From NCBI GenBank assembly GCA_002699025.1, contig PABA01000092.1, positions 1-54,571 of the forward strand: a DNA stretch of 54,571 nucleotides. Reading direction: 5' to 3'. Under the pieces are notes generated by a model. That model had not been told where the DNA came from, made no database searches, and was given only the letters and a program-made list of their open reading frames with translations. Numbering within the stretch: the stretch's first letter is position 1; each line of letters begins with the position of its first letter. Below are positions 1-54,571 of this stretch, piece by piece. The position numbers were made by a program, and so were the translations under genes. Source of the stretch: Sandaracinus sp. (lineage in GTDB: Bacteria > Myxococcota_A > Polyangia > Polyangiales > Houyiibacteriaceae).

Positions 1-310
1 CCCGCCACACAGGATGTTCAGCGCGATGTTGAAGACGTGATCGAAGTCCGTGTACGGCCGCGGCCACTTCAGCACCATCAACTCGTCGTTCAGCTTCTTC
101 GCGAGCCCGACGTCCCGCGCGAGCTTCAACATCAAGCCCGCGCCCCCGTACGGCATCGCCCGAGTCCGCTCCGAGTACTCGTACTCCGGGTTGCCGGAGA
201 ACTCCGGCTGGTAGCCTCTCCGCGGCGCTTGGCCGCCCTTGGCGTCCTTCAGCCGTCGTCTGATCTTCCGCTCGTCACGAGCGAGCGTACGTCGTATGGT
301 TCGGCTCACC
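1..310 (-). CDS. IS1380-family transposase, N-terminal part (cut by window edge)
   Basis: The minus strand encodes about 103 residues from a GTG at 310 to the window edge. The protein starts MSRTIRRTLARDERKIRRRL and ends in a stretch reading FDHVFNIALNILCGG. That stretch resembles the conserved S/T-DHVLN-x3-N-x2-CGG segment near the N-terminus of IS1380-family DDE transposases; this is motif recognition, not a search. The GTG is preceded by GGGGAG with 9 nt spacing, which supports this start. The catalytic DDE part lies outside the window, so I cannot tell whether the element is intact. It points to an insertion sequence whose upstream end lies somewhere in 311-421. Confidence 0.72.
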
Positions 311-323
311 TGATAAAACTCCC

Positions 324-363
324 CGGCGCTGTTGGTTGGCTTCGCAACCCCAGCAACACCGGG
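324..363. other. Hairpin between the transposase and the next operon
   Basis: An inner perfect stem GGTTG/CAACC (335-339 with 346-350) encloses the loop GCTTCG. It is extended outward by TGTTG/CAACA and CCGG/CCGG with bulges. A short T run (366-369) follows on the plus strand. It could be a transcriptional terminator that insulates the downstream operon, or part of the insertion-sequence end. I could not identify the terminal inverted repeat. Confidence 0.3.
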
Positions 364-421
364 CTTTTCAGGTGAATTCCATCAAGCGCGGTTTTTCAGC
401 ACTTGGTTGAGGGCTAGTACG

Positions 422-793
422 ATGAGGATTCTAAAACCAATTGCAGCCTTCGAGTTGATCGCAGGGGCCGTTGGCGGGGTGTTGGCGGTTCTTGTCGACA
501 GGGAGCTGGACGGTAAACGGACTCGAAAGGTTTGGCTCAAGTCATTGACCGTCGCCGCCCTCATAGGTGTCATCGCGCTTGCTCTCTTGCCCGACATCAC
601 CGGACTTGCGATCGTCGGTAGGGACGAGGAGCAGAAGCTGGTGCTCACGATCGGCGACCTCTTCGCGGCGGCGTTCGCGGCCTTCATCGGCCCGGACTGG
701 TTCCAGAAGAGAGCGCAGGTCGCTGAGCAGCGAGGAGAAGTCCACGCCCTTCGACGTCAAGCGGAACTCGATAGTGGGGAGGCGGGACCGTGA
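422..793 (+). CDS. Small predicted inner-membrane protein
   Basis: A protein of 123 residues, starting at the ATG at 422 (GAGGG lies about 8 nt upstream); the frame stays open upstream to 332, but that part reads like non-coding DNA. I see two clear hydrophobic segments, residues 9-24 (FELIAGAVGGVLAVLV) and about 41-58 (TVAALIGVIALALLPDI), and a weaker third around residues 75-88. The C-terminal 30 residues are charged and helical. No family recognised. Its stop overlaps the GTG start of the next gene (GTGA, 790-793), so the two are probably translationally coupled. It is the first gene of a four-gene operon that ends with two giant proteins. Confidence 0.6.
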   Translation: MRILKPIAAFELIAGAVGGVLAVLVDRELDGKRTRKVWLKSLTVAALIGVIALALLPDITGLAIVGRDEEQKLVLTIGDLFAAAFAAFIGPDWFQKRAQVAEQRGEVHALRRQAELDSGEAGP

Positions 794-1977
794 TTCGCCC
801 GCGATCGATGGGCGCCGCTGCGACCGCTGCCGCACAAGGGCTGGTGGCCCTCGCGGTCGTGTCACTCGGCTGCGGGGGCCGCGTCGTTCTTCATGACCTT
901 ACCAAGCTGGAAAGAGGAGAGTGGCCCGACCGCGCGATCAGCTGGTGCTCGCATCGGAACCAAGATCTCAAGGTAGGACCGGATGACTGGGTCGAGCTCC
1001 GATACGCGCCGAATGGCGTCGCTGAGCGCTTTCGGCTGGTGTCGGGGTCCCAGTGGGACATCCTCACGCGCGATGTAGAACGCGCTCGCCTGCCCGTTTC
1101 GCTGTTGCGCGCCGTCCGCACGCTTGAGGTACGGCCGGCCACAGCGGCACCATTCATTATCGACCCATGCGCGGGCGGCGCATGCGTGGACAGCTGCGCT
1201 TCTGATTTGGTCGAGACGATCGAGCAGGCGAACAGCGACCTGGAAGTGATGGTGCATCGGCGTCCGAGCACCCCCCTCGGACCGGGCGACCAGGTCCGAG
1301 TCGTGCGGTCCTTCGATCTGTCGGCGTTGGCCGACCCGGCGGCGACCCCTCGTTGGATCAGCGAACAGTTCACTGCGACGGTCGACGACGACGGCTTCTT
1401 GTCCATTCCACCCCTCGACCCAGACCGGGCGCTCGCGGAGCCCCAGTTTCTGCCCGACCTGTATGGTGGCGCCGTTCGATCTCAAGCGTCGGTCCGTGTG
1501 TACGATCGACACACGCGTGTGAGCCTGGCCTTGCTCGAGCGATGCCTGGACATCCACGCGAACCCGGACGCGGCCATACCATCCGACTGCTCCCCCCTGC
1601 AGCTCGATCCAGGCCTCAGGGGCAACAGCGATCACAGGGTGTCGAATTTGGTCCACCAGATCGAGCTCATCGCTCCCACATGGTGGCTCTCGGTGTCCGG
1701 CTCCGGTCGCCACCCGGTCGAGTACCGTGAGGGTGAGAGCGTTGCGATGGGCGTCCACCGTGCGTACCGGCGGGTGACTGGAACCGCCATCGCGTGGCTC
1801 GCTGAGCGTCCCTACATCACGGTGATTCCGCGGGACCCGCGGGCGGGTGAGCTCCGGCCGCTGCCATTCTTCGCGCGGCACCACACGACGCGTTGGTCAC
1901 CCTTTCATGACATTCGGATCCTTCCGGGGGACACCATCCTGGTGACCCGAGGGGCTCCAGCCTACCTCCATCGCTGA
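790..1977 (+). CDS. Putative lipoprotein or exported protein, function unknown
   Basis: A protein of 395 residues starting with GTG at 790, overlapping the preceding stop. The N-terminus has a hydrophobic stretch (residues 8-27) ending in VSLGCGG, with Cys28 as a possible lipid-attachment residue; the lipobox is imperfect (Ser-Leu-Gly-Cys). The body has two segments of the type PGDxVxV (GPGDQVRVV and LPGDTILVT near the C-terminus) and a VDDDGFLSIPPL segment. These vaguely recall the polysaccharide-export (Wza) fold, but too weakly for an assignment. Several cysteines (CAGGACVDSC) would suit an oxidising compartment. The next gene starts 11 nt after its stop, so all are one transcript. An envelope role is an inference. 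Confidence 0.7.
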   Translation: MIRPRSMGAAATAAAQGLVALAVVSLGCGGRVVLHDLTKLERGEWPDRAISWCSHRNQDLKVGPDDWVELRYAPNGVAERFRLVSGSQWDILTRDVERARLPVSLLRAVRTLEVRPATAAPFIIDPCAGGACVDSCASDLVETIEQANSDLEVMVHRRPSTPLGPGDQVRVVRSFDLSALADPAATPRWISEQFTATVDDDGFLSIPPLDPDRALAEPQFLPDLYGGAVRSQASVRVYDRHTRVSLALLERCLDIHANPDAAIPSDCSPLQLDPGLRGNSDHRVSNLVHQIELIAPTWWLSVSGSGRHPVEYREGESVAMGVHRAYRRVTGTAIAWLAERPYITVIPRDPRAGELRPLPFFARHHTTRWSPFHDIRILPGDTILVTRGAPAYLHR

Positions 1978-1988
1978 AGGGAAGCGTG

Positions 1989-4900
1989 ATGCCGGTCTAC
2001 GAACAGATCATTCACCTACGCGGACTGCACCCCGCGGCCCAGTTGGTGGCGCTGGATGGAGCAGAAGCCCGACCCTCCGGTGATGGGGTCTCGCTTCACG
2101 GCCGTCATTGTGTGGAGATCTTGGGGACCCGCACCGAACCCGTGACGTTCGGGGATGCTGGCGGGGTCGTGGCCCGCGCCATCCGGGACGCGCAAGGCCG
2201 ACTCTGGCTGAGCTCCCTTCAGCGAGTTGCGCTCTCGTTCGAACCAGCGCTGTCGCTTGGGGCCCCGTCCGTCGGGCCTGCCCTCCGATCGCCGCGGCTT
2301 TGGATGCGGCAGGTGGACGCTGAGGCGGATGCTTTGGTGTCCTTGGAGGATCTCGCACTCAGCTTGGCGGGCCCCCCCGCCGAGGACCCGGGGACACTTC
2401 GATTGCCTTCCGCCCGCGGGCCCTACACTCGTCGACTCCGGAAGTGGTTCGACCCCGGTAGCGGTGACGCAGGCTACCTCCTGCGCTACCGGGATGGCGA
2501 GCTCGTGGTCCTCACCGGAGGTGTCAGCCAGAGCGCATTCGTCAACATTGCTTCGCACGCCGTGCTGCACGTCGATCGTCGCGCGGGCATGGAGTTCCGC
2601 GTTGTCGCGCACGATGCGCCGGCGACCGTCGGCCTGGACGGGTCCGGGTCGCCCAACGCGCTCTTCATGCAGCTGTCGAATCACTCACGCCTGGTCGTCG
2701 AGACAGCTCGCGGACCATCGCGGAAGTTTGCAGTCGACCAGATCGTTGTCGCGGATCAGCGTATCAGGGTAGCTCGGTTCAGCGACGAAGTGCTTACTCT
2801 GGCGAGGGAGCACGGCCCCCAGTCCCGTTCGGGGCTCCGCCCCACATTTCTACGCGCGCCCGGCGAACGACTGACGTTTGAGATCGAGATTCCCGAGCAA
2901 GCCGCGTCCGCCCCCGTCGACTCCGCACCGGCGCGCTTCGTGTATCGCGATCCTTCGGTGAGTGGCCTGCGTTCGCAGCTCGCTAGTCATCAAGATCGGT
3001 TCTTCGGCCTTCATGTGCGTGGACTGCGGACCACATCGCGCAGGTACGAGCTCCTCGACGCGAGCGTTGCGTCAATCGAGCTGGTCTACTCGACCGACGT
3101 GCCTGGTGGGGCGAGCTTCGAGTTCCGAGCTGGGGGCGACATCGGGGTTGGCGCAGGAAGGCAGGAGCCATCAGTCCTAGTCCCCAAGCCGGCCCTGCGG
3201 GACGCCAAGCGTCGGCGGAAGCTCGAGGTCCCCCTCGGAACGCTCCGGCTCATGGTGGATGAGCCAGCAAGGGCTCTCGTGACTGGGTTGTCGTTCTCGA
3301 CCGAGGACTCCGCGCTGCGCCTTCACCGACCCATGCTGCAGGGGCGGCCCCTTGGCTTGTCGGCTGGCGCAACAACCACCCTCGGGCAGGTGTACGAACC
3401 CTGGGTGATGCGATGGGACGAAACTCGCGGTCCCCTCTCGCTACAGTCGACGGGTGAAGGCCTAGCGCCCCCGGCCGACAACTGGACCGAAGCATTTCGA
3501 TCGGTTCCGCGCGCCTACGCAATCCTCGAACGGCCCGGGGCTCGGGTCAGCATCGACCAGCACGGTCCCAGGATGGTCGCACCGGCCAGCGATGCGGAAC
3601 GCACTATGGTGACCACCCTGCGCGTGGACGAGCCCACGCCTCGGGAATGCCTAGCCTATTCCGCCTTCTTCGCGACACTGTCCTACGTCGCAATCGAATG
3701 CATGCCGGACCCGAAGACCAAGTGCCTGCACGACGACGAGATTCAACTAAAGGAGCGCGACCTCGCGGGAGCCGCTGCGGCCGCCTACGTGAAGCGCAAC
3801 GGGCTCGACGACCTACAGCTCGTCTACCACGGCGACCATCCCGCCCCTCTCCATGCGTTCATCGAAGGCGCGGTACCCAACGCTGATCGAATCACCTGGC
3901 CTTTCGCCATGGGCCTGGCCGTCCTCCTGAAGGAGCAAGGGGGTGCTTACTGCGACGACATCATGGCCAGCCGGGGCCGCCCCGCGCCCATCCTCGCGTT
4001 CGACCAGAGCAACCTCGAAAAGCTGGCGCTAGCGGACCTCGACTGGACCCAGTGCGAGTTCGACGAGCGAGCTGAGAGGCGCGACGCTCTAGTGTGGCCT
4101 AGGGGCTCCGGGCAACCTGGGGCTCGTCTCGACCCGAGCGTCGTGTTCTGGCGCGGAGTGTTCATGCGGCGAATGCCCATGGTGCTCCAGCTGAACGCTT
4201 CGGCTCGCGCAAAGCTGGAGAAGTTTCCGTTCCTGAAGAAGCTCGTCGCCGTCATCGAGGAGAGGCTGGAGCTCGAGTACGGCTGGAAAGACGAGACGGG
4301 CTCATCATGGGTCGCGTCGGTGACAGCGGAGCAGCCGATCGACTTCACGCCCTCGGCCTGGAGGAACGACCTCTCCTTTGCGGTTACCCGGTTCGTGACC
4401 AAGGGCTCCGGCGGCAAGGTGGTGGCGTCGGAGGGAGAGGTGGAGATCCAGTTTCTCCGCTTCACCGCTTCGGACGGTTCGCCGCTGGCGCTGCGGTCGT
4501 CGTTCGAGTTCGACGTGGTCACGGGCGAGTTCGCACGCGTCAACGCTGCCTTGGACCTGCCTTTTGCGACGACCAGCATACCTGGTTTCGAGTCTGTTCG
4601 CGTCCGGCGGGTGGAGACCGACTTCCAATCGCTCTCGCTTCACGTCTCGTTGACCGCTTCTCCCGAGGTGATGGCTGCCCTCCCCTTTCTGGGCGAGCGA
4701 AACGAGATCGACGCATCGTTCGCCTTCGACTTGGGGGATTCCCCCGGGTTCGAACTCCGCCTCTCTCTGCCCTCCGAGATCGAGACGAAGCTATTCGGGA
4801 AATGGCCGCTGGTTGTTCAAGGGATCGCAGCCAGGTTTGGCGCCGCGAACGACCTTCGCTTCCGCGGGCAGATCGACCTCGGCCTAGGAGACTTCACAAG

Positions 4901-6557
4901 GCTGGGGGCGGCGGTGGTGCTCCGTGGGAGCGGAGGGGATTGGACGCTCGACGTCGAACTGAGCGAGCTCGCTGGCCGAATCCAGTTGGGTGCCTTCGAA
5001 CTCGCCGGAGCCCTGTCGTGGACGAAGGCCCTGCCGGCCTCAGGCACTCCCCAGCGCGACCCAGTTCCCAAGGACCAGCTGGCCGGTGCACGCGACCGAG
5101 ATCTTTGGGGGTACCTCAGCCTGGGCGGCGATGTGCCCCTCGGCGGAAAGCTCGCGTTCCGCGTCGGCTCCAAAGGCGAGCTGACGTATTGGGTCGGGTA
5201 TCTCCAGCTCGATACACCTCCGTTGCCCCTCGGGCCGGCCGAACTACGAGAGCCCGGTCTACTCCTTGCCAAGAACGCCTCCGACAAGGACGGGAAGCTG
5301 CGCGAAGCACTGGCGAACGTGGAGACCTCGGCCCTGAAGAGGGTCCGCCCGAAAGGCGACCTCGCGGCATGGCTGGCCGAGTGGGCGCCCTCCTCCGATC
5401 TGGGCTTGCTAGTCGCGGGGAGTGGCTACTTCCACTTCAACGACGTGGTCGCCAGCTCACCAAAGCGAGCCGAGGGCGAGGGTGACGACTTCCTGACGGG
5501 GCTCCTCTTCACCGACTCCGGGCTGGTTCGACTCGACGCTTACGCGCGGTTCATGGAGTCGACGGTGCTGAAGTGGGCGCTCGCCATCGACACCCGTCGC
5601 GGACGACTGAACGTGGGGGTACGAATCCCGGCCATCAAAATCCCGCCGGTCGCACCGCACAAGTATGTGATCGATCCAGGTTACTTTTCGCTCGGTCTTG
5701 GCTACCGGAAGCCCTACTACTTTCGCGTGGGCATCGGGTGGCCCGAGCTGTTGCCAGACTCGCCCATCGAGCGCGACTGGAGCAAGTCGGTCACCGTCAA
5801 GCTGGACGACCTCTGGCCGATCAACACCTTCATCGGCGGCTACCGCGCTGAAGTCGACAGCGAAAAGAAGATGCTCCGGTTCGGCTACGCTGTGAAAGCC
5901 GGTTGGACGAAGACGTTCGAAGCGCGCGCACCGGGGGATGTCGCGCGTGCCTCCGCGGAACTCGGCCTCACCGTGGGAGGTGTGGTCGACTTCACGCTTG
6001 GGTGGGGGTCAGCCTTCGAGCTGGCCCCCAGCCCATTGCTCACGAGCACTATGAGCGCATCCGCCACGGCTGAGCACCACCTCGTCCGAGAGTCCTCCCA
6101 CCTTGCCCCCGAGTCCGTACCCTCCGAAGCGCAGGGCGTGGCGGCGCCGCTGCGGGCGGGGGAGCTGGAGGATGCCGAGGCGCTGGCGGTCATTATGAGG
6201 GCGAAGAAGCTGGCCGACGCATCCGTGATTCAACTCAACGCAATAGACCCAGGTCTCGACGTCGCGCTCTACGCCGACGCATGGGGGAAGGGGTCTGCTG
6301 AGTTCCTGGGCGTCACGTTGACGTCGATCGAGGTTCGCTTCTACGCGCGCTTCCGGGTCTGCGGGACGTTCCGACGGGGCATCTCGATGGCACTGGCTCG
6401 CGGAGGGTTCGTGATCGAGGTGAAGATCGGCTGCGTCAGGTTTCGAGCCCACGCGGAGATCGACATCTGGCTCAAGCGCGGGCGGTGCCAGCGGTTCACC
6501 CTTCCAACGGAGCTCCTCTTGTCGCGCTCCAGCGCCACCGCAGGAAGCGAGCGATGA
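1989..6557 (+). CDS. Giant protein (about 1520 aa), beta-rich, function unknown
   Basis: The ATG at 1989 is chosen over the GTG at 1986 because AGGGA then lies 6 nt upstream. No signal peptide or membrane segment is obvious. The first 500 residues look like mixed beta domains. A middle part (about residues 545-760) is more helical and cysteine-containing. Residues about 850-1400 are a long run of alternating short strands with many Leu-Gly, Gly-Asp and Phe-Asp-Leu pairs (for example LGLGDFTRLGAAVVLRG), as in large repetitive beta proteins such as those with DUF6603; I cannot confirm that family. It overlaps the following giant gene by ATGA, so the two products are probably made in step and may work together. 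No catalytic motif recognised. Confidence 0.85.
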   Translation: MPVYEQIIHLRGLHPAAQLVALDGAEARPSGDGVSLHGRHCVEILGTRTEPVTFGDAGGVVARAIRDAQGRLWLSSLQRVALSFEPALSLGAPSVGPALRSPRLWMRQVDAEADALVSLEDLALSLAGPPAEDPGTLRLPSARGPYTRRLRKWFDPGSGDAGYLLRYRDGELVVLTGGVSQSAFVNIASHAVLHVDRRAGMEFRVVAHDAPATVGLDGSGSPNALFMQLSNHSRLVVETARGPSRKFAVDQIVVADQRIRVARFSDEVLTLAREHGPQSRSGLRPTFLRAPGERLTFEIEIPEQAASAPVDSAPARFVYRDPSVSGLRSQLASHQDRFFGLHVRGLRTTSRRYELLDASVASIELVYSTDVPGGASFEFRAGGDIGVGAGRQEPSVLVPKPALRDAKRRRKLEVPLGTLRLMVDEPARALVTGLSFSTEDSALRLHRPMLQGRPLGLSAGATTTLGQVYEPWVMRWDETRGPLSLQSTGEGLAPPADNWTEAFRSVPRAYAILERPGARVSIDQHGPRMVAPASDAERTMVTTLRVDEPTPRECLAYSAFFATLSYVAIECMPDPKTKCLHDDEIQLKERDLAGAAAAAYVKRNGLDDLQLVYHGDHPAPLHAFIEGAVPNADRITWPFAMGLAVLLKEQGGAYCDDIMASRGRPAPILAFDQSNLEKLALADLDWTQCEFDERAERRDALVWPRGSGQPGARLDPSVVFWRGVFMRRMPMVLQLNASARAKLEKFPFLKKLVAVIEERLELEYGWKDETGSSWVASVTAEQPIDFTPSAWRNDLSFAVTRFVTKGSGGKVVASEGEVEIQFLRFTASDGSPLALRSSFEFDVVTGEFARVNAALDLPFATTSIPGFESVRVRRVETDFQSLSLHVSLTASPEVMAALPFLGERNEIDASFAFDLGDSPGFELRLSLPSEIETKLFGKWPLVVQGIAARFGAANDLRFRGQIDLGLGDFTRLGAAVVLRGSGGDWTLDVELSELAGRIQLGAFELAGALSWTKALPASGTPQRDPVPKDQLAGARDRDLWGYLSLGGDVPLGGKLAFRVGSKGELTYWVGYLQLDTPPLPLGPAELREPGLLLAKNASDKDGKLREALANVETSALKRVRPKGDLAAWLAEWAPSSDLGLLVAGSGYFHFNDVVASSPKRAEGEGDDFLTGLLFTDSGLVRLDAYARFMESTVLKWALAIDTRRGRLNVGVRIPAIKIPPVAPHKYVIDPGYFSLGLGYRKPYYFRVGIGWPELLPDSPIERDWSKSVTVKLDDLWPINTFIGGYRAEVDSEKKMLRFGYAVKAGWTKTFEARAPGDVARASAELGLTVGGVVDFTLGWGSAFELAPSPLLTSTMSASATAEHHLVRESSHLAPESVPSEAQGVAAPLRAGELEDAEALAVIMRAKKLADASVIQLNAIDPGLDVALYADAWGKGSAEFLGVTLTSIEVRFYARFRVCGTFRRGISMALARGGFVIEVKIGCVRFRAHAEIDIWLKRGRCQRFTLPTELLLSRSSATAGSER

Positions 6558-9500
6558 ACGGAGACGACGACAAGAAGTTGCACCCGACGATGGTTCTTCG
6601 ACGTCGCTCAGACGATGACCGATTCGAGTTGGTCTTTCGTTGGTGGATGGGGACGACGGAGCGGCTGCCGCGGGACGGAGACCGGTTCCGCATCACCGTC
6701 CGCGAGCAGAAGCGCGGCCGCCGCCTCTCTGCGGCCGGAGAGTTCGTCGAGGATCCCCACGCTCACATTCTCGTCGCCCCGATGCGGATGACGATGGCCG
6801 ACCCCCCTCGACGCGCCCAGCGAATTCCGCTCCCGGGAGCCACGGACCAGTGGTTGGTCGCGGAGCGGCCAAAGGGTCCGGTGGATTGCGCCGCAGCCGA
6901 TGACGGAACGCTCGCAAGAGGCGACCGCACTGAGGCGTTGGGGATCTGTCATCTCCTGGCGGAGTCGGATCACAGTCGTGTCCGCTGGCGGGTCGCGACC
7001 ATGCTCGAGCACGGCCTTCGCCAGGCAGTAGCCCACAACCAAGCCGAGGGATTGGCAGCCCGCTTCCTCTCTCCGGAGGTGATTCGAGCGTCCGCGCGAC
7101 GCATCGCGTCACGGATCGTTGCAGATGAGACTCGACCGCTGGACCTACCGCAGGTCGCGACCCGCGCCTACCGGGCGCTGGCGGACCGCACCTCCCGGGT
7201 AGCAGAGAATGCCGACCCCCTCGGCTTCTTCGCGCCCTTCGACGGAGCGCCTCTCGTCGCCGAGTGGGAGCTCGCCGCTGCGTTGATGCGCACACTCACA
7301 GATGAGTCCCTGATCCAGGAGCTGGACCGGACCGTCACCGGCGCGAGCCAAGCGCGCCAGCATATCCAACTGACCGCACTGACCGGAGGCGAGCTGATCG
7401 ACTACTGGGGCGACCCGACTGACGTCCGGGTGCACGAGGCAGCGACGGTAATGGGCCTCGGGTTCCGCGTCGGCTCCTTTTCAGATGCGTTGGTGAAGGG
7501 CTGGGAGTCGGACCAACTCCACATGACGGTCGAGCACCTTCCCGCCGAGCGCTTCGAGCCTCAATCGGGGCCGGGGAACCTGCACGACCCAACTGTCGAT
7601 CCCCCCGACCTCGAGCCTGGAGAGGCCGTTCTCTTTCAAGCGGAGGCTCGACTGGCACGCGAAGTCGGCACGAGTCGTCCAATCCTGCCTCCCCGCCTCG
7701 CCCGGGTGAGCTTTGACCTGCTGCAGACGAACGCGGGATGCTCGCCATCGGAGCTGAAGGAGCACGGAGAGTATCTGGCATATGGAACCGGAGACGGACG
7801 CATCGAGCTCGTCATCGCTCCGGACCGGCACCCGGCGTATGATTGGATCCCATCGCTCGACTCAGACGGCGTTCGAACGTCATTCGGGTTCAACATCTAC
7901 GGAGTCTGGGAGGGGGCGAGCGAAGCCACCGATCGCTTCTTCCTCAAGCCCGATCTCGAGCCATCACTCGACGAGCTAAGGCCCTTCTTGCTCACTCGCC
8001 GGTACTCGTACCGGCGGGACCTCGAGGGCGGGCTGGCCGAAGGAGACATGACCCGCGCGCGAGTGCTGAGTCACCCTCCTTCGAGACCGGTGCTCGCGCG
8101 CCCCGACGCCAGCTATGACGCCGCCGCCGAGGCCCGTGAGGAGGCCCCCGGACTCCCCGACGACCACCACATTGACCCGGAGACGGGGGAGCGGCTGACC
8201 ACTTGGTCCTTCGACCTGAGGACCGGAATGCGCTTCGGGGGCGAGCCGCCGCCGGGGTACTGGGATCCGGGCGCTGTGGCTGAGCTCCGTTGGACCCCCG
8301 AGCTGGACCGAGTCGGCCAAGCATGCGCCGACCGACCCCAGCGTTATCGGTTCTGGGTCACCGCCGTCGACTTCTTCAACCAGGAGAGCGCTCCCGCGCC
8401 CGTGCACACGCACGACGAAGATGCAGGGGAACGCGAAGGGGTGGTGTTCGAACCGAGGTATCGAGCACCGCTGGGACCCCCGCCCCGTGACGCGATCGAC
8501 ACGAGATCATCCTCGTTCTCACTCGCAAATGACGAAGGGGGCCTCCTCCTTAGCTTCGAGGCACCGTTCCAGTCAAAGGTGGGTGGTCGGATCGGGACCT
8601 CGGAGTCGTCGTCGGTTACGGATCGAGTGCGCACCAATCACCTCGTGGCTACGGCGCGGCTGTTCCGGAGGCGCCTTACTCGGAAGGTCGAGGAGCCACC
8701 GCTCCATTCTCTCGATCTGGAGGAGCTGGAGCCGTGGGAGTCGGCGGTGGCCGAACTAAATGCCGAGTCGTACCGCCAGGTCGGCGACGACTATCGCGTA
8801 CCGCGGCCACCCAAAGGCCACACCTGGACCCTTCGTATCCCGGTCGAAGGGGTCGATCCTGGTTTCGAGTACGTCGCCGCGGTCGGCTTTCACATCGACG
8901 AGTCTGCGCGGGCATTCTGGACAGGCGCGGCGACGCTGAACGGCCCCTGCGGAGGCCGACGTGCGCAGGTCATCCTACGAACCGACGAGGGTGAGTATGC
9001 GCCGTCCACTCGCCGTGTGTCTGAGTTGCCATGGGCCTCGGAGATCGCGGTCACGGACGCGGTGCCGATCCCGGACCCCGCCAGGCCGCGCGCACCGAGG
9101 CTCCAAGCCTCGGATTGCTCCTTTTCGGCGGCGCGCCCAGTACTCGCTCCGCCGCGGATGGAGCGCGACCTCCTGCTGATGAAGCTGATGAGCCGCGGGT
9201 TCTCGCGGGCCGGGTTGCCACTTGAACCGACCCTCTGGCGGGACACCGGTGTCAAGCTATCCCTCGGACAGACCGCCATGTGTGAGTCGGCACTCGAACG
9301 TTCTGCCGCCGACCCCTCCGACCCCGCCTTGGGAGTTGCGCGAGCGATGTTGGCTCGTGATTTCGTCGAGGAGCGAGAGGGGACGGACTACCGGCAAAAT
9401 CAGACTGTCGGGTTTCGCGGTCTTCAGAAGCTGGTCTGGTCGTACAGTCCGATCGTGGATCGTCGCTTGGTGGACGAATCCGACGCAGTGCACTTTCGTG

Positions 9501-11104
9501 TGGATGGTGCGCGGATTGCGCGCGGGGCGAGCGCGCCGAGCCTCCGCGCAGAAGCTCACCACATGGGAGACGGCCGCTATCGCGCGTCATGGGTGGAGGG
9601 GGACGACGTGCTCACGTCACTGGTCGCGAACGAGCGGCTGGCGTGCGTTCGCGTCATGCTGGAGGGCATCGAAGTGCTGGTCGGATCCCTTGCGAACGCA
9701 AGTCGGTCGGGGCGTGATGTCGAGTTCCAGATCACGCCGCGCTCAGCGGACGTGAGTTGGCCAGAGCAGGCGGAACTCCACTTCTTTGTGTCCCAGCCCC
9801 TCGCGACGATCGACATCAAGAGCTACCAAGCACCTACCCGATACGAAGTCTCGCTGCCGGTAGGGGGTGGCCCGGCGGAGCTGTTCGTCTACTGGGTCGT
9901 CAGCGTCTCCGCTCAGGGCGTTCAATCGAGCGCAGCGAGTTCGCCCGCCGTGTACCTGGACGTTCGAGCTTCTATTGCGCCGACTCCACCGAGTTCTCTC
10001 CGGGCGTTCAGCCCCGGGCCCACGGGTCCCGCCCTCGATCCTGTAGAGCACAGTGCTCATTGCCCGACCGCAATCGATTCAGAGGACAGCGCCCGGTTCT
10101 CACCTCGGGTCGTCCTCACGTGGCGGGGGCTGGCCGATGAACATCTCTACGTCGAGGTTTCCCGGGAACAGCGACAAGCGGCGCGCGTGGAGCCTCCCGG
10201 GCTGTCCCATTGGGTACTATCGCCGTGGAAAGCGCTTCGAGAGATCGAGCAAGCGGCGGCGGGGGCCCGGCTCAGGGCCGAAGCGCTGGACGTGTTGCGC
10301 GATGGATGGCTCCTGGGAAGCACCGTGGTCGTCGACGACGAGCAGGCCGACGCTCGTGGGCTTCTGATCGGCGCCGCTGCGCAGCTCTCCGCCAGTGACG
10401 GCCTCGTCACGGTCGGCGAGGACGGAACGCCAGCCTTCGTCGACTACTTTCGCCATCTCCCGCCCGACCGGGAGCGCGCGATGGACGGGAACTGGGAGTA
10501 CCGGTACCAGGCCGCCTTCGCTCTGGATCTCGATCCGTCCGGCGCCACTCCAGACGAGTGGCGGTACCTGAGCTCGCGTCCAACAGGGTGGACAGACTGG
10601 ATACTGGCGCGCACGCCGCCGATCGTCGCGAGCGCAGGCCCTAGCGATCTCAAGCTTGTAGACGGCATCGTGCCTCCGCGCGTCCGCGTAAGGGTGGTGA
10701 CGACCCAGCGCAACGCTCTTCGGCACCTAGCCGTGGCCGATTCGACGGTCGCAGGACGTTGGCGCTACCGCATCGTGCTCCAGCGCCTCGTCGAGCTGCC
10801 ACTGTCCCAGGGAGAGCCGGCCTTCACCTGGATCGATGTCGGGCGGCCTGCGTCCGTTCTCCCCGACGACCATGTCGGCATCGAGATCATCGACGACGAC
10901 CTCGAGCGTTCGACTCCTCACGAGACTCTGCGGCTTCGTTATCGTGCCCTCTGCTGTCAGTACGTTAGCCGGAGTGGGGTCGACGGGACGACAACCGAAG
11001 CGGTCATGCGTATGGCTCCCGAGCCCGAAGAGTTCGATTTGGAGGTGTGCCCAATGCAGGACGGTCGGGAGGTCGAGCTGACCTGCGTTCTGCATGTAGC
11101 CTGA
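6554..11104 (+). CDS. Giant protein (about 1516 aa) with fibronectin-III-like stretches
   Basis: The start is the ATG at 6554, overlapping the previous stop (ATGA); the frame is open further upstream only because it shadows the preceding gene. No signal peptide or membrane helix. Several segments resemble fibronectin-III folds: around residues 575-640 (YRFWVTAVDFFNQES), 755-800 (IPVEGVDPGFEYVAAVGFH), 1090-1135 (LFVYWVVSVSAQGVQSS) and 1190-1220 (PRVVLTWRGL followed by LYVEVSR). Proline-rich linkers lie between them. The N-terminal 400 residues are different and unassigned. The fibronectin-like calls rest on the spaced Trp/Tyr pattern only. With the preceding giant it may form a structural or surface-acting complex; that is inference. 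Confidence 0.85.
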   Translation: MNGDDDKKLHPTMVLRRRSDDDRFELVFRWWMGTTERLPRDGDRFRITVREQKRGRRLSAAGEFVEDPHAHILVAPMRMTMADPPRRAQRIPLPGATDQWLVAERPKGPVDCAAADDGTLARGDRTEALGICHLLAESDHSRVRWRVATMLEHGLRQAVAHNQAEGLAARFLSPEVIRASARRIASRIVADETRPLDLPQVATRAYRALADRTSRVAENADPLGFFAPFDGAPLVAEWELAAALMRTLTDESLIQELDRTVTGASQARQHIQLTALTGGELIDYWGDPTDVRVHEAATVMGLGFRVGSFSDALVKGWESDQLHMTVEHLPAERFEPQSGPGNLHDPTVDPPDLEPGEAVLFQAEARLAREVGTSRPILPPRLARVSFDLLQTNAGCSPSELKEHGEYLAYGTGDGRIELVIAPDRHPAYDWIPSLDSDGVRTSFGFNIYGVWEGASEATDRFFLKPDLEPSLDELRPFLLTRRYSYRRDLEGGLAEGDMTRARVLSHPPSRPVLARPDASYDAAAEAREEAPGLPDDHHIDPETGERLTTWSFDLRTGMRFGGEPPPGYWDPGAVAELRWTPELDRVGQACADRPQRYRFWVTAVDFFNQESAPAPVHTHDEDAGEREGVVFEPRYRAPLGPPPRDAIDTRSSSFSLANDEGGLLLSFEAPFQSKVGGRIGTSESSSVTDRVRTNHLVATARLFRRRLTRKVEEPPLHSLDLEELEPWESAVAELNAESYRQVGDDYRVPRPPKGHTWTLRIPVEGVDPGFEYVAAVGFHIDESARAFWTGAATLNGPCGGRRAQVILRTDEGEYAPSTRRVSELPWASEIAVTDAVPIPDPARPRAPRLQASDCSFSAARPVLAPPRMERDLLLMKLMSRGFSRAGLPLEPTLWRDTGVKLSLGQTAMCESALERSAADPSDPALGVARAMLARDFVEEREGTDYRQNQTVGFRGLQKLVWSYSPIVDRRLVDESDAVHFRVDGARIARGASAPSLRAEAHHMGDGRYRASWVEGDDVLTSLVANERLACVRVMLEGIEVLVGSLANASRSGRDVEFQITPRSADVSWPEQAELHFFVSQPLATIDIKSYQAPTRYEVSLPVGGGPAELFVYWVVSVSAQGVQSSAASSPAVYLDVRASIAPTPPSSLRAFSPGPTGPALDPVEHSAHCPTAIDSEDSARFSPRVVLTWRGLADEHLYVEVSREQRQAARVEPPGLSHWVLSPWKALREIEQAAAGARLRAEALDVLRDGWLLGSTVVVDDEQADARGLLIGAAAQLSASDGLVTVGEDGTPAFVDYFRHLPPDRERAMDGNWEYRYQAAFALDLDPSGATPDEWRYLSSRPTGWTDWILARTPPIVASAGPSDLKLVDGIVPPRVRVRVVTTQRNALRHLAVADSTVAGRWRYRIVLQRLVELPLSQGEPAFTWIDVGRPASVLPDDHVGIEIIDDDLERSTPHETLRLRYRALCCQYVSRSGVDGTTTEAVMRMAPEPEEFDLEVCPMQDGREVELTCVLHVA

Positions 11105-11804
11105 GCCACTGCACCCTTATGGCTATCGGTCAGAGCAGGATCGGAAGCTCCAAGGAAGAGATGGCGGGTCTGCTCTGCCGGCACAGACTGGAGACTCGCG
11201 CTAGACATTGGGGAGTTCCGCCATCTGACGTGATGACCCCCGCTCGCCAACTTCGAGATGATTGCGGCTGGATCTGCCGACCGCTGAGGTTCAGCCCAAC
11301 CGCCTCCTTCCGAGGGCCTCGCTCACAACCGCTCTGGCCGCACGTGCCCCCTCGTCCGGCGGAACTTAGCTCAGTACGTCGCTCCATGCGGCGAGGCGCA
11401 GGCCGGTGGGGGGAACACCCACGCACCGGATTCCACGTCCTTCGGTCCATCGATTGGTGATTGCGTAGCCACGACTCCAGTCCCGGAGATCCCCGGTCAA
11501 TCGGTGCCCCGGTCACATCCCCCCGTGCCTCGGCGCGATGTCGACGGCCTCGGCTTCTTCTCTGCCGTCGGCACCGGCGGCCCAGGAGGTTCACCAGACC
11601 TGGACGGTCAGTAGTCCTCGGGCCCCAGCCGGGCCAACTTGGCGGCAGCGACCGGAAGCTCACGCTGCAAGGCTCACCTCCAGCCGCTGCTCGACCAGGT
11701 GGTACAAACCGCGTTGCGGGCCCCCGCACCCAAATCAAGACACCGCAGCCCCGAGGGCCGCGGCGTTTTCAATTCACGGCGTTCTCGATTCGCGGCGTCT
11801 TCGA
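11105..11804. other. Gene-poor stretch after the giant-protein operon
   Basis: About 700 bp without a convincing gene on either strand. The open frames here give Arg/Pro/Ser-rich products with no natural look and no ribosome-binding sites. No clear terminator hairpin with a T run was found after the stop at 11104. Confidence 0.5.
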
Positions 11805-11808
11805 TCAC
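11761..11808. repeat. Three tandem imperfect 16-bp repeats
   Basis: Three consecutive 16-bp units start at 11761, 11777 and 11793: CGGCGTTTTCAATTCA, CGGCGTTCTCGATTCG and CGGCGTCTTCGATCAC. They share CGGCGT-YTTC-RAT-type spacing. They lie at the end of the degenerate coding remnant on the minus strand. Function unknown. Confidence 0.55.
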
Positions 11809-12098
11809 GACCGAGAGCAAAGGCGTCCTTCCACGAAAGCCAGGCCCTCGTCGCCGAGGATCGGGTCGGAGATGCGCGGGAGCGCCCCACGCTCAGGGGA
11901 GGTCGCCGGGACGCGGCTGAGCGCCAAGGCCAGCTGGTCCCGGTAAGCGCGGTCCGAGGCCGTCGCGCTATCCCGCTCTGCGAGCGTCGTCGCTTCGCGG
12001 AGGGCCTCGTCCAGCCGGTGGGCGTAGTGGAGCGCGCGCGCTAACAGTGGGCCTCGACGTCGGCCGGGTCGCGGCGGTGCGCCAGGGCCAGTCTTTGA
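11805..12098 (-). pseudogene. Remnant of a helical (TPR-like) protein C-terminus, frameshifted
   Basis: On the minus strand, two different frames read like natural helical protein. One ends LALAHRRDPADVEAHC at a TAG near 12050. The other, shifted by one base, continues LLARALHYAHRLDEALREA and runs to a TGA at 11805-11807 (ending FVEGRLCSRS). Joined by a frameshift they look like the tail of a TPR-type protein. This DNA also encodes, in a third frame, the unnatural Arg/Pro-rich C-terminus of the phosphatase gene. I infer a deletion or recombination that fused the two genes out of frame. Confidence 0.4.
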
Positions 12099-12660
12099 CC
12101 TCGAGCTCCCTTCCGAGAAGGTGCGCCGCGGTCGCCGTCACCAGCGAGTCGTGTGTCACGAAGACGTGTATTCCGGCCTGGTTCTCCGCCGTGGAGAGCA
12201 TCGACCGGACGAGGAAGCGTGCGGCGTCGTCCGGTCGCGCCATGCCGGGAAGCGCCGCCCCCTCGGACACGAGGTGCCGCATCACCCCCTCGTGCCCGAG
12301 CCGCTCCCAGTTGGTCCACGCGAGCTGAGCGTCGAGGACGAAGACCCCAGGGTCTCCAAGGAGGCGACTCGCGACGATCGGAAGCTCGGCTCCCGCGCCT
12401 TCGGCGAGAGCTTCCGCGGTCTGGGTGCACCGGGCGAGCGGGCTGGTGTGGAGCGTGCGTAGGCGGCCGCGGAGCAGGCCACCCAGCTCGCGCGCGAGGC
12501 GGCGCCCGGCGTCCGTGATGGGGAGGACGTAGCCCGCGTCTGCCTGCGGAAGCGGGTCGCGAATCGAATGCCGCAAGAGCACGACGACTGCGCGGTCGTG
12601 TGGCGCGCTCTCGACGAGGCGAAGGACCGACGGAGGGATCCGCCACTGCAGGTCGTTCAT
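11968..12660 (-). CDS. Histidine phosphatase family protein with a broken C-terminus
   Basis: A protein of 230 residues. Features of the phosphoglycerate-mutase-like superfamily are visible: LLRHSIRDPL (Arg30-His31, the phosphorylated His, with Ser in place of the usual Gly), the HTSPLARCTQTAEAL block around residues 70-85, and FVTHDSLVTA with the second catalytic His near residue 168. The fold reads normally up to VKDWPW (about residue 193). The last 37 residues (ATRPTSRPTVSARAP and on) are unnatural, and family members usually end with a WP-YLEG-type segment here, so the C-terminus looks lost by a frameshift or deletion. The start ATG overlaps the methyltransferase stop (ATGA). It probably dephosphorylates a small molecule or sugar phosphate of this operon; activity is doubtful. 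Confidence 0.75.
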   Translation of the reverse strand: MNDLQWRIPPSVLRLVESAPHDRAVVVLLRHSIRDPLPQADAGYVLPITDAGRRLARELGGLLRGRLRTLHTSPLARCTQTAEALAEGAGAELPIVASRLLGDPGVFVLDAQLAWTNWERLGHEGVMRHLVSEGAALPGMARPDDAARFLVRSMLSTAENQAGIHVFVTHDSLVTATAAHLLGRELEVKDWPWRTAATRPTSRPTVSARAPLRPPAGRGPPRSDDARRAG

Positions 12661-14369
12661 ACCGCCTTGCCTTCGATGACCGAGGGGAGAGCGGGTAGCC
12701 TCCGGACCGCGACGAGGTCGAAGCCTCCGGCGGCTAGCAAGCGCCCGAAGTGCTCTGCCGAGCGCTCGCGCCCGCCGGTCGCCATGAGCAGGTGCAGGTC
12801 GCAGAGTGCTCCCGCGACGCCCTCCTCGGGAACCAGCATTTCCACGATGAACACGCGCCCGCCTCGAGAGAGGGCTGCCCGCGCGCGCGCTAGAATCCGG
12901 ATGGCGTCAGGGTCATCCCAGTCATGGAGAACGCGCGACAGGAGCACCGCGTCGGCCTCCAGTTCCCATGGCTCGAAGAGGTCCCCGCGTCTCCAGCGCA
13001 ACCTCGGCGTCGGGGAGCCCTTCATCGCGACCACCTCGGGGCGCTCGAGGACCGTGACTTCGCAGCAAGGATGGGCCGTCAGAATCGAGCGGGCGAGAAC
13101 GCCCAGCCCGCCCCCAGCGTCGACCACGTGCTCGTCACCCTCGAGCTCTAGCGCCTCACAGACTCGTTCGTAGTCGTGCCGCGCGTAGCTTCGAAGCATG
13201 CGGTGGTGGCCAGCCCTGCGCTCCTCGTCGCGCGCCACCTCCCCGAAAGCGTCGGGCGGGCTCCAGTCGGTGTCGCTCCGAAGCGCGTCTGCGAGACTTC
13301 GCCACATCTCGGAGAGCGGTCCCGCGTACTCCGTCGCGGCGTCGGCCAACGTGAGGGGGTGGTCTGCCCGTAGTAGCTCGCCCCGCGCGCTGGGCGCCCA
13401 CTGGTCGCCTCGACGAGCGACGACGCCGAGCTCGCCGAGCGCTCGCAGGAGTCGCCGCGCCCCGTCGACCGTGAGTCGACAGCGGCGCGCGACGCTCGAC
13501 GCCGTCGCCGGCAACGACTCGAACACGCCAAGGCTGACCGCGGCGCCGAGAGTCTGGGTTCGCCAGAACCCCACCATGTCTGCGGAGAGGCTCGCGAACT
13601 CGGAGCGCCGGGCGGGCCGCAGCTCGAGCAAGGCCGTGCCGTCCTCGCCGATGACCTCGAGGGCTCCATCGAACCGCTCGACCCGCGCTTGCCCGTTGTA
13701 GAAGGGCTCGACCGCGTGGAAGCGTCGCCCGTAGGCCGGGCGCCCCTGGAGGTCTACGTGCATCCACCCGTCCACGTCGCGAGCACGTGCGTATCCCTTG
13801 TGGAAGACATCGAGGTCGACGAACCACGCCCCATGAAGGAGATCTCCATCGAGCCCGATGTGGGTCGAGTGGCCGTCCGCCGCCTGAGCCACCGCGATCC
13901 CGTCCCGGTAGTCGCCCGCGTAGCGCCAACGGTCCGCGTAGGCGGCGACGCCTTCGGGCGTGATGTGGTGGTAGAGCCCGTCGTGGCCGCGAACGAGGCA
14001 CCGGCCCTGCTGGAAGTTGCCGCACCACGCGTGCCTGGCGTCGTAGACGTCTAGTCCGTCCACACCGATGTGGTGCCACCCGTCTGGTCCTGCGACGGCG
14101 GCGAGTCCTTCGTAGAAGCCGAACGCGCTGAGGAAACGTCTCGCGTATGCGGCCGTCCCGTCGCTCCCCACGTGCCACGACTCGCCGCTGCGCAGAACGG
14201 GGGCGAGCCCAGGCGGATGGAACTTCAGCACCTCGTCGAAGCGCTCGTCGTAGGCCGGCTGCTGCTGCTCGTCGACGTGGTGAGTGCGACAAGGCGAGAC
14301 TCGGAGAGAACGCCATCTCACGCGGTAGGCTCCCTCGCATGCCACCCGAGCGTCTGCCTCATGCATCAT
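12657..14369 (-). CDS. WG-repeat protein fused to an O-methyltransferase
   Basis: A protein of 570 residues. Residues about 45-250 are five to six degenerate WG-type repeats, each with a pattern such as FYEGLAAV-GPDGWHHIGVDG, a beta-repeat usually involved in binding. Residues about 258-345 form a winged-helix dimerisation domain (GVFESLPATASSVARRC). The C-terminal part is a family 2 SAM-dependent O-methyltransferase: VVDAGGGLGVLARS is the SAM-binding motif, and LLSRVLHDWDDPDAIRIL carries the usual catalytic His-Asp. It starts inside the end of the radical-SAM gene (8-11 nt overlap; two adjacent ATGs at 14369 and 14366) and overlaps the phosphatase start by ATGA. It probably methylates a hydroxyl on the product of the upstream fusion enzyme. 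The substrate is unknown. Confidence 0.85.
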   Translation of the reverse strand: MMHEADARVACEGAYRVRWRSLRVSPCRTHHVDEQQQPAYDERFDEVLKFHPPGLAPVLRSGESWHVGSDGTAAYARRFLSAFGFYEGLAAVAGPDGWHHIGVDGLDVYDARHAWCGNFQQGRCLVRGHDGLYHHITPEGVAAYADRWRYAGDYRDGIAVAQAADGHSTHIGLDGDLLHGAWFVDLDVFHKGYARARDVDGWMHVDLQGRPAYGRRFHAVEPFYNGQARVERFDGALEVIGEDGTALLELRPARRSEFASLSADMVGFWRTQTLGAAVSLGVFESLPATASSVARRCRLTVDGARRLLRALGELGVVARRGDQWAPSARGELLRADHPLTLADAATEYAGPLSEMWRSLADALRSDTDWSPPDAFGEVARDEERRAGHHRMLRSYARHDYERVCEALELEGDEHVVDAGGGLGVLARSILTAHPCCEVTVLERPEVVAMKGSPTPRLRWRRGDLFEPWELEADAVLLSRVLHDWDDPDAIRILARARAALSRGGRVFIVEMLVPEEGVAGALCDLHLLMATGGRERSAEHFGRLLAAGGFDLVAVRRLPALPSVIEGKAV

Positions 14370-16713
14370 CCACCACGGGCTTCCGCATGCTGCATTCGAG
14401 GCAGAGCGGGCGGTTGCGGTAGGTCGAGAGCAGCTCGCCGTAGGCAGGGCCGTTCCAGATCTCCATCAAGCTCTTCTCGTGGAGGCTGCCGAACTCGCCG
14501 AGCGTCCGCCGCTGGGCGTCCGGAGCACAGCACGGATCGAAGCGGCCAACGGCGCTCACCCAGGCCTCCTGACCCAGAAAGGGACAGGCTCCGCCGGGGG
14601 CCAGTTCTTCGGCGGCGGCCTCGTCTTCGAGGAGGAAGAAGTTCTCGAGCAGGATGTGCCGCCCGTCCGGGAGCGTGCGTTCGCCGGCGGCCTCCCTCGC
14701 CTCGAGCACGGCCTGGTTCCATCGTCGAGCCGACTCCGGGTCACGGCGCATGGACTGGTCTCGAATCTCGTCGAAGTGCGCCCACAGGTGGTGGCCCTTC
14801 ACCCGGTCCACGCCGAGGTCGATCGCGAGCCGGACGATGTCTGCCAACTCGGCGACGTTCCGCTCGATGAACGTCAGTTGGAAGGTGACCCGGCACCTGT
14901 TCCCACCCTCGGCGGCGTGCTCGTCACGCACCGCGACGAAGGTTCGGACGTTCTCGAGGACCTTCTCCCATCCCGCTCCGAGCATGATCGCTTCGTGGGT
15001 GGCCTTCGTCGCCCCGTTCCAAGAGACCTTCACGTCGGAGGTCACCGGGACGATCTTCCGGGCCCACGCCTCCGCTCCGAGTCGAGGGAAGGTGCCGTTC
15101 GTCGTGAGGTTCAGCCTGACGCCGTACCGGTCGCAGAGCTTCAGGATGTCCTCGAAGCGCTCATAGAGGAGGGGTTCGCCCATCGTGGACGGGATGATCT
15201 CCTCCAGGCCGTGAGGGGCTGCCTCGGCGACGACGCGCTCGATCAGCTCAAAGGGCATGAGTCGACGAGGGCGCCCCTCGGCTCGCCGAAGCACCTGAAG
15301 CGAGCTGTGCGGGGAGTGCTCCTCGCACATGATGCAGCGCAGGTTGCAGGTGTCGGGGTTCGTGTCGAAGGTAATTCGCCACGGCCCAGGGCGTCGCCGC
15401 ACGCGCGCCGTGTCCCGCCGCTCGAGAGCTCTCTCGTAGAGTCGCTCCACGGCGCGTGCGTGATCCTCGATGTCGGGGACGTCGCCGGAGGAGGTGTGAG
15501 GGTAGCCGCGAGCGCCGAGGCGCTCCGCGAGCACCGGGTCGTCCACGAAGCGCTGCATCTGCTCGGCAAGGGCCTCGACCGAACGATGCTCGAAGAGCAA
15601 CCCGTTCATCTCGTGCTGGACGTACTCCGCCATCCCGCCTGCGTCTCCGGTGACGACCGGGACCCGGGCTTGCTGCGCCTCGTGGATGACCAACGGGGAG
15701 TTCTCGACCCAGACCGACGGGACCACGATCGCGTCGCATTGGTTGAAGACGTCGCGGACGATCTCCTGGTTCTTGTACTCCGGGAGCCACTCGATTCGCT
15801 CCGCGACTCCCGTCGGCAGCGCCGAGGCGATGGACCGCAGCGCTTCCGTGTCCTGTCCGCGCGGTCGGCCCCAGATGCGCAGCCTGGGCCCTCCTTCGAG
15901 CCTCCCGAACGCCCGGATCAGGTCGTGGATCCCCTTCGCAGGGATGTGCGTTCCGATGTAGCCGAACGTGAACGGCTCGCTGTCGGCGCGCGACCGCCCG
16001 GCCATCCGTTCCCGGTCGAACCCGTAGTCGAGGTAGACGAGCTTCCGCTCTGGGAGGCCGAAGGCGTCCCGATAGCGATCGTGCAGGTAGCGCGCGGGAG
16101 CGATGAACAGATCGACCAGGCTGGCCATCTCCCGCACGTGAGCCATGCGGCGCGCGACCCAGTCGGTCCAATACGCCACGTCCGCCTCGCGCTCGTCCGC
16201 GGCGCCGCTGAAGTAGCGGGCGTAGCAGCGCTCGGCGCACTTCCGATCGTCCTGTCCGTCGCAGGCCGCCCACACCTCGTCGGGGTCCTTCGGGAACATC
16301 TGCATGAACTGGCCCCGGGGGCACATCAGCCAGTAGTCGTGCAGCGTGTAGATGATCGGCACCTCGCGGGCCGCAGCCGCCTTCAGCAATGAGGTCGAGA
16401 GGTGGTTCAGGTGGCCGACGTGAACGATGTCCGGACGGAACTGCTCGAGGACCTCGGTGAAGCGCTGGTCGATGGCGGTGGCGCGGTAGCGGTCCTTGAG
16501 CCTCGGGTTGTTGACCAGGTGGATCGTGATGCGGCGGTCGTCGGGGTCGCGCTCGGTGCGCATCCGGAAGTCTGGTGCGAAGGCGTCTTCTTCGCGGGTG
16601 AAGACGTGAACCTCGTGTCGTTCGGCCAGCGCGTGGCAGAGGGTCTGGCTGTAGACCTCCGAGCCGGCGTTGTAGCGCATCGGGTAGCCGTGGATGACCT
16701 TGAGGATCTTCAC
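14359..16713 (-). CDS. Glycosyltransferase (GT4-like)-radical SAM fusion enzyme
   Basis: A protein of 784 residues from the GTG at 16713, chosen because AGGAGG lies 7 nt upstream and the protein begins VKILKVIHGYPMRYNAGSEV, a typical GT4 start. Residues 1-400 are a GT-B glycosyltransferase: acceptor domain with HVGHLNHLSTSLL, donor domain with FGYIGTHIPAKGIHDLI and a PSVWVENSPLVIHEAQ nucleotide-sugar motif. About residue 440 onward is a radical SAM domain with CNLRCIMC (Cx3Cx2C, 4Fe-4S binding). A Cys-rich C-terminus (CPFLGQ, FDPCCAPD, CLECSMRKP) is of SPASM/Twitch type and may hold more iron-sulfur clusters. One chain thus combines sugar transfer and radical chemistry. The target is unknown; a peptide or glycan is plausible. 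Confidence 0.88.
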   Translation of the reverse strand: MKILKVIHGYPMRYNAGSEVYSQTLCHALAERHEVHVFTREEDAFAPDFRMRTERDPDDRRITIHLVNNPRLKDRYRATAIDQRFTEVLEQFRPDIVHVGHLNHLSTSLLKAAAAREVPIIYTLHDYWLMCPRGQFMQMFPKDPDEVWAACDGQDDRKCAERCYARYFSGAADEREADVAYWTDWVARRMAHVREMASLVDLFIAPARYLHDRYRDAFGLPERKLVYLDYGFDRERMAGRSRADSEPFTFGYIGTHIPAKGIHDLIRAFGRLEGGPRLRIWGRPRGQDTEALRSIASALPTGVAERIEWLPEYKNQEIVRDVFNQCDAIVVPSVWVENSPLVIHEAQQARVPVVTGDAGGMAEYVQHEMNGLLFEHRSVEALAEQMQRFVDDPVLAERLGARGYPHTSSGDVPDIEDHARAVERLYERALERRDTARVRRRPGPWRITFDTNPDTCNLRCIMCEEHSPHSSLQVLRRAEGRPRRLMPFELIERVVAEAAPHGLEEIIPSTMGEPLLYERFEDILKLCDRYGVRLNLTTNGTFPRLGAEAWARKIVPVTSDVKVSWNGATKATHEAIMLGAGWEKVLENVRTFVAVRDEHAAEGGNRCRVTFQLTFIERNVAELADIVRLAIDLGVDRVKGHHLWAHFDEIRDQSMRRDPESARRWNQAVLEAREAAGERTLPDGRHILLENFFLLEDEAAAEELAPGGACPFLGQEAWVSAVGRFDPCCAPDAQRRTLGEFGSLHEKSLMEIWNGPAYGELLSTYRNRPLCLECSMRKPVVDDA

Positions 16714-16779
16714 GCTGTGGCCTCCTGATGGCGGTGGGTGCCCTTGAGGATTTTCACCCCGTGGCCTCCGAATGGCGGT
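16691..16779. repeat. 44-bp tandem duplication of the translation start region
   Basis: Positions 16691-16735 and 16735-16779 align without gaps, with about 37 of 45 bases identical. Each copy holds a Shine-Dalgarno-like GGAGG, a GTG start and the codons for V-K-I-L-K on the minus strand. The left copy is the real start of the glycosyltransferase-radical SAM gene; the right copy starts the short upstream ORF. Confidence 0.8.
16710..16757 (-). CDS. Short upstream ORF (15 codons), possible leader peptide or gene scar
   Basis: GTG at 16757 with GGAGG 6-7 nt upstream encodes VKILKGTHRHQEATA and stops in TGA at 16710-16712. The stop overlaps the GTG of the main gene (GTGA, 16710-16713). Its first five residues match those of the main gene. 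It could be a coupled leader peptide, or what is left of a tandem paralogue after recombination between two similar gene starts. Confidence 0.4.
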   Translation of the reverse strand: MKILKGTHRHQEATA

Positions 16780-17122
16780 TCGCCCATCGCGCATCTCGAG
16801 CGGACTACTGAAGGCGCGTGACGAGGAAGATACTCGCATGAGCGAGACGCTCCCTTCGGCGGGGGCTCGTTGGAGTGCTCCGCCACACCTCGGTCCGGGC
16901 GAGACATGCGTGGAACTGCGGCTGGGCGGCACGAGTCCAAAGCCGCTTGGTGCGTGACCGCCGTGGGGCTGGTCGGCACCTCGCTCGCGAAACACCTCCG
17001 ACTCGTCGCCTGAGCGCGTTCACGGCGAAGGGCGACCTGGGTCAGGTCGTGAGGGTGCAGGGCGGCACTGTGGCTTGCCGGCCTGGGGGTCGTGCTCTGT
17101 AGGACCATCTCGCTTCAAATAC
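16780..17122. other. Intergenic, no gene seen
   Basis: Upstream of the minus-strand operon; it should hold that operon's promoter, but I could not point to convincing -35/-10 boxes in this GC-rich DNA. Open frames here give no natural-looking protein. Confidence 0.4.
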
Positions 17123-17154
17123 GGCGCTGCCCCGGAGGGCGCCGGGGCAGCGCC
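17123..17154 (-). terminator. Perfect 13-bp stem-loop, likely terminator of the small minus-strand gene
   Basis: GGCGCTGCCCCGG (17123-17135) pairs perfectly with CCGGGGCAGCGCC (17142-17154) around the loop AGGGCG. On the minus strand it lies 7 nt past the stop of the 92-residue frame ending at 17162 and is followed by GTATTTG, a weak T-rich tail. Position supports a terminator. Confidence 0.5.
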
Positions 17155-17161
17155 TACGGGA

Positions 17162-17440
17162 TCACTCGGGCGCGTCCGAGGACGTGCTGGACCTCGGCGA
17201 CGATGGCCGTGCGCTCTTGTCTCCCGCGGTGCGGCTGGGACCGCTCAGTTGCGCCTGGCGGCTCGCATCAGTGCGCGAAGCGCCGCGTGACCGGTGATAG
17301 GCCGGGTGCTTGGGATTCAGCTGATTGGCGCGATTGTCGCGCGCCGCCTTCGAACGAGATTTGGTCAATTCCTGCTCCAAGATTCGTCGCCATCTCGGAC
17401 CGTCATCCCCTCCGTGGGTCTCGGAGGTCGCCTGGAGCAC
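17162..17440 (-). CDS. Small hypothetical basic protein
   Basis: An open frame of 92 codons starting with GTG at 17440; no good ribosome-binding site was seen, so the start is uncertain. The middle reads like natural protein, with a basic stretch ending NRANQLNPKHPAYHRSRG. Asn-Pro-x-x-x-x-Tyr-x-x-Ser-Arg-Gly segments of this kind are familiar to me from short uncharacterised bacterial proteins, but I cannot name a family. The C-terminal 40 residues are Ser/Arg-rich and may be degenerate. A strong hairpin directly after the stop supports a real transcription unit. Function unknown. Confidence 0.42.
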   Translation of the reverse strand: MLQATSETHGGDDGPRWRRILEQELTKSRSKAARDNRANQLNPKHPAYHRSRGASRTDASRQAQLSGPSRTAGDKSARPSSPRSSTSSDAPE

Positions 17441-17837
17441 GGGCGTGCGCGGAAGCGCAGAAGAGGTCAGAGGTGGCGGTTACGGGTCTTCTCCGGCGGG
17501 GGTACGTCCTCACTGGGGCACCGGTGGGTGCGCCATCGTCCCGGACCCGAATCGAGACACGAAGAGGGGTAACCCCGCTCAGTCAGTAGGACGGCCGAAT
17601 CCGTGGTTGTCAAGGCCGCCGTCGAAAGCGCTGCGGGGGGCGAGACCGGGGGGCCGACGCCGAGGAACCGCTCGACGCATCCTCGGCGGGTGACACGTCG
17701 GGGGCGCCAGGCTCGCACAGGGGTCGTTTCGCCGGGACGCGTCAGAAGACCGCCTTTCTTCCCTATAAGCGCGTGAGGCGCCACTGCCTCCTGCGGGCAT
17801 CCGCGCGCTGTTTCACCGAGAGAAGGAGAACTCACTC
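17441..17837. other. Intergenic, no gene seen
   Basis: About 400 bp. I see nothing coding. The right end (17760-17837) should be the leader of the small membrane peptide gene. Confidence 0.4.
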
Positions 17838-17981
17838 ATGTCCAATTCACTGTCTAATCAGGAGTCCAAGAAGAGCCTCGTTCAGACGATCACGCACGAC
17901 GACGGGGTCCAGCGGGCGGCCGCTGGTGTCGTGGTGGCGGCCATCGTGGCCGTGACCAAGGCGGTGGTCTTCAAGAGCTGA
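17838..17981 (+). CDS. Small membrane peptide (47 aa)
   Basis: ATG at 17838 with AAGGAG about 8 nt upstream encodes 47 residues ending in TGA at 17981. The first 20 residues are polar (MSNSLSNQESKKSLVQTITH). Residues about 27-45 form a single hydrophobic helix (AAAGVVVAAIVAVTKAVVF) ending KS. This is the layout of a small single-pass membrane protein. No family recognised. It stands at the head of a run of plus-strand genes typical of a mobile element; a weak hairpin (18005-18034) separates it from the next gene. Confidence 0.65.
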   Translation: MSNSLSNQESKKSLVQTITHDDGVQRAAAGVVVAAIVAVTKAVVFKS

Positions 17982-18004
17982 AGCCACTCCCAGGACCAAG
18001 GCGG

Positions 18005-18034
18005 CGCCCCGGCTTCTTCACGGAGGTCGGGGCG
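18005..18034 (+). terminator. Weak stem-loop after the 47 aa gene
   Basis: CGCCCCG (18005-18011) pairs with CGGGGCG (18028-18034) around a 16-nt loop. There is no T run. It may be an attenuator or a weak terminator between the small membrane gene and the next genes. Confidence 0.3.
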
Positions 18035-18066
18035 TCGTGCGTCCGTCACCAGGAAGGTCAGAACAT

Positions 18067-18426
18067 ATGAACGATCCCCTACCCAGAGAGACGATGCGTA
18101 GCCTCGGGCTACTGCTCGTCGTCACCGCCGAGACCGCGCGGCAAGGCGCCCGGAAGACCTGGCGCCAGCTTCGCGGAGTCCTCGAGCCGCCCGACGACCT
18201 GAAGGTCGTCTCGAGCGAAGGCCATGCGTACACGGGCCTCCTGCTCATCGAGAACAGCCGTGTGCGAGCTGGGCTCGTGATGCGGACCGGCACGGCGTCG
18301 AGGTCGGCGCCCTCGCTCACCGAGCAGCTTTCTCCGAGCCGCGCGCGCTGGTCCGTCGAAGAAGAGGAGGACGACTGCCGGCTGCCGGGGTGGTCCGAAG
18401 ATCCGAGGGGAGGTCGGACATGGTGA
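18067..18426 (+). CDS. Hypothetical protein (119 aa)
   Basis: Starts at ATG 18067 (GAAGG about 10 nt upstream); upstream in-frame codons look non-coding. Residues 12-22 are hydrophobic (LGLLLVVTAET). A central part (residues 33-72) reads as a small beta domain (LKVVSSEGHAYTGLLLIENSRVRAGLVMR). The last 45 residues are acidic and polar. No family recognised. Its stop overlaps the next start (ATGGTGA), so the two genes are coupled and probably belong to the same element as the radC-like gene. Confidence 0.55.
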   Translation: MNDPLPRETMRSLGLLLVVTAETARQGARKTWRQLRGVLEPPDDLKVVSSEGHAYTGLLLIENSRVRAGLVMRTGTASRSAPSLTEQLSPSRARWSVEEEEDDCRLPGWSEDPRGGRTW

Positions 18427-19088
18427 CCGCATCCAGCCTCCAGCGCCTGGCGCGTCTCCACAGACGCGGCGTCGACGGCGCAGGCTCTTCTCTCATCGAG
18501 CTCGCCCGGGACCGCCCCGGTGCTCTGGCGCAGGCGCTCGGCGTCGACCGGGCAGAGGTCGACTCGCTCGCAACCGCCGACGGGGTCGCCGAGCTCGTTC
18601 GGAGCTCTCGGTCGCGCCGCCGAACCCGCGGCCGACACGATCGCCTCACCGAAGCCCGGCGGCTGGCTCTCGAGCTGGGTCGCCAAGCGACGATGGGGGA
18701 GGGCGGCGCTCAGCTGTCGCCGAACCTCCTGGGCAAGGTGGCGGCGAAGCGGCTCGACGCGACGCTGCTCTTCCTCGGGCCTCACCTCGAGCGAGGCCTG
18801 GACCTCGCTCTGCTCTACCGGGCGTTCAAGGCCTGCCGCACCGCGGAGGTGGTCCGGGCGCTCGTGTCACCCTGTGAGCTGCGCCTCGACTACCGGACGG
18901 CGGTCGGCAGAGGTCACTACCGCTTCGTACTCCAGCCGGCGTTGCCACGGGACGATGTGGTGGAGGTTCCTCTCCGGCCGCCTCCGGAGGAGCACCTCGT
19001 CGAGGTGCCTCCTCCGCATGAGGAAGAGCTCATCGGGACGCGTTCGTTCCTCGACCACGTCATCGATGCCTTCGGGAGGGTGGCGTGA
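18420..19088 (+). CDS. Hypothetical protein (222 aa)
   Basis: Starts at ATG 18420, inside the end of the preceding gene (GGAGG 6 nt upstream). Mostly helical, rich in Arg, Leu and Glu. Residues about 25-60 could form a small helix-turn-helix-like unit (PGALAQALGVDRAEVDSL), and the C-terminal third is Pro/Glu-rich (EVPLRPPPEEHLVEVPPP). No family recognised. Its stop overlaps the GTG of the RadC-like gene (GTGA), indicating an operon. It may be a DNA-binding or adaptor protein of the element, which is only a guess from the context. Confidence 0.65.
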   Translation: MVTASSLQRLARLHRRGVDGAGSSLIELARDRPGALAQALGVDRAEVDSLATADGVAELVRSSRSRRRTRGRHDRLTEARRLALELGRQATMGEGGAQLSPNLLGKVAAKRLDATLLFLGPHLERGLDLALLYRAFKACRTAEVVRALVSPCELRLDYRTAVGRGHYRFVLQPALPRDDVVEVPLRPPPEEHLVEVPPPHEEELIGTRSFLDHVIDAFGRVA

Positions 19089-19657
19089 CGCGTATCGACG
19101 AGCTCGTCGCCACCATCCTGCCGCGGAGCAAGCTGCCTCGTCGGCTTCGCCCTTCGCAGCTGCTCGATGAAGCGGTGGAGCCGCCGAAGAGCATCGCGCC
19201 CAAGGTCCGCGCCCTGCGCGAGCTGGTGCGTTGTGGCGCGGTGTCGGAGCCCCTCACGGGACGCGTGGCGTCGAGCAGCGACGTGGCTGCGTACTTCGTG
19301 CCGAGGCTCGGCGCCGACACCATCGAGTCGCTCTGGGTCGTCGGCCTGGACGCCCGCCATCAGGTTCGCGTCACGCGACAGGTCGCTCGAGGCGGTCCGT
19401 CGCACTGCATGGCGGCACCGGGCGACATCCTGAGGGTGCTCGTCCTCAACGCCTGTCCCGCGGGGATCATGCTGCACAACCACCCATCGGGCGACGTGCA
19501 GCCCTCGCCGGAGGACGTGGCGCTCACCCGGAAGACGCGCACTGGGGCACGGCTCTTGGGCCTCGACCTCTTGGACCACGTGATCGTCGGCGGGGGGAGC
19601 TGGTTCAGCTTCCTCGACGCCGGTCTTCTCGAGGCGCCACTCCGCCAGAGCGCGTAG
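19085..19657 (+). CDS. RadC-like JAB/MPN domain protein
   Basis: A protein of 190 residues starting with GTG 19085, overlapping the previous stop. The C-terminal 120 residues carry the RadC/JAB metal-binding signature: ESLWVVGLDARHQV, then LHNHPSGDVQPSPEDVALT (His-x-His and the downstream Asp, zinc ligands) and LLGLDLLDHVIVGGG. The N-terminal helix-hairpin-helix domain of full RadC is replaced by about 60 other residues. Such proteins are common on plasmids, prophages and integrative elements; the exact biochemical role is not settled. A strong hairpin follows the gene. Confidence 0.88.
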   Translation: MTRIDELVATILPRSKLPRRLRPSQLLDEAVEPPKSIAPKVRALRELVRCGAVSEPLTGRVASSSDVAAYFVPRLGADTIESLWVVGLDARHQVRVTRQVARGGPSHCMAAPGDILRVLVLNACPAGIMLHNHPSGDVQPSPEDVALTRKTRTGARLLGLDLLDHVIVGGGSWFSFLDAGLLEAPLRQSA

Positions 19658-19679
19658 CCTCCGACCCTTTTCGCGAGGC

Positions 19680-19718
19680 GAAGGCCCCGGCATGCCACTT
19701 CGGTGTGTCGGGGCCTTC
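19680..19718 (+). terminator. Stem-loop after the radC-like gene
   Basis: GAAGGCCCCG (19680-19689) pairs perfectly with CGGGGCCTTC (19709-19718) around a 19-nt loop, 23 nt past the stop codon, followed by GTCGTTCTCC with few T residues. Probable terminator. Confidence 0.5.
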
Positions 19719-19753
19719 GTCGTTCTCCCAACCCCCAACCCCCAACCCACACC

Positions 19754-20071
19754 ATGGAACACGACGAACAAGCCCTGATCATCCGCATCCCGCTCAAGCT
19801 CCTGCGCGAGCTGGCGGGCGCCGAGCCCACCGGCGCGGCGTCAACCGAACAGACGCGCGGTCGCGACCCCGACGAACGCCTCTGGTCCTCCGCGCAGAAG
19901 AGGCTCCTCTACCGACTCCTCCAGCGACGCGGCCACCACGGGCAGATGGCCCGGCGCTATCTGGAGGACGCTCTCGGTCTCGCCCCCGGCGAGGCACCGA
20001 CCATGCGCGCGGCGAGTCGCCTCATCGACGAGCTCCAGGCGGGCGAAGGGGGTGGGCGTGGAGCTGCCTGA
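19754..20071 (+). CDS. Hypothetical protein (105 aa), coupled to the nuclease gene
   Basis: Starts at ATG 19754; upstream in-frame codons lie in a C-rich run (repeats of CCCAACC) that looks like untranslated leader. Sequence MEHDEQALIIRIPLKLLREL suggests an initial strand and helix. Residues 45-75 are strongly basic and helical (SAQKRLLYRLLQRRGHHGQ), and the tail is Gly-rich. Possibly nucleic-acid binding. It overlaps the nuclease gene by about 14 nt, suggesting joint function in the element's DNA metabolism. No family recognised. Confidence 0.6.
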   Translation: MEHDEQALIIRIPLKLLRELAGAEPTGAASTEQTRGRDPDERLWSSAQKRLLYRLLQRRGHHGQMARRYLEDALGLAPGEAPTMRAASRLIDELQAGEGGGRGAA

Positions 20072-20831
20072 GCATACGAGCGCTTCGCAGCTGAACACCT
20101 ACGCGAGCTGCCCGCGCAAGTATTCCCTCCGCTACCTCGAGAAGACGCCCCCCGAAGACCGGAGCCCAAGCCTCGTGCTGGGCTCGGTCGTGCACTCGGC
20201 CATCGGCTGGTTCTTCGAGGCGAAGATCACCGGCGAAAGCCCCGCTCCCGTGGACGCGGCCGAGCTCGCTCGCGCCGACTTCGCGGCCGAGGTCGACGGC
20301 CCGCCGATACGTTGGGGGCGCTGGACGCCCGCCGACCTGCTCGACCACGCCATGCGTCTCGTCAGCTTCTTCCTCGAGCAGCGCGGTGACCTTCCTGTCG
20401 AGGACGTCGAGCAGCGCTTCACCGTCGACCTGACGCACCCGACCACGGGAGAACCGCTCCCGAGGCCGCTGCTGGGCTACTTCGACCTGCGGCTGCAAGG
20501 CGGCCGACTCGTCGAGCTGAAGACCAGCCGCAGCGGGTACAAGCCCGCCGACCTCGCCGGCAACCTCCAGTTCGGCGCGTACGCGGCGGCCATCGAAGCA
20601 CTCGACCTCGAGAGCCTCGACGTGCTGGTGCTCGTAAAGTCCCGCTCGCCGCGCCTACAGGAGCTCCAGGTGAAGCCGAGCCCGACGCGAGTGCGCTGGT
20701 TCCTCGACGCCGCGCTCGCCATCGAGCGCGCCATCGCCGCGGGTCACTTCCCGCCCGCCCCGAGCTGGGCGTGCAAGACGTGCGAGTACCGAAGCCGCTG
20801 CCTCGGTCACGTCGTGCAGAGCGCAGCCTGA
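20058..20831 (+). CDS. Cas4/RecB-like PD-(D/E)XK nuclease with iron-sulfur cysteines
   Basis: About 257 residues; GTG 20058 chosen over GTG 20052 because AGGGGG then has normal spacing. Motifs of the RecB/Cas4 nuclease family in order: SASQLNTYASCPRKYSLRYL (first Cys), GSVVHSAIGWFFE (motif I His), LLGYFDLRLQGG (motif II Asp), LVELKTSRSG (motif III Glu-x-Lys), QFGAYAAAI (QxxxY), and a C-terminal CKTCEYRSRCLG that with the first Cys would hold a 4Fe-4S cluster. All catalytic residues are present, so the enzyme should be an active exonuclease or end-processing nuclease. It sits with the RadC-like gene and just before polymerase debris, as expected for plasmid or phage replication modules. Confidence 0.88.
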   Translation: MELPEHTSASQLNTYASCPRKYSLRYLEKTPPEDRSPSLVLGSVVHSAIGWFFEAKITGESPAPVDAAELARADFAAEVDGPPIRWGRWTPADLLDHAMRLVSFFLEQRGDLPVEDVEQRFTVDLTHPTTGEPLPRPLLGYFDLRLQGGRLVELKTSRSGYKPADLAGNLQFGAYAAAIEALDLESLDVLVLVKSRSPRLQELQVKPSPTRVRWFLDAALAIERAIAAGHFPPAPSWACKTCEYRSRCLGHVVQSAA

Positions 20832-20842
20832 CTACGACCGCA

Positions 20843-20885
20843 CCCCTTCGAGTCGGACCGCATACGTAGGTCTGGCTCGAAGGGG
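20843..20885 (+). terminator. Long stem-loop after the nuclease gene
   Basis: CCCCTTCGAG (20843-20852) pairs perfectly with CTCGAAGGGG (20876-20885). Inside, GGACC and GGTCT add further pairing around GCATACGTA. It lies 11 nt past the stop. No T run. Likely terminator or RNA-stabilising hairpin. Confidence 0.5.
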
Positions 20886-21073
20886 CGCGTGGTCGAGTAC
20901 GACAGAGCCGGTCGTCATTTCGCCGACTACGTAGGTGAATGCGTCCTAGGGAGAGCGCGTCGACGGATTCTCTGTACTCGCGTCGGCGAACCCCTGCGGT
21001 CACGCGCGCGCCGGAGGCTGTCTGGCGACCTGACGGAAGACGCCAAGCACACCATGAGGCCATATCGTTTCCC

Positions 21074-21337
21074 TCAGCCTCGCTTATGGATCCTGTGCCA
21101 ACGCTGCTCCGCAGCCTCGTGGTCTTCGAACCAATCAGGCACGTGATTGCCATCTGCTCCGAGCCGGAGCGGTGGGTTGCGGCTGAGGTCGCGGACGACG
21201 AGGGCCTCGGCCAACGCCATACGCTTCCCGTCCAGCCACATGGCCGCTCCATTGGCCCCGGCGAAGCAGCCTACGGGGGCTCGCCCACCGCTTTGCACAG
21301 ACCAGAGCCCATCGTACGCGCGCGAGTAGAGGTGCAT
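21074..21337 (-). CDS. Small hypothetical protein (87 aa)
   Basis: Minus-strand frame from ATG 21337 to TGA 21074. The protein reads naturally, with many aromatic residues (MHLYSRAYDGLWSVQ, GANGAAMWLDGKRMALAEAL, HVPDWFEDHEAAEQRWHRIH). AAAGGA lies directly before the ATG, closer than usual. No family recognised. It abuts, head to head, the polymerase remnant on the plus strand, so it may lie at a recombination junction. The plus-strand frames covering it look like shadows. Confidence 0.5.
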   Translation of the reverse strand: MHLYSRAYDGLWSVQSGGRAPVGCFAGANGAAMWLDGKRMALAEALVVRDLSRNPPLRLGADGNHVPDWFEDHEAAEQRWHRIHKRG

Positions 21338-21359
21338 GTCCTTTCGTGTTAGCGCGCGA

Positions 21360-21629
21360 CCTCAGCAGCGGCTGAACTCACCCATCCAGATGCTCGCGGC
21401 AAACGGGTTCAAGGTGGCTCTCGTGGCGTTGCCTGGTGCCCTGGCGCGTCACCGAGCGCGCCTACTGCTGCCGGTCCACGACGAGGTCGTCCTCGAGTGC
21501 CACTTGACGGAGGTCGAGGAAGTCCAGGAGGTCATCGAGCGGGTCATGTAGGATTCGATGGCCAAGACCGTGCAGTCGACCCTGCCTTTCCCCGTCGATG
21601 TCTCGAGCGGAGGAGACTGGTCAGAGGCG
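21360..21629 (+). pseudogene. C-terminal remnant of a family A DNA polymerase
   Basis: The plus-strand frame reads QRLNSPIQMLAANGFKVALV, then LLLPVHDEVVLECHL, which is motif C of DNA polymerase I (His-Asp-Glu). An in-frame TAG (21549-21551) interrupts it; the same frame then continues DSMAKTVQSTLPFPVDVSSG and DWSEA, the expected tail of phage/plasmid polymerases of this kind. The palm and finger domains upstream are missing: a stop codon and unrelated DNA lie directly before. So this is a dead fragment of about 90 codons. The N-terminal part of a similar polymerase is at 53463-54488. Confidence 0.8.
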
Positions 21630-21758
21630 GGTGAGCTTTGGGGGATCGTGAGAGTGTCCGAGCGTGCGAGGGGGGTGGTCGGTGCCCGCGAGGCCGTGGT
21701 CCAAAGGGCTCAGGAGCAGAAGATAGACATGGGCGACCATGTCTGTACCATCCGGCAC

Positions 21759-22286
21759 ATGACCACGGAATCGACGATGAGGGCCCTCTCAGTGCGCTGG
21801 CAGCGTTGTTCGTTGGAGGAGGGTCTGAAGCTGGATGGAGAGGAGGACTACGGTCTCTACCAGATCCATGGCTACCACCCGGTATACGGGAGCGATACGG
21901 CTTGCTTGCTCTACGTCGGCAAGGCAGCGGCTCAGACTTTCGCCGCACGGCTGCAACAGCATATGCAAGCGTGGCTCGAGATCGAAAGTGGGCTTCACCC
22001 TGGATTGTTCTCCATCAGGGTGGGTCGAGTGGAGGGGTATCGGGACCCTGGAGGGCCCGAAAAGGCACGCTGGAGCGATTGGACCCTTTGCGTCGACCAC
22101 GCAGAGAAGCTGACAATCTGGTTCAACGCGCCAGCCTACAACTCCATGAACATCGCCCACCCGCCCAACATCACCCTCGCAGACCGGGTGACAGTGCGGA
22201 ACCTAGGTGAGGACACCGGTGGCCTGCTCGGGCATTATTCGTGGCCGCCAGAAGCTGACCTCAGGCGCCGGGGAGACGAAGTCTGA
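21759..22286 (+). CDS. GIY-YIG-like domain protein
   Basis: About 175 residues from ATG 21759; the frame is open back to 21558, but that part is polymerase debris, so the start is uncertain (ATG 21729 is another option). Residues about 25-65 resemble a GIY-YIG nuclease core: DYGLYQIHGYHPVYGSD, then CLLYVGKAAAQTFAARLQQH (the Tyr-Val-Gly-Lys and Arg-x3-His pattern). The usual second half with a catalytic Glu is not obvious; VDHAEKLTIWFNAPAYNSMN follows, with an Asn near the end as in the family. It may be a degenerate or diverged nuclease. It ends convergently with the DUF932 gene. Confidence 0.6.
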   Translation: MTTESTMRALSVRWQRCSLEEGLKLDGEEDYGLYQIHGYHPVYGSDTACLLYVGKAAAQTFAARLQQHMQAWLEIESGLHPGLFSIRVGRVEGYRDPGGPEKARWSDWTLCVDHAEKLTIWFNAPAYNSMNIAHPPNITLADRVTVRNLGEDTGGLLGHYSWPPEADLRRRGDEV

Positions 22287-22377
22287 GAAGAGCTGTCTTC
22301 CGTGAGCGTTCGCCGTCTGGCTCCGAGAATCTGAGTGTCCTGCTGGCCGCATCGCTCCCACCTCGGTCGGAGCAAAA

Positions 22378-22399
22378 AGGAACCGCCGGGGCGGTTCCT
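22378..22399 (-). terminator. Intrinsic terminator of the DUF932 gene
   Basis: AGGAACCGCC (22378-22387) pairs perfectly with GGCGGTTCCT (22390-22399). On the minus strand the hairpin is followed by TTTTT (complement of AAAAA at 22374-22378). It lies just 6 nt past the stop at 22405. A textbook Rho-independent terminator. Confidence 0.85.
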
Positions 22400-22404
22400 G
22401 CTCG

Positions 22405-23538
22405 TCACGCTGCGGTGCGGCCGACGAGGTATCGGTGAGCTGTCTCCTCGAGCCCGAGGCGTGGGGCGGTCCTCCGCTCACGGGCAGTGGCGGTGATCGC
22501 GTTGGCGACGTCGAAGGCGGTGGTCTTCGCGTCTCTGAGGAGCGCTTCGAGGGGCTTGGCGGAGTTGTCGGTGAGGAGGAGGCCCTGTTCGCGGGCCAGG
22601 GTCTCGCCGACTCCTCGTGCTTCGGGGGCGCTCATGCCGAGTCCTCGTAGGGCTTCGATCTCATCCAAGGCGGAGTCGATGAAGACGTCCACGGCACGCT
22701 GCCAGCGCTCGATGTCTCCCCGAGCCTCCGCGAAGGCCACGGGGATGGCGTCGCGTAGCTGGTCGTGCAGTCGAGCCGGATCGCCGATGTGTCGGAGTCG
22801 GACGGCGCCCTCGCTGCGCCAGGCGCGCATACCGTTGGTGCACACGAGCCGGTAGGTGACGGGGATCACCTGGACGCTTCGGAGGCCGAGCTCGCTGTTG
22901 CCGATGTCGATGCCGTGCTCGATGACGTCGCCGACCTTCACTGCCTTCCCCTCCGAGGGGAGCGTGATGCGGAGGAGGGTGTGCGGCCCGGTGCCGATCG
23001 ACCGGACCATCGCGTCGCGGCGGTAGCCGGTTCGGTCCAGGCAGTCGGCGACCATGTCGAGGAGCGAGACGTCGTCGGCCGCCGCGTACCGTTCGCTGAG
23101 GACCGCGCGTACCTCGCTGCCAGCGAGGCGCAGCAGGGCGGGAGCCTCGCTTCGGCTGAGAGCCCAGTTGAGGTTCGCCATCTGCAGCTTGGCCGGGAGC
23201 GAGCGAAGGTACGGCGCCGGGGCACTCAGCCTCGAGCAGAGCTGGGAGAAGGCGAGCTCGCGCAGGGGGAGCGGCTCTCCGGGGTCGCGGCCCCGAAAGG
23301 GCACGCGCACGAGCTCCATCGTGCTCTGATCAGTGGAGCCGAAGGCCCAGGTTCGGAGGTCGGTCGCGACCAGGTCGTCGCGCTCGCCATCAGCTCGGTG
23401 GGCGTCGAGGACGCGGTCGGCGGCCTCGTCGAACGGGATGGGGGTCGAGAAGCTGTGCCAGCGCTCCGGCTGGTCGGGTAGGGGACGCAGGGGCGCGAGC
23501 GCGATCACGCGCCGCTGGGCGGGGGCGGATGCAGTCAT
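22405..23538 (-). CDS. DUF932 (phage/plasmid-like) protein
   Basis: A protein of 377 residues from ATG 23538, chosen because GAGGAGG lies 6 nt upstream; the frame is open further upstream but reads as Ser/Arg-rich noise. The central part matches the DUF932/TIGR03299 style: LRITLPSEGKAVKVGDVIEHGIDIGNSELGLRSVQVIPVTYRLVCTNGM, where a run of beta strands ends in the conserved C-T-N-G-M/L. A helical C-terminus with an arm of charged residues follows. The family is widespread on plasmids and phages; its molecular role is unclear. Own promoter and terminator are likely, so it is not part of the BREX operon. Confidence 0.8.
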   Translation of the reverse strand: MTASAPAQRRVIALAPLRPLPDQPERWHSFSTPIPFDEAADRVLDAHRADGERDDLVATDLRTWAFGSTDQSTMELVRVPFRGRDPGEPLPLRELAFSQLCSRLSAPAPYLRSLPAKLQMANLNWALSRSEAPALLRLAGSEVRAVLSERYAAADDVSLLDMVADCLDRTGYRRDAMVRSIGTGPHTLLRITLPSEGKAVKVGDVIEHGIDIGNSELGLRSVQVIPVTYRLVCTNGMRAWRSEGAVRLRHIGDPARLHDQLRDAIPVAFAEARGDIERWQRAVDVFIDSALDEIEALRGLGMSAPEARGVGETLAREQGLLLTDNSAKPLEALLRDAKTTAFDVANAITATARERRTAPRLGLEETAHRYLVGRTAA

Positions 23539-23905
23539 GGGTTCCTCCTCGGGGAGATGCTTGGAGGCGGACGTCGCCTCACGCGCTGATAGGGGGAACG
23601 GCTCCTCGTTTCGCAGTCGGCGCGGCGGAGCTCGTGTCGACATCACGAGTGCGACGGTGGCGATGACCTCCCGGGGCTCGCTGACCGGTCGAGCCTCGCG
23701 TGGCGCTTCGCGAGGAGCGGTCTCGTCCGCAGCGGCAGAGACCAGGGAAGTCTCGACCTGCCTCCGCGACGGGACCGAGAGCTTCATCGCCTGGACGCTC
23801 GAGGAGCTGCCCGACGCCATCGAGGCGACGGCGGATGCCGAGTGGGTCTCCATGGTGAGAGACCGCTACCTCGCCTTCCCCGAGGTCGACGAGGGACGAG
23901 TGGCG
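23539..23905. other. Intergenic, no gene seen
   Basis: 367 bp between two minus-strand genes. It must hold the promoter of the DUF932 gene. Both strands have open frames, but their products look like GC-rich noise. Confidence 0.4.
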
Positions 23906-25942
23906 CTACGACTGGCGGCGGGCCTTGACGATCGCCTTGAGCTGCTCTCTCGCCGTGATGTAGGCCGCGATTCGCGCGAGCACCTCCGCAGCCTCTTCCC
24001 ACTCGGGCGCTCTGCCGACTGGTACTCGGCCGAGCTCGACCCGACCGCCGCCAACGAGATCGGGGACGGACTCGGACACGTGGCCCAGCACTTCCGAGAT
24101 CTTCACTCCGCCGCGACCGGCCGTCATCCGGCCGCTGTGGCGCAACCGCAGGAGATCGCCCTCTGCTTCGAGTGAGCGCCCGAGATCGGCCTGGAGATGA
24201 GACTCGAACCGGGCGTCGCGCGAGAGAGCCACGATCAGTTGCGAGCGCCCACGACGGTTTCCCCAATGTGGGTGTTCGATGGTTTTCTGACTCGCCATGA
24301 CCATCAACGCCATGACCCTCTCATCGCCAGACGGGTCGCGAATCAAGACGTCTCGATAGAACCCTGCCCAGGTACCGCCGCCTGCGTTGCCGGCGGCATG
24401 AAACCGAAGGCCCAAGTCCTCGAGGATCTCGACGCCGTGTTTGCGGAACGGGGCGACCCGTGGCCACGTCGCGTAGATGAGTGCGTCCTGAAGCTTCAGG
24501 ACCGGCCACCAGTGGCGTTGGTCGAGGTCGTCACCCACCACACCCCGCCAGCGAGCGTGGAGACGGGTGAGTCCCTCGCGAGATCGTGCAGCCTTCGGAA
24601 GCGGTGGGACCCCGGGGGTGCTGACGGCAGCTCTGGCGATTTCGAGCTCGGGTCGAGAGAGGACCTCTTCGTAGCTGGGGATGTCCTCGACCAAGGTGAG
24701 CTCCCCGCTCTCGCGAAGGAAAGACTGCGCTGCGTCACCGTTGGTGACCGTCACGAATCTCGCTCCCACGGTCTCGGCGTAGTCGGCGCCTTGCCGCAGC
24801 ACTTCTCGTGTCAGGGCGACGCCTGGGGCCTTGCACTCCACGATGAGGAGCGGAGCCAGGTCGTCCGCATCGACGGGCGCTTCGTCTCGGGGCCTCGAGT
24901 CGGCTTGGTCCTCCTCGACTACACCCACCAACCACGCCTGGCCCTCACGGAGCTCTTGGGTGGCAACGATGACCCCGTCGGAGGTCCGAACGCGCGCAGC
25001 CCTCTTCAGCACTTCCTCGACGATGCCCTCGACGAAGCTGCCGTCCGCGAGCTCGACCGCGACTCGAGCCCCCGTCTCGAGGGACGATAGGCGCGCGCGG
25101 TCGGCCACGCGACCGTCGGGGAGCTCGAGTCGAGGGGCGCTCTCCGCAGCTCGGTAGATTCCCTTCGCCCACTCGTCCGAGTCGGTCTCGGCGCGGACGA
25201 GCACGTCGGCGTGGCTGTCGACGTGGCGAACTAGGACCCAACCCGTGAAACCGTCGTGCGACAGGCCCCTCGTGACCCACGCCTCGGGACCCAGCAGCTC
25301 GAGCAGCTCGTCGACATCGGCAGTCAACTGGTCGCTGGCTGGGTCCGTGGGAGTGACCTGCGCCATGCCCAGCTCGCGGGCGATTCGCTGTTCTGCGGAC
25401 GTCACGCCACACCCGAGGAGCTGGAACACCAACTGCGGAGGCGCTTCTCGGAGGGCGTTGGCGCAGTCCCTGGCGACCAGCGAGAAGCTCAGGTCGCACC
25501 ACTCGAACCCAAGAGGCTCCAGCTCGACGTGCACACCATCGACCTCCGCGGTGAAGCGCTCCGGGATGGCGAGCACCTCGAGGGAGTCGAACCCCGAGAG
25601 CAGTTGCCGAATCCGAGTGGCGTCTCGCTCGTAGCTCGGGCGGTCATCGGGTCGCTGCTCGTCTCGAGCGGGTTCGTGGAGAGAAACGGTACCTATCCGG
25701 GCCCGGGGAAGCCGCACGATGACGTCGGCTCGGCGGCGGTCGGCCGTCCCCCGAGCGATAGGCTCTTCGGAGAGAACGTAGTCCCACGGGTATCCGTACT
25801 CCTCGACCAACGAGCGGATGACGTCCTGGCGAACCAGCTCCTCAGGCCGAGCCAGAACGAGTTGGCCTCGAGCGTAGCCGAGCAGCCGCCGGCCCGACGG
25901 AGTCTGGAACGTTCTATGCCGGTAGGACTTCAGCCGCTTCAT
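23906..25942 (-). CDS. HsdR-N-type PD-(D/E)XK nuclease protein with a large insert
   Basis: About 678 residues from ATG 25942 (an upstream GTG at 25978 is possible). The start, MKRLKSYRHRTFQTPSGRRL followed by LVLARPEELVRQDVIRSLVEEYGYPWDYV, is typical of proteins with the type I restriction HSDR_N fold. The catalytic Asp is likely Asp73 in DRRRADVIV. The Glu-x-Lys (LLIVECKAP, Glu369/Lys371) comes about 295 residues later instead of the usual 20-40, so an extra domain (residues about 85-360) is inserted in the nuclease core. A further 270-residue C-terminal region follows. There is no helicase motif and no hsdM or hsdS neighbour. Likely a stand-alone defence nuclease next to BREX; inference. 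Confidence 0.72.
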   Translation of the reverse strand: MKRLKSYRHRTFQTPSGRRLLGYARGQLVLARPEELVRQDVIRSLVEEYGYPWDYVLSEEPIARGTADRRRADVIVRLPRARIGTVSLHEPARDEQRPDDRPSYERDATRIRQLLSGFDSLEVLAIPERFTAEVDGVHVELEPLGFEWCDLSFSLVARDCANALREAPPQLVFQLLGCGVTSAEQRIARELGMAQVTPTDPASDQLTADVDELLELLGPEAWVTRGLSHDGFTGWVLVRHVDSHADVLVRAETDSDEWAKGIYRAAESAPRLELPDGRVADRARLSSLETGARVAVELADGSFVEGIVEEVLKRAARVRTSDGVIVATQELREGQAWLVGVVEEDQADSRPRDEAPVDADDLAPLLIVECKAPGVALTREVLRQGADYAETVGARFVTVTNGDAAQSFLRESGELTLVEDIPSYEEVLSRPELEIARAAVSTPGVPPLPKAARSREGLTRLHARWRGVVGDDLDQRHWWPVLKLQDALIYATWPRVAPFRKHGVEILEDLGLRFHAAGNAGGGTWAGFYRDVLIRDPSGDERVMALMVMASQKTIEHPHWGNRRGRSQLIVALSRDARFESHLQADLGRSLEAEGDLLRLRHSGRMTAGRGGVKISEVLGHVSESVPDLVGGGRVELGRVPVGRAPEWEEAAEVLARIAAYITAREQLKAIVKARRQS

Positions 25943-26509
25943 GGCCGCGTTCTCGAGGAGGGGCTTGAAGGCGCACACGAGACCGTGGCGGTTCCCGCTG
26001 TTCGCCCTGTCGTACCAGCTGGTCTATCAAGCGGCCCGACAGCCAGTCGAGCGGGCTCCGCCGAGGTTCGGCCGTCCCGCCCCTCCGAATGGGACGAGCG
26101 GGATCGGGTCAGGACGACCGAGCTCTGCTGTCAGCTCTGGATTCTCGGGGAACTCGGTCTACTGTCCCAAGTGTCCCAAGTGTCCCAGGAAGAGAGAATA
26201 CCCCGTGTGCCGACTTCGAACTCCGAACTCTCAGCCGGGATACGGAGGCGTTGCCGTTCCCCCTCCGAGAGCCGTGGGACATCTGGGACATCTGGGGCGT
26301 GTTCGGCGCCGCTGTGGATGCCCCGCAGGCTCCTCCGCTGGGCTAGGAGGTCGGCGAACCACCCACCCGACCGAGCCCAGATGGCAGCGGTAGACGACGT
26401 GCTGAGGCATCACATCGGAGCGTCTGTTCGGTAGCCGAGGGACCGGCGACAGGAACGGGCGGCCTGCAGGTCGGCTGGGACGACGCTCCCATGGTCCGGC
26501 CCTCATGCA
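25943..26509. other. Intergenic with short iterated motifs
   Basis: 567 bp without a convincing gene. It holds the TGTCCCA repeats listed separately. It should contain the promoter of the HsdR-N-type gene, but no clear boxes were seen. Confidence 0.4.
26163..26298. repeat. Two oppositely oriented clusters of 9-bp TGTCCCA repeats
   Basis: Three head-to-tail 9-bp units TGTCCCAAG start at 26163, 26172 and 26181 (the last ends AGG). About 85 bp further on, two perfect units of TGGGACATC at 26275 and 26284, plus a degenerate third (TGGGGC), show the same core in inverted orientation. This gives an inverted array of phased 9-bp sites, as in iteron or operator clusters. Confidence 0.65.
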
Positions 26510-26975
26510 TCAGGACTCCATCGCTCGACCGCGCCTTGGAAGGGTGCGAGCAACCTCGGCATAGGCGAGGCGAACGCGGCTCTGTTGCCTGGCGCTTAGA
26601 TCCAGTACTCCGGATCGGTTTCCGCCGAGGTCGATGAACTCGAACTGGCTTACGCCCGAGGTTCGGCGTGCCGTCTTCACCGCCGCGGTCACTGCCCCAG
26701 TGCCGCCGAACACGCCGGCGATGAGCGCCGTTCCGCCGGCCATGCCAAACCCTCCGGCCGCGAGCGAGCCGCCGCCGAGCAGCGAGCCCCGCCGTGGTCG
26801 CGGCAGCACCGGAGAGCCCCATCACGCTCCCGAGAGCCCCGCCGATGGCGGGTGCTGCGATCCCCCCGGTGGCAGCGAGCGCGGCACCGCCGAGAACCGC
26901 CCCTCCGGCAACCAGCCCGACTCGCTTCAAGGACCTCGTGGGGGTAGTGCCAGCGGGTCTGCGCGTCGATCTCAT
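26510..26975 (-). pseudogene. Glycine-zipper membrane protein gene with a frameshift
   Basis: From ATG 26975 the minus strand reads a basic start, then a glycine-rich hydrophobic run (VGLVAGGAVLGGAALAATGG, then AIGGALGSVMGLSGAAATTAG). Near 26785-26795 the natural reading moves to another frame: LLGGGSLAAGGFGMAGGTAL, then a soluble tail (FEFIDLGGNRSGVLDLS and on) to the stop at 26510. Joined, it would be about 155 residues, with a glycine-zipper membrane hairpin and a small cytoplasmic domain. Either a recent frameshift or a sequencing error. The architecture recalls the glycine-zipper protein inside the BREX operon (33923-34429), though I see no direct sequence similarity. Confidence 0.55.
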
Positions 26976-26988
26976 ACCGCTAGTGCTA

Positions 26989-27002
26989 ACTAGCTAGCTA
27001 GT
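26989..27002. promoter_or_regulatory. Perfect 14-bp AT-rich palindrome upstream of the glycine-zipper gene
   Basis: ACTAGCTAGCTAGT is self-complementary and lies 14 nt upstream of the ATG at 26975. AT-rich palindromes are rare in this DNA. It could be an operator or the remains of an insertion site. Confidence 0.4.
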
Positions 27003-27163
27003 CGGTGACTTGCTGGACGAGGATGCCACCGTCTCGCCCCACTTCATGACCGTGGCATCGAGGAAGATGGGCTGGGCGTTGTGCTCGAAAGAGAGTGACT
27101 TCGTCAGGCTTGGCGGCGCGAAACGAACTCGGCACCGGCGACAGGCCACAGTGGCAGGAACCG

Positions 27164-29869
27164 TCACTCTTCACTGTCGTCGGGAACATCTTCGGGCTGG
27201 AGGTCCTCGCCTGCGGGTTCTGGCTCGTCGCCGGTCGAGCTCTCGTCTTCACGGTCTTCGGATGCGACCGGCTGCCATGGGCGCTCCGTCTCGGCCATGA
27301 CGTCATCCCACCATTTGGGCATTGGAGGCGCGCATGCCCTTTCTACTGCCCCCGCCAGACGTTGAACCGACTTCTCCAGGCTGCCCGCCATGCGTCTGTT
27401 GATGCGATGACGAGTTAGGGCACCCCAAACCATCTCGACCCACTCCTGGTCCTCGGCGAGGCGCCGGGCTCCGCCGTGTCCCCTCTCGGCCGCGTCGACG
27501 AAGGTCTCCCAAACTCGGCGAGCGGCATCCCAGGCGGGCTGAGCGACTTCGACATCCTGAAGCACTTGCTTGAGTTGCTTCCTCAGGTCGGAATCGTGGA
27601 ACGGCCCGTCAGGATCAAGGAGCAGCTCGCGTTGGCGCTCGTAAGTCGTGTCCTTGGTCGTGAGTATCGTTCCCGCTGGCAGCATCTCGACTAGGCGGGC
27701 TGCGGCTTGGGGCTTGAGAATCTCACGTAGCGCTACGATGCAGGACTGTTGGGCTGGGTAGTCGAGTCCACCGTGGGTTCGCTGCTCCACCTCGTCCCAT
27801 AGGCGTAGCGAGAACTTGGGGGCAGCCCTGGCCATCTTCTGTAGTACAGCCCACTCCGCTTCATGGGCTGACCCATAAATTCCCCCGAAGTTGGCGAAGC
27901 GAAGCAGGCCGCCAAGCGCCATCTGGAAGAGATGTTGATCGCGCAGGCTGTCCGGCTCCATTTCTAGGAGTTTCATCCGGGCCTCCGACACGAGGACCGC
28001 TCTCCCAAGTAGTCGATCTTGCTCTGCGCGGGGAATGACATCTGCTGCCTCGGAGACAAGCAGCGCGCGGAGCTGGATGAGGGCACTCTGCATGTCCTGG
28101 GCGCTAGCACGAGCTACGTTCCCGCGAACGTCAAGCAGGTCTTGTAGTCCCGCCGCGGAGCCGATGACGTCGCGGAGGAGTCGAACGAGCTGCTGACGAG
28201 GTGATAGGCGCCCTGTCAGCAACCATTCCACATGGGAGCGGACGTCTCGAACATCGCTTCCGATGCCTTGAGCAAGTGCGTAGGCTTCTCCGCCTTCGGC
28301 TGACTCGGCCCACGGAGCATCGGGAAACGCCTTCTCCCCGCCCTCCTCCTCTTTGCCTCCGCGTGGACCGGTTACCATCTGACGAAAAGCCCCCGTCTGG
28401 AGGTCCGTCATCACAAGTTCGTTGCGAGCTACGAAGCTGAGCGACCCTTGCGCCCGAAACTCTAGGAGTAAGAGCGACAAGAGCAGAGTGGCGCTCATTC
28501 CCCCCGGGGCTTTCGTGATACTGACTGGCCACGACACCACTTGCGTGATGAAGCGTTTGCGCTCTCGCGGGGAACCCGGAAGCGCGCTTTGAAGGTCAAG
28601 GAGAGATGTCTCCAAGCTGGGTGCCCCAAGTTGCGTGAGAATCTGTCGGTCGAGTTCAGCTAGCTCAGTCGGGTGCGGCTCCGGGACACCTAGCTGGAGA
28701 TCAAAGATCTTCTGCAACAACCATTGAGCGTCGTCTTCGTCGACCTCGATGCGCGAGTCGTCAATCGCATACAAGTAGGAGATGCCCGGTGCATCAACTA
28801 CTTCGCGCGTGTCCACCAGCATGCGGAGCACAGTTGCCTTGCTGCATCTCTCTAGGTCGTCCACGAAGATGATTAGGCGACGATCTGGGCCGAGGCTCTC
28901 TCGGATACGGTCGGCGAGTTCGGCTTGACTAATTGCCAAGCGGGATTCTACGGGAAGACGGAAGCCTGAGACCCAGGAGTTTCCTCCGAGAACCCCTCTC
29001 AACCAGTCTCTCAGAACCGTGCGCTGCCTCGCGAACAAGCCAGAGTGGATGCTCTGGTGCACCAGAGCGTCATCGACCGTCGCCATGAGTGCCGAGAAGA
29101 GGTCCTCGCGGTTCTCGTGATGCCATGGGTCGAACCGTGCGAACAGATGGCCCTCCTTCTCAAGTCGCTCGCGGAGCAGGTTCGCGACGCTGGTCTTGCC
29201 CATTCCCACCTTGGCGAGCAGAGCAACCCGCGGGCAGCGAATGGTGGTACTGGTCAGGTAGGCCGCACAGCGCGTGACGAGCGCATCCCTTTGAAACAGG
29301 TCTTGGTCGATCGAAGAAATCGGCATGTCGACGTTGCCGACAGCGACCTGACGGTCATTCTCGACGGCCAGCCTGCTTGCGCCCCAGAAGGTTGCGGCGA
29401 TGACTGCCACCACGGCCGGGAACCACGACCCGCCACCGCCAACGAGTAGCAAGTAAGCGCCGAGAAAGATTGCCGCCCAGGCTAGAGCGGCGAGAGTGCG
29501 TGCGGGAGAGCGGAGGCTTCGGAGCCACGCACGAAGGCTGGGTGTCCCAACGACTACCAGGGTGGCCGCCAGTCCCAACCAGCCGGCGACGGGCACCTCC
29601 TGAGAAGCCCATGTGCATGCGCGTTGCGTCATGCTGCCTATCGACGCACGGAAGGTTGGGTGCGCACGTAGCAGCGATTGCAGGAAGACGGTAAGCCCCG
29701 CGAGGATGGCTCCCGCACGCCAACTGCGTTCGAGCACGGCCCGTGCGATCCTCACGAGTTCGCCAGCCTGCAAGGCCAGCTTGGCGCGGGTCCGGACGAC
29801 AGTAGCCTTACCGTCCGTTGCTCCGGCTTCACGCTCCTTCTCTTCGTCTGCCGGTGCTTCTGTCGTCAT
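27164..29869 (-). CDS. KAP-family P-loop NTPase with N-terminal membrane segments
   Basis: A protein of 901 residues. The N-terminal 170 residues hold up to four membrane helices (about 52-66, 95-110, 127-143, 149-164). Then comes the KAP NTPase core: LLAKVGMGKTSVANLL (Walker A, about 219-226, with Ala in place of the first Gly), FARFDPWHHENREDLF, and RRLIIFVDDLERCSKATVLR (Walker B and the KAP Asp-Asp-Leu-Glu-Arg-Cys motif). KAP NTPases are membrane-associated and several work in phage defence. The ATG overlaps the brxHI stop (ATGA), so it is the last gene of the BREX transcript. It is less GC-rich than brxHI and was probably acquired separately. It is not one of the standard type 2 BREX genes. 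Confidence 0.85.
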   Translation of the reverse strand: MTTEAPADEEKEREAGATDGKATVVRTRAKLALQAGELVRIARAVLERSWRAGAILAGLTVFLQSLLRAHPTFRASIGSMTQRACTWASQEVPVAGWLGLAATLVVVGTPSLRAWLRSLRSPARTLAALAWAAIFLGAYLLLVGGGGSWFPAVVAVIAATFWGASRLAVENDRQVAVGNVDMPISSIDQDLFQRDALVTRCAAYLTSTTIRCPRVALLAKVGMGKTSVANLLRERLEKEGHLFARFDPWHHENREDLFSALMATVDDALVHQSIHSGLFARQRTVLRDWLRGVLGGNSWVSGFRLPVESRLAISQAELADRIRESLGPDRRLIIFVDDLERCSKATVLRMLVDTREVVDAPGISYLYAIDDSRIEVDEDDAQWLLQKIFDLQLGVPEPHPTELAELDRQILTQLGAPSLETSLLDLQSALPGSPRERKRFITQVVSWPVSITKAPGGMSATLLLSLLLLEFRAQGSLSFVARNELVMTDLQTGAFRQMVTGPRGGKEEEGGEKAFPDAPWAESAEGGEAYALAQGIGSDVRDVRSHVEWLLTGRLSPRQQLVRLLRDVIGSAAGLQDLLDVRGNVARASAQDMQSALIQLRALLVSEAADVIPRAEQDRLLGRAVLVSEARMKLLEMEPDSLRDQHLFQMALGGLLRFANFGGIYGSAHEAEWAVLQKMARAAPKFSLRLWDEVEQRTHGGLDYPAQQSCIVALREILKPQAAARLVEMLPAGTILTTKDTTYERQRELLLDPDGPFHDSDLRKQLKQVLQDVEVAQPAWDAARRVWETFVDAAERGHGGARRLAEDQEWVEMVWGALTRHRINRRMAGSLEKSVQRLAGAVERACAPPMPKWWDDVMAETERPWQPVASEDREDESSTGDEPEPAGEDLQPEDVPDDSEE

Positions 29870-32535
29870 TCGACGGGCCGGTTGTCAGAGAACGTACTCC
29901 TGAGCCGCCACAGCACTTCGACATCGAGCGCCGCGTACTCCACCTGGGCGGAGTCGAGAGGCCGCCGTCGCCAGTCCGACGTCTGGCACCGCTTGTCGAT
30001 CACCAGATCGAGCTCCCGCCGCACGACGGCGAGCAGGCTGTGCCCCGCTGCGAGGGGTCCGTACTTTCGGCGCGACACGGTCAGCGTGTCGTAGATGTTC
30101 TCGATGCCGATGCCGAGCTTGCCGAGGACGGTCTTCTCGAACTGGGCGTTGTGGATGACCTTCTCGACCTTGTCGGACTCGAGGACGGCGGCGAGGGGGG
30201 CGAGGTCGCCGACGGTGAAGGGGTCGATGAGGTAGTTGGTCTCGGGGGTGCCGACCTGAGCGAGGCAGAGGCTCTGGTCGGTCAGGGTGGTCTCGACGTC
30301 GAGGGCGATGAAGGGCTCGGCGTGGAGCTTGTCGGCGATGGCGGCGAGCTCGTCGGGGCTGCGGACCCACTGGATGGGGTTCCGGGGCTTGGCGTACTCG
30401 AACTTGGTCGCGGTTTCGTCGACGTGGGGGTCGAGGCCGAGGATGACGCGGGCGGTGGCGAGGTCGACGGTCTTCCGGACGAGGAGGTCTCTCGCGAGGT
30501 GGTCCGGGAGGCAGGGCTGGAACTTGGAGACGCGGCTCTTGGTGGCGTCGGGGGCGAAGCGGAGGGCGTCGCTCCACGTGGGGCTGTCGGCCTCGCGGAG
30601 CTTCTCCATCGCTTGCTTGATGGCGACGAGGCTCTTGCCGCCGTCCTTGGTGAAGGTGAGCGAGGTGTTGCGGCTGATGACGCGGCCGCCCACTTCGCGC
30701 TCGAGGAGGCGGGCTAGGAGGAGGTTCGCGGCGCCCCCGGCGAAGTTGTGCCACGTGATCTGCTCGTCGTTGTCGTGGACGAACTCGTCGCCGTCGCGGA
30801 GGAAGTAGAACTCGGCGCGGAGCTGGGCGATGACCTTCTCAGCGCGCGCGGACCACTCGGTGTCCACCTCGTCGTCGAGGAGGATGTCGCGCATGGTTTG
30901 GCAGAGCTCGTAGCTGAGGTGCCGCGGGCTACCCGACCAGCGGGCGGCCTTGCCGGAGTCGGCGGGCTTCACGACGCATCGCCCTCGTCGCCAATCGATG
31001 TCGAGGACGAGCCAGTTGCGGCCGCCGAGGGTGAACGAGCTGGGCTCGTCGTCCTCCTCGAGGGATGCGAGGAAGGTTGCGTCGATGGTGCCGATCTCCT
31101 GGCTGGCGTGCCGGACGGTGATGAGCCGCGGCGCCTCGAAGACCGCGTAGAGGGCGCGGAAGTTGGCGCGGCCGTAGCTCTTCTCGCCCTTCTCCCCGAG
31201 CCACAGGCGCCCTTCGTGGTCCGTGAGGATGTCCTTGTGGAGCATGTGGTCGAGGAGGGTCTGTCGCTCCTCGTAGGTGAGGTCCTCGAAGGGAGCGGCG
31301 CCCTCGAGCCAGCCCCACCAGTCTTCACGCCCTACGCCGCCGGACTGAACGGCGAGCGACATGATCTGGTGAGCAAGGATGTGGCTTGCGCGGCGCGAGG
31401 GGCGAACGGGCTCCACGAAGCCGCGTTGGCGAAGGCGCTCGATGGCGGCTGCCTGGAGGAGGCGCTGGTCCCGGGTCGTCAGGAACGTGCAGTTGGCCGG
31501 CCCCATCTCGGCGCGCCGACCGGTGCGTCCCATGCGCTGGAGGTAACTGGCGACCGACGGTGGAGCGTCGATCTGGAGGACGTGGTGGAGGTCACCGACG
31601 TCGATGCCGAGCTCGAGCGCGCTGGTGGCGACGATGACGCAGTTCTCGCCCTGGGCGAATGCGGTCTCGGCGTCCCGGCGGGCCGTGACGGAGAGCGAGC
31701 CGTGCGAGACGAAGGCCATCACGCCGAGCTCGAGGAGCTTGGCGCCCAGCTCTTCTGCGCCGCGGCGGGAGTCGACGAAGACGAGGCGCTTCTTGCCCCG
31801 GTGCATCGCTTCGATGACCTGAGCGGCGTTCTCGACCGTGGCGACGTAGTCCAGCCTCACGACCGGCTCTACCTTGGCGCCCCCGGGATCGATGACGCGG
31901 CCCAGTCGCTCGGAGCCTCCGCGCAGCCAAGTGAGGATCTCGCCGGGGTTCCCGACGGTGGCCGAGAGGCCGATGCGCTGGACCTCGCGCCCGGCGAACC
32001 TTGAGAGCCGCTCGAGCACCGAGGCCAGATGCGCGCCTCGGTCGTCGTCGGCGAAGGCGTGGACCTCGTCGATGACCACGGCCCGTAGGCCGGTGAAGAG
32101 CTCCCGCGCCGAGACGCGAGGGCTCATCATCATCGCCTCGAGCGACTCGGGCGTGGTGAGCAGGAAGTCCGTCGGCTCGGCGAGGAAGGTCTTCCGTGCG
32201 CTGTCTCCGACGTCGCCGTGCCACTTGAACGCGCGGCGGCCGAGGAGCCCCGCGTAGCGCTGGACGCGGTCCTCCTGGTTGTTGAGGAGGGCGCGAATGG
32301 GCGAGAGGTAGAGGACGGAAACAGGGGTCCAGTCCTCATCGTTCATCCGCGAGAGCAGCGGGAAGAAGGCGGCCTCGGTCTTTCCACCCGCCGTGGGAGC
32401 GAGGACCACGCAGTCGTCGCCCTCGAGGATGGCCTCGATGGTCTGTTCCTGGACGGGGCGGAGGCTCGAGAACCCGAGGGTGTTGACGATTTGGTACTGG
32501 AGCGCGCCGCTCAGCCGGTCGAATCCCCCCGCCAT
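29866..32535 (-). CDS. brxHI: BREX type 2 helicase BrxHI with a 3'-5' exonuclease domain
   Basis: A protein of 889 residues from ATG 32535, 4 nt after the brxD stop; the longer open frame upstream is a shadow of brxD. Superfamily 2, Lhr-like helicase: Q-motif region RPVQEQTIEAIL, Walker A LAPTAGGKTEAA (about 45-55), DEVH box (VVIDEVHAFADDDRG), motif VI QRMGRTGRRAEMG. The last 150 residues form an RNase D-like DEDD exonuclease: FIALDVETTLTD, VIHNAQFEKTVLG, QVEYAALDVEVLW. The usual second Asp position in the HNAQFE block is Gln, which I note as a possible difference. In BREX-2 this helicase is needed or supportive for phage exclusion; it probably remodels or degrades invading DNA intermediates. 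Confidence 0.9.
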   Translation of the reverse strand: MAGGFDRLSGALQYQIVNTLGFSSLRPVQEQTIEAILEGDDCVVLAPTAGGKTEAAFFPLLSRMNDEDWTPVSVLYLSPIRALLNNQEDRVQRYAGLLGRRAFKWHGDVGDSARKTFLAEPTDFLLTTPESLEAMMMSPRVSARELFTGLRAVVIDEVHAFADDDRGAHLASVLERLSRFAGREVQRIGLSATVGNPGEILTWLRGGSERLGRVIDPGGAKVEPVVRLDYVATVENAAQVIEAMHRGKKRLVFVDSRRGAEELGAKLLELGVMAFVSHGSLSVTARRDAETAFAQGENCVIVATSALELGIDVGDLHHVLQIDAPPSVASYLQRMGRTGRRAEMGPANCTFLTTRDQRLLQAAAIERLRQRGFVEPVRPSRRASHILAHQIMSLAVQSGGVGREDWWGWLEGAAPFEDLTYEERQTLLDHMLHKDILTDHEGRLWLGEKGEKSYGRANFRALYAVFEAPRLITVRHASQEIGTIDATFLASLEEDDEPSSFTLGGRNWLVLDIDWRRGRCVVKPADSGKAARWSGSPRHLSYELCQTMRDILLDDEVDTEWSARAEKVIAQLRAEFYFLRDGDEFVHDNDEQITWHNFAGGAANLLLARLLEREVGGRVISRNTSLTFTKDGGKSLVAIKQAMEKLREADSPTWSDALRFAPDATKSRVSKFQPCLPDHLARDLLVRKTVDLATARVILGLDPHVDETATKFEYAKPRNPIQWVRSPDELAAIADKLHAEPFIALDVETTLTDQSLCLAQVGTPETNYLIDPFTVGDLAPLAAVLESDKVEKVIHNAQFEKTVLGKLGIGIENIYDTLTVSRRKYGPLAAGHSLLAVVRRELDLVIDKRCQTSDWRRRPLDSAQVEYAALDVEVLWRLRSTFSDNRPVE

Positions 32536-32539
32536 CGTC

Positions 32540-33895
32540 TCAGCCCAGGTCCTGCTCCCCGCGTGGGTCGTCGCTCTGTGAGAGGTCGAGGTCGATGTCG
32601 TCGAGGTCGACCGACGCTCCCGCGGCGGCACGCTCTTCTGGCGTGAGCTCCCCGGGCTGGACCACGAGCTTGTAGTCCTTGGCCGGCTCGAAGTCGGGGA
32701 ACTCGTCGACTCGGTCGACGAGATCGACGACGCGCTTGAGGAAGATGCGGGGGGCGATGCCGACCTTGCCCCCGAGCTGACCGGAGACACCCTCGGCGAG
32801 GCCCTTCAGCGTCGCGTCGTCGACCTTCGCCTGGATGCGGTCGGACGCCTCCGATGGGTAGAGGTCCCGAATCTGCTTCCCCACGACGATCATCTTCTCC
32901 ATGTCGAAAGGCTGGAGGCGGATCTGCGGCGCTCGGGAGCTGTCGAACTTGGGGTTGTCGCCGAACTCGGTGTGGAGGCGCTGAGCGAGCGGGGTGAGGC
33001 GCTTCACTCCCTGCGGGCCGTCGAAGAAGCCCGGGGTGCCGGTGATGAGCACGTAGAGGCCGGGGTAACGGTCGGCGACGAGGTCGTCGATGAGCTGGCG
33101 GAGCGCGTTGAGGCTCTTCTCCCGGCTGTCGGCGCGCACCCGCTGAATGGTCTCGACCTCGTCGAGCACGAGGACCAAGCCCTTGCGCCCGGTCTGCTTC
33201 AGCACCTCGAGCAGCCCGCGGAGGAAGCCTGCGGCGCCGTCGTGGTCGAGCTCGCCCTTCAAGTTCGCGGTGCGCTTGATGCCGGCACCCACGTTGGGCT
33301 GACCCATGAGCCACGCGACCAGACCCTCGGAGATGGCGTGGTCCTCCTTCACGCGCGCCGTGTGGCAGGCACGTAGCGCGGCCGCGAACTGCGGCTGGGT
33401 CTTGCTCACCTCGTGGAGGCGCTGCTCGAGAAGGTTGCCGACCGCCTTGGCCACGGCGTCGGCGCTCGTGACGTCGACGTGCCCGCTGCCGAGCACTTCT
33501 TCCTCGAGATTGAAGAACCAACGGTCGATGAGGCTGCGGAAGGCGCCGTCGGACCACTCCTTCGTCTGGAGCCCCTCCACCGCGCGGCGGTAGACGGTCT
33601 CCATCTTGTAGAGCGGCGTGTCGCGCTCTGAGATCTGCACCAGCGTCGTCGCGAAGCCGCGCTGGAGTGCTCGGTGCTCGAGCCATCGCGAGAAGAAGGT
33701 CTTGCCGGTCCCGTACTCGCCTCGGACGGCCTTGAACTTCCCTCGGCCGGCGGCGACCGCGTCGAGCTCCTCGTCGATGGCCTTCTCGAAGCGCTCGAGG
33801 CCCACGGCGAAGTGCTCAAGACCGCGACGCGGCACCGCACCGATTCGCAGTGCATCAACAATCTCCCTACGTCTGAGAGGACTGGGGGGGTCCAT
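32540..33895 (-). CDS. brxD: BREX ATP-binding protein BrxD
   Basis: A protein of 451 residues with the BREX ATP-binding domain (formerly DUF2791). Walker A is RGEYGTGKTFFSRWLEHRAL (about 58-70); Walker B is GLVLVLDEVETIQRV (about 245). A sensor-type segment LYVLITGTPGFFDGPQGVKRL follows, and the C-terminus is acidic (DLDDIDLDLSQSDD). The start PPSPLRRREIVDALRIGAVP is characteristic of BrxD. GAGGCGG lies just before the ATG. Such AAA-type ATPases probably act as DNA-loaded switches with the BrxHI helicase, whose gene starts 4 nt after this one stops. The length is normal for the family. Confidence 0.92.
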   Translation of the reverse strand: MDPPSPLRRREIVDALRIGAVPRRGLEHFAVGLERFEKAIDEELDAVAAGRGKFKAVRGEYGTGKTFFSRWLEHRALQRGFATTLVQISERDTPLYKMETVYRRAVEGLQTKEWSDGAFRSLIDRWFFNLEEEVLGSGHVDVTSADAVAKAVGNLLEQRLHEVSKTQPQFAAALRACHTARVKEDHAISEGLVAWLMGQPNVGAGIKRTANLKGELDHDGAAGFLRGLLEVLKQTGRKGLVLVLDEVETIQRVRADSREKSLNALRQLIDDLVADRYPGLYVLITGTPGFFDGPQGVKRLTPLAQRLHTEFGDNPKFDSSRAPQIRLQPFDMEKMIVVGKQIRDLYPSEASDRIQAKVDDATLKGLAEGVSGQLGGKVGIAPRIFLKRVVDLVDRVDEFPDFEPAKDYKLVVQPGELTPEERAAAGASVDLDDIDLDLSQSDDPRGEQDLG

Positions 33896-33922
33896 CCAAC
33901 CGCCTCTGTGGTTCGTGGACGC

Positions 33923-34429
33923 CTAGCGTTTCGGCGCCGTCTGGGGAGGCTGTAGTGTCCGCTTCGCCCACCGAAGCAGAGGGCCATCGTACAGGTGCCA
34001 CTGGCTCGACGTGGGCTCGAACTGCAGCGCAAGCACCCGCTCCGGCTCCGAGCTACCTTTCGCAGCGCCCAACGCGCCTCCGACCAGCATTCCCAGCAGA
34101 AGGCCGCCTAGCAGCCCTTCCTTCGTGTTCTGCGCCGCGCCGATGGCAGTTCCGACGACTGCTCCCAGGGCTGCCCCGTCCGCTGCCCCCGACGTTGTCG
34201 CCGCGGCTGGGCCAGCGAGCCGAAAGCGGGCGACCCCTTGGTCCGGAAAGACCTGAACATCGATCTTCCGCCGACCCGTCTGCACGAGGAAGCGGTTGGG
34301 GTGCTCGAGGACCCTTGCATCCAGGCCGTGTGCCCGCAGCTCTTCCACGTCATCGACGAAGGCATCTAGAGCCTCAAACCGACCCCGATGCTCCTCAAGC
34401 ACTGACGCGATGTCGCCTAGAGAGGGCAT
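33923..34429 (-). CDS. Glycine-zipper membrane protein, partner of the RelA/SpoT-like gene
   Basis: A protein of 168 residues starting 9 nt after the RelA/SpoT-like stop (AGGA 7 nt before the ATG). Residues 1-75 form a soluble alpha/beta domain (GDIASVLEEHRGRFEALDAF, then RRKIDVQVFPDQGVARFRL). Residues about 81-124 are two glycine-zipper helices (AALGAVVGTAIGAAQ and LLGGLLLGMLVGGALGAAKG) that would form a membrane hairpin. Residues 130-168 are again soluble. No named family. Its place directly after the nucleotidyltransferase gene suggests a two-gene unit, either effector and membrane partner or toxin and neutraliser. It is not a known BREX gene. Confidence 0.75.
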   Translation of the reverse strand: MPSLGDIASVLEEHRGRFEALDAFVDDVEELRAHGLDARVLEHPNRFLVQTGRRKIDVQVFPDQGVARFRLAGPAAATTSGAADGAALGAVVGTAIGAAQNTKEGLLGGLLLGMLVGGALGAAKGSSEPERVLALQFEPTSSQWHLYDGPLLRWAKRTLQPPQTAPKR

Positions 34430-34438
34430 GCCGTCATC

Positions 34439-35443
34439 CTAGGAGGCCTCGCCGGCCTGGGCTAGCGCTCGCACGGCCCGGCTCACAGGGCCCGGTTTTC
34501 CAGGCCAAGACTTCACGACTTTCTCGAACTCCGGGCCGAGGTCCTCCCAGAGAGCTGCCACCACCAGCACCGGGTCGTCTTCGTCCACCGATAGGCCCAC
34601 AACTCCAAGCCGTCTCGTCGCCGCTTCGATGTCATCGGGCCCGAGCGCGAGACGCTGAAGCTCAGCAGGCGTCACTTCCCGCAGGACCTTCTCAAGGAGC
34701 TCGAGGAGCCGAGCTAGGTCTCCGCGGAGGAAGCGGCCGGATCTTGCTCGCAGTGCGTACTGCAGGTCCTCCGGTGTCTCGATTCGGGAGAGGTTCTCCT
34801 GCCGGCGACGGTCTGTCTCTTCCATCAACTGGGCGACCGTGCCTCTCGTCGCATTCAGCTGAGTGCGAAGGACTCGAAGAAGACCGGTTTGAAGTTCGCT
34901 GGGATTCCCGTCTGGGGTCTTGTACTTGATATCGTGTTCGAGCTCGTTCCAGATATGGTCGCCGATGGTCACTACCTGGATCTCGCAGTAGACGCCATCG
35001 AGGTTCGCCAGTCTTGGATCCGCTGCCAGCATGTCAACGGATAGTTGAACGACCCGGTGGTGTGCCTGGTAGCCTTCCTGATTGTCGTGATGACGGCGAA
35101 ACCGATCACCATCAGGGACTACAAATAGGTCTTCGATTGTCTTGCACACCACGTCCGCATCCGCTGGTCGGTATAGGAGAGCCCGCACCCCGGCGAGATC
35201 GAGTACCGTTGGTCCAAACTCGCGCTCGAAGGACTTGAGTTCATACTTCTCCACGTTGCGCTCGAGCTTGCCGCGGAAGCTCTCCGGCGACTTTGCTCGG
35301 AAAGTCGGCACGTGGGGGACCGCTGCGTCGCGGAGGGCGGCCGAGAGGTGTCGAGACGCGGTAGACGCCATCTTCTCGAACCGATCCCTCTCCCGGGCGT
35401 ACCGCTCCACGAGTGTGGAGATCTGAAGCTCAGTCAGTGGCAT
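34439..35443 (-). CDS. RelA/SpoT-domain nucleotidyltransferase inside the BREX operon
   Basis: A protein of 334 residues. Residues about 45-180 are a RelA/SpoT synthetase domain: RAKSPESFRGKLERN (Arg49, Lys51, ATP-binding), LDLAGVRALLY (Asp82-x2-Gly-x-Arg, metal-binding Asp), GYQAHHRVVQL (Tyr125 and His128, the G-loop, with Ala where Ser is usual), and CEIQVVTIGDHIWNELEHDIKYK (Glu154, Trp165, Glu167/169, His170). The residues needed for pyrophosphate transfer appear present. There is no hydrolase (HD), TGS or ACT domain; the C-terminal 150 residues are helical and unassigned. It could make (p)ppGpp-type alarmones, or act as a toxic small alarmone synthetase that modifies nucleotides or tRNA. 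It starts 12 nt after pglZ and is visibly less GC-rich than pglZ, which points to acquisition as a cassette. Confidence 0.88.
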   Translation of the reverse strand: MPLTELQISTLVERYARERDRFEKMASTASRHLSAALRDAAVPHVPTFRAKSPESFRGKLERNVEKYELKSFEREFGPTVLDLAGVRALLYRPADADVVCKTIEDLFVVPDGDRFRRHHDNQEGYQAHHRVVQLSVDMLAADPRLANLDGVYCEIQVVTIGDHIWNELEHDIKYKTPDGNPSELQTGLLRVLRTQLNATRGTVAQLMEETDRRRQENLSRIETPEDLQYALRARSGRFLRGDLARLLELLEKVLREVTPAELQRLALGPDDIEAATRRLGVVGLSVDEDDPVLVVAALWEDLGPEFEKVVKSWPGKPGPVSRAVRALAQAGEAS

Positions 35444-35455
35444 GAGCCTTCTCCA

Positions 35456-38266
35456 TCACAGCTTCACCTCGAAGAGCTGGGCCAGCTTCTCACGGTCGAG
35501 ATGGACCTGGCGGGCCGCCGGGTCGTATCGGACCACCTCGTAGCCATCGAGGTTGAGGACCTCCTGGAGCTTGGAGATGAAGCCGCCGACGCGGAAGGGG
35601 AGCACCTTCATCTCCGCGGCGAAGGCGCTGGCGGACATCACGCCCTGGCGGGCGAGCAGGGTCTCGACCGCGACGACCACCTCGGCGCGCGCGGCGGCCG
35701 CGGGGACCCGCGCCGCGAGGACATCGGAGCTCGAGAACGCGCTGAGCGGCGCGGGCGGGATGGTCTTCGGCTTCTTTGGCGCGATCGGGAGCCCGAGCTG
35801 GCGGTCGTCCTTGGGCTTCTTCGGCTTCTTGGGCGGCTCGGGGGCCACCTCCGCGTCGAGGTCCACGACCTCCTCGCGAACGTCAAAGTGCCACCAGCGA
35901 GGCACGAAGGCCGCGCGGACCCCGAGGCCGTCGTCGTTGCTGAGGCTCGCGGTGGCGCTCTCCTCGCAACCCACGATCAGGCACGGCGCGACGACTTCGG
36001 CGAGGGTGGCGCCGCCGTGCTCACCTGCGTGGGTGTTGCCGGCGTAGGCGCTGGCGTCGTCGGAGAGCAGGACGATGCCGTGCGCGCCCTTGGGCGTGTA
36101 GACCTTGCTGCCCACGAAGGCGACCTCGTTGTCAGCTACCGGCGAGTCAGCCTTGGGCAGCGGCCGCCAGCGCGTGCCTCCCCCGGACTTCTTGGCTCCG
36201 GGGTGCGGGTCCTTCACGCGCTCGATCCGGTCCGCGGGGACGTGTCCGTGGTCGCTGGCCAGCAGCACGGCGCGACCGTGCTCACGAGCCTTCTCGAGGA
36301 GGTCCGGCAGCGACGCGATGCTCTCGACGCGCCACGGGTGGCGGACGGCGTGGCTCGCCTTGAGGCTGTCGTCGATGGCGTTGACGACCATCGCGACGAC
36401 GCGACGGCTCGGGTCCCCGACGAGCGAGAGCGCCTCCTGCGATGCGCTTCCTCCCTTGGTGTGCCCCTCGCTCCGAAGGAGCAGTCGAGGTGTGTCGGTT
36501 CCTTCGGCGTACTTCTTCACCGCGGAGTTGGCGGCCCACTTGTCGGGATCTTTCGAGGTGTCCAAGCGTGAGCCCGGCTTCATGAGCTTGCCCGCAAAGA
36601 AGGCGGAACGGCTCACCTCGGTGACCGTTGGAAGGCCGGCGAACACCACCGGATAGAGTGCCTCGCCGACGCGGCCCGCCTTGGTCGAGTGCCAGGCGAG
36701 CGGGCCCCACGGGGCGGCTCGGCTCCCAAGTGACTCGAGGAGCTCTACGGCCTGCGCCCAGGCCATGCCGTCCATCAGGAGGACAAGCAGCCGACGCTCG
36801 GGCTCCTCGTCGAGGAACTTCGTGGCCAGGCGCTGGACTGCATTCTGGATCGGGAGGACCTGGTGGGACGGGAGCCCGGCCTCGACCCATCCGACCAGGC
36901 TCTTGGCGAATCGCCGGTCGAGCTCGACGCGCGCTTCGTCCGCCGCGCGAACGATTGCCTGGACGCCCTTGGTGAGCTTCGAGTCCGCGGTGCCGCGAGC
37001 CCAGCGGCGGGCCCAGTCCACGTAGCCGCCTTGCTCGGCGTACCAGCGGCCGAGCTCTTCGGCGTCGCCGTAGGGCGTGGGGCTCGGCTCGAGCGCCTGG
37101 TCCGGGCGAGCGACGAGCCAGGCGAGCAGGCGGACCGCCATCTCGGCGCGCTGGAGCGGCTGCCGCTGCTCCTCGTCCTTGAAGCAGACGTGACCCTCGA
37201 GCGCCCGGAGCGCCTGCGTGGCCTCCTCGAGCAGCTCGGCGTTCGGCTCGCTGGACGCGCGCAGCAGCACATCGCCGACAGCGTCGAGCCGCTGAGCCCA
37301 GGCAGCCGGGAGCCGCGTGCTCTCGATCAGCGCCGCGCGGACCTCTTCGTCCTTCACGCGGTCGTCGGCGGCCTTCGCGATGCTTCGCGCGTCGGGCGCT
37401 CCGGCGCTCCGCTCTACGTAGCGAAGCGCGCTCGGAGCTTCTCGTCCCAGGCTCCTCGCAACCTCGAGCACCTTTGCCTCGTCCTCGACCCCAAGGACCT
37501 CTCGGACCCGCGTCTTGACCCACATGCGCACAGCCGCGAGGGGGCTCTCGGCGAGGGTCTCGAAGAGTATGGCCAGCTCGAGGACCGTGGCTCCCCGGCT
37601 CTCTTCCCACGCCGCCCAGATGATAGGCCCCGTTGGACCCGTCCTAACGGACAGATGCTCTATGAGCGCGTCCCGGACTCCCCGGGCCTCTTCGGCCTTC
37701 ATGGCCTCGGCGAAACGCGCCCCTCGCTTGTCGACGGCGGCCCAACCGAGGAGGGTGTCGAGCGCCAGCCCGCCTTCGGTGGGCACGGACCAGTCTCTCG
37801 CGAGCCAGGTGTCCCACATCGCGTCGGCGGTGAGCCGACTGTCGCCAATCGGATAGCGGCCGGTGTTGCCGGGGCGCAGGAGGTAGCCGACGAGCGGGGA
37901 TCGGAGAGCGTCTCCCTCGACTTCGCCCACGGCGAAGAGGTGCCGAAGGCGCGCGTCCTTGCCGATCCTTCGGACCCGGCCGTTGAGGGCGAAGCGGCCG
38001 GAGATGTCGAGCGGGATGTCGTCCGTCCACGGGACGAGGAAGGCCATGCGGACGTCATCCTCGGCCAGGTCCGGCAGGCGCTCGCGTAGCTCGAGCTCGC
38101 TCCGGACGGGCACGACGTGGAAGTCGCCCACGTTGGCGAGCTTGAGCATCTGCTCGTCGCCGGTGCCGAAGTAGGCGAAGAGGTGGTGCTGGCGCTTGCG
38201 CCGATACGCCTCTTCGAGATCGGCGCGCAGGTCGTGCGCGTTCAGGTGCGGGACGCCCTCCATCAT
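35456..38266 (-). CDS. pglZ: BREX type 2 alkaline-phosphatase-fold protein PglZ
   Basis: A protein of 936 residues, the usual size of type 2 PglZ. The start overlaps the pglY stop (ATGA; an adjacent second ATG at 38263 is also possible). The N-terminal third is the PglZ-specific region (RMAFLVPWTDDIPLDISGRF). The alkaline-phosphatase-like PglZ domain has RRLLVLLMDGMAWAQAVELL (metal-binding Asp, about residue 495), FAGLPTVTEVSRSAFFAGKL, and AVLLASDHGHVPADRIE (Asp-His-Gly-His, about residue 670). The C-terminal 100 residues form a winged-helix-like end (SASAFAAEMKVLPFRVGGFI). PglZ is a core BREX protein required for defence and DNA modification; a phosphodiesterase or nuclease activity is reported for relatives. 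Confidence 0.93.
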   Translation of the reverse strand: MMEGVPHLNAHDLRADLEEAYRRKRQHHLFAYFGTGDEQMLKLANVGDFHVVPVRSELELRERLPDLAEDDVRMAFLVPWTDDIPLDISGRFALNGRVRRIGKDARLRHLFAVGEVEGDALRSPLVGYLLRPGNTGRYPIGDSRLTADAMWDTWLARDWSVPTEGGLALDTLLGWAAVDKRGARFAEAMKAEEARGVRDALIEHLSVRTGPTGPIIWAAWEESRGATVLELAILFETLAESPLAAVRMWVKTRVREVLGVEDEAKVLEVARSLGREAPSALRYVERSAGAPDARSIAKAADDRVKDEEVRAALIESTRLPAAWAQRLDAVGDVLLRASSEPNAELLEEATQALRALEGHVCFKDEEQRQPLQRAEMAVRLLAWLVARPDQALEPSPTPYGDAEELGRWYAEQGGYVDWARRWARGTADSKLTKGVQAIVRAADEARVELDRRFAKSLVGWVEAGLPSHQVLPIQNAVQRLATKFLDEEPERRLLVLLMDGMAWAQAVELLESLGSRAAPWGPLAWHSTKAGRVGEALYPVVFAGLPTVTEVSRSAFFAGKLMKPGSRLDTSKDPDKWAANSAVKKYAEGTDTPRLLLRSEGHTKGGSASQEALSLVGDPSRRVVAMVVNAIDDSLKASHAVRHPWRVESIASLPDLLEKAREHGRAVLLASDHGHVPADRIERVKDPHPGAKKSGGGTRWRPLPKADSPVADNEVAFVGSKVYTPKGAHGIVLLSDDASAYAGNTHAGEHGGATLAEVVAPCLIVGCEESATASLSNDDGLGVRAAFVPRWWHFDVREEVVDLDAEVAPEPPKKPKKPKDDRQLGLPIAPKKPKTIPPAPLSAFSSSDVLAARVPAAAARAEVVVAVETLLARQGVMSASAFAAEMKVLPFRVGGFISKLQEVLNLDGYEVVRYDPAARQVHLDREKLAQLFEVKL

Positions 38267-41200
38267 TTCTTGCCCGGCCCCTTGTTCCCAGGCGCAGTGA
38301 TCCGAATCTGGCCGGTCATCGTGACCTCGTCGCCCTCGCCTTCGAGCGTCTCCCGGACCTTCGCGAGCGCCGACTCGAGGTGTGCGATGACTTCGGCCTT
38401 CCCCTGCCGATGAAGCGAGCCCTCGAAGACGACCCGACCCGGCGGCGGCGGCGGGTTGAGGATACGCTGCGCTTCCTCGGCAAGACCGCGCAGGCGGTCC
38501 GCGGCGGCCTGGTTGAGCTCGTCCTGGCGCAGCACGCCCGAGACCTTGTCGAGGAGCTCCGTCACGCCCTCGAGCTCAGTCTGTCGACCCTTGAGCTGGT
38601 CGAACGCACCGAACACGAGCGCGTCATCGAGCACGTTCGCGACCTGGGCCGCGCTCCCGATGCTGGCGCCGACCGCGCGCGCGCTCGTCTTGGCCTCGAA
38701 GCCGGCCAGGAACTCGACCTGGGCCTTGCCGTTCTTGCCCTGGAGGCCGGCGCACATCGCGTCGGCCGACTCCGCCGTCGTGACGCGGTCGACGTCGGTG
38801 TCGAGATCGAGCTGGCCGAGGCGCTGCTTCAGCAAACCAGGGAGCTTGGTGCAGTCGGCGACCTTCGCCTTGAGCATCTTGGCGAGCTCGGACTCGAAGC
38901 GCTTGAGGTTGTCGGCGTGGAGCGCGTTCCCCATGTTCGGGAGCCCGAACGCGGTCCCGGCAAGCTGCTTGGCCGCGAGCCAGTCCTGGTGCGTCGGCAG
39001 GTCCGGCTTCTCGAGGACGATATAGTCGGGGATGGGCTTGCCCGCGACGGGCGCAAACGCCTGGTCTCCGCTCACGAACGTTCGAGCGGACCAACGGGCA
39101 TAGCAGCGGACAACGAGGTCCAACGCCTCCGGCTGGAGCCCCATTCGGCCACTCTCATCGATCCAGCGGCGCACCTCGCCGACCTCCGGTCGCTCGGCGG
39201 ACTTCTGCTGCCGCTTCTTCTCGAGCTCCTGAAGGGTCTGGTCTTGGAGCAGGTGGACGGCGGTCTCGGTCACGCGGACGAGCCCCAGCTCCCCCAGCGT
39301 CCCGCGCATCTCTTCGCCGAGGTTCTTGTCGGCAGGGATGCGCTTTTCATCCGAGTCGATGATGTCGCCGAAGCGCGCGATCAGGTTCTTCTGCCGGGCC
39401 GTGGTGAGCTTCTTCGTGAAGCGGGGATGTCGGGGATAGCGCGCCTCGAGGAGCGCCGGGATGTAGCTGTCGAGCGCAGTGGCAAGGTTCGCAGCCAGCG
39501 AGGTCTGCACCTTGGCGCCCGGCTTGAGCACGACGAGGTGGTTCTCGACGGACTGCCCCGTGTCGAGGTCGCCCTCCTTCGGCTGCGTGAGCCCGTAGGC
39601 TTGGCCGAGCGCCTGGAGGATGCGCGACTGCTTCTGCGTCCGCAGATTCGCGAGGTCGTTCTGTGCCCGGACCTGGTTCTCGACGCTGAGGTGCGAGACG
39701 TACCCCTTCGTGACGCTCGCGCTCTCCAGGATGTGGTCGAGGATGACGAGCTCCCCCAGCATCTGGTTGATGGAGTGGGAGAAGAAGCTCGGGAGCCACA
39801 CCAACGTCCACGAGCCGCCCGTCTCTTCCTTGAACTTCTCGAGGACCTCTTCGTCGTGGTGGGGCCCGAAGTTCGGCTCGTCGAATGGGTAATCGACGAT
39901 CAGGCGCCAGTCGTGCCCCTCGGGGCACCGGAGCGCCTCAGGGCCCATCTTCCGCACGTTGCCGAAGCGGATGTGTCCGAGGCGGTCGGTTCCGCGCCAG
40001 TCCTTGTACTTGTGGTCCCTGCCCCAGTCCGCGATGGACTCGACGCCCATGGCCTCGAAGAGGAGGTCCCGGAGCACTCGCTGCCGGGCGCCCGGGCCGT
40101 CGACGTGACGTGCCTGCTCGAGGATCGGCTCGAGCTCGACGCCCTCGAGCTGTAGGCGGACCGTCGGGTCGGCCTGGGACCCGACGTGGAGCTGTCCGAT
40201 CTGGCTGGCCCAGTTCCGCAGCTTCTGCGCGACGAGGTTCGCTTCGGTACCAGGGATCGGGACGCGAAGGGAGCCGTGGTTGAGCTGCACCAACTTGGCC
40301 GCCGTCATGTCCTTGAGAGCCGACACCTCCGGGACGAGCGACGCGATGATGAGCGTCTTCACCATCCGGTTGTCGGTACGGCACGCGGTGCGCTCGCAGT
40401 TACTGCACCCGAGCCGTGCGGGATGGTCAGGCCGCAGGCGCTGGCACTTCTCCGGCGTGTTGGTCTCGTGCTGTTCCTGAAGGACCGGCAGGAAGCGGTA
40501 GGTGTACATCTGCTTCGCCGACTCGAAGCGCGACTTCATCACACCGTCGGCGGTGTCCTCGCCGCCGGCGAGCACGTCGTAGAGGTCACCCACCCCGACG
40601 ACGCCGCCGAGCGAGAGGTCCTCGATGTGTTCGACCAGGATCTCGGTGAGCAGCTTGATCGCCGTCCGCTCGCGCTGGAGCGAGTTCGACAGAGCCACCA
40701 GCGCCTCGACCAGCGCCGGGCTGAAGGGGTAGAGCCGCCGGAAGTCCGCGGCGTCGAGATGGCCGAGCATGGTCTTCCACGCTGGATCGGCCGCCCCTTT
40801 TCTCATCTTGTCGAACGCCTGGTCGAGGGTGGCCTTCGCCTCGTCGCTCGCCGGCTTGAGCACGCGCTTCTCTGCGATGGCAGGGAGGTTCCGGTCCTCG
40901 AGGGTGATCGTCTCGTAGCGACCCTCGGACCACTGGAGCGAATCCCGCACCAGCTTGTTCTCGAGGCCCATGTAGTCCTCGCCTACCATCTCGGCGAGGT
41001 CGCGCTGGCGAGCGATGAAGCTAACGAATGGGATGTCGCGGTGCGACTCCTGCGCCTCGACCAGCTTCACCATCTTCTGCACCTCGTTATGGAACCACTC
41101 CACGTTCGAGGCGCGCGACGCGAGCCAGAGGATGAGCTCGTCGAGGAAGAGGACGATGCCGTCGTAGCCGAGCTCCTTGGCGTGACGGCCCACGATGCCG

Positions 41201-41940
41201 AGGCCCGAGTCCAGGTCGAGAAACTGCCGCTTCGTCTCCGCGTATGCCTTGAACCGGGTCTTCACGAGCGCGCTGAAGAGCTCCTCACGCACCTTCGGAT
41301 CGCTCGACTCGGTCGCCGCGTCGAAACGCTCCCGGTCCCAGCCGCGCTTGGCGAACTTGCGCCATTTCGCCTGCTTGCTGGAGCCGCCCCCGGCCAGCTC
41401 GTTCATCGGCCCGAAGAAGGCATCGTCGCCGAGCTCCTCGAGCATCTGCCTCGCGTCTGCGAAGAGCTGCTCGTCAGCGAAGAGGCCGGGAACCGTCGCC
41501 TCGTCGTGGTGCTCGCGGACATGGGCGATGTACCGGAGGAAGATGGCCTCCTCGATGCTCTCGTGTCCCACCATGTGGAAGTGGAGCTTCAGCAGCTTCT
41601 TTTCGCCCACCCAGTCAAACGGGGCGCGAAGCGGGTGGAGCTCCGGGATGCGCCAGACGTCTTCGTTGGCGTCGAGCATCAGTGACAGCAGCGCCATGAA
41701 GTGCGACTTGCCGCTCCCGAAGCTGCCGTGAAGGAAGGTGGCCTGGCTTCGGTTCTGTTGCAGCGACGTGTCGACGAGCTTGAGCGCCTTCTCGAAGGCG
41801 TCGCGGATTGGCGGGGTGACGACGTAGGTCGACGCGGTCTGCTTCGGCTGCTCGATCGCCTGGCTGAGGACCTCGACGAAGCCGATCTTGTGGATGCTCT
41901 CCGGCAGGTCGAAGAGCGGCTTCACGCGCTGCTCGCTCAT
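38263..41940 (-). CDS. pglY: BREX type 2 ATPase PglY
   Basis: A protein of 1225 residues. The start [20 protein letters not shown] and FLHGSFGSGKSHFMALLSLM (Walker A, 72-79) are characteristic of PglY, the BrxC-type P-loop ATPase of type 2 BREX. Walker B is DGIVLFLDELILWLAS (Asp267-Glu268). A cysteine cluster CSNCERTAC around residues 525-535 may bind zinc. The C-terminal third has long helices. Its ATG overlaps the pglX stop (ATGA), and its stop overlaps pglZ. It likely assembles with PglX and PglZ into the DNA-bound BREX complex. The length is normal and no motif appears damaged. Confidence 0.93.
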   Translation of the reverse strand: MSEQRVKPLFDLPESIHKIGFVEVLSQAIEQPKQTASTYVVTPPIRDAFEKALKLVDTSLQQNRSQATFLHGSFGSGKSHFMALLSLMLDANEDVWRIPELHPLRAPFDWVGEKKLLKLHFHMVGHESIEEAIFLRYIAHVREHHDEATVPGLFADEQLFADARQMLEELGDDAFFGPMNELAGGGSSKQAKWRKFAKRGWDRERFDAATESSDPKVREELFSALVKTRFKAYAETKRQFLDLDSGLGIVGRHAKELGYDGIVLFLDELILWLASRASNVEWFHNEVQKMVKLVEAQESHRDIPFVSFIARQRDLAEMVGEDYMGLENKLVRDSLQWSEGRYETITLEDRNLPAIAEKRVLKPASDEAKATLDQAFDKMRKGAADPAWKTMLGHLDAADFRRLYPFSPALVEALVALSNSLQRERTAIKLLTEILVEHIEDLSLGGVVGVGDLYDVLAGGEDTADGVMKSRFESAKQMYTYRFLPVLQEQHETNTPEKCQRLRPDHPARLGCSNCERTACRTDNRMVKTLIIASLVPEVSALKDMTAAKLVQLNHGSLRVPIPGTEANLVAQKLRNWASQIGQLHVGSQADPTVRLQLEGVELEPILEQARHVDGPGARQRVLRDLLFEAMGVESIADWGRDHKYKDWRGTDRLGHIRFGNVRKMGPEALRCPEGHDWRLIVDYPFDEPNFGPHHDEEVLEKFKEETGGSWTLVWLPSFFSHSINQMLGELVILDHILESASVTKGYVSHLSVENQVRAQNDLANLRTQKQSRILQALGQAYGLTQPKEGDLDTGQSVENHLVVLKPGAKVQTSLAANLATALDSYIPALLEARYPRHPRFTKKLTTARQKNLIARFGDIIDSDEKRIPADKNLGEEMRGTLGELGLVRVTETAVHLLQDQTLQELEKKRQQKSAERPEVGEVRRWIDESGRMGLQPEALDLVVRCYARWSARTFVSGDQAFAPVAGKPIPDYIVLEKPDLPTHQDWLAAKQLAGTAFGLPNMGNALHADNLKRFESELAKMLKAKVADCTKLPGLLKQRLGQLDLDTDVDRVTTAESADAMCAGLQGKNGKAQVEFLAGFEAKTSARAVGASIGSAAQVANVLDDALVFGAFDQLKGRQTELEGVTELLDKVSGVLRQDELNQAAADRLRGLAEEAQRILNPPPPPGRVVFEGSLHRQGKAEVIAHLESALAKVRETLEGEGDEVTMTGQIRITAPGNKGPGKK

Positions 41941-44900
41941 TGGTCAGCCTTCTTGCTCTTCTTCGAGGACTTTTTACGGCCTCGCTTCGTCTTCTCCGGC
42001 GGGCGCCATGCTTTCAGGTCGTCGTGCGTCAGGCCGAGGGCCTGGCACTCGCCGTCGACGAAGCTCCGATAGTACTCGGCCGGCGAGACGCCCCCGTAGT
42101 CCTCGGACGGTTTGTCGTGCCAGAGCTCGAGCCAGAACTGGAGTTCGAGGAGCCCGGCGAGCATCGGGGTCAGGCGGTCCCGTTCCCAGCCCTCGTTGGT
42201 CTTGCGGTCGTAGTAGAGCGTGGCGAGGGCCTTGGCGCGCTGCTGATGGTCCAGCCCTGCCCAGCAGTACGCCGCCTTTCGGTCTTCGTCGGACTCGCAG
42301 CCCGGGTAGGAGACGAAGCGCTCTCTCGGAACGTCGAGCTTGCCGCGCAGCCGCCAGGTACTCCCCGAGCGCATGTCCTTGGGCGAGTACTTCGGCGTTC
42401 GGGGGGTGGCGGACCGGCCCTCGGCCTGGCTCCGCCAGAGCGCCTCCCACTCACGCCGCTTCTCGAGGCCCTTTCCGGTGTAGCGGTGGGCAGCTAGGAA
42501 GGGCGCAGCCTGTGTAGCCAGCACCTCCGCGATCTGGAGTCCGCCGAACTGCTCAGCCAGCTCCAGAAGCTCGACCACCCGACTGTCCTCGCGAAGCCTC
42601 CGCTCCACGTCCGATTCGCTGAGAACGAGTGATTGCTCCCCCGCTAGTTCCGCTTCGGCTGCTTGCTCAAGAACCAATCGGAGGGCCGCGGCGATCTCGG
42701 CGTCGTAGTCAGTCGCGCGCCACCAACGCTTGAAGTCAGGCCGCTCGACGGCCGCGAGCAGGTCTGATCCGCCTATGGCAGCAATGCGCTGTGCCTGGAG
42801 CCTTCCCGGACGCACGCCATCTGGGGGGCTCGCTCCGGTGCGTTCAAACCACGTTGCGTCTGGTCCCTCACCCATGGTCCGCTGCCACAAGAGATGCTCA
42901 AACGTCCGTCGCCCAGCGATATCATCGGCACTCGGGCCCGGCGCGAGCCCATCGTCGCAGAGGCCGAAGAGCCGATAGCACGTCCAATCGACGCACTCTT
43001 GGAGCCGAACGAGCTCCGAGAAGGCTGCCGCCTCGTCTTGCCGAGCTGTGTTGAGGACCTCCGCAAGTGGCCCGTCGAGCTCGCCCGCGAACCAACGCTC
43101 AGCGACACGCGCAGGCGTCGCAGCGTCGCGACATTCTGCGGCTTGCAGAAGGGCAGAACCCAAGTTGGCCAGAACCTCCCACCCCTCGGGGAGGGGCATA
43201 GGAAGAAGCGCGCGCCCAGCAAACTGGTAGCGGTCAGCCCAAGTGGTCGCCGATAGCCTGCCACCGTCACCCATCTGGTCGCCACCCATTGGATAGGAAA
43301 CCTGCTTCATCCAGAAGCAGGAGATGGAGCTGTTCAAGAAGCAGGACAGGGCAGCGTACTGGTCTTCTGAGCAGCCAGGCGGCAGCTTTATTACTGGAGC
43401 CGACTGGTTGAAGACCCGCTGGCCCCGGTCCACGACGAAGTGATTTCGGCTTGACACGAAGGCATAGGCGATGCTGGTAGGCACACTTCGTTTCGACTTG
43501 TAAAAACTCCGGTACTCAAACCACTCAAGCCCCGCCTCGAGGGTTGTCTTGCCGAACTGTCTTCGCCTCTCGAGCACTGTCTTGTAACGCCAGAAGTGCC
43601 GCCGGGTGGGCTCGTGTTCCGGAAGGGCGGGCTCGAGAAAATCGTCATATGGAAAAAGTACTGACGCCGAGTGGCGAATGTTCCAGTTTCGGACATTCTC
43701 GCCAATCCCAAGCATTCGAGTGTACTTGGGTGGTACACCGAGTCGCGCAAGCCAGTCGGGGGGACCGTAGTACAGGTCGTCCTCGCCCATGATCGCGTCG
43801 AAACCGATGGCGGTCGCCAGATCGCCCAGCGACTCTCGCGCCTCGGCCTCGATATGGGCCTTGAGTTCTAGTGCGCCCCCTCCGCTCAAGCTCCACGGGT
43901 GCGCCGCAAGAAGTTCGCGGTCGCAGTCTGCGACGGACACGAACTCATCGACGTAGCCCGGAGATGACCAGTGTTCCACGATGCTCGACCAGACCAACCC
44001 GCGCGACGGATCGACGGGCTCCGCGGGTTCGCCCCCCTCCGACAAGACCAATCGCACCGTTGCGCTGCGAGGGGGCTCATTGCTGCCGAACATCATCAGC
44101 GTCGGCGTGCCGTGGCCAGGAATGTAGGCTCCCGCGGTACTCACGAGCAGCTCGAGGTTCACCGTCGACAGAAATGATTCAATCAAGCTCTTTCCGAACT
44201 CTCTCTTCATGAAGGAGTTCGCAGTAATCTGCCCAACTAGACCGCCGGGTCTCGCGAGATGAAAGAAGCGCTCACAGAAGGGCGCCGACAGCGCGTATTT
44301 ACCGGAGGCGCTAACGTAGAGCTCGCGATACCGGTCACGGAGAACCCGGTCCTTTGGCGTAATGTAGGGAGGGTTTCCGACGACGGCAGCACACCGGCGG
44401 TGAAGCACTTGCCGTGCCTGCGCCTCTTCCTCCAGTGCGAAGACCTTCCGATCCCAGTCAACAACCCGAGCGTCGCTCTGATGGAACAGGGCGCCCTGCT
44501 CGTGCTGCGGGTTGTACAGGAGCGAGTCGGCGACCGCGACGTGGAGTGGAAGCTTCGGAGCCGCGCTGATCTTGTCGAACGCTGCCTTGCCCAGGAACGA
44601 GAGCGTGAGCCGGAACTTGGCGATCGCGACCGCGAAGGGGTTGATGTCGGCGCCATACACCTTGTCGAGCGCCTCGGCCGCCGCCTCCCGAGCGCTCAGC
44701 CCAGGCTTCGCGCGCTGCACGTGCTCGAAGAAGCGGTCGAACGCGCCGAGCAGGAAGTGCCCGCTGCCGCAGGTCGGATCGATGAGGTCGGCGTCGTCGA
44801 GGCCGAACTTCTCGATCGCCGGCTCGAGCGTTCGGTCGAGGATGAACGCCTCGATGAAGTCCGGCGTCTGGAGCAGCGCGTAGCGCTTGCGGACGTTCTC

Positions 44901-45512
44901 GTTGAGGTCCTGGTAGAGGTCGCCGAGGAAGCGGGTGTCGCTGACGCCGAAGCGAAAGGCGGGCTCATCCGTACTCGGTGAACGAAAGAGCGTGAGGAGC
45001 TCTTTCGCCGCTGCGGCGCTCGGCGCCAGCAGCCAGACCGGGTTGTGCTCGGGCCCGAAGAGATCCTTGGCCGCCGGGTACTGGGACAGTTCCCGGAAGA
45101 CCGTCAGCAGGTAGTCGCGCTCGGTGAGCGATGGCGCGAGCTCGAAGAACAGTCGCTGGGTGTCGGCGGCGCCGGGGCCGGCGATGCGGTTCCGCTCGAG
45201 GAGCTCGCGATCCTCGAGGGCGCGGGCAAAGACACACGAGAGCAGCCAGGCCGCGCTCACCTGTTCGATGAAGCGCTTCTGCCACTGCACGAACCCATCG
45301 GCGGTCCGCTCGGCCGCCTTCTCCTCGGTGTGCCGCGCCTTCAGCGTCGCCGTGACCGCGGGCGATTCCTTCGCGCGCTTGAGCAGGTCCGCGTCGAGCT
45401 TCTTCAACACCGGCTGGGCGGCGGAGAGGAAGAGCGCGCTGTCGAGCGGCGCGGTCGGGTCCGACTGACCGGGGAGGTCGGCGAGCTTCGGCTTCTTGCG
45501 TCGTCGTGCCAT
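41937..45512 (-). CDS. pglX: BREX type 2 adenine-specific DNA methyltransferase PglX
   Basis: A protein of 1191 residues from ATG 45512; the upstream open frame overlaps the preceding gene and is rejected. N-terminal helical domain, then the gamma-class N6-adenine methyltransferase: [17 protein letters not shown] (motif I, about 245) and [15 protein letters not shown] (catalytic Asn-Pro-Pro-Tyr, about 380). The region about residues 440-800 (43200-44200) is the target-recognition part; by eye it is clearly less GC-rich (near 52% in one sampled 60-bp line) than the flanks, as expected for an exchanged specificity module. The C-terminus ends in a Lys-rich tail ([18 protein letters not shown]). 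It marks host DNA at a non-palindromic site and takes part in phage exclusion. Confidence 0.93.
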
Positions 45513-45520
45513 CGTTCTGC

Positions 45521-46474
45521 TCAGTGCGTGAGTAGCTCGAACGCGCTGTCGAGGGCCCTGTCCGAGAGCTGCTGAGTCAGGAAGTCGTGGGTTAGCTGGG
45601 GGTCCGGCTCGTGGCGCTCGGCTTCGACCCATGTCACCCAGGTCTCGAAGTCGCTGGGTTTATCGACCGTCATGAAGCCGACTCCATGCTTGCGGGCGGC
45701 CTTCACACACTCGACAAAGCGAAGGTCTTGGTGTGGGTCCTCATGAAGTGACGGGGGAAGCACGACGAGAGCGTACGGACGCGTTGCGAAGCGCGCGTGC
45801 GCCAGCGCCTCATGCACTACTGTGATGTCCCAGCTATCCGGAGGCTTCACCTCGAACGTCCACACGTCGAAGTAGTTGCCGGGAAGCAGGTCAAACTGTC
45901 TCAGCGAGAACACCGTGATGTCTGGTCGAGACCAGATTCCCCCGGTGTCTTTGCTGCCCTGCCACGCGGTTACATCGACAACGCTCTGGTCGAGATTGTT
46001 CTCCTTGACCCAGTGACGGACCAGCGTGCGGCGAAGTGGTTCGTAGTACTTGGACTCGGCCGACTCGATCGACGGTGACGCGACGAGTTTGGCGCGGCCC
46101 GCCAAACGGAGCGTTCCGCCGCGTCCTGGGCCAACCTGGATCAGGCCAAAGTCTCGGGCACGGCGCTGGGCTTCCCAATAACGATCGACGTCGTCGTCCC
46201 ACCCGAGTTCTTTCTGGAGCCACGGATTCGTGACGGTTCTGTTAGCCGGCATAGTCTCGATGAGGGCACGGACATCAGCGTCAAGACGACGGACGCTCCC
46301 TCCTTTGCCCCGTCCGACCGCGAGGATGCCCTTGGCGAGGAGCTTCTCGCGGGCCTTCAGGTAGCGGTCTTTCTTCCAGCTCAGTGCTCTCTGAATGGAG
46401 ATGTTCCCCCGAGCCCCGGAATCGGGAACCTCAGCGAGGAGCTTCTTCTCGTCTCTTGAGAGTCGACTGGCCAT
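45521..46474 (-). CDS. Double winged-helix/PD-(D/E)XK protein within the BREX operon
   Basis: A protein of 317 residues from ATG 46474, 8 nt after the pglW stop and ending 8 nt before pglX. Residues 1-64 and 65-125 look like two similar winged-helix units, each ending in a Gly-rich wing (VGRGKGGSVRRL and VGPGRGGTLRL). Residues about 138-290 have a restriction-endonuclease-like core: ESKYYEPLRRTL (Glu140/Glu145), RPDITVFSL (Asp185) and FDVWTFEVKPPDSWD (Glu208-x-Lys210), then HEALAHARFA. The set is what an active PD-(D/E)XK nuclease needs. It could be a sequence-specific nuclease, or a regulator that senses DNA. It is not one of the standard BREX-2 genes. Confidence 0.78.
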   Translation of the reverse strand: MASRLSRDEKKLLAEVPDSGARGNISIQRALSWKKDRYLKAREKLLAKGILAVGRGKGGSVRRLDADVRALIETMPANRTVTNPWLQKELGWDDDVDRYWEAQRRARDFGLIQVGPGRGGTLRLAGRAKLVASPSIESAESKYYEPLRRTLVRHWVKENNLDQSVVDVTAWQGSKDTGGIWSRPDITVFSLRQFDLLPGNYFDVWTFEVKPPDSWDITVVHEALAHARFATRPYALVVLPPSLHEDPHQDLRFVECVKAARKHGVGFMTVDKPSDFETWVTWVEAERHEPDPQLTHDFLTQQLSDRALDSAFELLTH

Positions 46475-46482
46475 GGCGATTC

Positions 46483-49400
46483 CTACGCAGCGGCGTTGTG
46501 GCGGTTGGCGAGCCACTCGAGCGGGACCCAGAGCGCCTGCGACGGATGCAGGCCGGGGATCGATAGCTCGCCGTTGATGCGGGGGATGCCGCCCGTGTCG
46601 TGTCCCGGGACGAGCAGCAGGATGGGTGCCTCGGCGGACTTGGCGGACTCGACGAGGCGCTCGAGGAACGAGTCGAGGTGGTATCGGGCGATGAGCCCAG
46701 GCTGGACGAGGAGCAGCGGCTCCTTGGGGGGGAGCAGCTCTTCGGCGATCGATTCCGCGGCCGCCTCGACGAGGTTCAGCAGGTTCGGCCAGTCCTCTCC
46801 CTGGCGGCCACCGAGGTCTGCTTCGTGGACGATCGTGTCCTCCTCGATGCCGGCCTCGGCGAGCTGCTCCCGGATGGCTTCGACGAGGAGCCGATCGAAG
46901 GGCACGGGTTCCACGTCGAGTCGGCGTCCGAGGGCCAGGGCAGCTTCTCGCGCTCGATCGGCTCGGACGCCGAGAACCCGCAGGTGATGCCGCTCGACGG
47001 CGTTGCGAAGCCGCTCGTCGAACCGACGAGCGATGACCGCCTCGGGCTCCATCGAGAGCGCCTGGGACGGCAGTGCCGTCATCGAGCGCCCGAGCGAGGA
47101 GACTCGAGTGTGGAAGCTGGTCTTCTCGAGCGCGCCCTGACGCTCGTAGGCTTGCTTCGTCTCGTTCCAGGTGAGGCCGTGCCGGAAAAGCAGAGCGTCG
47201 AGCTCCGGCCGGGTCGGGAGGGCGGCCGCCTCCGGGTAGCGGAGGGACACCCGGCGCAAGACTTCCTGCGGGCCGATCCCGCTTCTGAGCAGCGAGGCGC
47301 TCAACGAGAGCGCCCGCTCGGGCGACATGCCGCGCGGGTAGATCTCGAGGCGGGTGGAGCGGGCCGCGCCCTCACTGGCGAGCGCCGCGATCTCGGCCAG
47401 GCGCTGAGACGACACGTTGGCGAGGGGGGTGTCGGCGGCGGTGTCGGTGAGCACCCGCTCGGTCTCTCCCTTTCCGGCGAGTACCGGCCGCGCAGCGAGC
47501 GCATCGGCCGCCTCGCCGAGCGCCTTCACCGCGCGGGTGTGGGCATCCGAGGCGCAGAGCCACGGCTGGTCGGCGCCGAGGCGGATGTACTGGAGACCGT
47601 CGCCTTCGACCTTGTCGACCTCGACGACGATACGGAGCAGCGCCGCCGCGCGGGCCGCGAGGAGCTCGTCGGCGGCGGTCCGATCGTGTGGGATGTGGGC
47701 GAGCAGGTGCCGGGCTGCATGGTCGAGGGGCAGCGCCCCGCTGGCGGCGTCGACCACGGCGTGCGCTTCCTTGCGAAGCTCGCTGATGGCGCCGTGCTTG
47801 GCCCACTCGTCGCGGGCCTTGCCGAGGGCGATGTAGATGGCCGCGGTCGTCACGCCCTGGTCATCCGCGAGATCCTTCACGGCGACGCCGAGGCGCCCCG
47901 CGAACGTCCCCTCGATGCCGTAGAGGAGGCGTGGATGCTTCATGCGCCGCTTGCGCTTCGGCATGAGCGCGTCGAGCCAGCCCTCGATGGTCGAGGGGCG
48001 CTCACGCTCGTTGGCGTTGCGGTTCTCGGCGTCGAGCAGCTCGCGGAGCGGACGCTCGTCGAAGTCGTGGCGTTTGGCGAGCGCGCGAATCTGGTGCTTC
48101 GGTGCCGCCGCGACGACCGCCAGGCTCCTGAGCCCCGCGTCGCGAAGGGCGGTGGCGACCTCCTCCTCGATGCCGGCCGTGTGGACGAGGATGTCGTCCC
48201 CTCGGTACCCAGGGAATAAAGGCTTGGGTGCGACCGGCGTGAGCTCTCGTGCGGCGCGCCAGCGGTCGCGGAAGCCGAGGATCTCCTGCGCGACTCGACG
48301 ACCGATGCCGCGGATGGCCGAGAGGCGGTTGTCCGGGAGGTCGAGTAGATCCTCGGCGCGAAGCAGACCGGCTCGGTCGAGGGCGTTCTTCGCTCGAGGC
48401 GAGAGAGGCAGCGCCTCGATGAGTGTCTCGGGGCCGATGGCGCCGAGCTGCTCTTCGGTCAGCTCTTCGTCGGCCTCGGGGTGCTCGCTCGGCGTGGCTT
48501 GCGCCGCGGCGCGAGCCGGCGCCGCCAGGGCGGTCACCCAAGCGCGGCGCATCTCCTCGGCGGAGACGAAGCGCTGCTCGGTGTCACGTGCCAGCGCCCG
48601 CTCGAAGAAGGCGACCAGCGAGTCCCGCACCGACGGGTCGAAACGCTCCGCGGCGAGCACGAGCTTCGAGTCCGCGTCGATGGCGACCCCCTCGAAGATG
48701 GGGCGCACGCCGGTGAGCATCTCGTGCAGCGTGATGGCCGCGCTCCAGCGCTCGGCGGCGTTGTCCCAGGAGCCGCGCAGGTCGAGGAACGGATCGCGGT
48801 AGGCCGCGGTCCCGACCTTGAGGTCGGAGCGGCTCGACGCCGCGAGCGAGAAGTCGAACAGCGTCAGATGCGCCCGCGTCTTGCTCACACTGCCGACGCC
48901 GAGGTTCGCCGGCTTGATGTCGCGGTGCATGACCTGGTGCTCTTCGAGGTACTCGACCGCGGAGAGGAGGTCGTCGCCGTAGCGCTCGGCGAGCTCGAGG
49001 GACACGGTGCCCTCCCGGGCGAGGTGACGGTGGAGCGTCTCACCGCCAGCCACCGAGAGCAGGAGACAGGTGCGGCCCGCGAACTCGTACCGCTCGACGA
49101 GCTGCACGATGCGCGGATGCCGGAGCTTGGCCAGCGCATCGGCCTCGGCGGCGAGCCGCTCGTCGTGGTCGTTCGAGAGGGTGACCTTGAGGGCGTAGTG
49201 GCGGCCGTCCGAGACGCGGCCGACCAGGAGCACGCGAGAGGTGGCGCCCTGGCCGAGGACCCCGTCGACGAGGAGGTCGTCGCCGAGGTTGTCGCCCTTG
49301 CGGGCCTCGAGGGGATCGGTCTCTGGCTCCGTGGCCTTGGGCTCGGGCTTGGTGATCTCGGCGAGCACGAGCTCGAGCCACTCGTCGACATCGTCGGCAC

Positions 49401-50796
49401 GAGAGATGGGGCTCAGCTCGGTCGCGAACGCGATGAGGTTCGCGAGGTCCTCCTGCATCCCGTCGTCGACCGCGCGGGGGTCGAGGTGGTGCTCGTCGTG
49501 GAGGCGGCGGGCTACGGCGACGTAGTCCTCACCGGGCGGCTCGCCCGTGAAGACATAGTAGGCGAGGGCTCCGAGGCTGAAGACATCGGACTGCGGAGTG
49601 CGCGCGGTCGGGTCCTGGCGTAGCTCCGGCGCCTGGTAGACCGCCCAGGGCTCGGACGCGAGCGCGGACCAGTGGGTGGTCGCCTCCACCTCGGTGCCGA
49701 CGCCGAGCTGGAAGTTGAACAGCCGCGTCTCGATGCTCTGGTCGTCGGGCTTGCGGCGGACGAGGACCGCCTCGGGGCTCAGCGCGCCGTGGACGACCTG
49801 CTTGCGGTGACAGAACGCGAGCGCCCGCCCGACCTGCTCCACGATGGCCACCCGGTCCATGAAGGGGAGCTTCGGGTTCTGTCGGAGGAAGGTGGACAGC
49901 GGCACCCCGCCGTCGAAGGAGTCGAAGAGGACGGTCGGACCCAGCGGGGCGTCCGTCTCGTAGCCCGCGACGCGGAGGATGTTCGGGTGCTCCCGCACGT
50001 CCCAAAGGAGCTGACTCTCGCGGTCGGCAGCGCGGAGGAGCTGCTGGCGGCGCTCGACGCTCGTCTGCTGGGGGACGAGGTAGGTGCGCGCGCGGCAGGT
50101 GATGGTCTTCTGCTTGCGGTGGGCGGCGAGACGGTCCTGGTAGCCGGGGCCGTCCTCGAGGATCTCGCCCAGCTCGTAGGCCCCCGCGTGAGCCTTTCCC
50201 TTCCGTGGGCGGAGGCCGAGCGCCTTCATGGCCGCGGCGACCTGGCGAGCGGCCGGGGCAGAGATGCGGCGGCGATGCCGAGAGGTGTCGGCGCCCGGGA
50301 AGTCGTGGTGCTGGACGGCGCGGACGAAGTTGTCCCGGGTGACGACGCCGACGTCACCGTGGTTCTTGAAGCGCAGCTCGATGTTCTCGGCGCTCAAGAA
50401 GACGAGGGGCTCGACCCAAGGGGTCAGGCGCCTGTCTTTCATCTTCGAGCGCAGGCGGGAGGCGAGGACCTTCGACTTGTGGTTGGTCAGCCGGTACGGG
50501 TTCTCCATATACCGGGAGCGCTCATCGTCCGGGTCGATGCGGTACCAGTCCTGGTAGTCGCCCTCGTAGATACCGGGGCCGCTCTTGATCTCGACGAGGT
50601 AGAGGGCCGAGTAGCCGAGGACGAGCAGGTCGAGCTCGTAGAGGCGCCCCGTCGACGGGTCGAGCAGCTCGAGCAGCGCCCACAGGTGGTACGGGTCGTT
50701 GTTCGGCAGTGCCTTGATTGCGAAGTCGATCGCCTCTCGCTCGTGCGCGTAGGGCGTTTCTCCCTGGAAGACGATGCGCGAGGTGGCGAGCGTCAT
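46483..50796 (-). CDS. pglW: BREX type 2 serine/threonine kinase PglW
   Basis: A protein of 1437 residues from ATG 50796, overlapping the preceding stop (ATGA). Residues about 10-165 are a NERD nuclease-related domain (YELDLLVLG, Asp56; LYLVEIKSG, Glu69/Lys71). Residues about 235-480 are a first kinase-like domain without catalytic residues (VVHGALSPEAVLV in place of HRD, RLFNFQLG in place of DFG), so a pseudokinase. Residues about 505-770 are a second, probably active kinase: GQGATS loop, Lys537, Glu551, VMHRDIKPANLGV, DFS in place of DFG, GTAAYRDPF. Helix-hairpin-helix segments follow (LPDNRLSAIRGIGRRVAQEIL), then a long helical region and a PglW-type C-terminus. It phosphorylates and controls other Pgl proteins. 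Confidence 0.93.
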   Translation of the reverse strand: MTLATSRIVFQGETPYAHEREAIDFAIKALPNNDPYHLWALLELLDPSTGRLYELDLLVLGYSALYLVEIKSGPGIYEGDYQDWYRIDPDDERSRYMENPYRLTNHKSKVLASRLRSKMKDRRLTPWVEPLVFLSAENIELRFKNHGDVGVVTRDNFVRAVQHHDFPGADTSRHRRRISAPAARQVAAAMKALGLRPRKGKAHAGAYELGEILEDGPGYQDRLAAHRKQKTITCRARTYLVPQQTSVERRQQLLRAADRESQLLWDVREHPNILRVAGYETDAPLGPTVLFDSFDGGVPLSTFLRQNPKLPFMDRVAIVEQVGRALAFCHRKQVVHGALSPEAVLVRRKPDDQSIETRLFNFQLGVGTEVEATTHWSALASEPWAVYQAPELRQDPTARTPQSDVFSLGALAYYVFTGEPPGEDYVAVARRLHDEHHLDPRAVDDGMQEDLANLIAFATELSPISRADDVDEWLELVLAEITKPEPKATEPETDPLEARKGDNLGDDLLVDGVLGQGATSRVLLVGRVSDGRHYALKVTLSNDHDERLAAEADALAKLRHPRIVQLVERYEFAGRTCLLLSVAGGETLHRHLAREGTVSLELAERYGDDLLSAVEYLEEHQVMHRDIKPANLGVGSVSKTRAHLTLFDFSLAASSRSDLKVGTAAYRDPFLDLRGSWDNAAERWSAAITLHEMLTGVRPIFEGVAIDADSKLVLAAERFDPSVRDSLVAFFERALARDTEQRFVSAEEMRRAWVTALAAPARAAAQATPSEHPEADEELTEEQLGAIGPETLIEALPLSPRAKNALDRAGLLRAEDLLDLPDNRLSAIRGIGRRVAQEILGFRDRWRAARELTPVAPKPLFPGYRGDDILVHTAGIEEEVATALRDAGLRSLAVVAAAPKHQIRALAKRHDFDERPLRELLDAENRNANERERPSTIEGWLDALMPKRKRRMKHPRLLYGIEGTFAGRLGVAVKDLADDQGVTTAAIYIALGKARDEWAKHGAISELRKEAHAVVDAASGALPLDHAARHLLAHIPHDRTAADELLAARAAALLRIVVEVDKVEGDGLQYIRLGADQPWLCASDAHTRAVKALGEAADALAARPVLAGKGETERVLTDTAADTPLANVSSQRLAEIAALASEGAARSTRLEIYPRGMSPERALSLSASLLRSGIGPQEVLRRVSLRYPEAAALPTRPELDALLFRHGLTWNETKQAYERQGALEKTSFHTRVSSLGRSMTALPSQALSMEPEAVIARRFDERLRNAVERHHLRVLGVRADRAREAALALGRRLDVEPVPFDRLLVEAIREQLAEAGIEEDTIVHEADLGGRQGEDWPNLLNLVEAAAESIAEELLPPKEPLLLVQPGLIARYHLDSFLERLVESAKSAEAPILLLVPGHDTGGIPRINGELSIPGLHPSQALWVPLEWLANRHNAAA

Positions 50797-51482
50797 GCCT
50801 TGGCGAGCTCCCGCGCATTCGCGGCGTCTTCGTCGGTGGCGTCGTCGGAGAGCAACAGCCGCGCGCCCGGCTTCGCGGTGGCCAGCTCGGCGGTGAAGAT
50901 GCGCGCCGGCTTGGTGGCGTTGAGCAGCGCGCCGGCGTGCGCGGCGAGCTGGCGGTGGGCCGGAGGTGTCGCGACCACGGTCACCTGGTCGATCCAGTCC
51001 AGGTCGGAGCCTTCGTGGAAAGCCACGATGGCAGCGGCGATGGCGCTCGGTCCGGCGACGACGAGCTTCTCGGCCGCGCCGATGGTGCCTGGATCGAACG
51101 GCGTGAGGTTCAGGTCCCAGGCGGCAGCGGTGGCCTCGAGGGTCTGGCGAGGAGAGGCAGGTGACTCGGCCTGAGCTCGAGCACGCCACATCTCCTCGGC
51201 CTCGACCGGGTCGAGCGGCTCCCAGTCGGCCCCGAAGGGCTCGTCCTCGGCGACGGCGCGCTTGGCGAACACGGTCCTGGCGCCGAAGGCCGCGGGCCAC
51301 TGCGCGTCCGCGTCGCGGATGAGGAGATCGATACGGTCCGCAGTCGTGAGGTCGCCCTTGAACGAGGACCAGCGTGCGTCCGCCTCGGCGCCGAACCGGC
51401 GCCCGGTGGGCTGTCGTCCTTCGATGTAGGCCAGGGCGCTGAGCGCCGCCTCGTAGTAGGCCCGTGCTTGCCCACTTTCCAT
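50793..51482 (-). CDS. Unknown 229 aa protein, first gene of the BREX operon
   Basis: From ATG 51482 with an excellent GGGGGAG 5 nt upstream; the longer open frame upstream is not used. The N-terminal half is helical (ARAYYEAALSALAYIEGRQP, ALFIK-type helices, DADAQWPAAFGAR). Residues about 135-229 read like a small alternating alpha/beta domain (AAEKLVVAGPSAIAAAIVAF, then DWIDQVTVVATPPAHRQLA, then GARLLLSDD). No family recognised. Its stop overlaps the pglW ATG (ATGA), so the two proteins are probably made together. As the leading gene it may be a regulator or a PglW partner; this is inference. It is not among the six named BREX-2 genes. Confidence 0.75.
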   Translation of the reverse strand: MESGQARAYYEAALSALAYIEGRQPTGRRFGAEADARWSSFKGDLTTADRIDLLIRDADAQWPAAFGARTVFAKRAVAEDEPFGADWEPLDPVEAEEMWRARAQAESPASPRQTLEATAAAWDLNLTPFDPGTIGAAEKLVVAGPSAIAAAIVAFHEGSDLDWIDQVTVVATPPAHRQLAAHAGALLNATKPARIFTAELATAKPGARLLLSDDATDEDAANARELAKA

Positions 51483-51702
51483 GCGTTCTCCCCCTTGTAG
51501 AGAGCCTGGGGATCTATCACACGTGGGACGGTTCTCGCGATCGCGAACTGACGGAGCCTCGCGACCATCGGTTGCCTGCGTCGGCAAGGCGGGCGGCTCA
51601 AGGGTTGCGTGTCCATGATGGGCGGAGATCGCAGGGCGCTCGGACCCCGGTTCGCTAGGATCCGGCGGAGGCGGGACCGTATCGTCCCGGAAGGAGTGAG
51701 AC
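51483..51702. promoter_or_regulatory. Divergent promoter region of the BREX operon, with a palindrome
   Basis: 220 bp between the minus-strand BREX operon and the plus-strand gene at 51703; it must contain both promoters. A perfect 12-bp palindrome TCGCGATCGCGA lies at 51535-51546. On the minus strand it sits just upstream of TGATAGAT (51513-51520), a possible -10 box, so a repressor bound there could control the operon. No convincing -35 box was found. Confidence 0.45.
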
Positions 51703-52410
51703 ATGGCGCAACGTCCCCGCGGAGGGCGAAAGCGAGAGCTCCAGGAGCTCACGCCGGAGCTAATCAACGAGTTTTTCGAGATGTTCAGGATGTGGCGCGC
51801 GATCTTGGACTTTCACGAGGAGCTGGTGATGCAGGCGGCCTCCGACCTCGAGGTCGCGGACTATCAGCGAGAACTGTCGCCGGAGCGTCCTCTAGATCCG
51901 TCGACCACGAGTGGGAAGCGGCTGCTCTTGTTCGCGAAACTGGAGCCTCTCCTCAAGCAGGCGACGTCGCTCAAGCAGGCCATGAAGGTCATCCGGAACA
52001 TCCGCGCGACGGAGCTTCACGGACGGCTCCGGGACGACTATCGCCTCCGGGACCTCTTCAAACATCGTGAGCCGAAGCCTGCCAGCGCACCGCCGGGTAC
52101 TGACGCGCACGACGTCGAGACCTTTCTCGAGCGGTTCCTGTACGGAGAATCGCCTGAGAACCTGGCGTACCGCCGGATGGCGCTGAAACTGGCGCTGTTC
52201 GACGGCGGCGCGTCGGTCAAAGAGATCGAGGACAAGGCGCGCGAGTTCGCCGAGGTCTTGCCAGAGTTACTCGACGCAGAAGATCTCACCGACCTCAAGG
52301 GCCCCAAGGCGCGGATTGCGGTAGCGATGCACAAGCTCCTGGAGCTGGATACATCTGAGCGCTACCTGGTCGACCTCATCGCGAGAATCGAGAAGAAGAT
52401 CGGGACGTAG
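51703..52410 (+). CDS. All-helical hypothetical protein (235 aa), divergent from BREX
   Basis: ATG 51703 has AAGGAG 8 nt upstream. A basic N-terminus (MAQRPRGGRKRELQEL) precedes a mostly helical protein (ELINEFFEMFRMWRAILDF, AKLEPLLKQATSLKQAMKV). The C-terminal half contains NLAYRRMALKLALFDGGASVKEIEDKAREFAEVL, which could be a helix-turn-helix or coiled-coil arm. No family recognised. It shares the promoter region with the BREX operon, so it might regulate it or be an adjacent independent gene. No similarity to known WYL-type BREX regulators such as BrxR was seen. Confidence 0.7.
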   Translation: MAQRPRGGRKRELQELTPELINEFFEMFRMWRAILDFHEELVMQAASDLEVADYQRELSPERPLDPSTTSGKRLLLFAKLEPLLKQATSLKQAMKVIRNIRATELHGRLRDDYRLRDLFKHREPKPASAPPGTDAHDVETFLERFLYGESPENLAYRRMALKLALFDGGASVKEIEDKAREFAEVLPELLDAEDLTDLKGPKARIAVAMHKLLELDTSERYLVDLIARIEKKIGT

Positions 52411-52483
52411 GCTTCCTCTCCGCAACTATCGGGGTTTCCTGCGGTCCGACTTATCCAGTCGACGGCACTAAGCTGCTGTCGGC

Positions 52484-52684
52484 ATGGAAACGCAGTTCCT
52501 GACGCTTGATGAGGCGGCCGAGGTGGCCCGTACCTCCCCGTCCACCGTGCGGCATTGGATCCGCGTGGGGAAGCTCGACGCGCATCGGCCGGGTCGGCGA
52601 GTCCTCGTCGAAAGGTCTGTTCTTGTTGCGTTCCTTCGTGGCGATCGGTCGCCCCGGCGATCGCGACAGAAGGATGTCGAGTAG
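52484..52684 (+). CDS. Excisionase-like helix-turn-helix protein
   Basis: A protein of 66 residues. The core, FLTLDEAAEVARTSPSTVRHWI followed by VGKLDAHRPGRRVLVERSVLVAFL, is the MerR-type winged helix of the excisionase/AlpA-like HTH_17 family (T-x-x-E-A-A at the start, R-x-G-R-R-x-L-V wing). The last residues are basic. Members control excision of integrative elements or act as small regulators. It is the first of a plus-strand module with an unknown protein and a DNA polymerase fragment, consistent with a mobile element. Its stop codon (TAG at 52682-52684) touches the long hairpin that follows. Confidence 0.85.
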   Translation: METQFLTLDEAAEVARTSPSTVRHWIRVGKLDAHRPGRRVLVERSVLVAFLRGDRSPRRSRQKDVE

Positions 52685-52720
52685 TGCGCCAGTGCATCAG
52701 TGGTTGATGCACTGGCGCAC
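52684..52720 (+). terminator. Perfect hairpin with 16-bp arms directly after the excisionase-like gene
   Basis: GTGCGCCAGTGCATCA (52684-52699) pairs with all 16 bases of TGATGCACTGGCGCAC (52705-52720) around the loop GTGGT. The left arm begins on the last base of the stop codon. It is followed by a moderately T-rich stretch (GGTTTGTGTGTTTG). It can work as a terminator, but the perfect symmetry also suits a protein- or recombinase-binding site. Confidence 0.6.
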
Positions 52721-52754
52721 ACCCGGTTTGTGTGTTTGTGCTCATATTTAACAA

Positions 52755-52774
52755 CTTCGGGGTGCCACCCGAAG
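52755..52774 (+). other. Short stem-loop in the leader of the next gene
   Basis: CTTCGGG (52755-52761) pairs with CCCGAAG (52768-52774) around GTGCCA, 36 nt before the ATG at 52810. It directly follows an AT-rich stretch (CATATTTAACAA) that could contain the promoter. Possible leader regulation. Confidence 0.35.
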
Positions 52775-52809
52775 CAGACGGCGAGCCTCGCTCGCAAGGA
52801 GTTTGAATC

Positions 52810-53466
52810 ATGTCCGATAAGTGTGGTGACGGCAAGGGTGAGCCCGTGCCCGCCAAGCAGCATTCCCAGGCCGACGAGAGTCGGCCGTGCTCGCAGGAGC
52901 AGCCCGAGGAGCGCGGCCCCACGGCGAGAAAGCGGCTCAACCTCGACGACGTCGCCATCAGCCAAGACTTCGCGGCGACGGCCGGGGTCACGCGCGTCAT
53001 CGGCGTGGTCCCGATAAGGAAGCCGAGGCGCTCGGAGTGGATCCGCGTTCACGAGAGCTACTCGCTGGCGGTCGGCCTGCTCAACGTCGAACAGGAGCTC
53101 TGGGTGGTCTCCCGCAAGGTGATGGCTGAGGTCGTGGACGACGCGAAGCCGGTGTCTCTAGCGCCCACGATCACGCGACGTGGCGCTTTCTTCTTCTGGC
53201 CCGTCCCTGTGATCGACTCGACCGGCCGCGTGAACTCCTGGCACGCATCTGCGGTCGCAGCCGCTCAGCACGCTCGAAAGCACTGGGTACGCGTGTCCTC
53301 GAACATGCCGGCTCGCCAGTACGATATCCATCTCCACAAGCTCGACTCGCGGATGCCGGAGTGGCCGGACCAGTCGATGGAGGAGCTTGTCGAGCAGGCG
53401 GTGCTCGATCGCTTGATCGACGACCGGGAGCACCACGTGCTCAAGCATCTCAGGGGTGAGCTGTGA
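52810..53466 (+). CDS. Hypothetical protein (218 aa) of the mobile-element module
   Basis: ATG 52810, with AAGGAG about 12 nt upstream. The first 45 residues are polar and probably disordered (MSDKCGDGKGEPVPAKQHSQ). Residues about 50-218 form a mixed domain with aromatic strands (EWIRVHESYSLAVGLLNVEQELWVVS, then GAFFFWPVPVIDSTGRVNSWHASA) and a helical C-terminus. No family recognised. Its stop overlaps the polymerase start (GTGA), so it is coupled to that gene and may serve its replication machinery. Confidence 0.65.
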   Translation: MSDKCGDGKGEPVPAKQHSQADESRPCSQEQPEERGPTARKRLNLDDVAISQDFAATAGVTRVIGVVPIRKPRRSEWIRVHESYSLAVGLLNVEQELWVVSRKVMAEVVDDAKPVSLAPTITRRGAFFFWPVPVIDSTGRVNSWHASAVAAAQHARKHWVRVSSNMPARQYDIHLHKLDSRMPEWPDQSMEELVEQAVLDRLIDDREHHVLKHLRGEL

Positions 53467-54488
53467 GGGCGACCCGAGACCTGTCGTTTGACGAGATCAT
53501 TCTCGTCGACACCGAGTTCCGCTCTCCGCCCGGAGAGACTCCGGAACCGGTGTGTCTCGTGGCGCACGAGCTCTGGTCGGGGCGTCGGCACCGGTACTGG
53601 GCCAGCGAGCTCGGGTCGGAGCCTCCTTTCTTGACGGGGTCGAGCACGTTGGTCGTCGCGTACTACGCCGTGGCGGAGCTCTCGTTCTTCCTGGCCATGG
53701 ACTGGCCGATGCCGGCGAACATCTGCGACCTCTACGTCGAGTTCCGAGGGGCGTTCAACGGTCGACGTCCGCCTGCCGGCTTCGGCCTCGCGGGCGCATG
53801 CACGGCCTTGGGTGTCGCGGGGCTCGACATGATGGAGAAGGACGCGATGCGCGACCTCATCCTGCACCGGGTCGACTACACCGCCGGACAGCGAGAAGCG
53901 ATCCTTGACTACTGCGCCTCAGACGTTGATGCGTTGGAGCGGCTCTTTCGCCGGATGGGGCCATCTCTCAACTACCGGTACGCACTACTCAGGGGCGACT
54001 ACCTGCGGGTCGTCGCGGCGATGGAGCGCAGGGGTATCCCGATCGATCTCGAGCTCCTCGAGGCCATGCGTATCGGCAGGAGCCAGATCGTGAACTCGCT
54101 CATCTCCAGGGCGGACACCTTGGGCCTCTACGACGGCACATCCTTCCGGACCGCGAGGCTCGAGGAGTACCTCGCCCGCTCGGGGGCTGCCGATGCTTGG
54201 CCTCGCACGCCGACCGGAAGGGTGAGCCTCTCCTCCGAGACGTTCGACGGGATGTCCCGAGTCCTTCCGGAGCTCCGGCCGGTAGCGAGGCTGCGGAAAG
54301 ACCTGGACCAACTTCGGCTCGACGACATCGAAGTCGGTCGCGACGGGCGCAACCGAACGATGACTTCCCCGTTCGGCACCGTCACCTCAAGGAACCAGCC
54401 CGGCACGACGAAGTACATCTTTTCCGCCGCAAGGTGGAAGCGGGGCCTGATCAGGCCCGAGCAAGGTGTTAACGCGCACCCCTGCTGA
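53463..54488 (+). pseudogene. N-terminal part of a family A DNA polymerase (3'-5' exonuclease end), truncated
   Basis: About 341 codons from GTG 53463, overlapping the previous stop. Residues 1-170 are a DEDD 3'-5' exonuclease: DEIILVDTEFRSPPGE (Asp-x-Glu) and ILDYCASDVDALERLF (Tyr-x3-Asp motif); the middle Asp may be in the AYYAVAELSFFL or DLYVEFRGAF block. Residues about 180-330 resemble the start of the polymerase domain, with DGRNRTMTSPFGTVTSRNQP as in phage/plasmid polymerases. After RGLIRPEQG the sequence diverges to VNAHPC and a stop at 54486-54488; palm and finger domains are absent. The break lies near 54465. A C-terminal remnant of a similar polymerase is at 21360-21629. Confidence 0.8.
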
Positions 54489-54571
54489 GGGGTTCGGGGC
54501 CGATTCCGCGCAGGCTGCGTGATGGGCTCGACCTCGCCGAGGTGGTGATGTCCCTCGCCGGTTTCTTCGTC

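Follow-up and report, generated by a model that had tools for sequence, protein, structure and literature searches.

What place do a RelA/SpoT-fold pyrophosphokinase and a small glycine-zipper protein have in the middle of a BREX-2 operon? The window, by which we mean the whole stretch of 54,571 nucleotides from Sandaracinus sp. that was analysed, carries on its reverse strand the genes of PglW (46483..51300, 1131 bits) and, by family matches, of PglX of the BREX-2 type (41937..45632), PglY/BrxC (38263..41940), PglZ (35456..38266) and BrxD (32540..33895), together with that of the BrxHI helicase, for which the longest frame (29866..32790) overlaps brxD and the true start is probably further in. 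These genes mark the operon as BREX-2, and they surround two others on the same strand. The pyrophosphokinase gene (34439..35443, 334 residues), here called RSH, begins 12 nucleotides after the stop of its upstream neighbour pglZ; the gene of the partner protein, GZ (33923..34429, 168 residues), follows after 9 nucleotides, and brxD, its downstream neighbour, after a further 27. The preliminary description of this DNA had named a 334-residue RelA/SpoT synthetase and a 168-residue protein with a glycine-zipper hairpin, spaced by 9-27 nucleotides inside a BREX operon between pglZ and brxD, and the lengths, positions, domains and spacing were all borne out. A 4.9-kb MAG contig (L003 1-4874, run ERR599081) has the same PglZ-RSH-GZ-BrxD stretch, with an RSH 100% identical to that of the window.

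The same operon holds other features of note. A 3'-5' exonuclease domain (PF01612, residues 806-967, E 2.3e-29) lies at the C-terminus of BrxHI, and the end of brxHI overlaps by 4 nucleotides the gene of a PifA-like KAP-family P-loop protein (27164-29869, reverse strand). A 331-residue frame (45521-46516, reverse strand) overlaps both pglW and pglX; it has no family match, and its third-position GC is low, as is that of RSH.

Both RSH and GZ had been described as poorer in GC than the core genes. This is true of RSH overall (61.6%, against 64.6% for PglX and 66.4% for PglY) and of the third codon positions of both genes (0.70 for RSH and 0.73 for GZ, against 0.78-0.91 for PglX, PglY, PglZ, BrxD and BrxHI), but not of GZ overall (66.5%). 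Chance open reading frames are ruled out as an explanation of the two genes, since RSH is conserved in nine genomes and GZ in eight, with a fragment in a further one (G401). PADLOC gave a weak match to PDC-S33 (22 bits), a name that we did not find in the literature searched.

The window RSH belongs to the RelA/SpoT homologue superfamily by its domain, its predicted fold and its ATP, Mg and acceptor-loop residues. The Pfam family RelA_SpoT matches residues 49-176 (34916..35299, reverse strand) at E 3.5e-11, with 43.8 bits against a cut-off of 27, and no other Pfam family matches RSH at E 1 or better. This synthetase core includes R49, K51, S55, K59, R62, D82, Y125, E154, H170 and K175, whose roles are assigned by analogy with FaRel2; the accessible part of the FaRel2 study (PMC11782079) identifies residues binding ATP, Mg and the acceptor, for which the first eight of these RSH residues are the counterparts. 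Among the nine members of the RSH clade described below, R49, K51, K59, D82, Y125 and E154 are retained in eight. Position 55 is more variable, with aspartate in four of nine members and glutamate in G577, and Arg62 varies in four of nine (lysine in two). The G577 protein (L151 8766-9872) lacks catalytic residues (K59T, Y125A, H129R, H170S, K175R) beside an intact GZ frame and is possibly a pseudoenzyme, judging from these substitutions; the G187 protein retains 14 of 14 checked residues.

In its AlphaFold2 model (mean pLDDT 92), RSH most closely resembles RelQ (Z 18.3 over 184 residues, 2.8 A) and RelP, with lower scores for the Rel/RelA synthetase domains (Z about 11 to 15), CapRel (12.7), Tas1 (10.3) and FaRel2 (7.9). 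A profile built from 12 RSHs, half of which lie outside the clade, ranks the families likewise, with 70-76 bits for RelP/RelQ and 23 bits for CapRel. In the tree, which predates and omits G435, G491 and G577, RSH falls outside three Clostridia-type SAS rows, while the place of CapRel, a long branch, is unsure. The preliminary description had invoked small alarmone synthetases of the toxSAS/CapRel type; as RSH is nearer RelQ/RelP than CapRel/FaRel2 by sequence and by predicted structure, that label has not been earned. Like the CapRel/toxSAS enzymes (FaRel2, PhRel, FaRel), RSH is an RSH-fold pyrophosphokinase with most of the catalytic residues and a small neighbour gene, where some of those have a fused domain; it differs from them in the weaker match, in having a glycine-zipper partner, and in that one member was found with no partner. 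With RelQ and RelP, its best matches among small alarmone synthetases, it shares the core fold and active site, whereas it has about 120 residues of helical C-terminal region past the matched stretch, some members in defence operons, and a branch apart from the Clostridia SAS rows. The C-terminal region (residues 183-333, 34445..34897, reverse strand) is all-helical and lies mostly beyond the structure-matched stretch 4-210 of the model; since the matches barely reach residues 211-334, we claim no new fold there. The modelled fold does not tell GTP, ATP and tRNA apart as acceptors.

A housekeeping enzyme is ruled out for RSH, as the source genome has another RelA_SpoT match, of 147 bits, within a 726-residue frame on a different contig, and with the place of RSH in the tree outside the Clostridia-type SAS rows this also answers the concern, raised at the outset, that RSH might group with housekeeping synthetases. 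Some exported alarmone synthetases, even makers of (p)ppGpp, inhibit growth if kept in the cytoplasm, according to the accessible text of PMC12691689, which leaves room for an effector role of a RelQ-like enzyme.

The partner has fewer points of comparison. GZ has a weak match to the Pfam family Gly-zipper_Omp (E 3.6e-4, below the curated cut-off), and seven overlapping GxxxGxxxG motifs that lie within two hydrophobic segments (residues 81-99 and 105-123) of the glycine-zipper hairpin (residues 81-123, 34061..34189, reverse strand). Its model, of low confidence (mean pLDDT 49.6), has two helices and three strands ahead of the unmodelled hairpin, with two strands and a helix after it, and on this model GZ would be a soluble alpha/beta domain into which the zipper hairpin is inserted. 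Across eight aligned rows, R68, G109, G117, W144, Y147, G149 and W154 are invariant. Profile and fold searches against solved structures gave no convincing relative, and we found no existing name for the family.

As a two-gene module of the RSH superfamily, RSH and GZ are real and recur. The RSH clade comprises nine genomes of one phylum, and GZ lies directly downstream of RSH in eight of them, always in the order RSH then GZ (8 of 8), so that the pair is not, as had been considered a possible outcome, confined to this locus. The searches behind this count ran in both directions. A two-row GZ alignment against 377 genomes of the phylum gave five strong matches, among them the window, and in each RSH lies immediately upstream; weak matches to the zipper only, in G308 and G271 (E 5e-4 and 8e-4), were left out. 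An RSH alignment against the same 377 genomes gave 24 genomes at E 1e-10 or better, six of which stand apart with scores of at least 381 bits, the next best having 124 bits. Samples of the order (183 genomes) and class (317) added three members with GZ immediately behind RSH, G435, G491 and G577 (262-284 bits), and an eight-row GZ alignment found seven of the 317 class genomes, six with RSH in front and the seventh, G401, with GZ at the start of a contig. The three samples overlap, and as only 4 to 11 first-look candidates were scored per genome in these searches, misses are possible. GZ had no match among plasmids, and no match of the RSH or GZ alignments to viral contigs was confirmed. A RelA/SpoT-like protein is encoded as a cargo gene in a filamentous Vibrio phage (L010 6571-7581).

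Spacing and divergence also describe a pair. In the six of eight cases with both ends clear, the RSH and GZ frames are -14, -4, -4, 3, 7 and 9 nucleotides apart; the start of GZ is unsure in G491 (an 8-nucleotide overlap or a 112-nucleotide gap), and in G165 the RSH frame continues past the start of GZ, its end seemingly frame-shifted, with a run of N within GZ. Distances between RSHs correlate with those between GZs (r 0.63 over 7 pairs, equalled or exceeded in 84 of 5040 permutations), G165 being left out of this comparison for its partial GZ. The exception to the pairing is G187, of the same family as the window and another genus, which has RSH at the same site between PglZ and BrxD and in which no GZ was found either in the slot or, among the 150 scored of 161 candidates (best E 0.3), elsewhere. 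A catalytically complete RSH with no GZ found speaks against an indispensable neutralising role of GZ, and just as much against GZ being the sole effector; an obligatory antitoxin is correspondingly weakened as a candidate role.

The genomic contexts of the clade fall into three groups. Two members, those of the window and G187, occupy the BREX-2 slot; two others (G085 and MAG.78) lie beside type I restriction genes; five have neither. In G085, hsdR, hsdM and hsdS are followed by a 394-residue gene with no convincing family and then by RSH-GZ. In MAG.78, one contig has RSH-GZ and then directly hsdM, while a second has hsdR and hsdS and ends within the first RSH residues, and only inference ties the two together. 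The MAG.78 RSH is split across the two contig ends, which share inverted similarity at 22 of 29 positions (as high in 0 of 500 shuffles); this similarity suggests an insertion element within the gene. Between hsdS and the RSH fragment of this genome lies a DUF4258/DUF2283 pair (L007 7841-8388). Around the remaining members (G366, G165, G435, G491 and G577), neither the window's BREX core nor the MAG.78 hsdR, hsdM and hsdS has a homologue in stretches of 5.8 to 20 kb, weak kinase-region matches to PglW excepted, and with five of nine members so placed the tie to restriction is not obligatory. Leaving aside the two BREX members, two of seven contexts are restriction contexts, for which we estimate a chance probability of 0.002-0.008 at an assumed rate of 1-2% of the genome. 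The pair therefore recurs, as the preliminary description had asked, inside BREX-2, beside type I genes and apart from both.

More distant relatives have settings of their own. In the tree, sister RSHs join the clade in a 10-row group with 100/99 support. Behind a sister RSH on a Rhizobium plasmid (L011 8001-16156) come a sigma-factor-like gene, then PbeA (826 bits) and a PbeC/DndD-like gene; a second Rhizobium plasmid (L012 8001-16158) has the same annotated order and different upstream flanks, PADLOC having been applied to L011 only. The sister RSH in G211 is flanked by two tyrosine integrases, with an AbiJ-like gene beside it. Of the others, one Rhizobium copy is near DNA-polymerase genes and that of G335 near genes with no assignment. 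RSHs more distant still have mixed contexts and were left out of the counts.

The two BREX-2 members allow the history of the slot to be considered. Between the window and G187 operons, PglY, PglZ, BrxD and BrxHI are 89-95% identical in protein sequence, with dS of 0.51-0.71, whereas the two RSHs are 61% identical, with a dS of 2.05 and a dN/dS of 0.17. Fast evolution of RSH in place is ruled out as the sole cause, because its silent sites, too, approach saturation (pS 0.70). With a dS so far above that of its four neighbours, RSH has not been carried along with the operon since the split and has been exchanged or inserted separately; from this one genome pair, it appears to be exchanged as a cassette in the BREX-2 slot, under purifying selection. 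Divergence in that operon is not confined to RSH, as PglX is only 71% identical over the 129-residue end that is all of it in the G187 stretch, and PglX may have been exchanged as well. The G187 operon also has a second embedded pair, between PglX and PglY (L054 449-2445), which combines an AAA_21/HEC-01A-like ATPase with a DUF4276/HEC-01B-like protein and resembles backup modules of the PARIS type.

RSH and GZ are not constant components of BREX-2. We surveyed 61 BrxD matches above cut-off, examining 41 (39 in addition to the window and G187), and resolved the PglZ-BrxD slot in 22, the window included; L108 could not be resolved, and 18 had no PglZ match in the examined stretch. Counting a slot as empty if BrxD homology starts no more than 20 nucleotides past the PglZ stop, 19 of the 22 are empty (four of these, L123, L127, L135 and L139, being only distantly similar), two hold RSH, and one, L109, holds a 6-kb insert (7133-13122) that encodes a helicase-like AAA protein along with a Schlafen AlbA_2 protein and an AAA_21 protein, the gene of the last having a small gene with no Pfam match behind it. 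The slot is on these counts an occasional landing place for accessory genes.

We give roughly an even chance to the explanation that RSH-GZ is a mobile accessory module which DNA-modification defence operons have taken up as a second layer, and a defence role for the module is likely. In its favour are the pairing and the correlated distances, the BREX-2 and type I contexts, the sister copies beside Pbe genes or integrases and AbiJ, the divergence of RSH within the slot and the retained catalytic residues. Against it count the five members with neither BREX nor type I genes, the sister copies near DNA-polymerase or unassigned genes, the G187 RSH with no GZ found, the damaged RSHs of G577 and MAG.78, the aspartate at position 55, the divergent PglX, and the fact that the window was picked because it is in BREX. 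RSH would act as a cytosolic pyrophosphokinase, released or triggered on infection or when host restriction is inhibited, which would transfer the pyrophosphate of ATP onto the 3'-OH of either a nucleotide or a tRNA and in this way halt growth. GZ, encoded tightly behind it, would be an alpha/beta protein with a membrane-inserting hairpin, most likely tethering and controlling RSH as a sensor or brake, or acting beside it as a co-effector, rather than serving as an indispensable antitoxin. The available part of PMC12839542 describes BREX operons that carry backup effectors, in support of the second-layer reading. The interpretation first proposed for this DNA is partly supported overall, its suicidal action and its trigger on BREX failure being conjectural; it had left the membrane protein as effector, sensor or neutraliser, and of these roles an indispensable neutraliser has become unlikely, given the complete RSH of G187 and no GZ found there.

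Three other explanations bear on the same observations. RSH and GZ might be a type II toxin-antitoxin system, with RSH as a toxSAS-like toxin and GZ as a membrane-anchored antitoxin, serving as an addiction module or guard in the BREX and type I operons too. The recurrent tandem pair, its overlapping or close frames and its horizontal exchange would all be expected of such a system, the accessible part of PMC12691689 describes cognate antitoxins of toxSAS enzymes, and in both G577 and MAG.78 the damage falls on RSH while GZ stays open. The G187 RSH, complete with no GZ, and the closeness of RSH to RelQ/RelP rather than CapRel/FaRel2 stand against it, and we consider this explanation rather unlikely, if worth keeping in mind. 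An alarmone-gated membrane immune pair, in which RSH would make a 3'-pyrophosphorylated nucleotide on infection and the split soluble domain of GZ would sense it, the hairpin then breaching or blocking the membrane, could plug into BREX-2 and type I settings alike. CBASS and Pycsar pairs are a working parallel for a synthase with a membrane effector; a RelA/SpoT synthetase with a membrane effector as a nucleotide-signalling defence pair would, if true, be the first known to us, and we found none in the literature searched. Synthase-first order and tight spacing, a zipper hairpin within the predicted soluble domain of GZ, and synthetase residues retained in most members fit such a pair, but G187 has the synthase with no partner, the hairpin in G085 is a short one of weak hydrophobicity (best 19-residue mean 1.05), and the GZ model is of low confidence, so that this proposal seems to us improbable.

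Least of all do we favour the notion that RSH is a non-toxic alarmone synthetase tuning host physiology, in the operon through chance insertion. Its nearest solved structures are indeed RelQ and RelP, and five of nine members lack a neighbouring BREX or type I homologue, but the genome already has a long RSH, one slot has held two RSHs of different age, and sister copies adjoin Pbe genes in one case and integrases and AbiJ in another; we regard it as very improbable.

An extra effector gene among core BREX genes is not in itself without precedent, as the part of PMC12839542 available to us describes PARIS-like, HEPN and Schlafen backup effectors so placed; these are nucleases, unlike RSH, and the main text of that paper makes no mention of alarmones, ppGpp or SpoT or, as whole words, of RelA, toxSAS, CapRel or synthetase. 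In our literature search, which covered titles and the starts of abstracts and had most subscription papers outside it, no BREX or restriction operon with an alarmone synthetase or toxSAS was found. Within type I operons, the PrrC and RloC anticodon nucleases are a second, host-directed layer of a different enzyme class from RSH. If the module reading is true, RSH-GZ would extend the second layer of restriction systems to the pyrophosphorylation of nucleotides or tRNA. One operon type offers a natural comparison, among RSH with GZ, RSH alone and the empty slot, and with its few, defined members the GZ family lends itself to the study of how a zipper hairpin may control or serve an RSH enzyme.

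What the first reader, a model, noticed from the sequence alone, without database searches (positions are those of the whole stretch)
45521..46474. Winged-helix/PD-(D/E)XK protein placed between pglW and pglX
Two winged-helix units followed by a nuclease-like core with Asp185, Glu208 and Lys210. It is coupled by 8-nt gaps on both sides. BREX is thought to block phage without degrading DNA, so a co-expressed nuclease with DNA-reading domains next to the methyltransferase would be a new activity (for example cutting unmodified sites, or a methylation-sensing regulator).
Basis: partly seen in the sequence, partly recalled or inferred. Interest (0 to 1): 0.66.

Follow-up and report, generated by a model that had tools for sequence, protein, structure and literature searches.

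The report
DNA-cutting accessory protein inside BREX operon
Between two core genes of a bacterial anti-phage (BREX type 2) operon sits a gene for a predicted DNA-cutting enzyme with two DNA-binding domains; it is real and its active site looks intact, but it is an add-on borrowed from a widespread, unnamed family of mostly stand-alone genes, and add-on nucleases in BREX are already known.

Summary
Minus-strand gene 46474-45521 (317 aa) sits between pglW and pglX of a complete BREX-2 operon with 8-nt gaps on both sides. Structure prediction gives two winged helices (a tandem duplication) and a PD-(D/E)XK domain; solved-structure matches to that domain are overwhelmingly PD-(D/E)XK enzymes, PaqCI first. 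D185, E208 and K210 are invariant in 24 homologues. No Pfam, NCBIfam or PADLOC model covers it.

A 2026 survey already reports auxiliary PD-(D/E)XK nucleases throughout BREX, so the activity is not a new kind. Homologues span six phyla, mostly solitary one-winged-helix genes at housekeeping loci with no methyltransferase found nearby, which argues against cutting unmodified PglX sites. Against the sister system the nuclease is 89.5% identical while PglX is 55%, so it does not track PglX specificity. Still, recruitment to BREX-2 is recurrent: intact between pglW and pglX in two genera, a decayed copy after brxHI in a third system, a nuclease-less four-winged-helix relative in a fourth. The pglW-pglX junction is a cassette site, occupied in 8 of 19 loci, often by other nucleases.

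Most likely it is an auxiliary, conditionally active DNase effector. Cleavage is untested.

The parts
45521..46474 (-). Gene for the two-winged-helix PD-(D/E)XK protein (317 aa)
46283..46468 (-). Winged helix 1 (residues 3-64)
   Evidence: AlphaFold2 secondary structure; VIA-align matches to BlaI/MecI at residues 1-65
46100..46282 (-). Winged helix 2 (residues 65-125), a tandem copy of the first; absent in nearly all solitary homologues
   Evidence: MarR/SarZ matches Z 10-12; repeat score; one-winged-helix homologues
45524..46057 (-). PD-(D/E)XK nuclease domain (residues 140-317)
   Evidence: AlphaFold2 of the domain alone, pLDDT 90.3; PaqCI Z 11.2, rmsd 3.5 over 149 residues, then almost only PD-(D/E)XK chains
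45920..45922 (-). Codon of D185 (PD motif)
   Evidence: invariant in 24 homologues; position checked
45845..45853 (-). Codons of E208-V209-K210 (EXK motif)
   Evidence: E and K invariant in 24 homologues
46483..50796 (-). pglW (ORF can be read from GTG 51300, but the sister gene begins at the residue matching 50796)
   Evidence: NCBIfam NF033442 1030 bits over cut-off 990; start from alignment with G187
41937..45512 (-). pglX, BREX-2 adenine methyltransferase
   Evidence: NCBIfam NF033451 1138 bits
38263..41940 (-). pglY (BrxC-type ATPase)
   Evidence: PADLOC BrxC 1175 bits
35456..38266 (-). pglZ
   Evidence: NCBIfam NF033446 471 bits
32540..33895 (-). brxD
   Evidence: Pfam PF10923 2.8e-134
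29866..32535 (-). brxHI helicase
   Evidence: Pfam DEAD, Helicase_C, WH_Lhr; start from alignment with G187

Best explanation
The gene encodes an auxiliary DNase effector that was inserted into this BREX-2 operon and is co-expressed with it. The two winged helices hold DNA and the PD-(D/E)XK domain cuts it with metal ions. Because relatives live as solitary genes without a protecting methyltransferase, the enzyme is probably conditional: active on a feature that marks invading DNA (a modified base, an unusual structure, or a nicked or replicating state), or only when engaged by the BREX complex, in the manner of a type IV or back-up restriction enzyme. Shown here: gene, operon position, domain architecture by prediction, intact and invariant active-site residues, purifying selection, repeated recruitment to BREX-2. 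Inferred: DNA cleavage, the trigger, and the contribution to phage defence.
For: Position and spacing and the same position in a second genus (L006/L059). Predicted fold with PaqCI, MspJI, AspBHI, Can2, NucC, FokI and others as matches. Invariant E140, D185, E208, K210. Low dN/dS. A decayed relative directly after brxHI in the BREX-2 operon of G732 and a four-winged-helix relative between brxD and brxHI in G736. The pglW-pglX junction elsewhere holds Septu PtuAB, two Schlafen AlbA_2 proteins, a PDDEXK_2 nuclease and a YhcG nuclease. The same winged helix heads HsdM, Mod, GmrS-like, AIPR-like, TIR-like and helicase-nuclease proteins. Literature precedent for auxiliary nucleases in BREX (PMC12839542).
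Against: Most of the family is not in BREX and sits beside housekeeping genes, so its role may be older than and unrelated to BREX. Only 2 of 21 BREX-2 genomes in the phylum sample have it, so BREX-2 works without it. No activity, expression or interaction data. The trigger is unknown.
Confidence: 0.52

Rival explanations
1. It is a DNA-binding regulator or adaptor of the BREX operon (like BrxR, or a tether that brings the complex to DNA) and nuclease activity is minor or absent.
For: Two winged helices; a nuclease-less four-winged-helix relative sits in the BREX-2 operon of G736, so the DNA-binding part alone can be recruited; winged helices match MarR/BlaI repressors.
Against: D185, E208 and K210 are invariant across 24 homologues and the nuclease domain is the best conserved part between the two BREX copies (97% for residues 181-300 against 82-87% for the winged helices). 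Position is in the middle of the operon, not at its head.
Confidence: 0.2
2. It is a solitary DNA-maintenance nuclease that hitch-hikes in the operon and has nothing to do with BREX function.
For: Relatives next to aspS, recQ, ribonucleotide reductase, pyruvate dehydrogenase and other housekeeping genes; patchy distribution (9 of 349 genomes in one sampled phylum, several of them winged-helix-only matches).
Against: 8-nt coupling on both sides, retention beside a swapped pglX, and at least two independent arrivals in BREX-2 operons.
Confidence: 0.17
3. It is the cognate restriction partner of PglX and cuts PglX sites that lack methylation, turning BREX-2 into a classical restriction-modification pair.
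For: Placed directly before pglX; a distant relative lies 19 nt behind a DrmMI/type IIG-like methyltransferase in Novosphingobium (L057).
Against: Between the two BREX copies PglX diverges to 23-35% in C-terminal stretches while this protein stays 89.5% identical; most relatives have no methyltransferase detected nearby.
Confidence: 0.08

Closest known systems
Auxiliary PD-(D/E)XK REases of BREX (Rakesh and Krishnan 2026, PMC12839542), including HARE-HTH-REase fusions
   Same: Nuclease of the same superfamily embedded in the BREX core locus, with DNA-binding helix-turn-helix modules; proposed back-up effector
   Different: Winged helix not matched by Pfam HARE-HTH; two tandem copies; whether this exact family is in their supplementary tables could not be read here
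BrxU / GmrSD-type IV enzyme accompanying type 1 BREX
   Same: Works like: an extra nuclease in a BREX locus that needs no cognate methyltransferase (proposed)
   Different: Different nuclease fold (HNH/ParB), different BREX type; modification dependence is not shown for this protein
PaqCI (type IIS restriction endonuclease, 8epx/8em1)
   Same: Best structural match of the nuclease domain (Z 11.2, rmsd 3.5, 149 residues, 8% identity)
   Different: No detectable sequence kinship; PaqCI is a site-specific enzyme of a classical restriction-modification system with its own recognition part (own knowledge)
NERD domain of PglW
   Same: Nuclease-type domain of the PD-(D/E)XK clan already inside BREX-2 (PMC12839542)
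   Different: Fused to kinases, a core component; separate family
Septu, Schlafen-type, YhcG and PDDEXK_2 cassettes at the pglW-pglX junction of other BREX-2 loci
   Same: Same insertion site, same class of accessory effector
   Different: Unrelated proteins

Membership tests
PD-(D/E)XK nuclease superfamily | alpha-beta-beta-beta-alpha-beta core | tested here: met
   AlphaFold2 of the domain and fold comparison dominated by PD-(D/E)XK chains
PD-(D/E)XK nuclease superfamily | acidic residue before core strand 2 and (D/E)XK at the end of strand 3, conserved | tested here: met
   D185 at the start of strand 186-193, E208/K210 at the end of strand 200-210, invariant in 24
PD-(D/E)XK nuclease superfamily | metal-dependent cleavage of nucleic acid | not testable with these tools
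   needs purified protein
BREX type 2 core component | present in most BREX-2 loci | tested here: not met
   2 of 21 phylum genomes with BREX-2 pglX
Auxiliary nuclease of BREX | nuclease gene flanked on both sides by BREX core genes in one operon | tested here: met
   pglW, 8 nt, gene, 8 nt, pglX; same order in L006/L059
Auxiliary nuclease of BREX | adds to phage restriction | not testable with these tools
   needs phage assays
Type II restriction enzyme paired with PglX | shares the methyltransferase's target and co-varies with it | tested here: inconclusive
   no co-variation in the one available pair; target not known
Type IV (modification-dependent) restriction enzyme | no cognate methyltransferase needed; cuts modified DNA | tested here: inconclusive
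   solitary relatives without nearby methyltransferase by similarity to eight reference proteins; cutting of modified DNA untested
HARE-HTH | match to the HARE-HTH profile | tested here: inconclusive
   no HARE-HTH match in Pfam at E up to 1 for four members; more distant kinship not excluded
PADLOC/NCBIfam named defence families | profile match over cut-off | tested here: not met
   no match; one sub-threshold hit in one of 24 homologues

The most novel reading that the evidence does not exclude
The winged helix shared by this nuclease, type I and III methyltransferases, GmrS-like, AIPR-like, TIR-like and helicase-nuclease proteins, and the four-winged-helix BREX-2 protein of G736, is a common reader of one feature of invading DNA; BREX-2 systems recruit it repeatedly, with or without the nuclease, as a plug-in sensor that licenses cutting independently of PglX specificity.
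Probability: 0.12. Interest if true: 0.72.

Novelty: new member of a known kind. Interest (0 to 1): 0.4.

Why it matters
It adds an unnamed nuclease family, absent from the Pfam, NCBIfam and PADLOC copies searched, to the accessory layer of BREX-2, and shows that the pglW-pglX junction is a recurrent docking site for accessory nucleases and other defence cassettes. That gives a direct test of whether BREX-2 gains a cutting step from add-on effectors, and whether such an effector follows PglX specificity or acts on its own cue.

Tried and rejected
Profile libraries: the only sub-threshold Pfam hit for the protein (Peripla_BP_3, E 0.18) is chance. PHROGs and the phage collection: no meaningful hit. 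Viral contigs: 21 pattern matches, none a relative. PDB by sequence: nothing. Foldseek on the whole model lists mostly winged-helix proteins because that part dominates; the nuclease domain was therefore predicted and searched alone. Foldseek TM-scores for the nuclease domain are low (about 0.25-0.45 for the relevant rows), so the fold call rests on the consistent VIA-align list, secondary-structure order and motifs. 'pglW' hits near the solitary copies L120 and L122 are short matches to the kinase region and were not counted as BREX. Tree of the nuclease domain: deep branches unresolved, no clear sister outside the two BREX copies. Supplementary tables of PMC12839542 could not be read (no look-ups allowed), so whether this family is already listed there is open. 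L056 was left out of the junction count because pglX there is preceded by an htpG-like ORF (my reading of the sequence), not pglW.

Full report
Observation. The gene is on the minus strand, ATG 46474 to stop 45521, 317 aa. The pglW stop codon ends at 46483 and the pglX ATG is at 45512, so the gaps are 8 nt on both sides. The operon is a complete BREX type 2: pglW (NF033442, 1030 bits), this gene, pglX (NF033451, 1138 bits), pglY, pglZ (NF033446, 471 bits), a RelA/SpoT-like gene, a 168-aa gene, brxD and brxHI. Residues D185, E208 and K210 are as stated.

Fold. AlphaFold2 with 24 homologues gives pLDDT 87.6: two winged helices (about 3-64 and 65-125) and an alpha/beta domain in PD-(D/E)XK order, with D185 at the start of the second core strand and E208/K210 at the end of the third. 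The two winged helices are copies of each other (alignment score 86; shuffles 23.7, SD 4.7). The nuclease domain alone gives pLDDT 90.3, pTM 0.88. VIA-align ranks PaqCI first (Z 11.2, rmsd 3.5, 149 residues), then SPO1766 (Z 8.8); below that Z drops to 7.7 and less, but the rows are almost all PD-(D/E)XK proteins (Can2, Cdn1, MspJI, BsmI, AF2093, EcoT38I, AspBHI, FokI, NgoMIV, NucC, McrBC, Hjc, BamHI; superfamily membership of these entries from own knowledge). Foldseek alone is weak (one hit below 0.001), so the fold call rests on agreement of motifs, element order and the VIA list.

Family. Pfam, NCBIfam, PADLOC and PHROGs have no model for it. A scan of 84,980 species genomes found 23 loci in Myxococcota, Pseudomonadota, Acidobacteriota, Planctomycetota, Bacteroidota and Fermentibacterota. 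E140, Y144, G179, W181, P184, D185, T187, E208, K210, E222, G264 and G266 are invariant over 24 rows. Nearly all relatives have one winged helix, not two; the N-terminal part is variable: the G870 protein has two, and two genomes of family f15 carry an extra Cro/C1-like HTH by my reading of the sequence. Most lie singly near housekeeping genes: aspS, recQ, ribonucleotide reductase, pyruvate dehydrogenase, an Mrp-type ATPase, gamma-glutamyltranspeptidase. A comparison of about 0.5 Mb around 32 relatives with eight methyltransferase or restriction proteins found a methyltransferase near only one, a type ISP enzyme (L077). Loci with a defence context are L077, L064 (HSDR_N protein next door) and the distant L057 (19 nt behind a DrmMI/type IIG-like methyltransferase, with a LmuB-like gene nearby).

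Link to BREX-2. In an even sample of 282 genomes of the phylum, 21 have BREX-2 pglX over the cut-off and two have this gene: the window's genome and G187 (the same contig as MAG HCUG1432-5, L059), in the identical place. A deeper class search (317 genomes) added two things. In G732, whose operon is pglW-pglX-pglY-pglZ-brxD-(987 aa)-brxHI, a relative follows brxHI but has lost its middle by an internal deletion with a frame change. In G736, a 407-aa protein made of four winged helices of this type, without nuclease, sits between brxD and brxHI. So the module has entered BREX-2 operons apparently three times, at three positions. A random gene landing within a roughly ten-gene operon of a genome with thousands of genes is rare (rough estimate, not computed), though defence genes cluster, so this shows association rather than function.

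The junction. In 19 BREX-2 loci where pglW and pglX are both in reach (window included), 8 have something between them: this gene (2), Septu PtuA/PtuB on the other strand (L040), two Schlafen AlbA_2 proteins (L042), a PDDEXK_2 nuclease (L049), a YhcG PDDEXK nuclease (L052), an unknown 626-aa protein (L051) and short repeated ORFs (L047); 11 have nothing. Junctions were read from ORF ends because divergent pglW C-termini do not align.

Evolution. Against G187 the nuclease is 89.5% identical (dN 0.069, dS 1.195), pglW 90%, pglY 89%, but pglX only 55%, with 23-35% in several C-terminal stretches where the recognition part is expected. The nuclease therefore stayed while the methyltransferase changed. 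This is one pair, but it speaks against a restriction enzyme that reads PglX's own site. Within the protein the nuclease part is the most conserved (97% for residues 181-300, 82-87% for the winged helices), which speaks for a working catalytic domain.

Literature. PMC12839542 reports PD-(D/E)XK REases, stand-alone or fused to HARE-HTH and other modules, as the most prevalent auxiliary effectors in BREX and related systems, and proposes that they back up PglZ. PMC12205998 reports, by its title, that type 1 PglZ is a metal-dependent nuclease.

Mechanism. The best-supported account is an auxiliary DNase effector. That relatives survive as solitary genes suggests they are harmless to unmarked host DNA, hence conditional: modification-dependent, structure-dependent or switched on by partners. 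This step is inference. Rivals are a DNA tether/regulator, an unrelated passenger, and a cognate type II partner of PglX.

Verdict. The finding is real, the nuclease reading is well supported structurally, and it is a new member of a known kind. What is new is an unnamed family, its repeated recruitment to BREX-2 and the description here of the pglW-pglX junction as a cassette site; one search for papers on insertion hotspots in BREX showed none whose title or abstract states the last point, but subscription literature and the supplementary tables were not searched.

Noticed in passing
window 34439-35443 (-) and 33923-34429 (-): A RelA/SpoT-type nucleotide pyrophosphokinase (334 aa, PF04607 3.5e-11; PDB kin are small alarmone synthetases) sits between pglZ and brxD, followed by a 168-aa protein with a weak glycine-zipper match. 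The RelA-like gene is kept in G187 at the same place at only 61% identity beside 89-95% for its neighbours, and the 168-aa gene is not found there. It could be an alarmone-making toxin or effector inside BREX-2.
   Followed up: partly
L040, L042, L047, L049, L051, L052, L006 and window, pglW-pglX junction: The junction is a cassette site for defence genes (Septu, Schlafen AlbA_2, YhcG, PDDEXK_2, this nuclease): 8 of 19 loci occupied.
   Followed up: partly
L128 4849-6072 (+): 407-aa protein of four tandem winged helices, same type as here but without a nuclease, between brxD and brxHI of a BREX-2 operon.
   Followed up: partly
L126 about 8138-8660 (-): Remnant of a winged-helix PD-(D/E)XK gene with an internal deletion, directly after brxHI in another BREX-2 operon.
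   Followed up: yes
L093, L095, L097, L007, L098, L127, L129, L130, L131: The same winged helix is attached to a DUF4011 helicase with MTES_1575 nuclease (profile) and, by my reading of the sequences, to type III Mod, HsdM, GmrS-like DUF262, TIR-like, coiled-coil and AIPR-like proteins: a shared DNA-reading module of restriction and defence proteins.
   Followed up: partly
L006 13365-15445 (+): G187 carries an OLD-type ATPase plus DUF4276 pair (PADLOC HEC-01A/B) between pglX and pglY, a second cassette site.
   Followed up: no
window 50793-51767 (-): A 324-aa ORF overlaps the likely pglW start by a few bases and has a counterpart upstream of pglW in G187 (L006 3510-4502); the long pglW ORF from 51300 is probably over-extended.
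   Followed up: partly
window 45521-46516: Third-position GC of this ORF is 0.73 against 0.87-0.91 for pglW, pglY and pglZ (pglX 0.78; RelA-like gene 0.70), in line with later acquisition.
   Followed up: no
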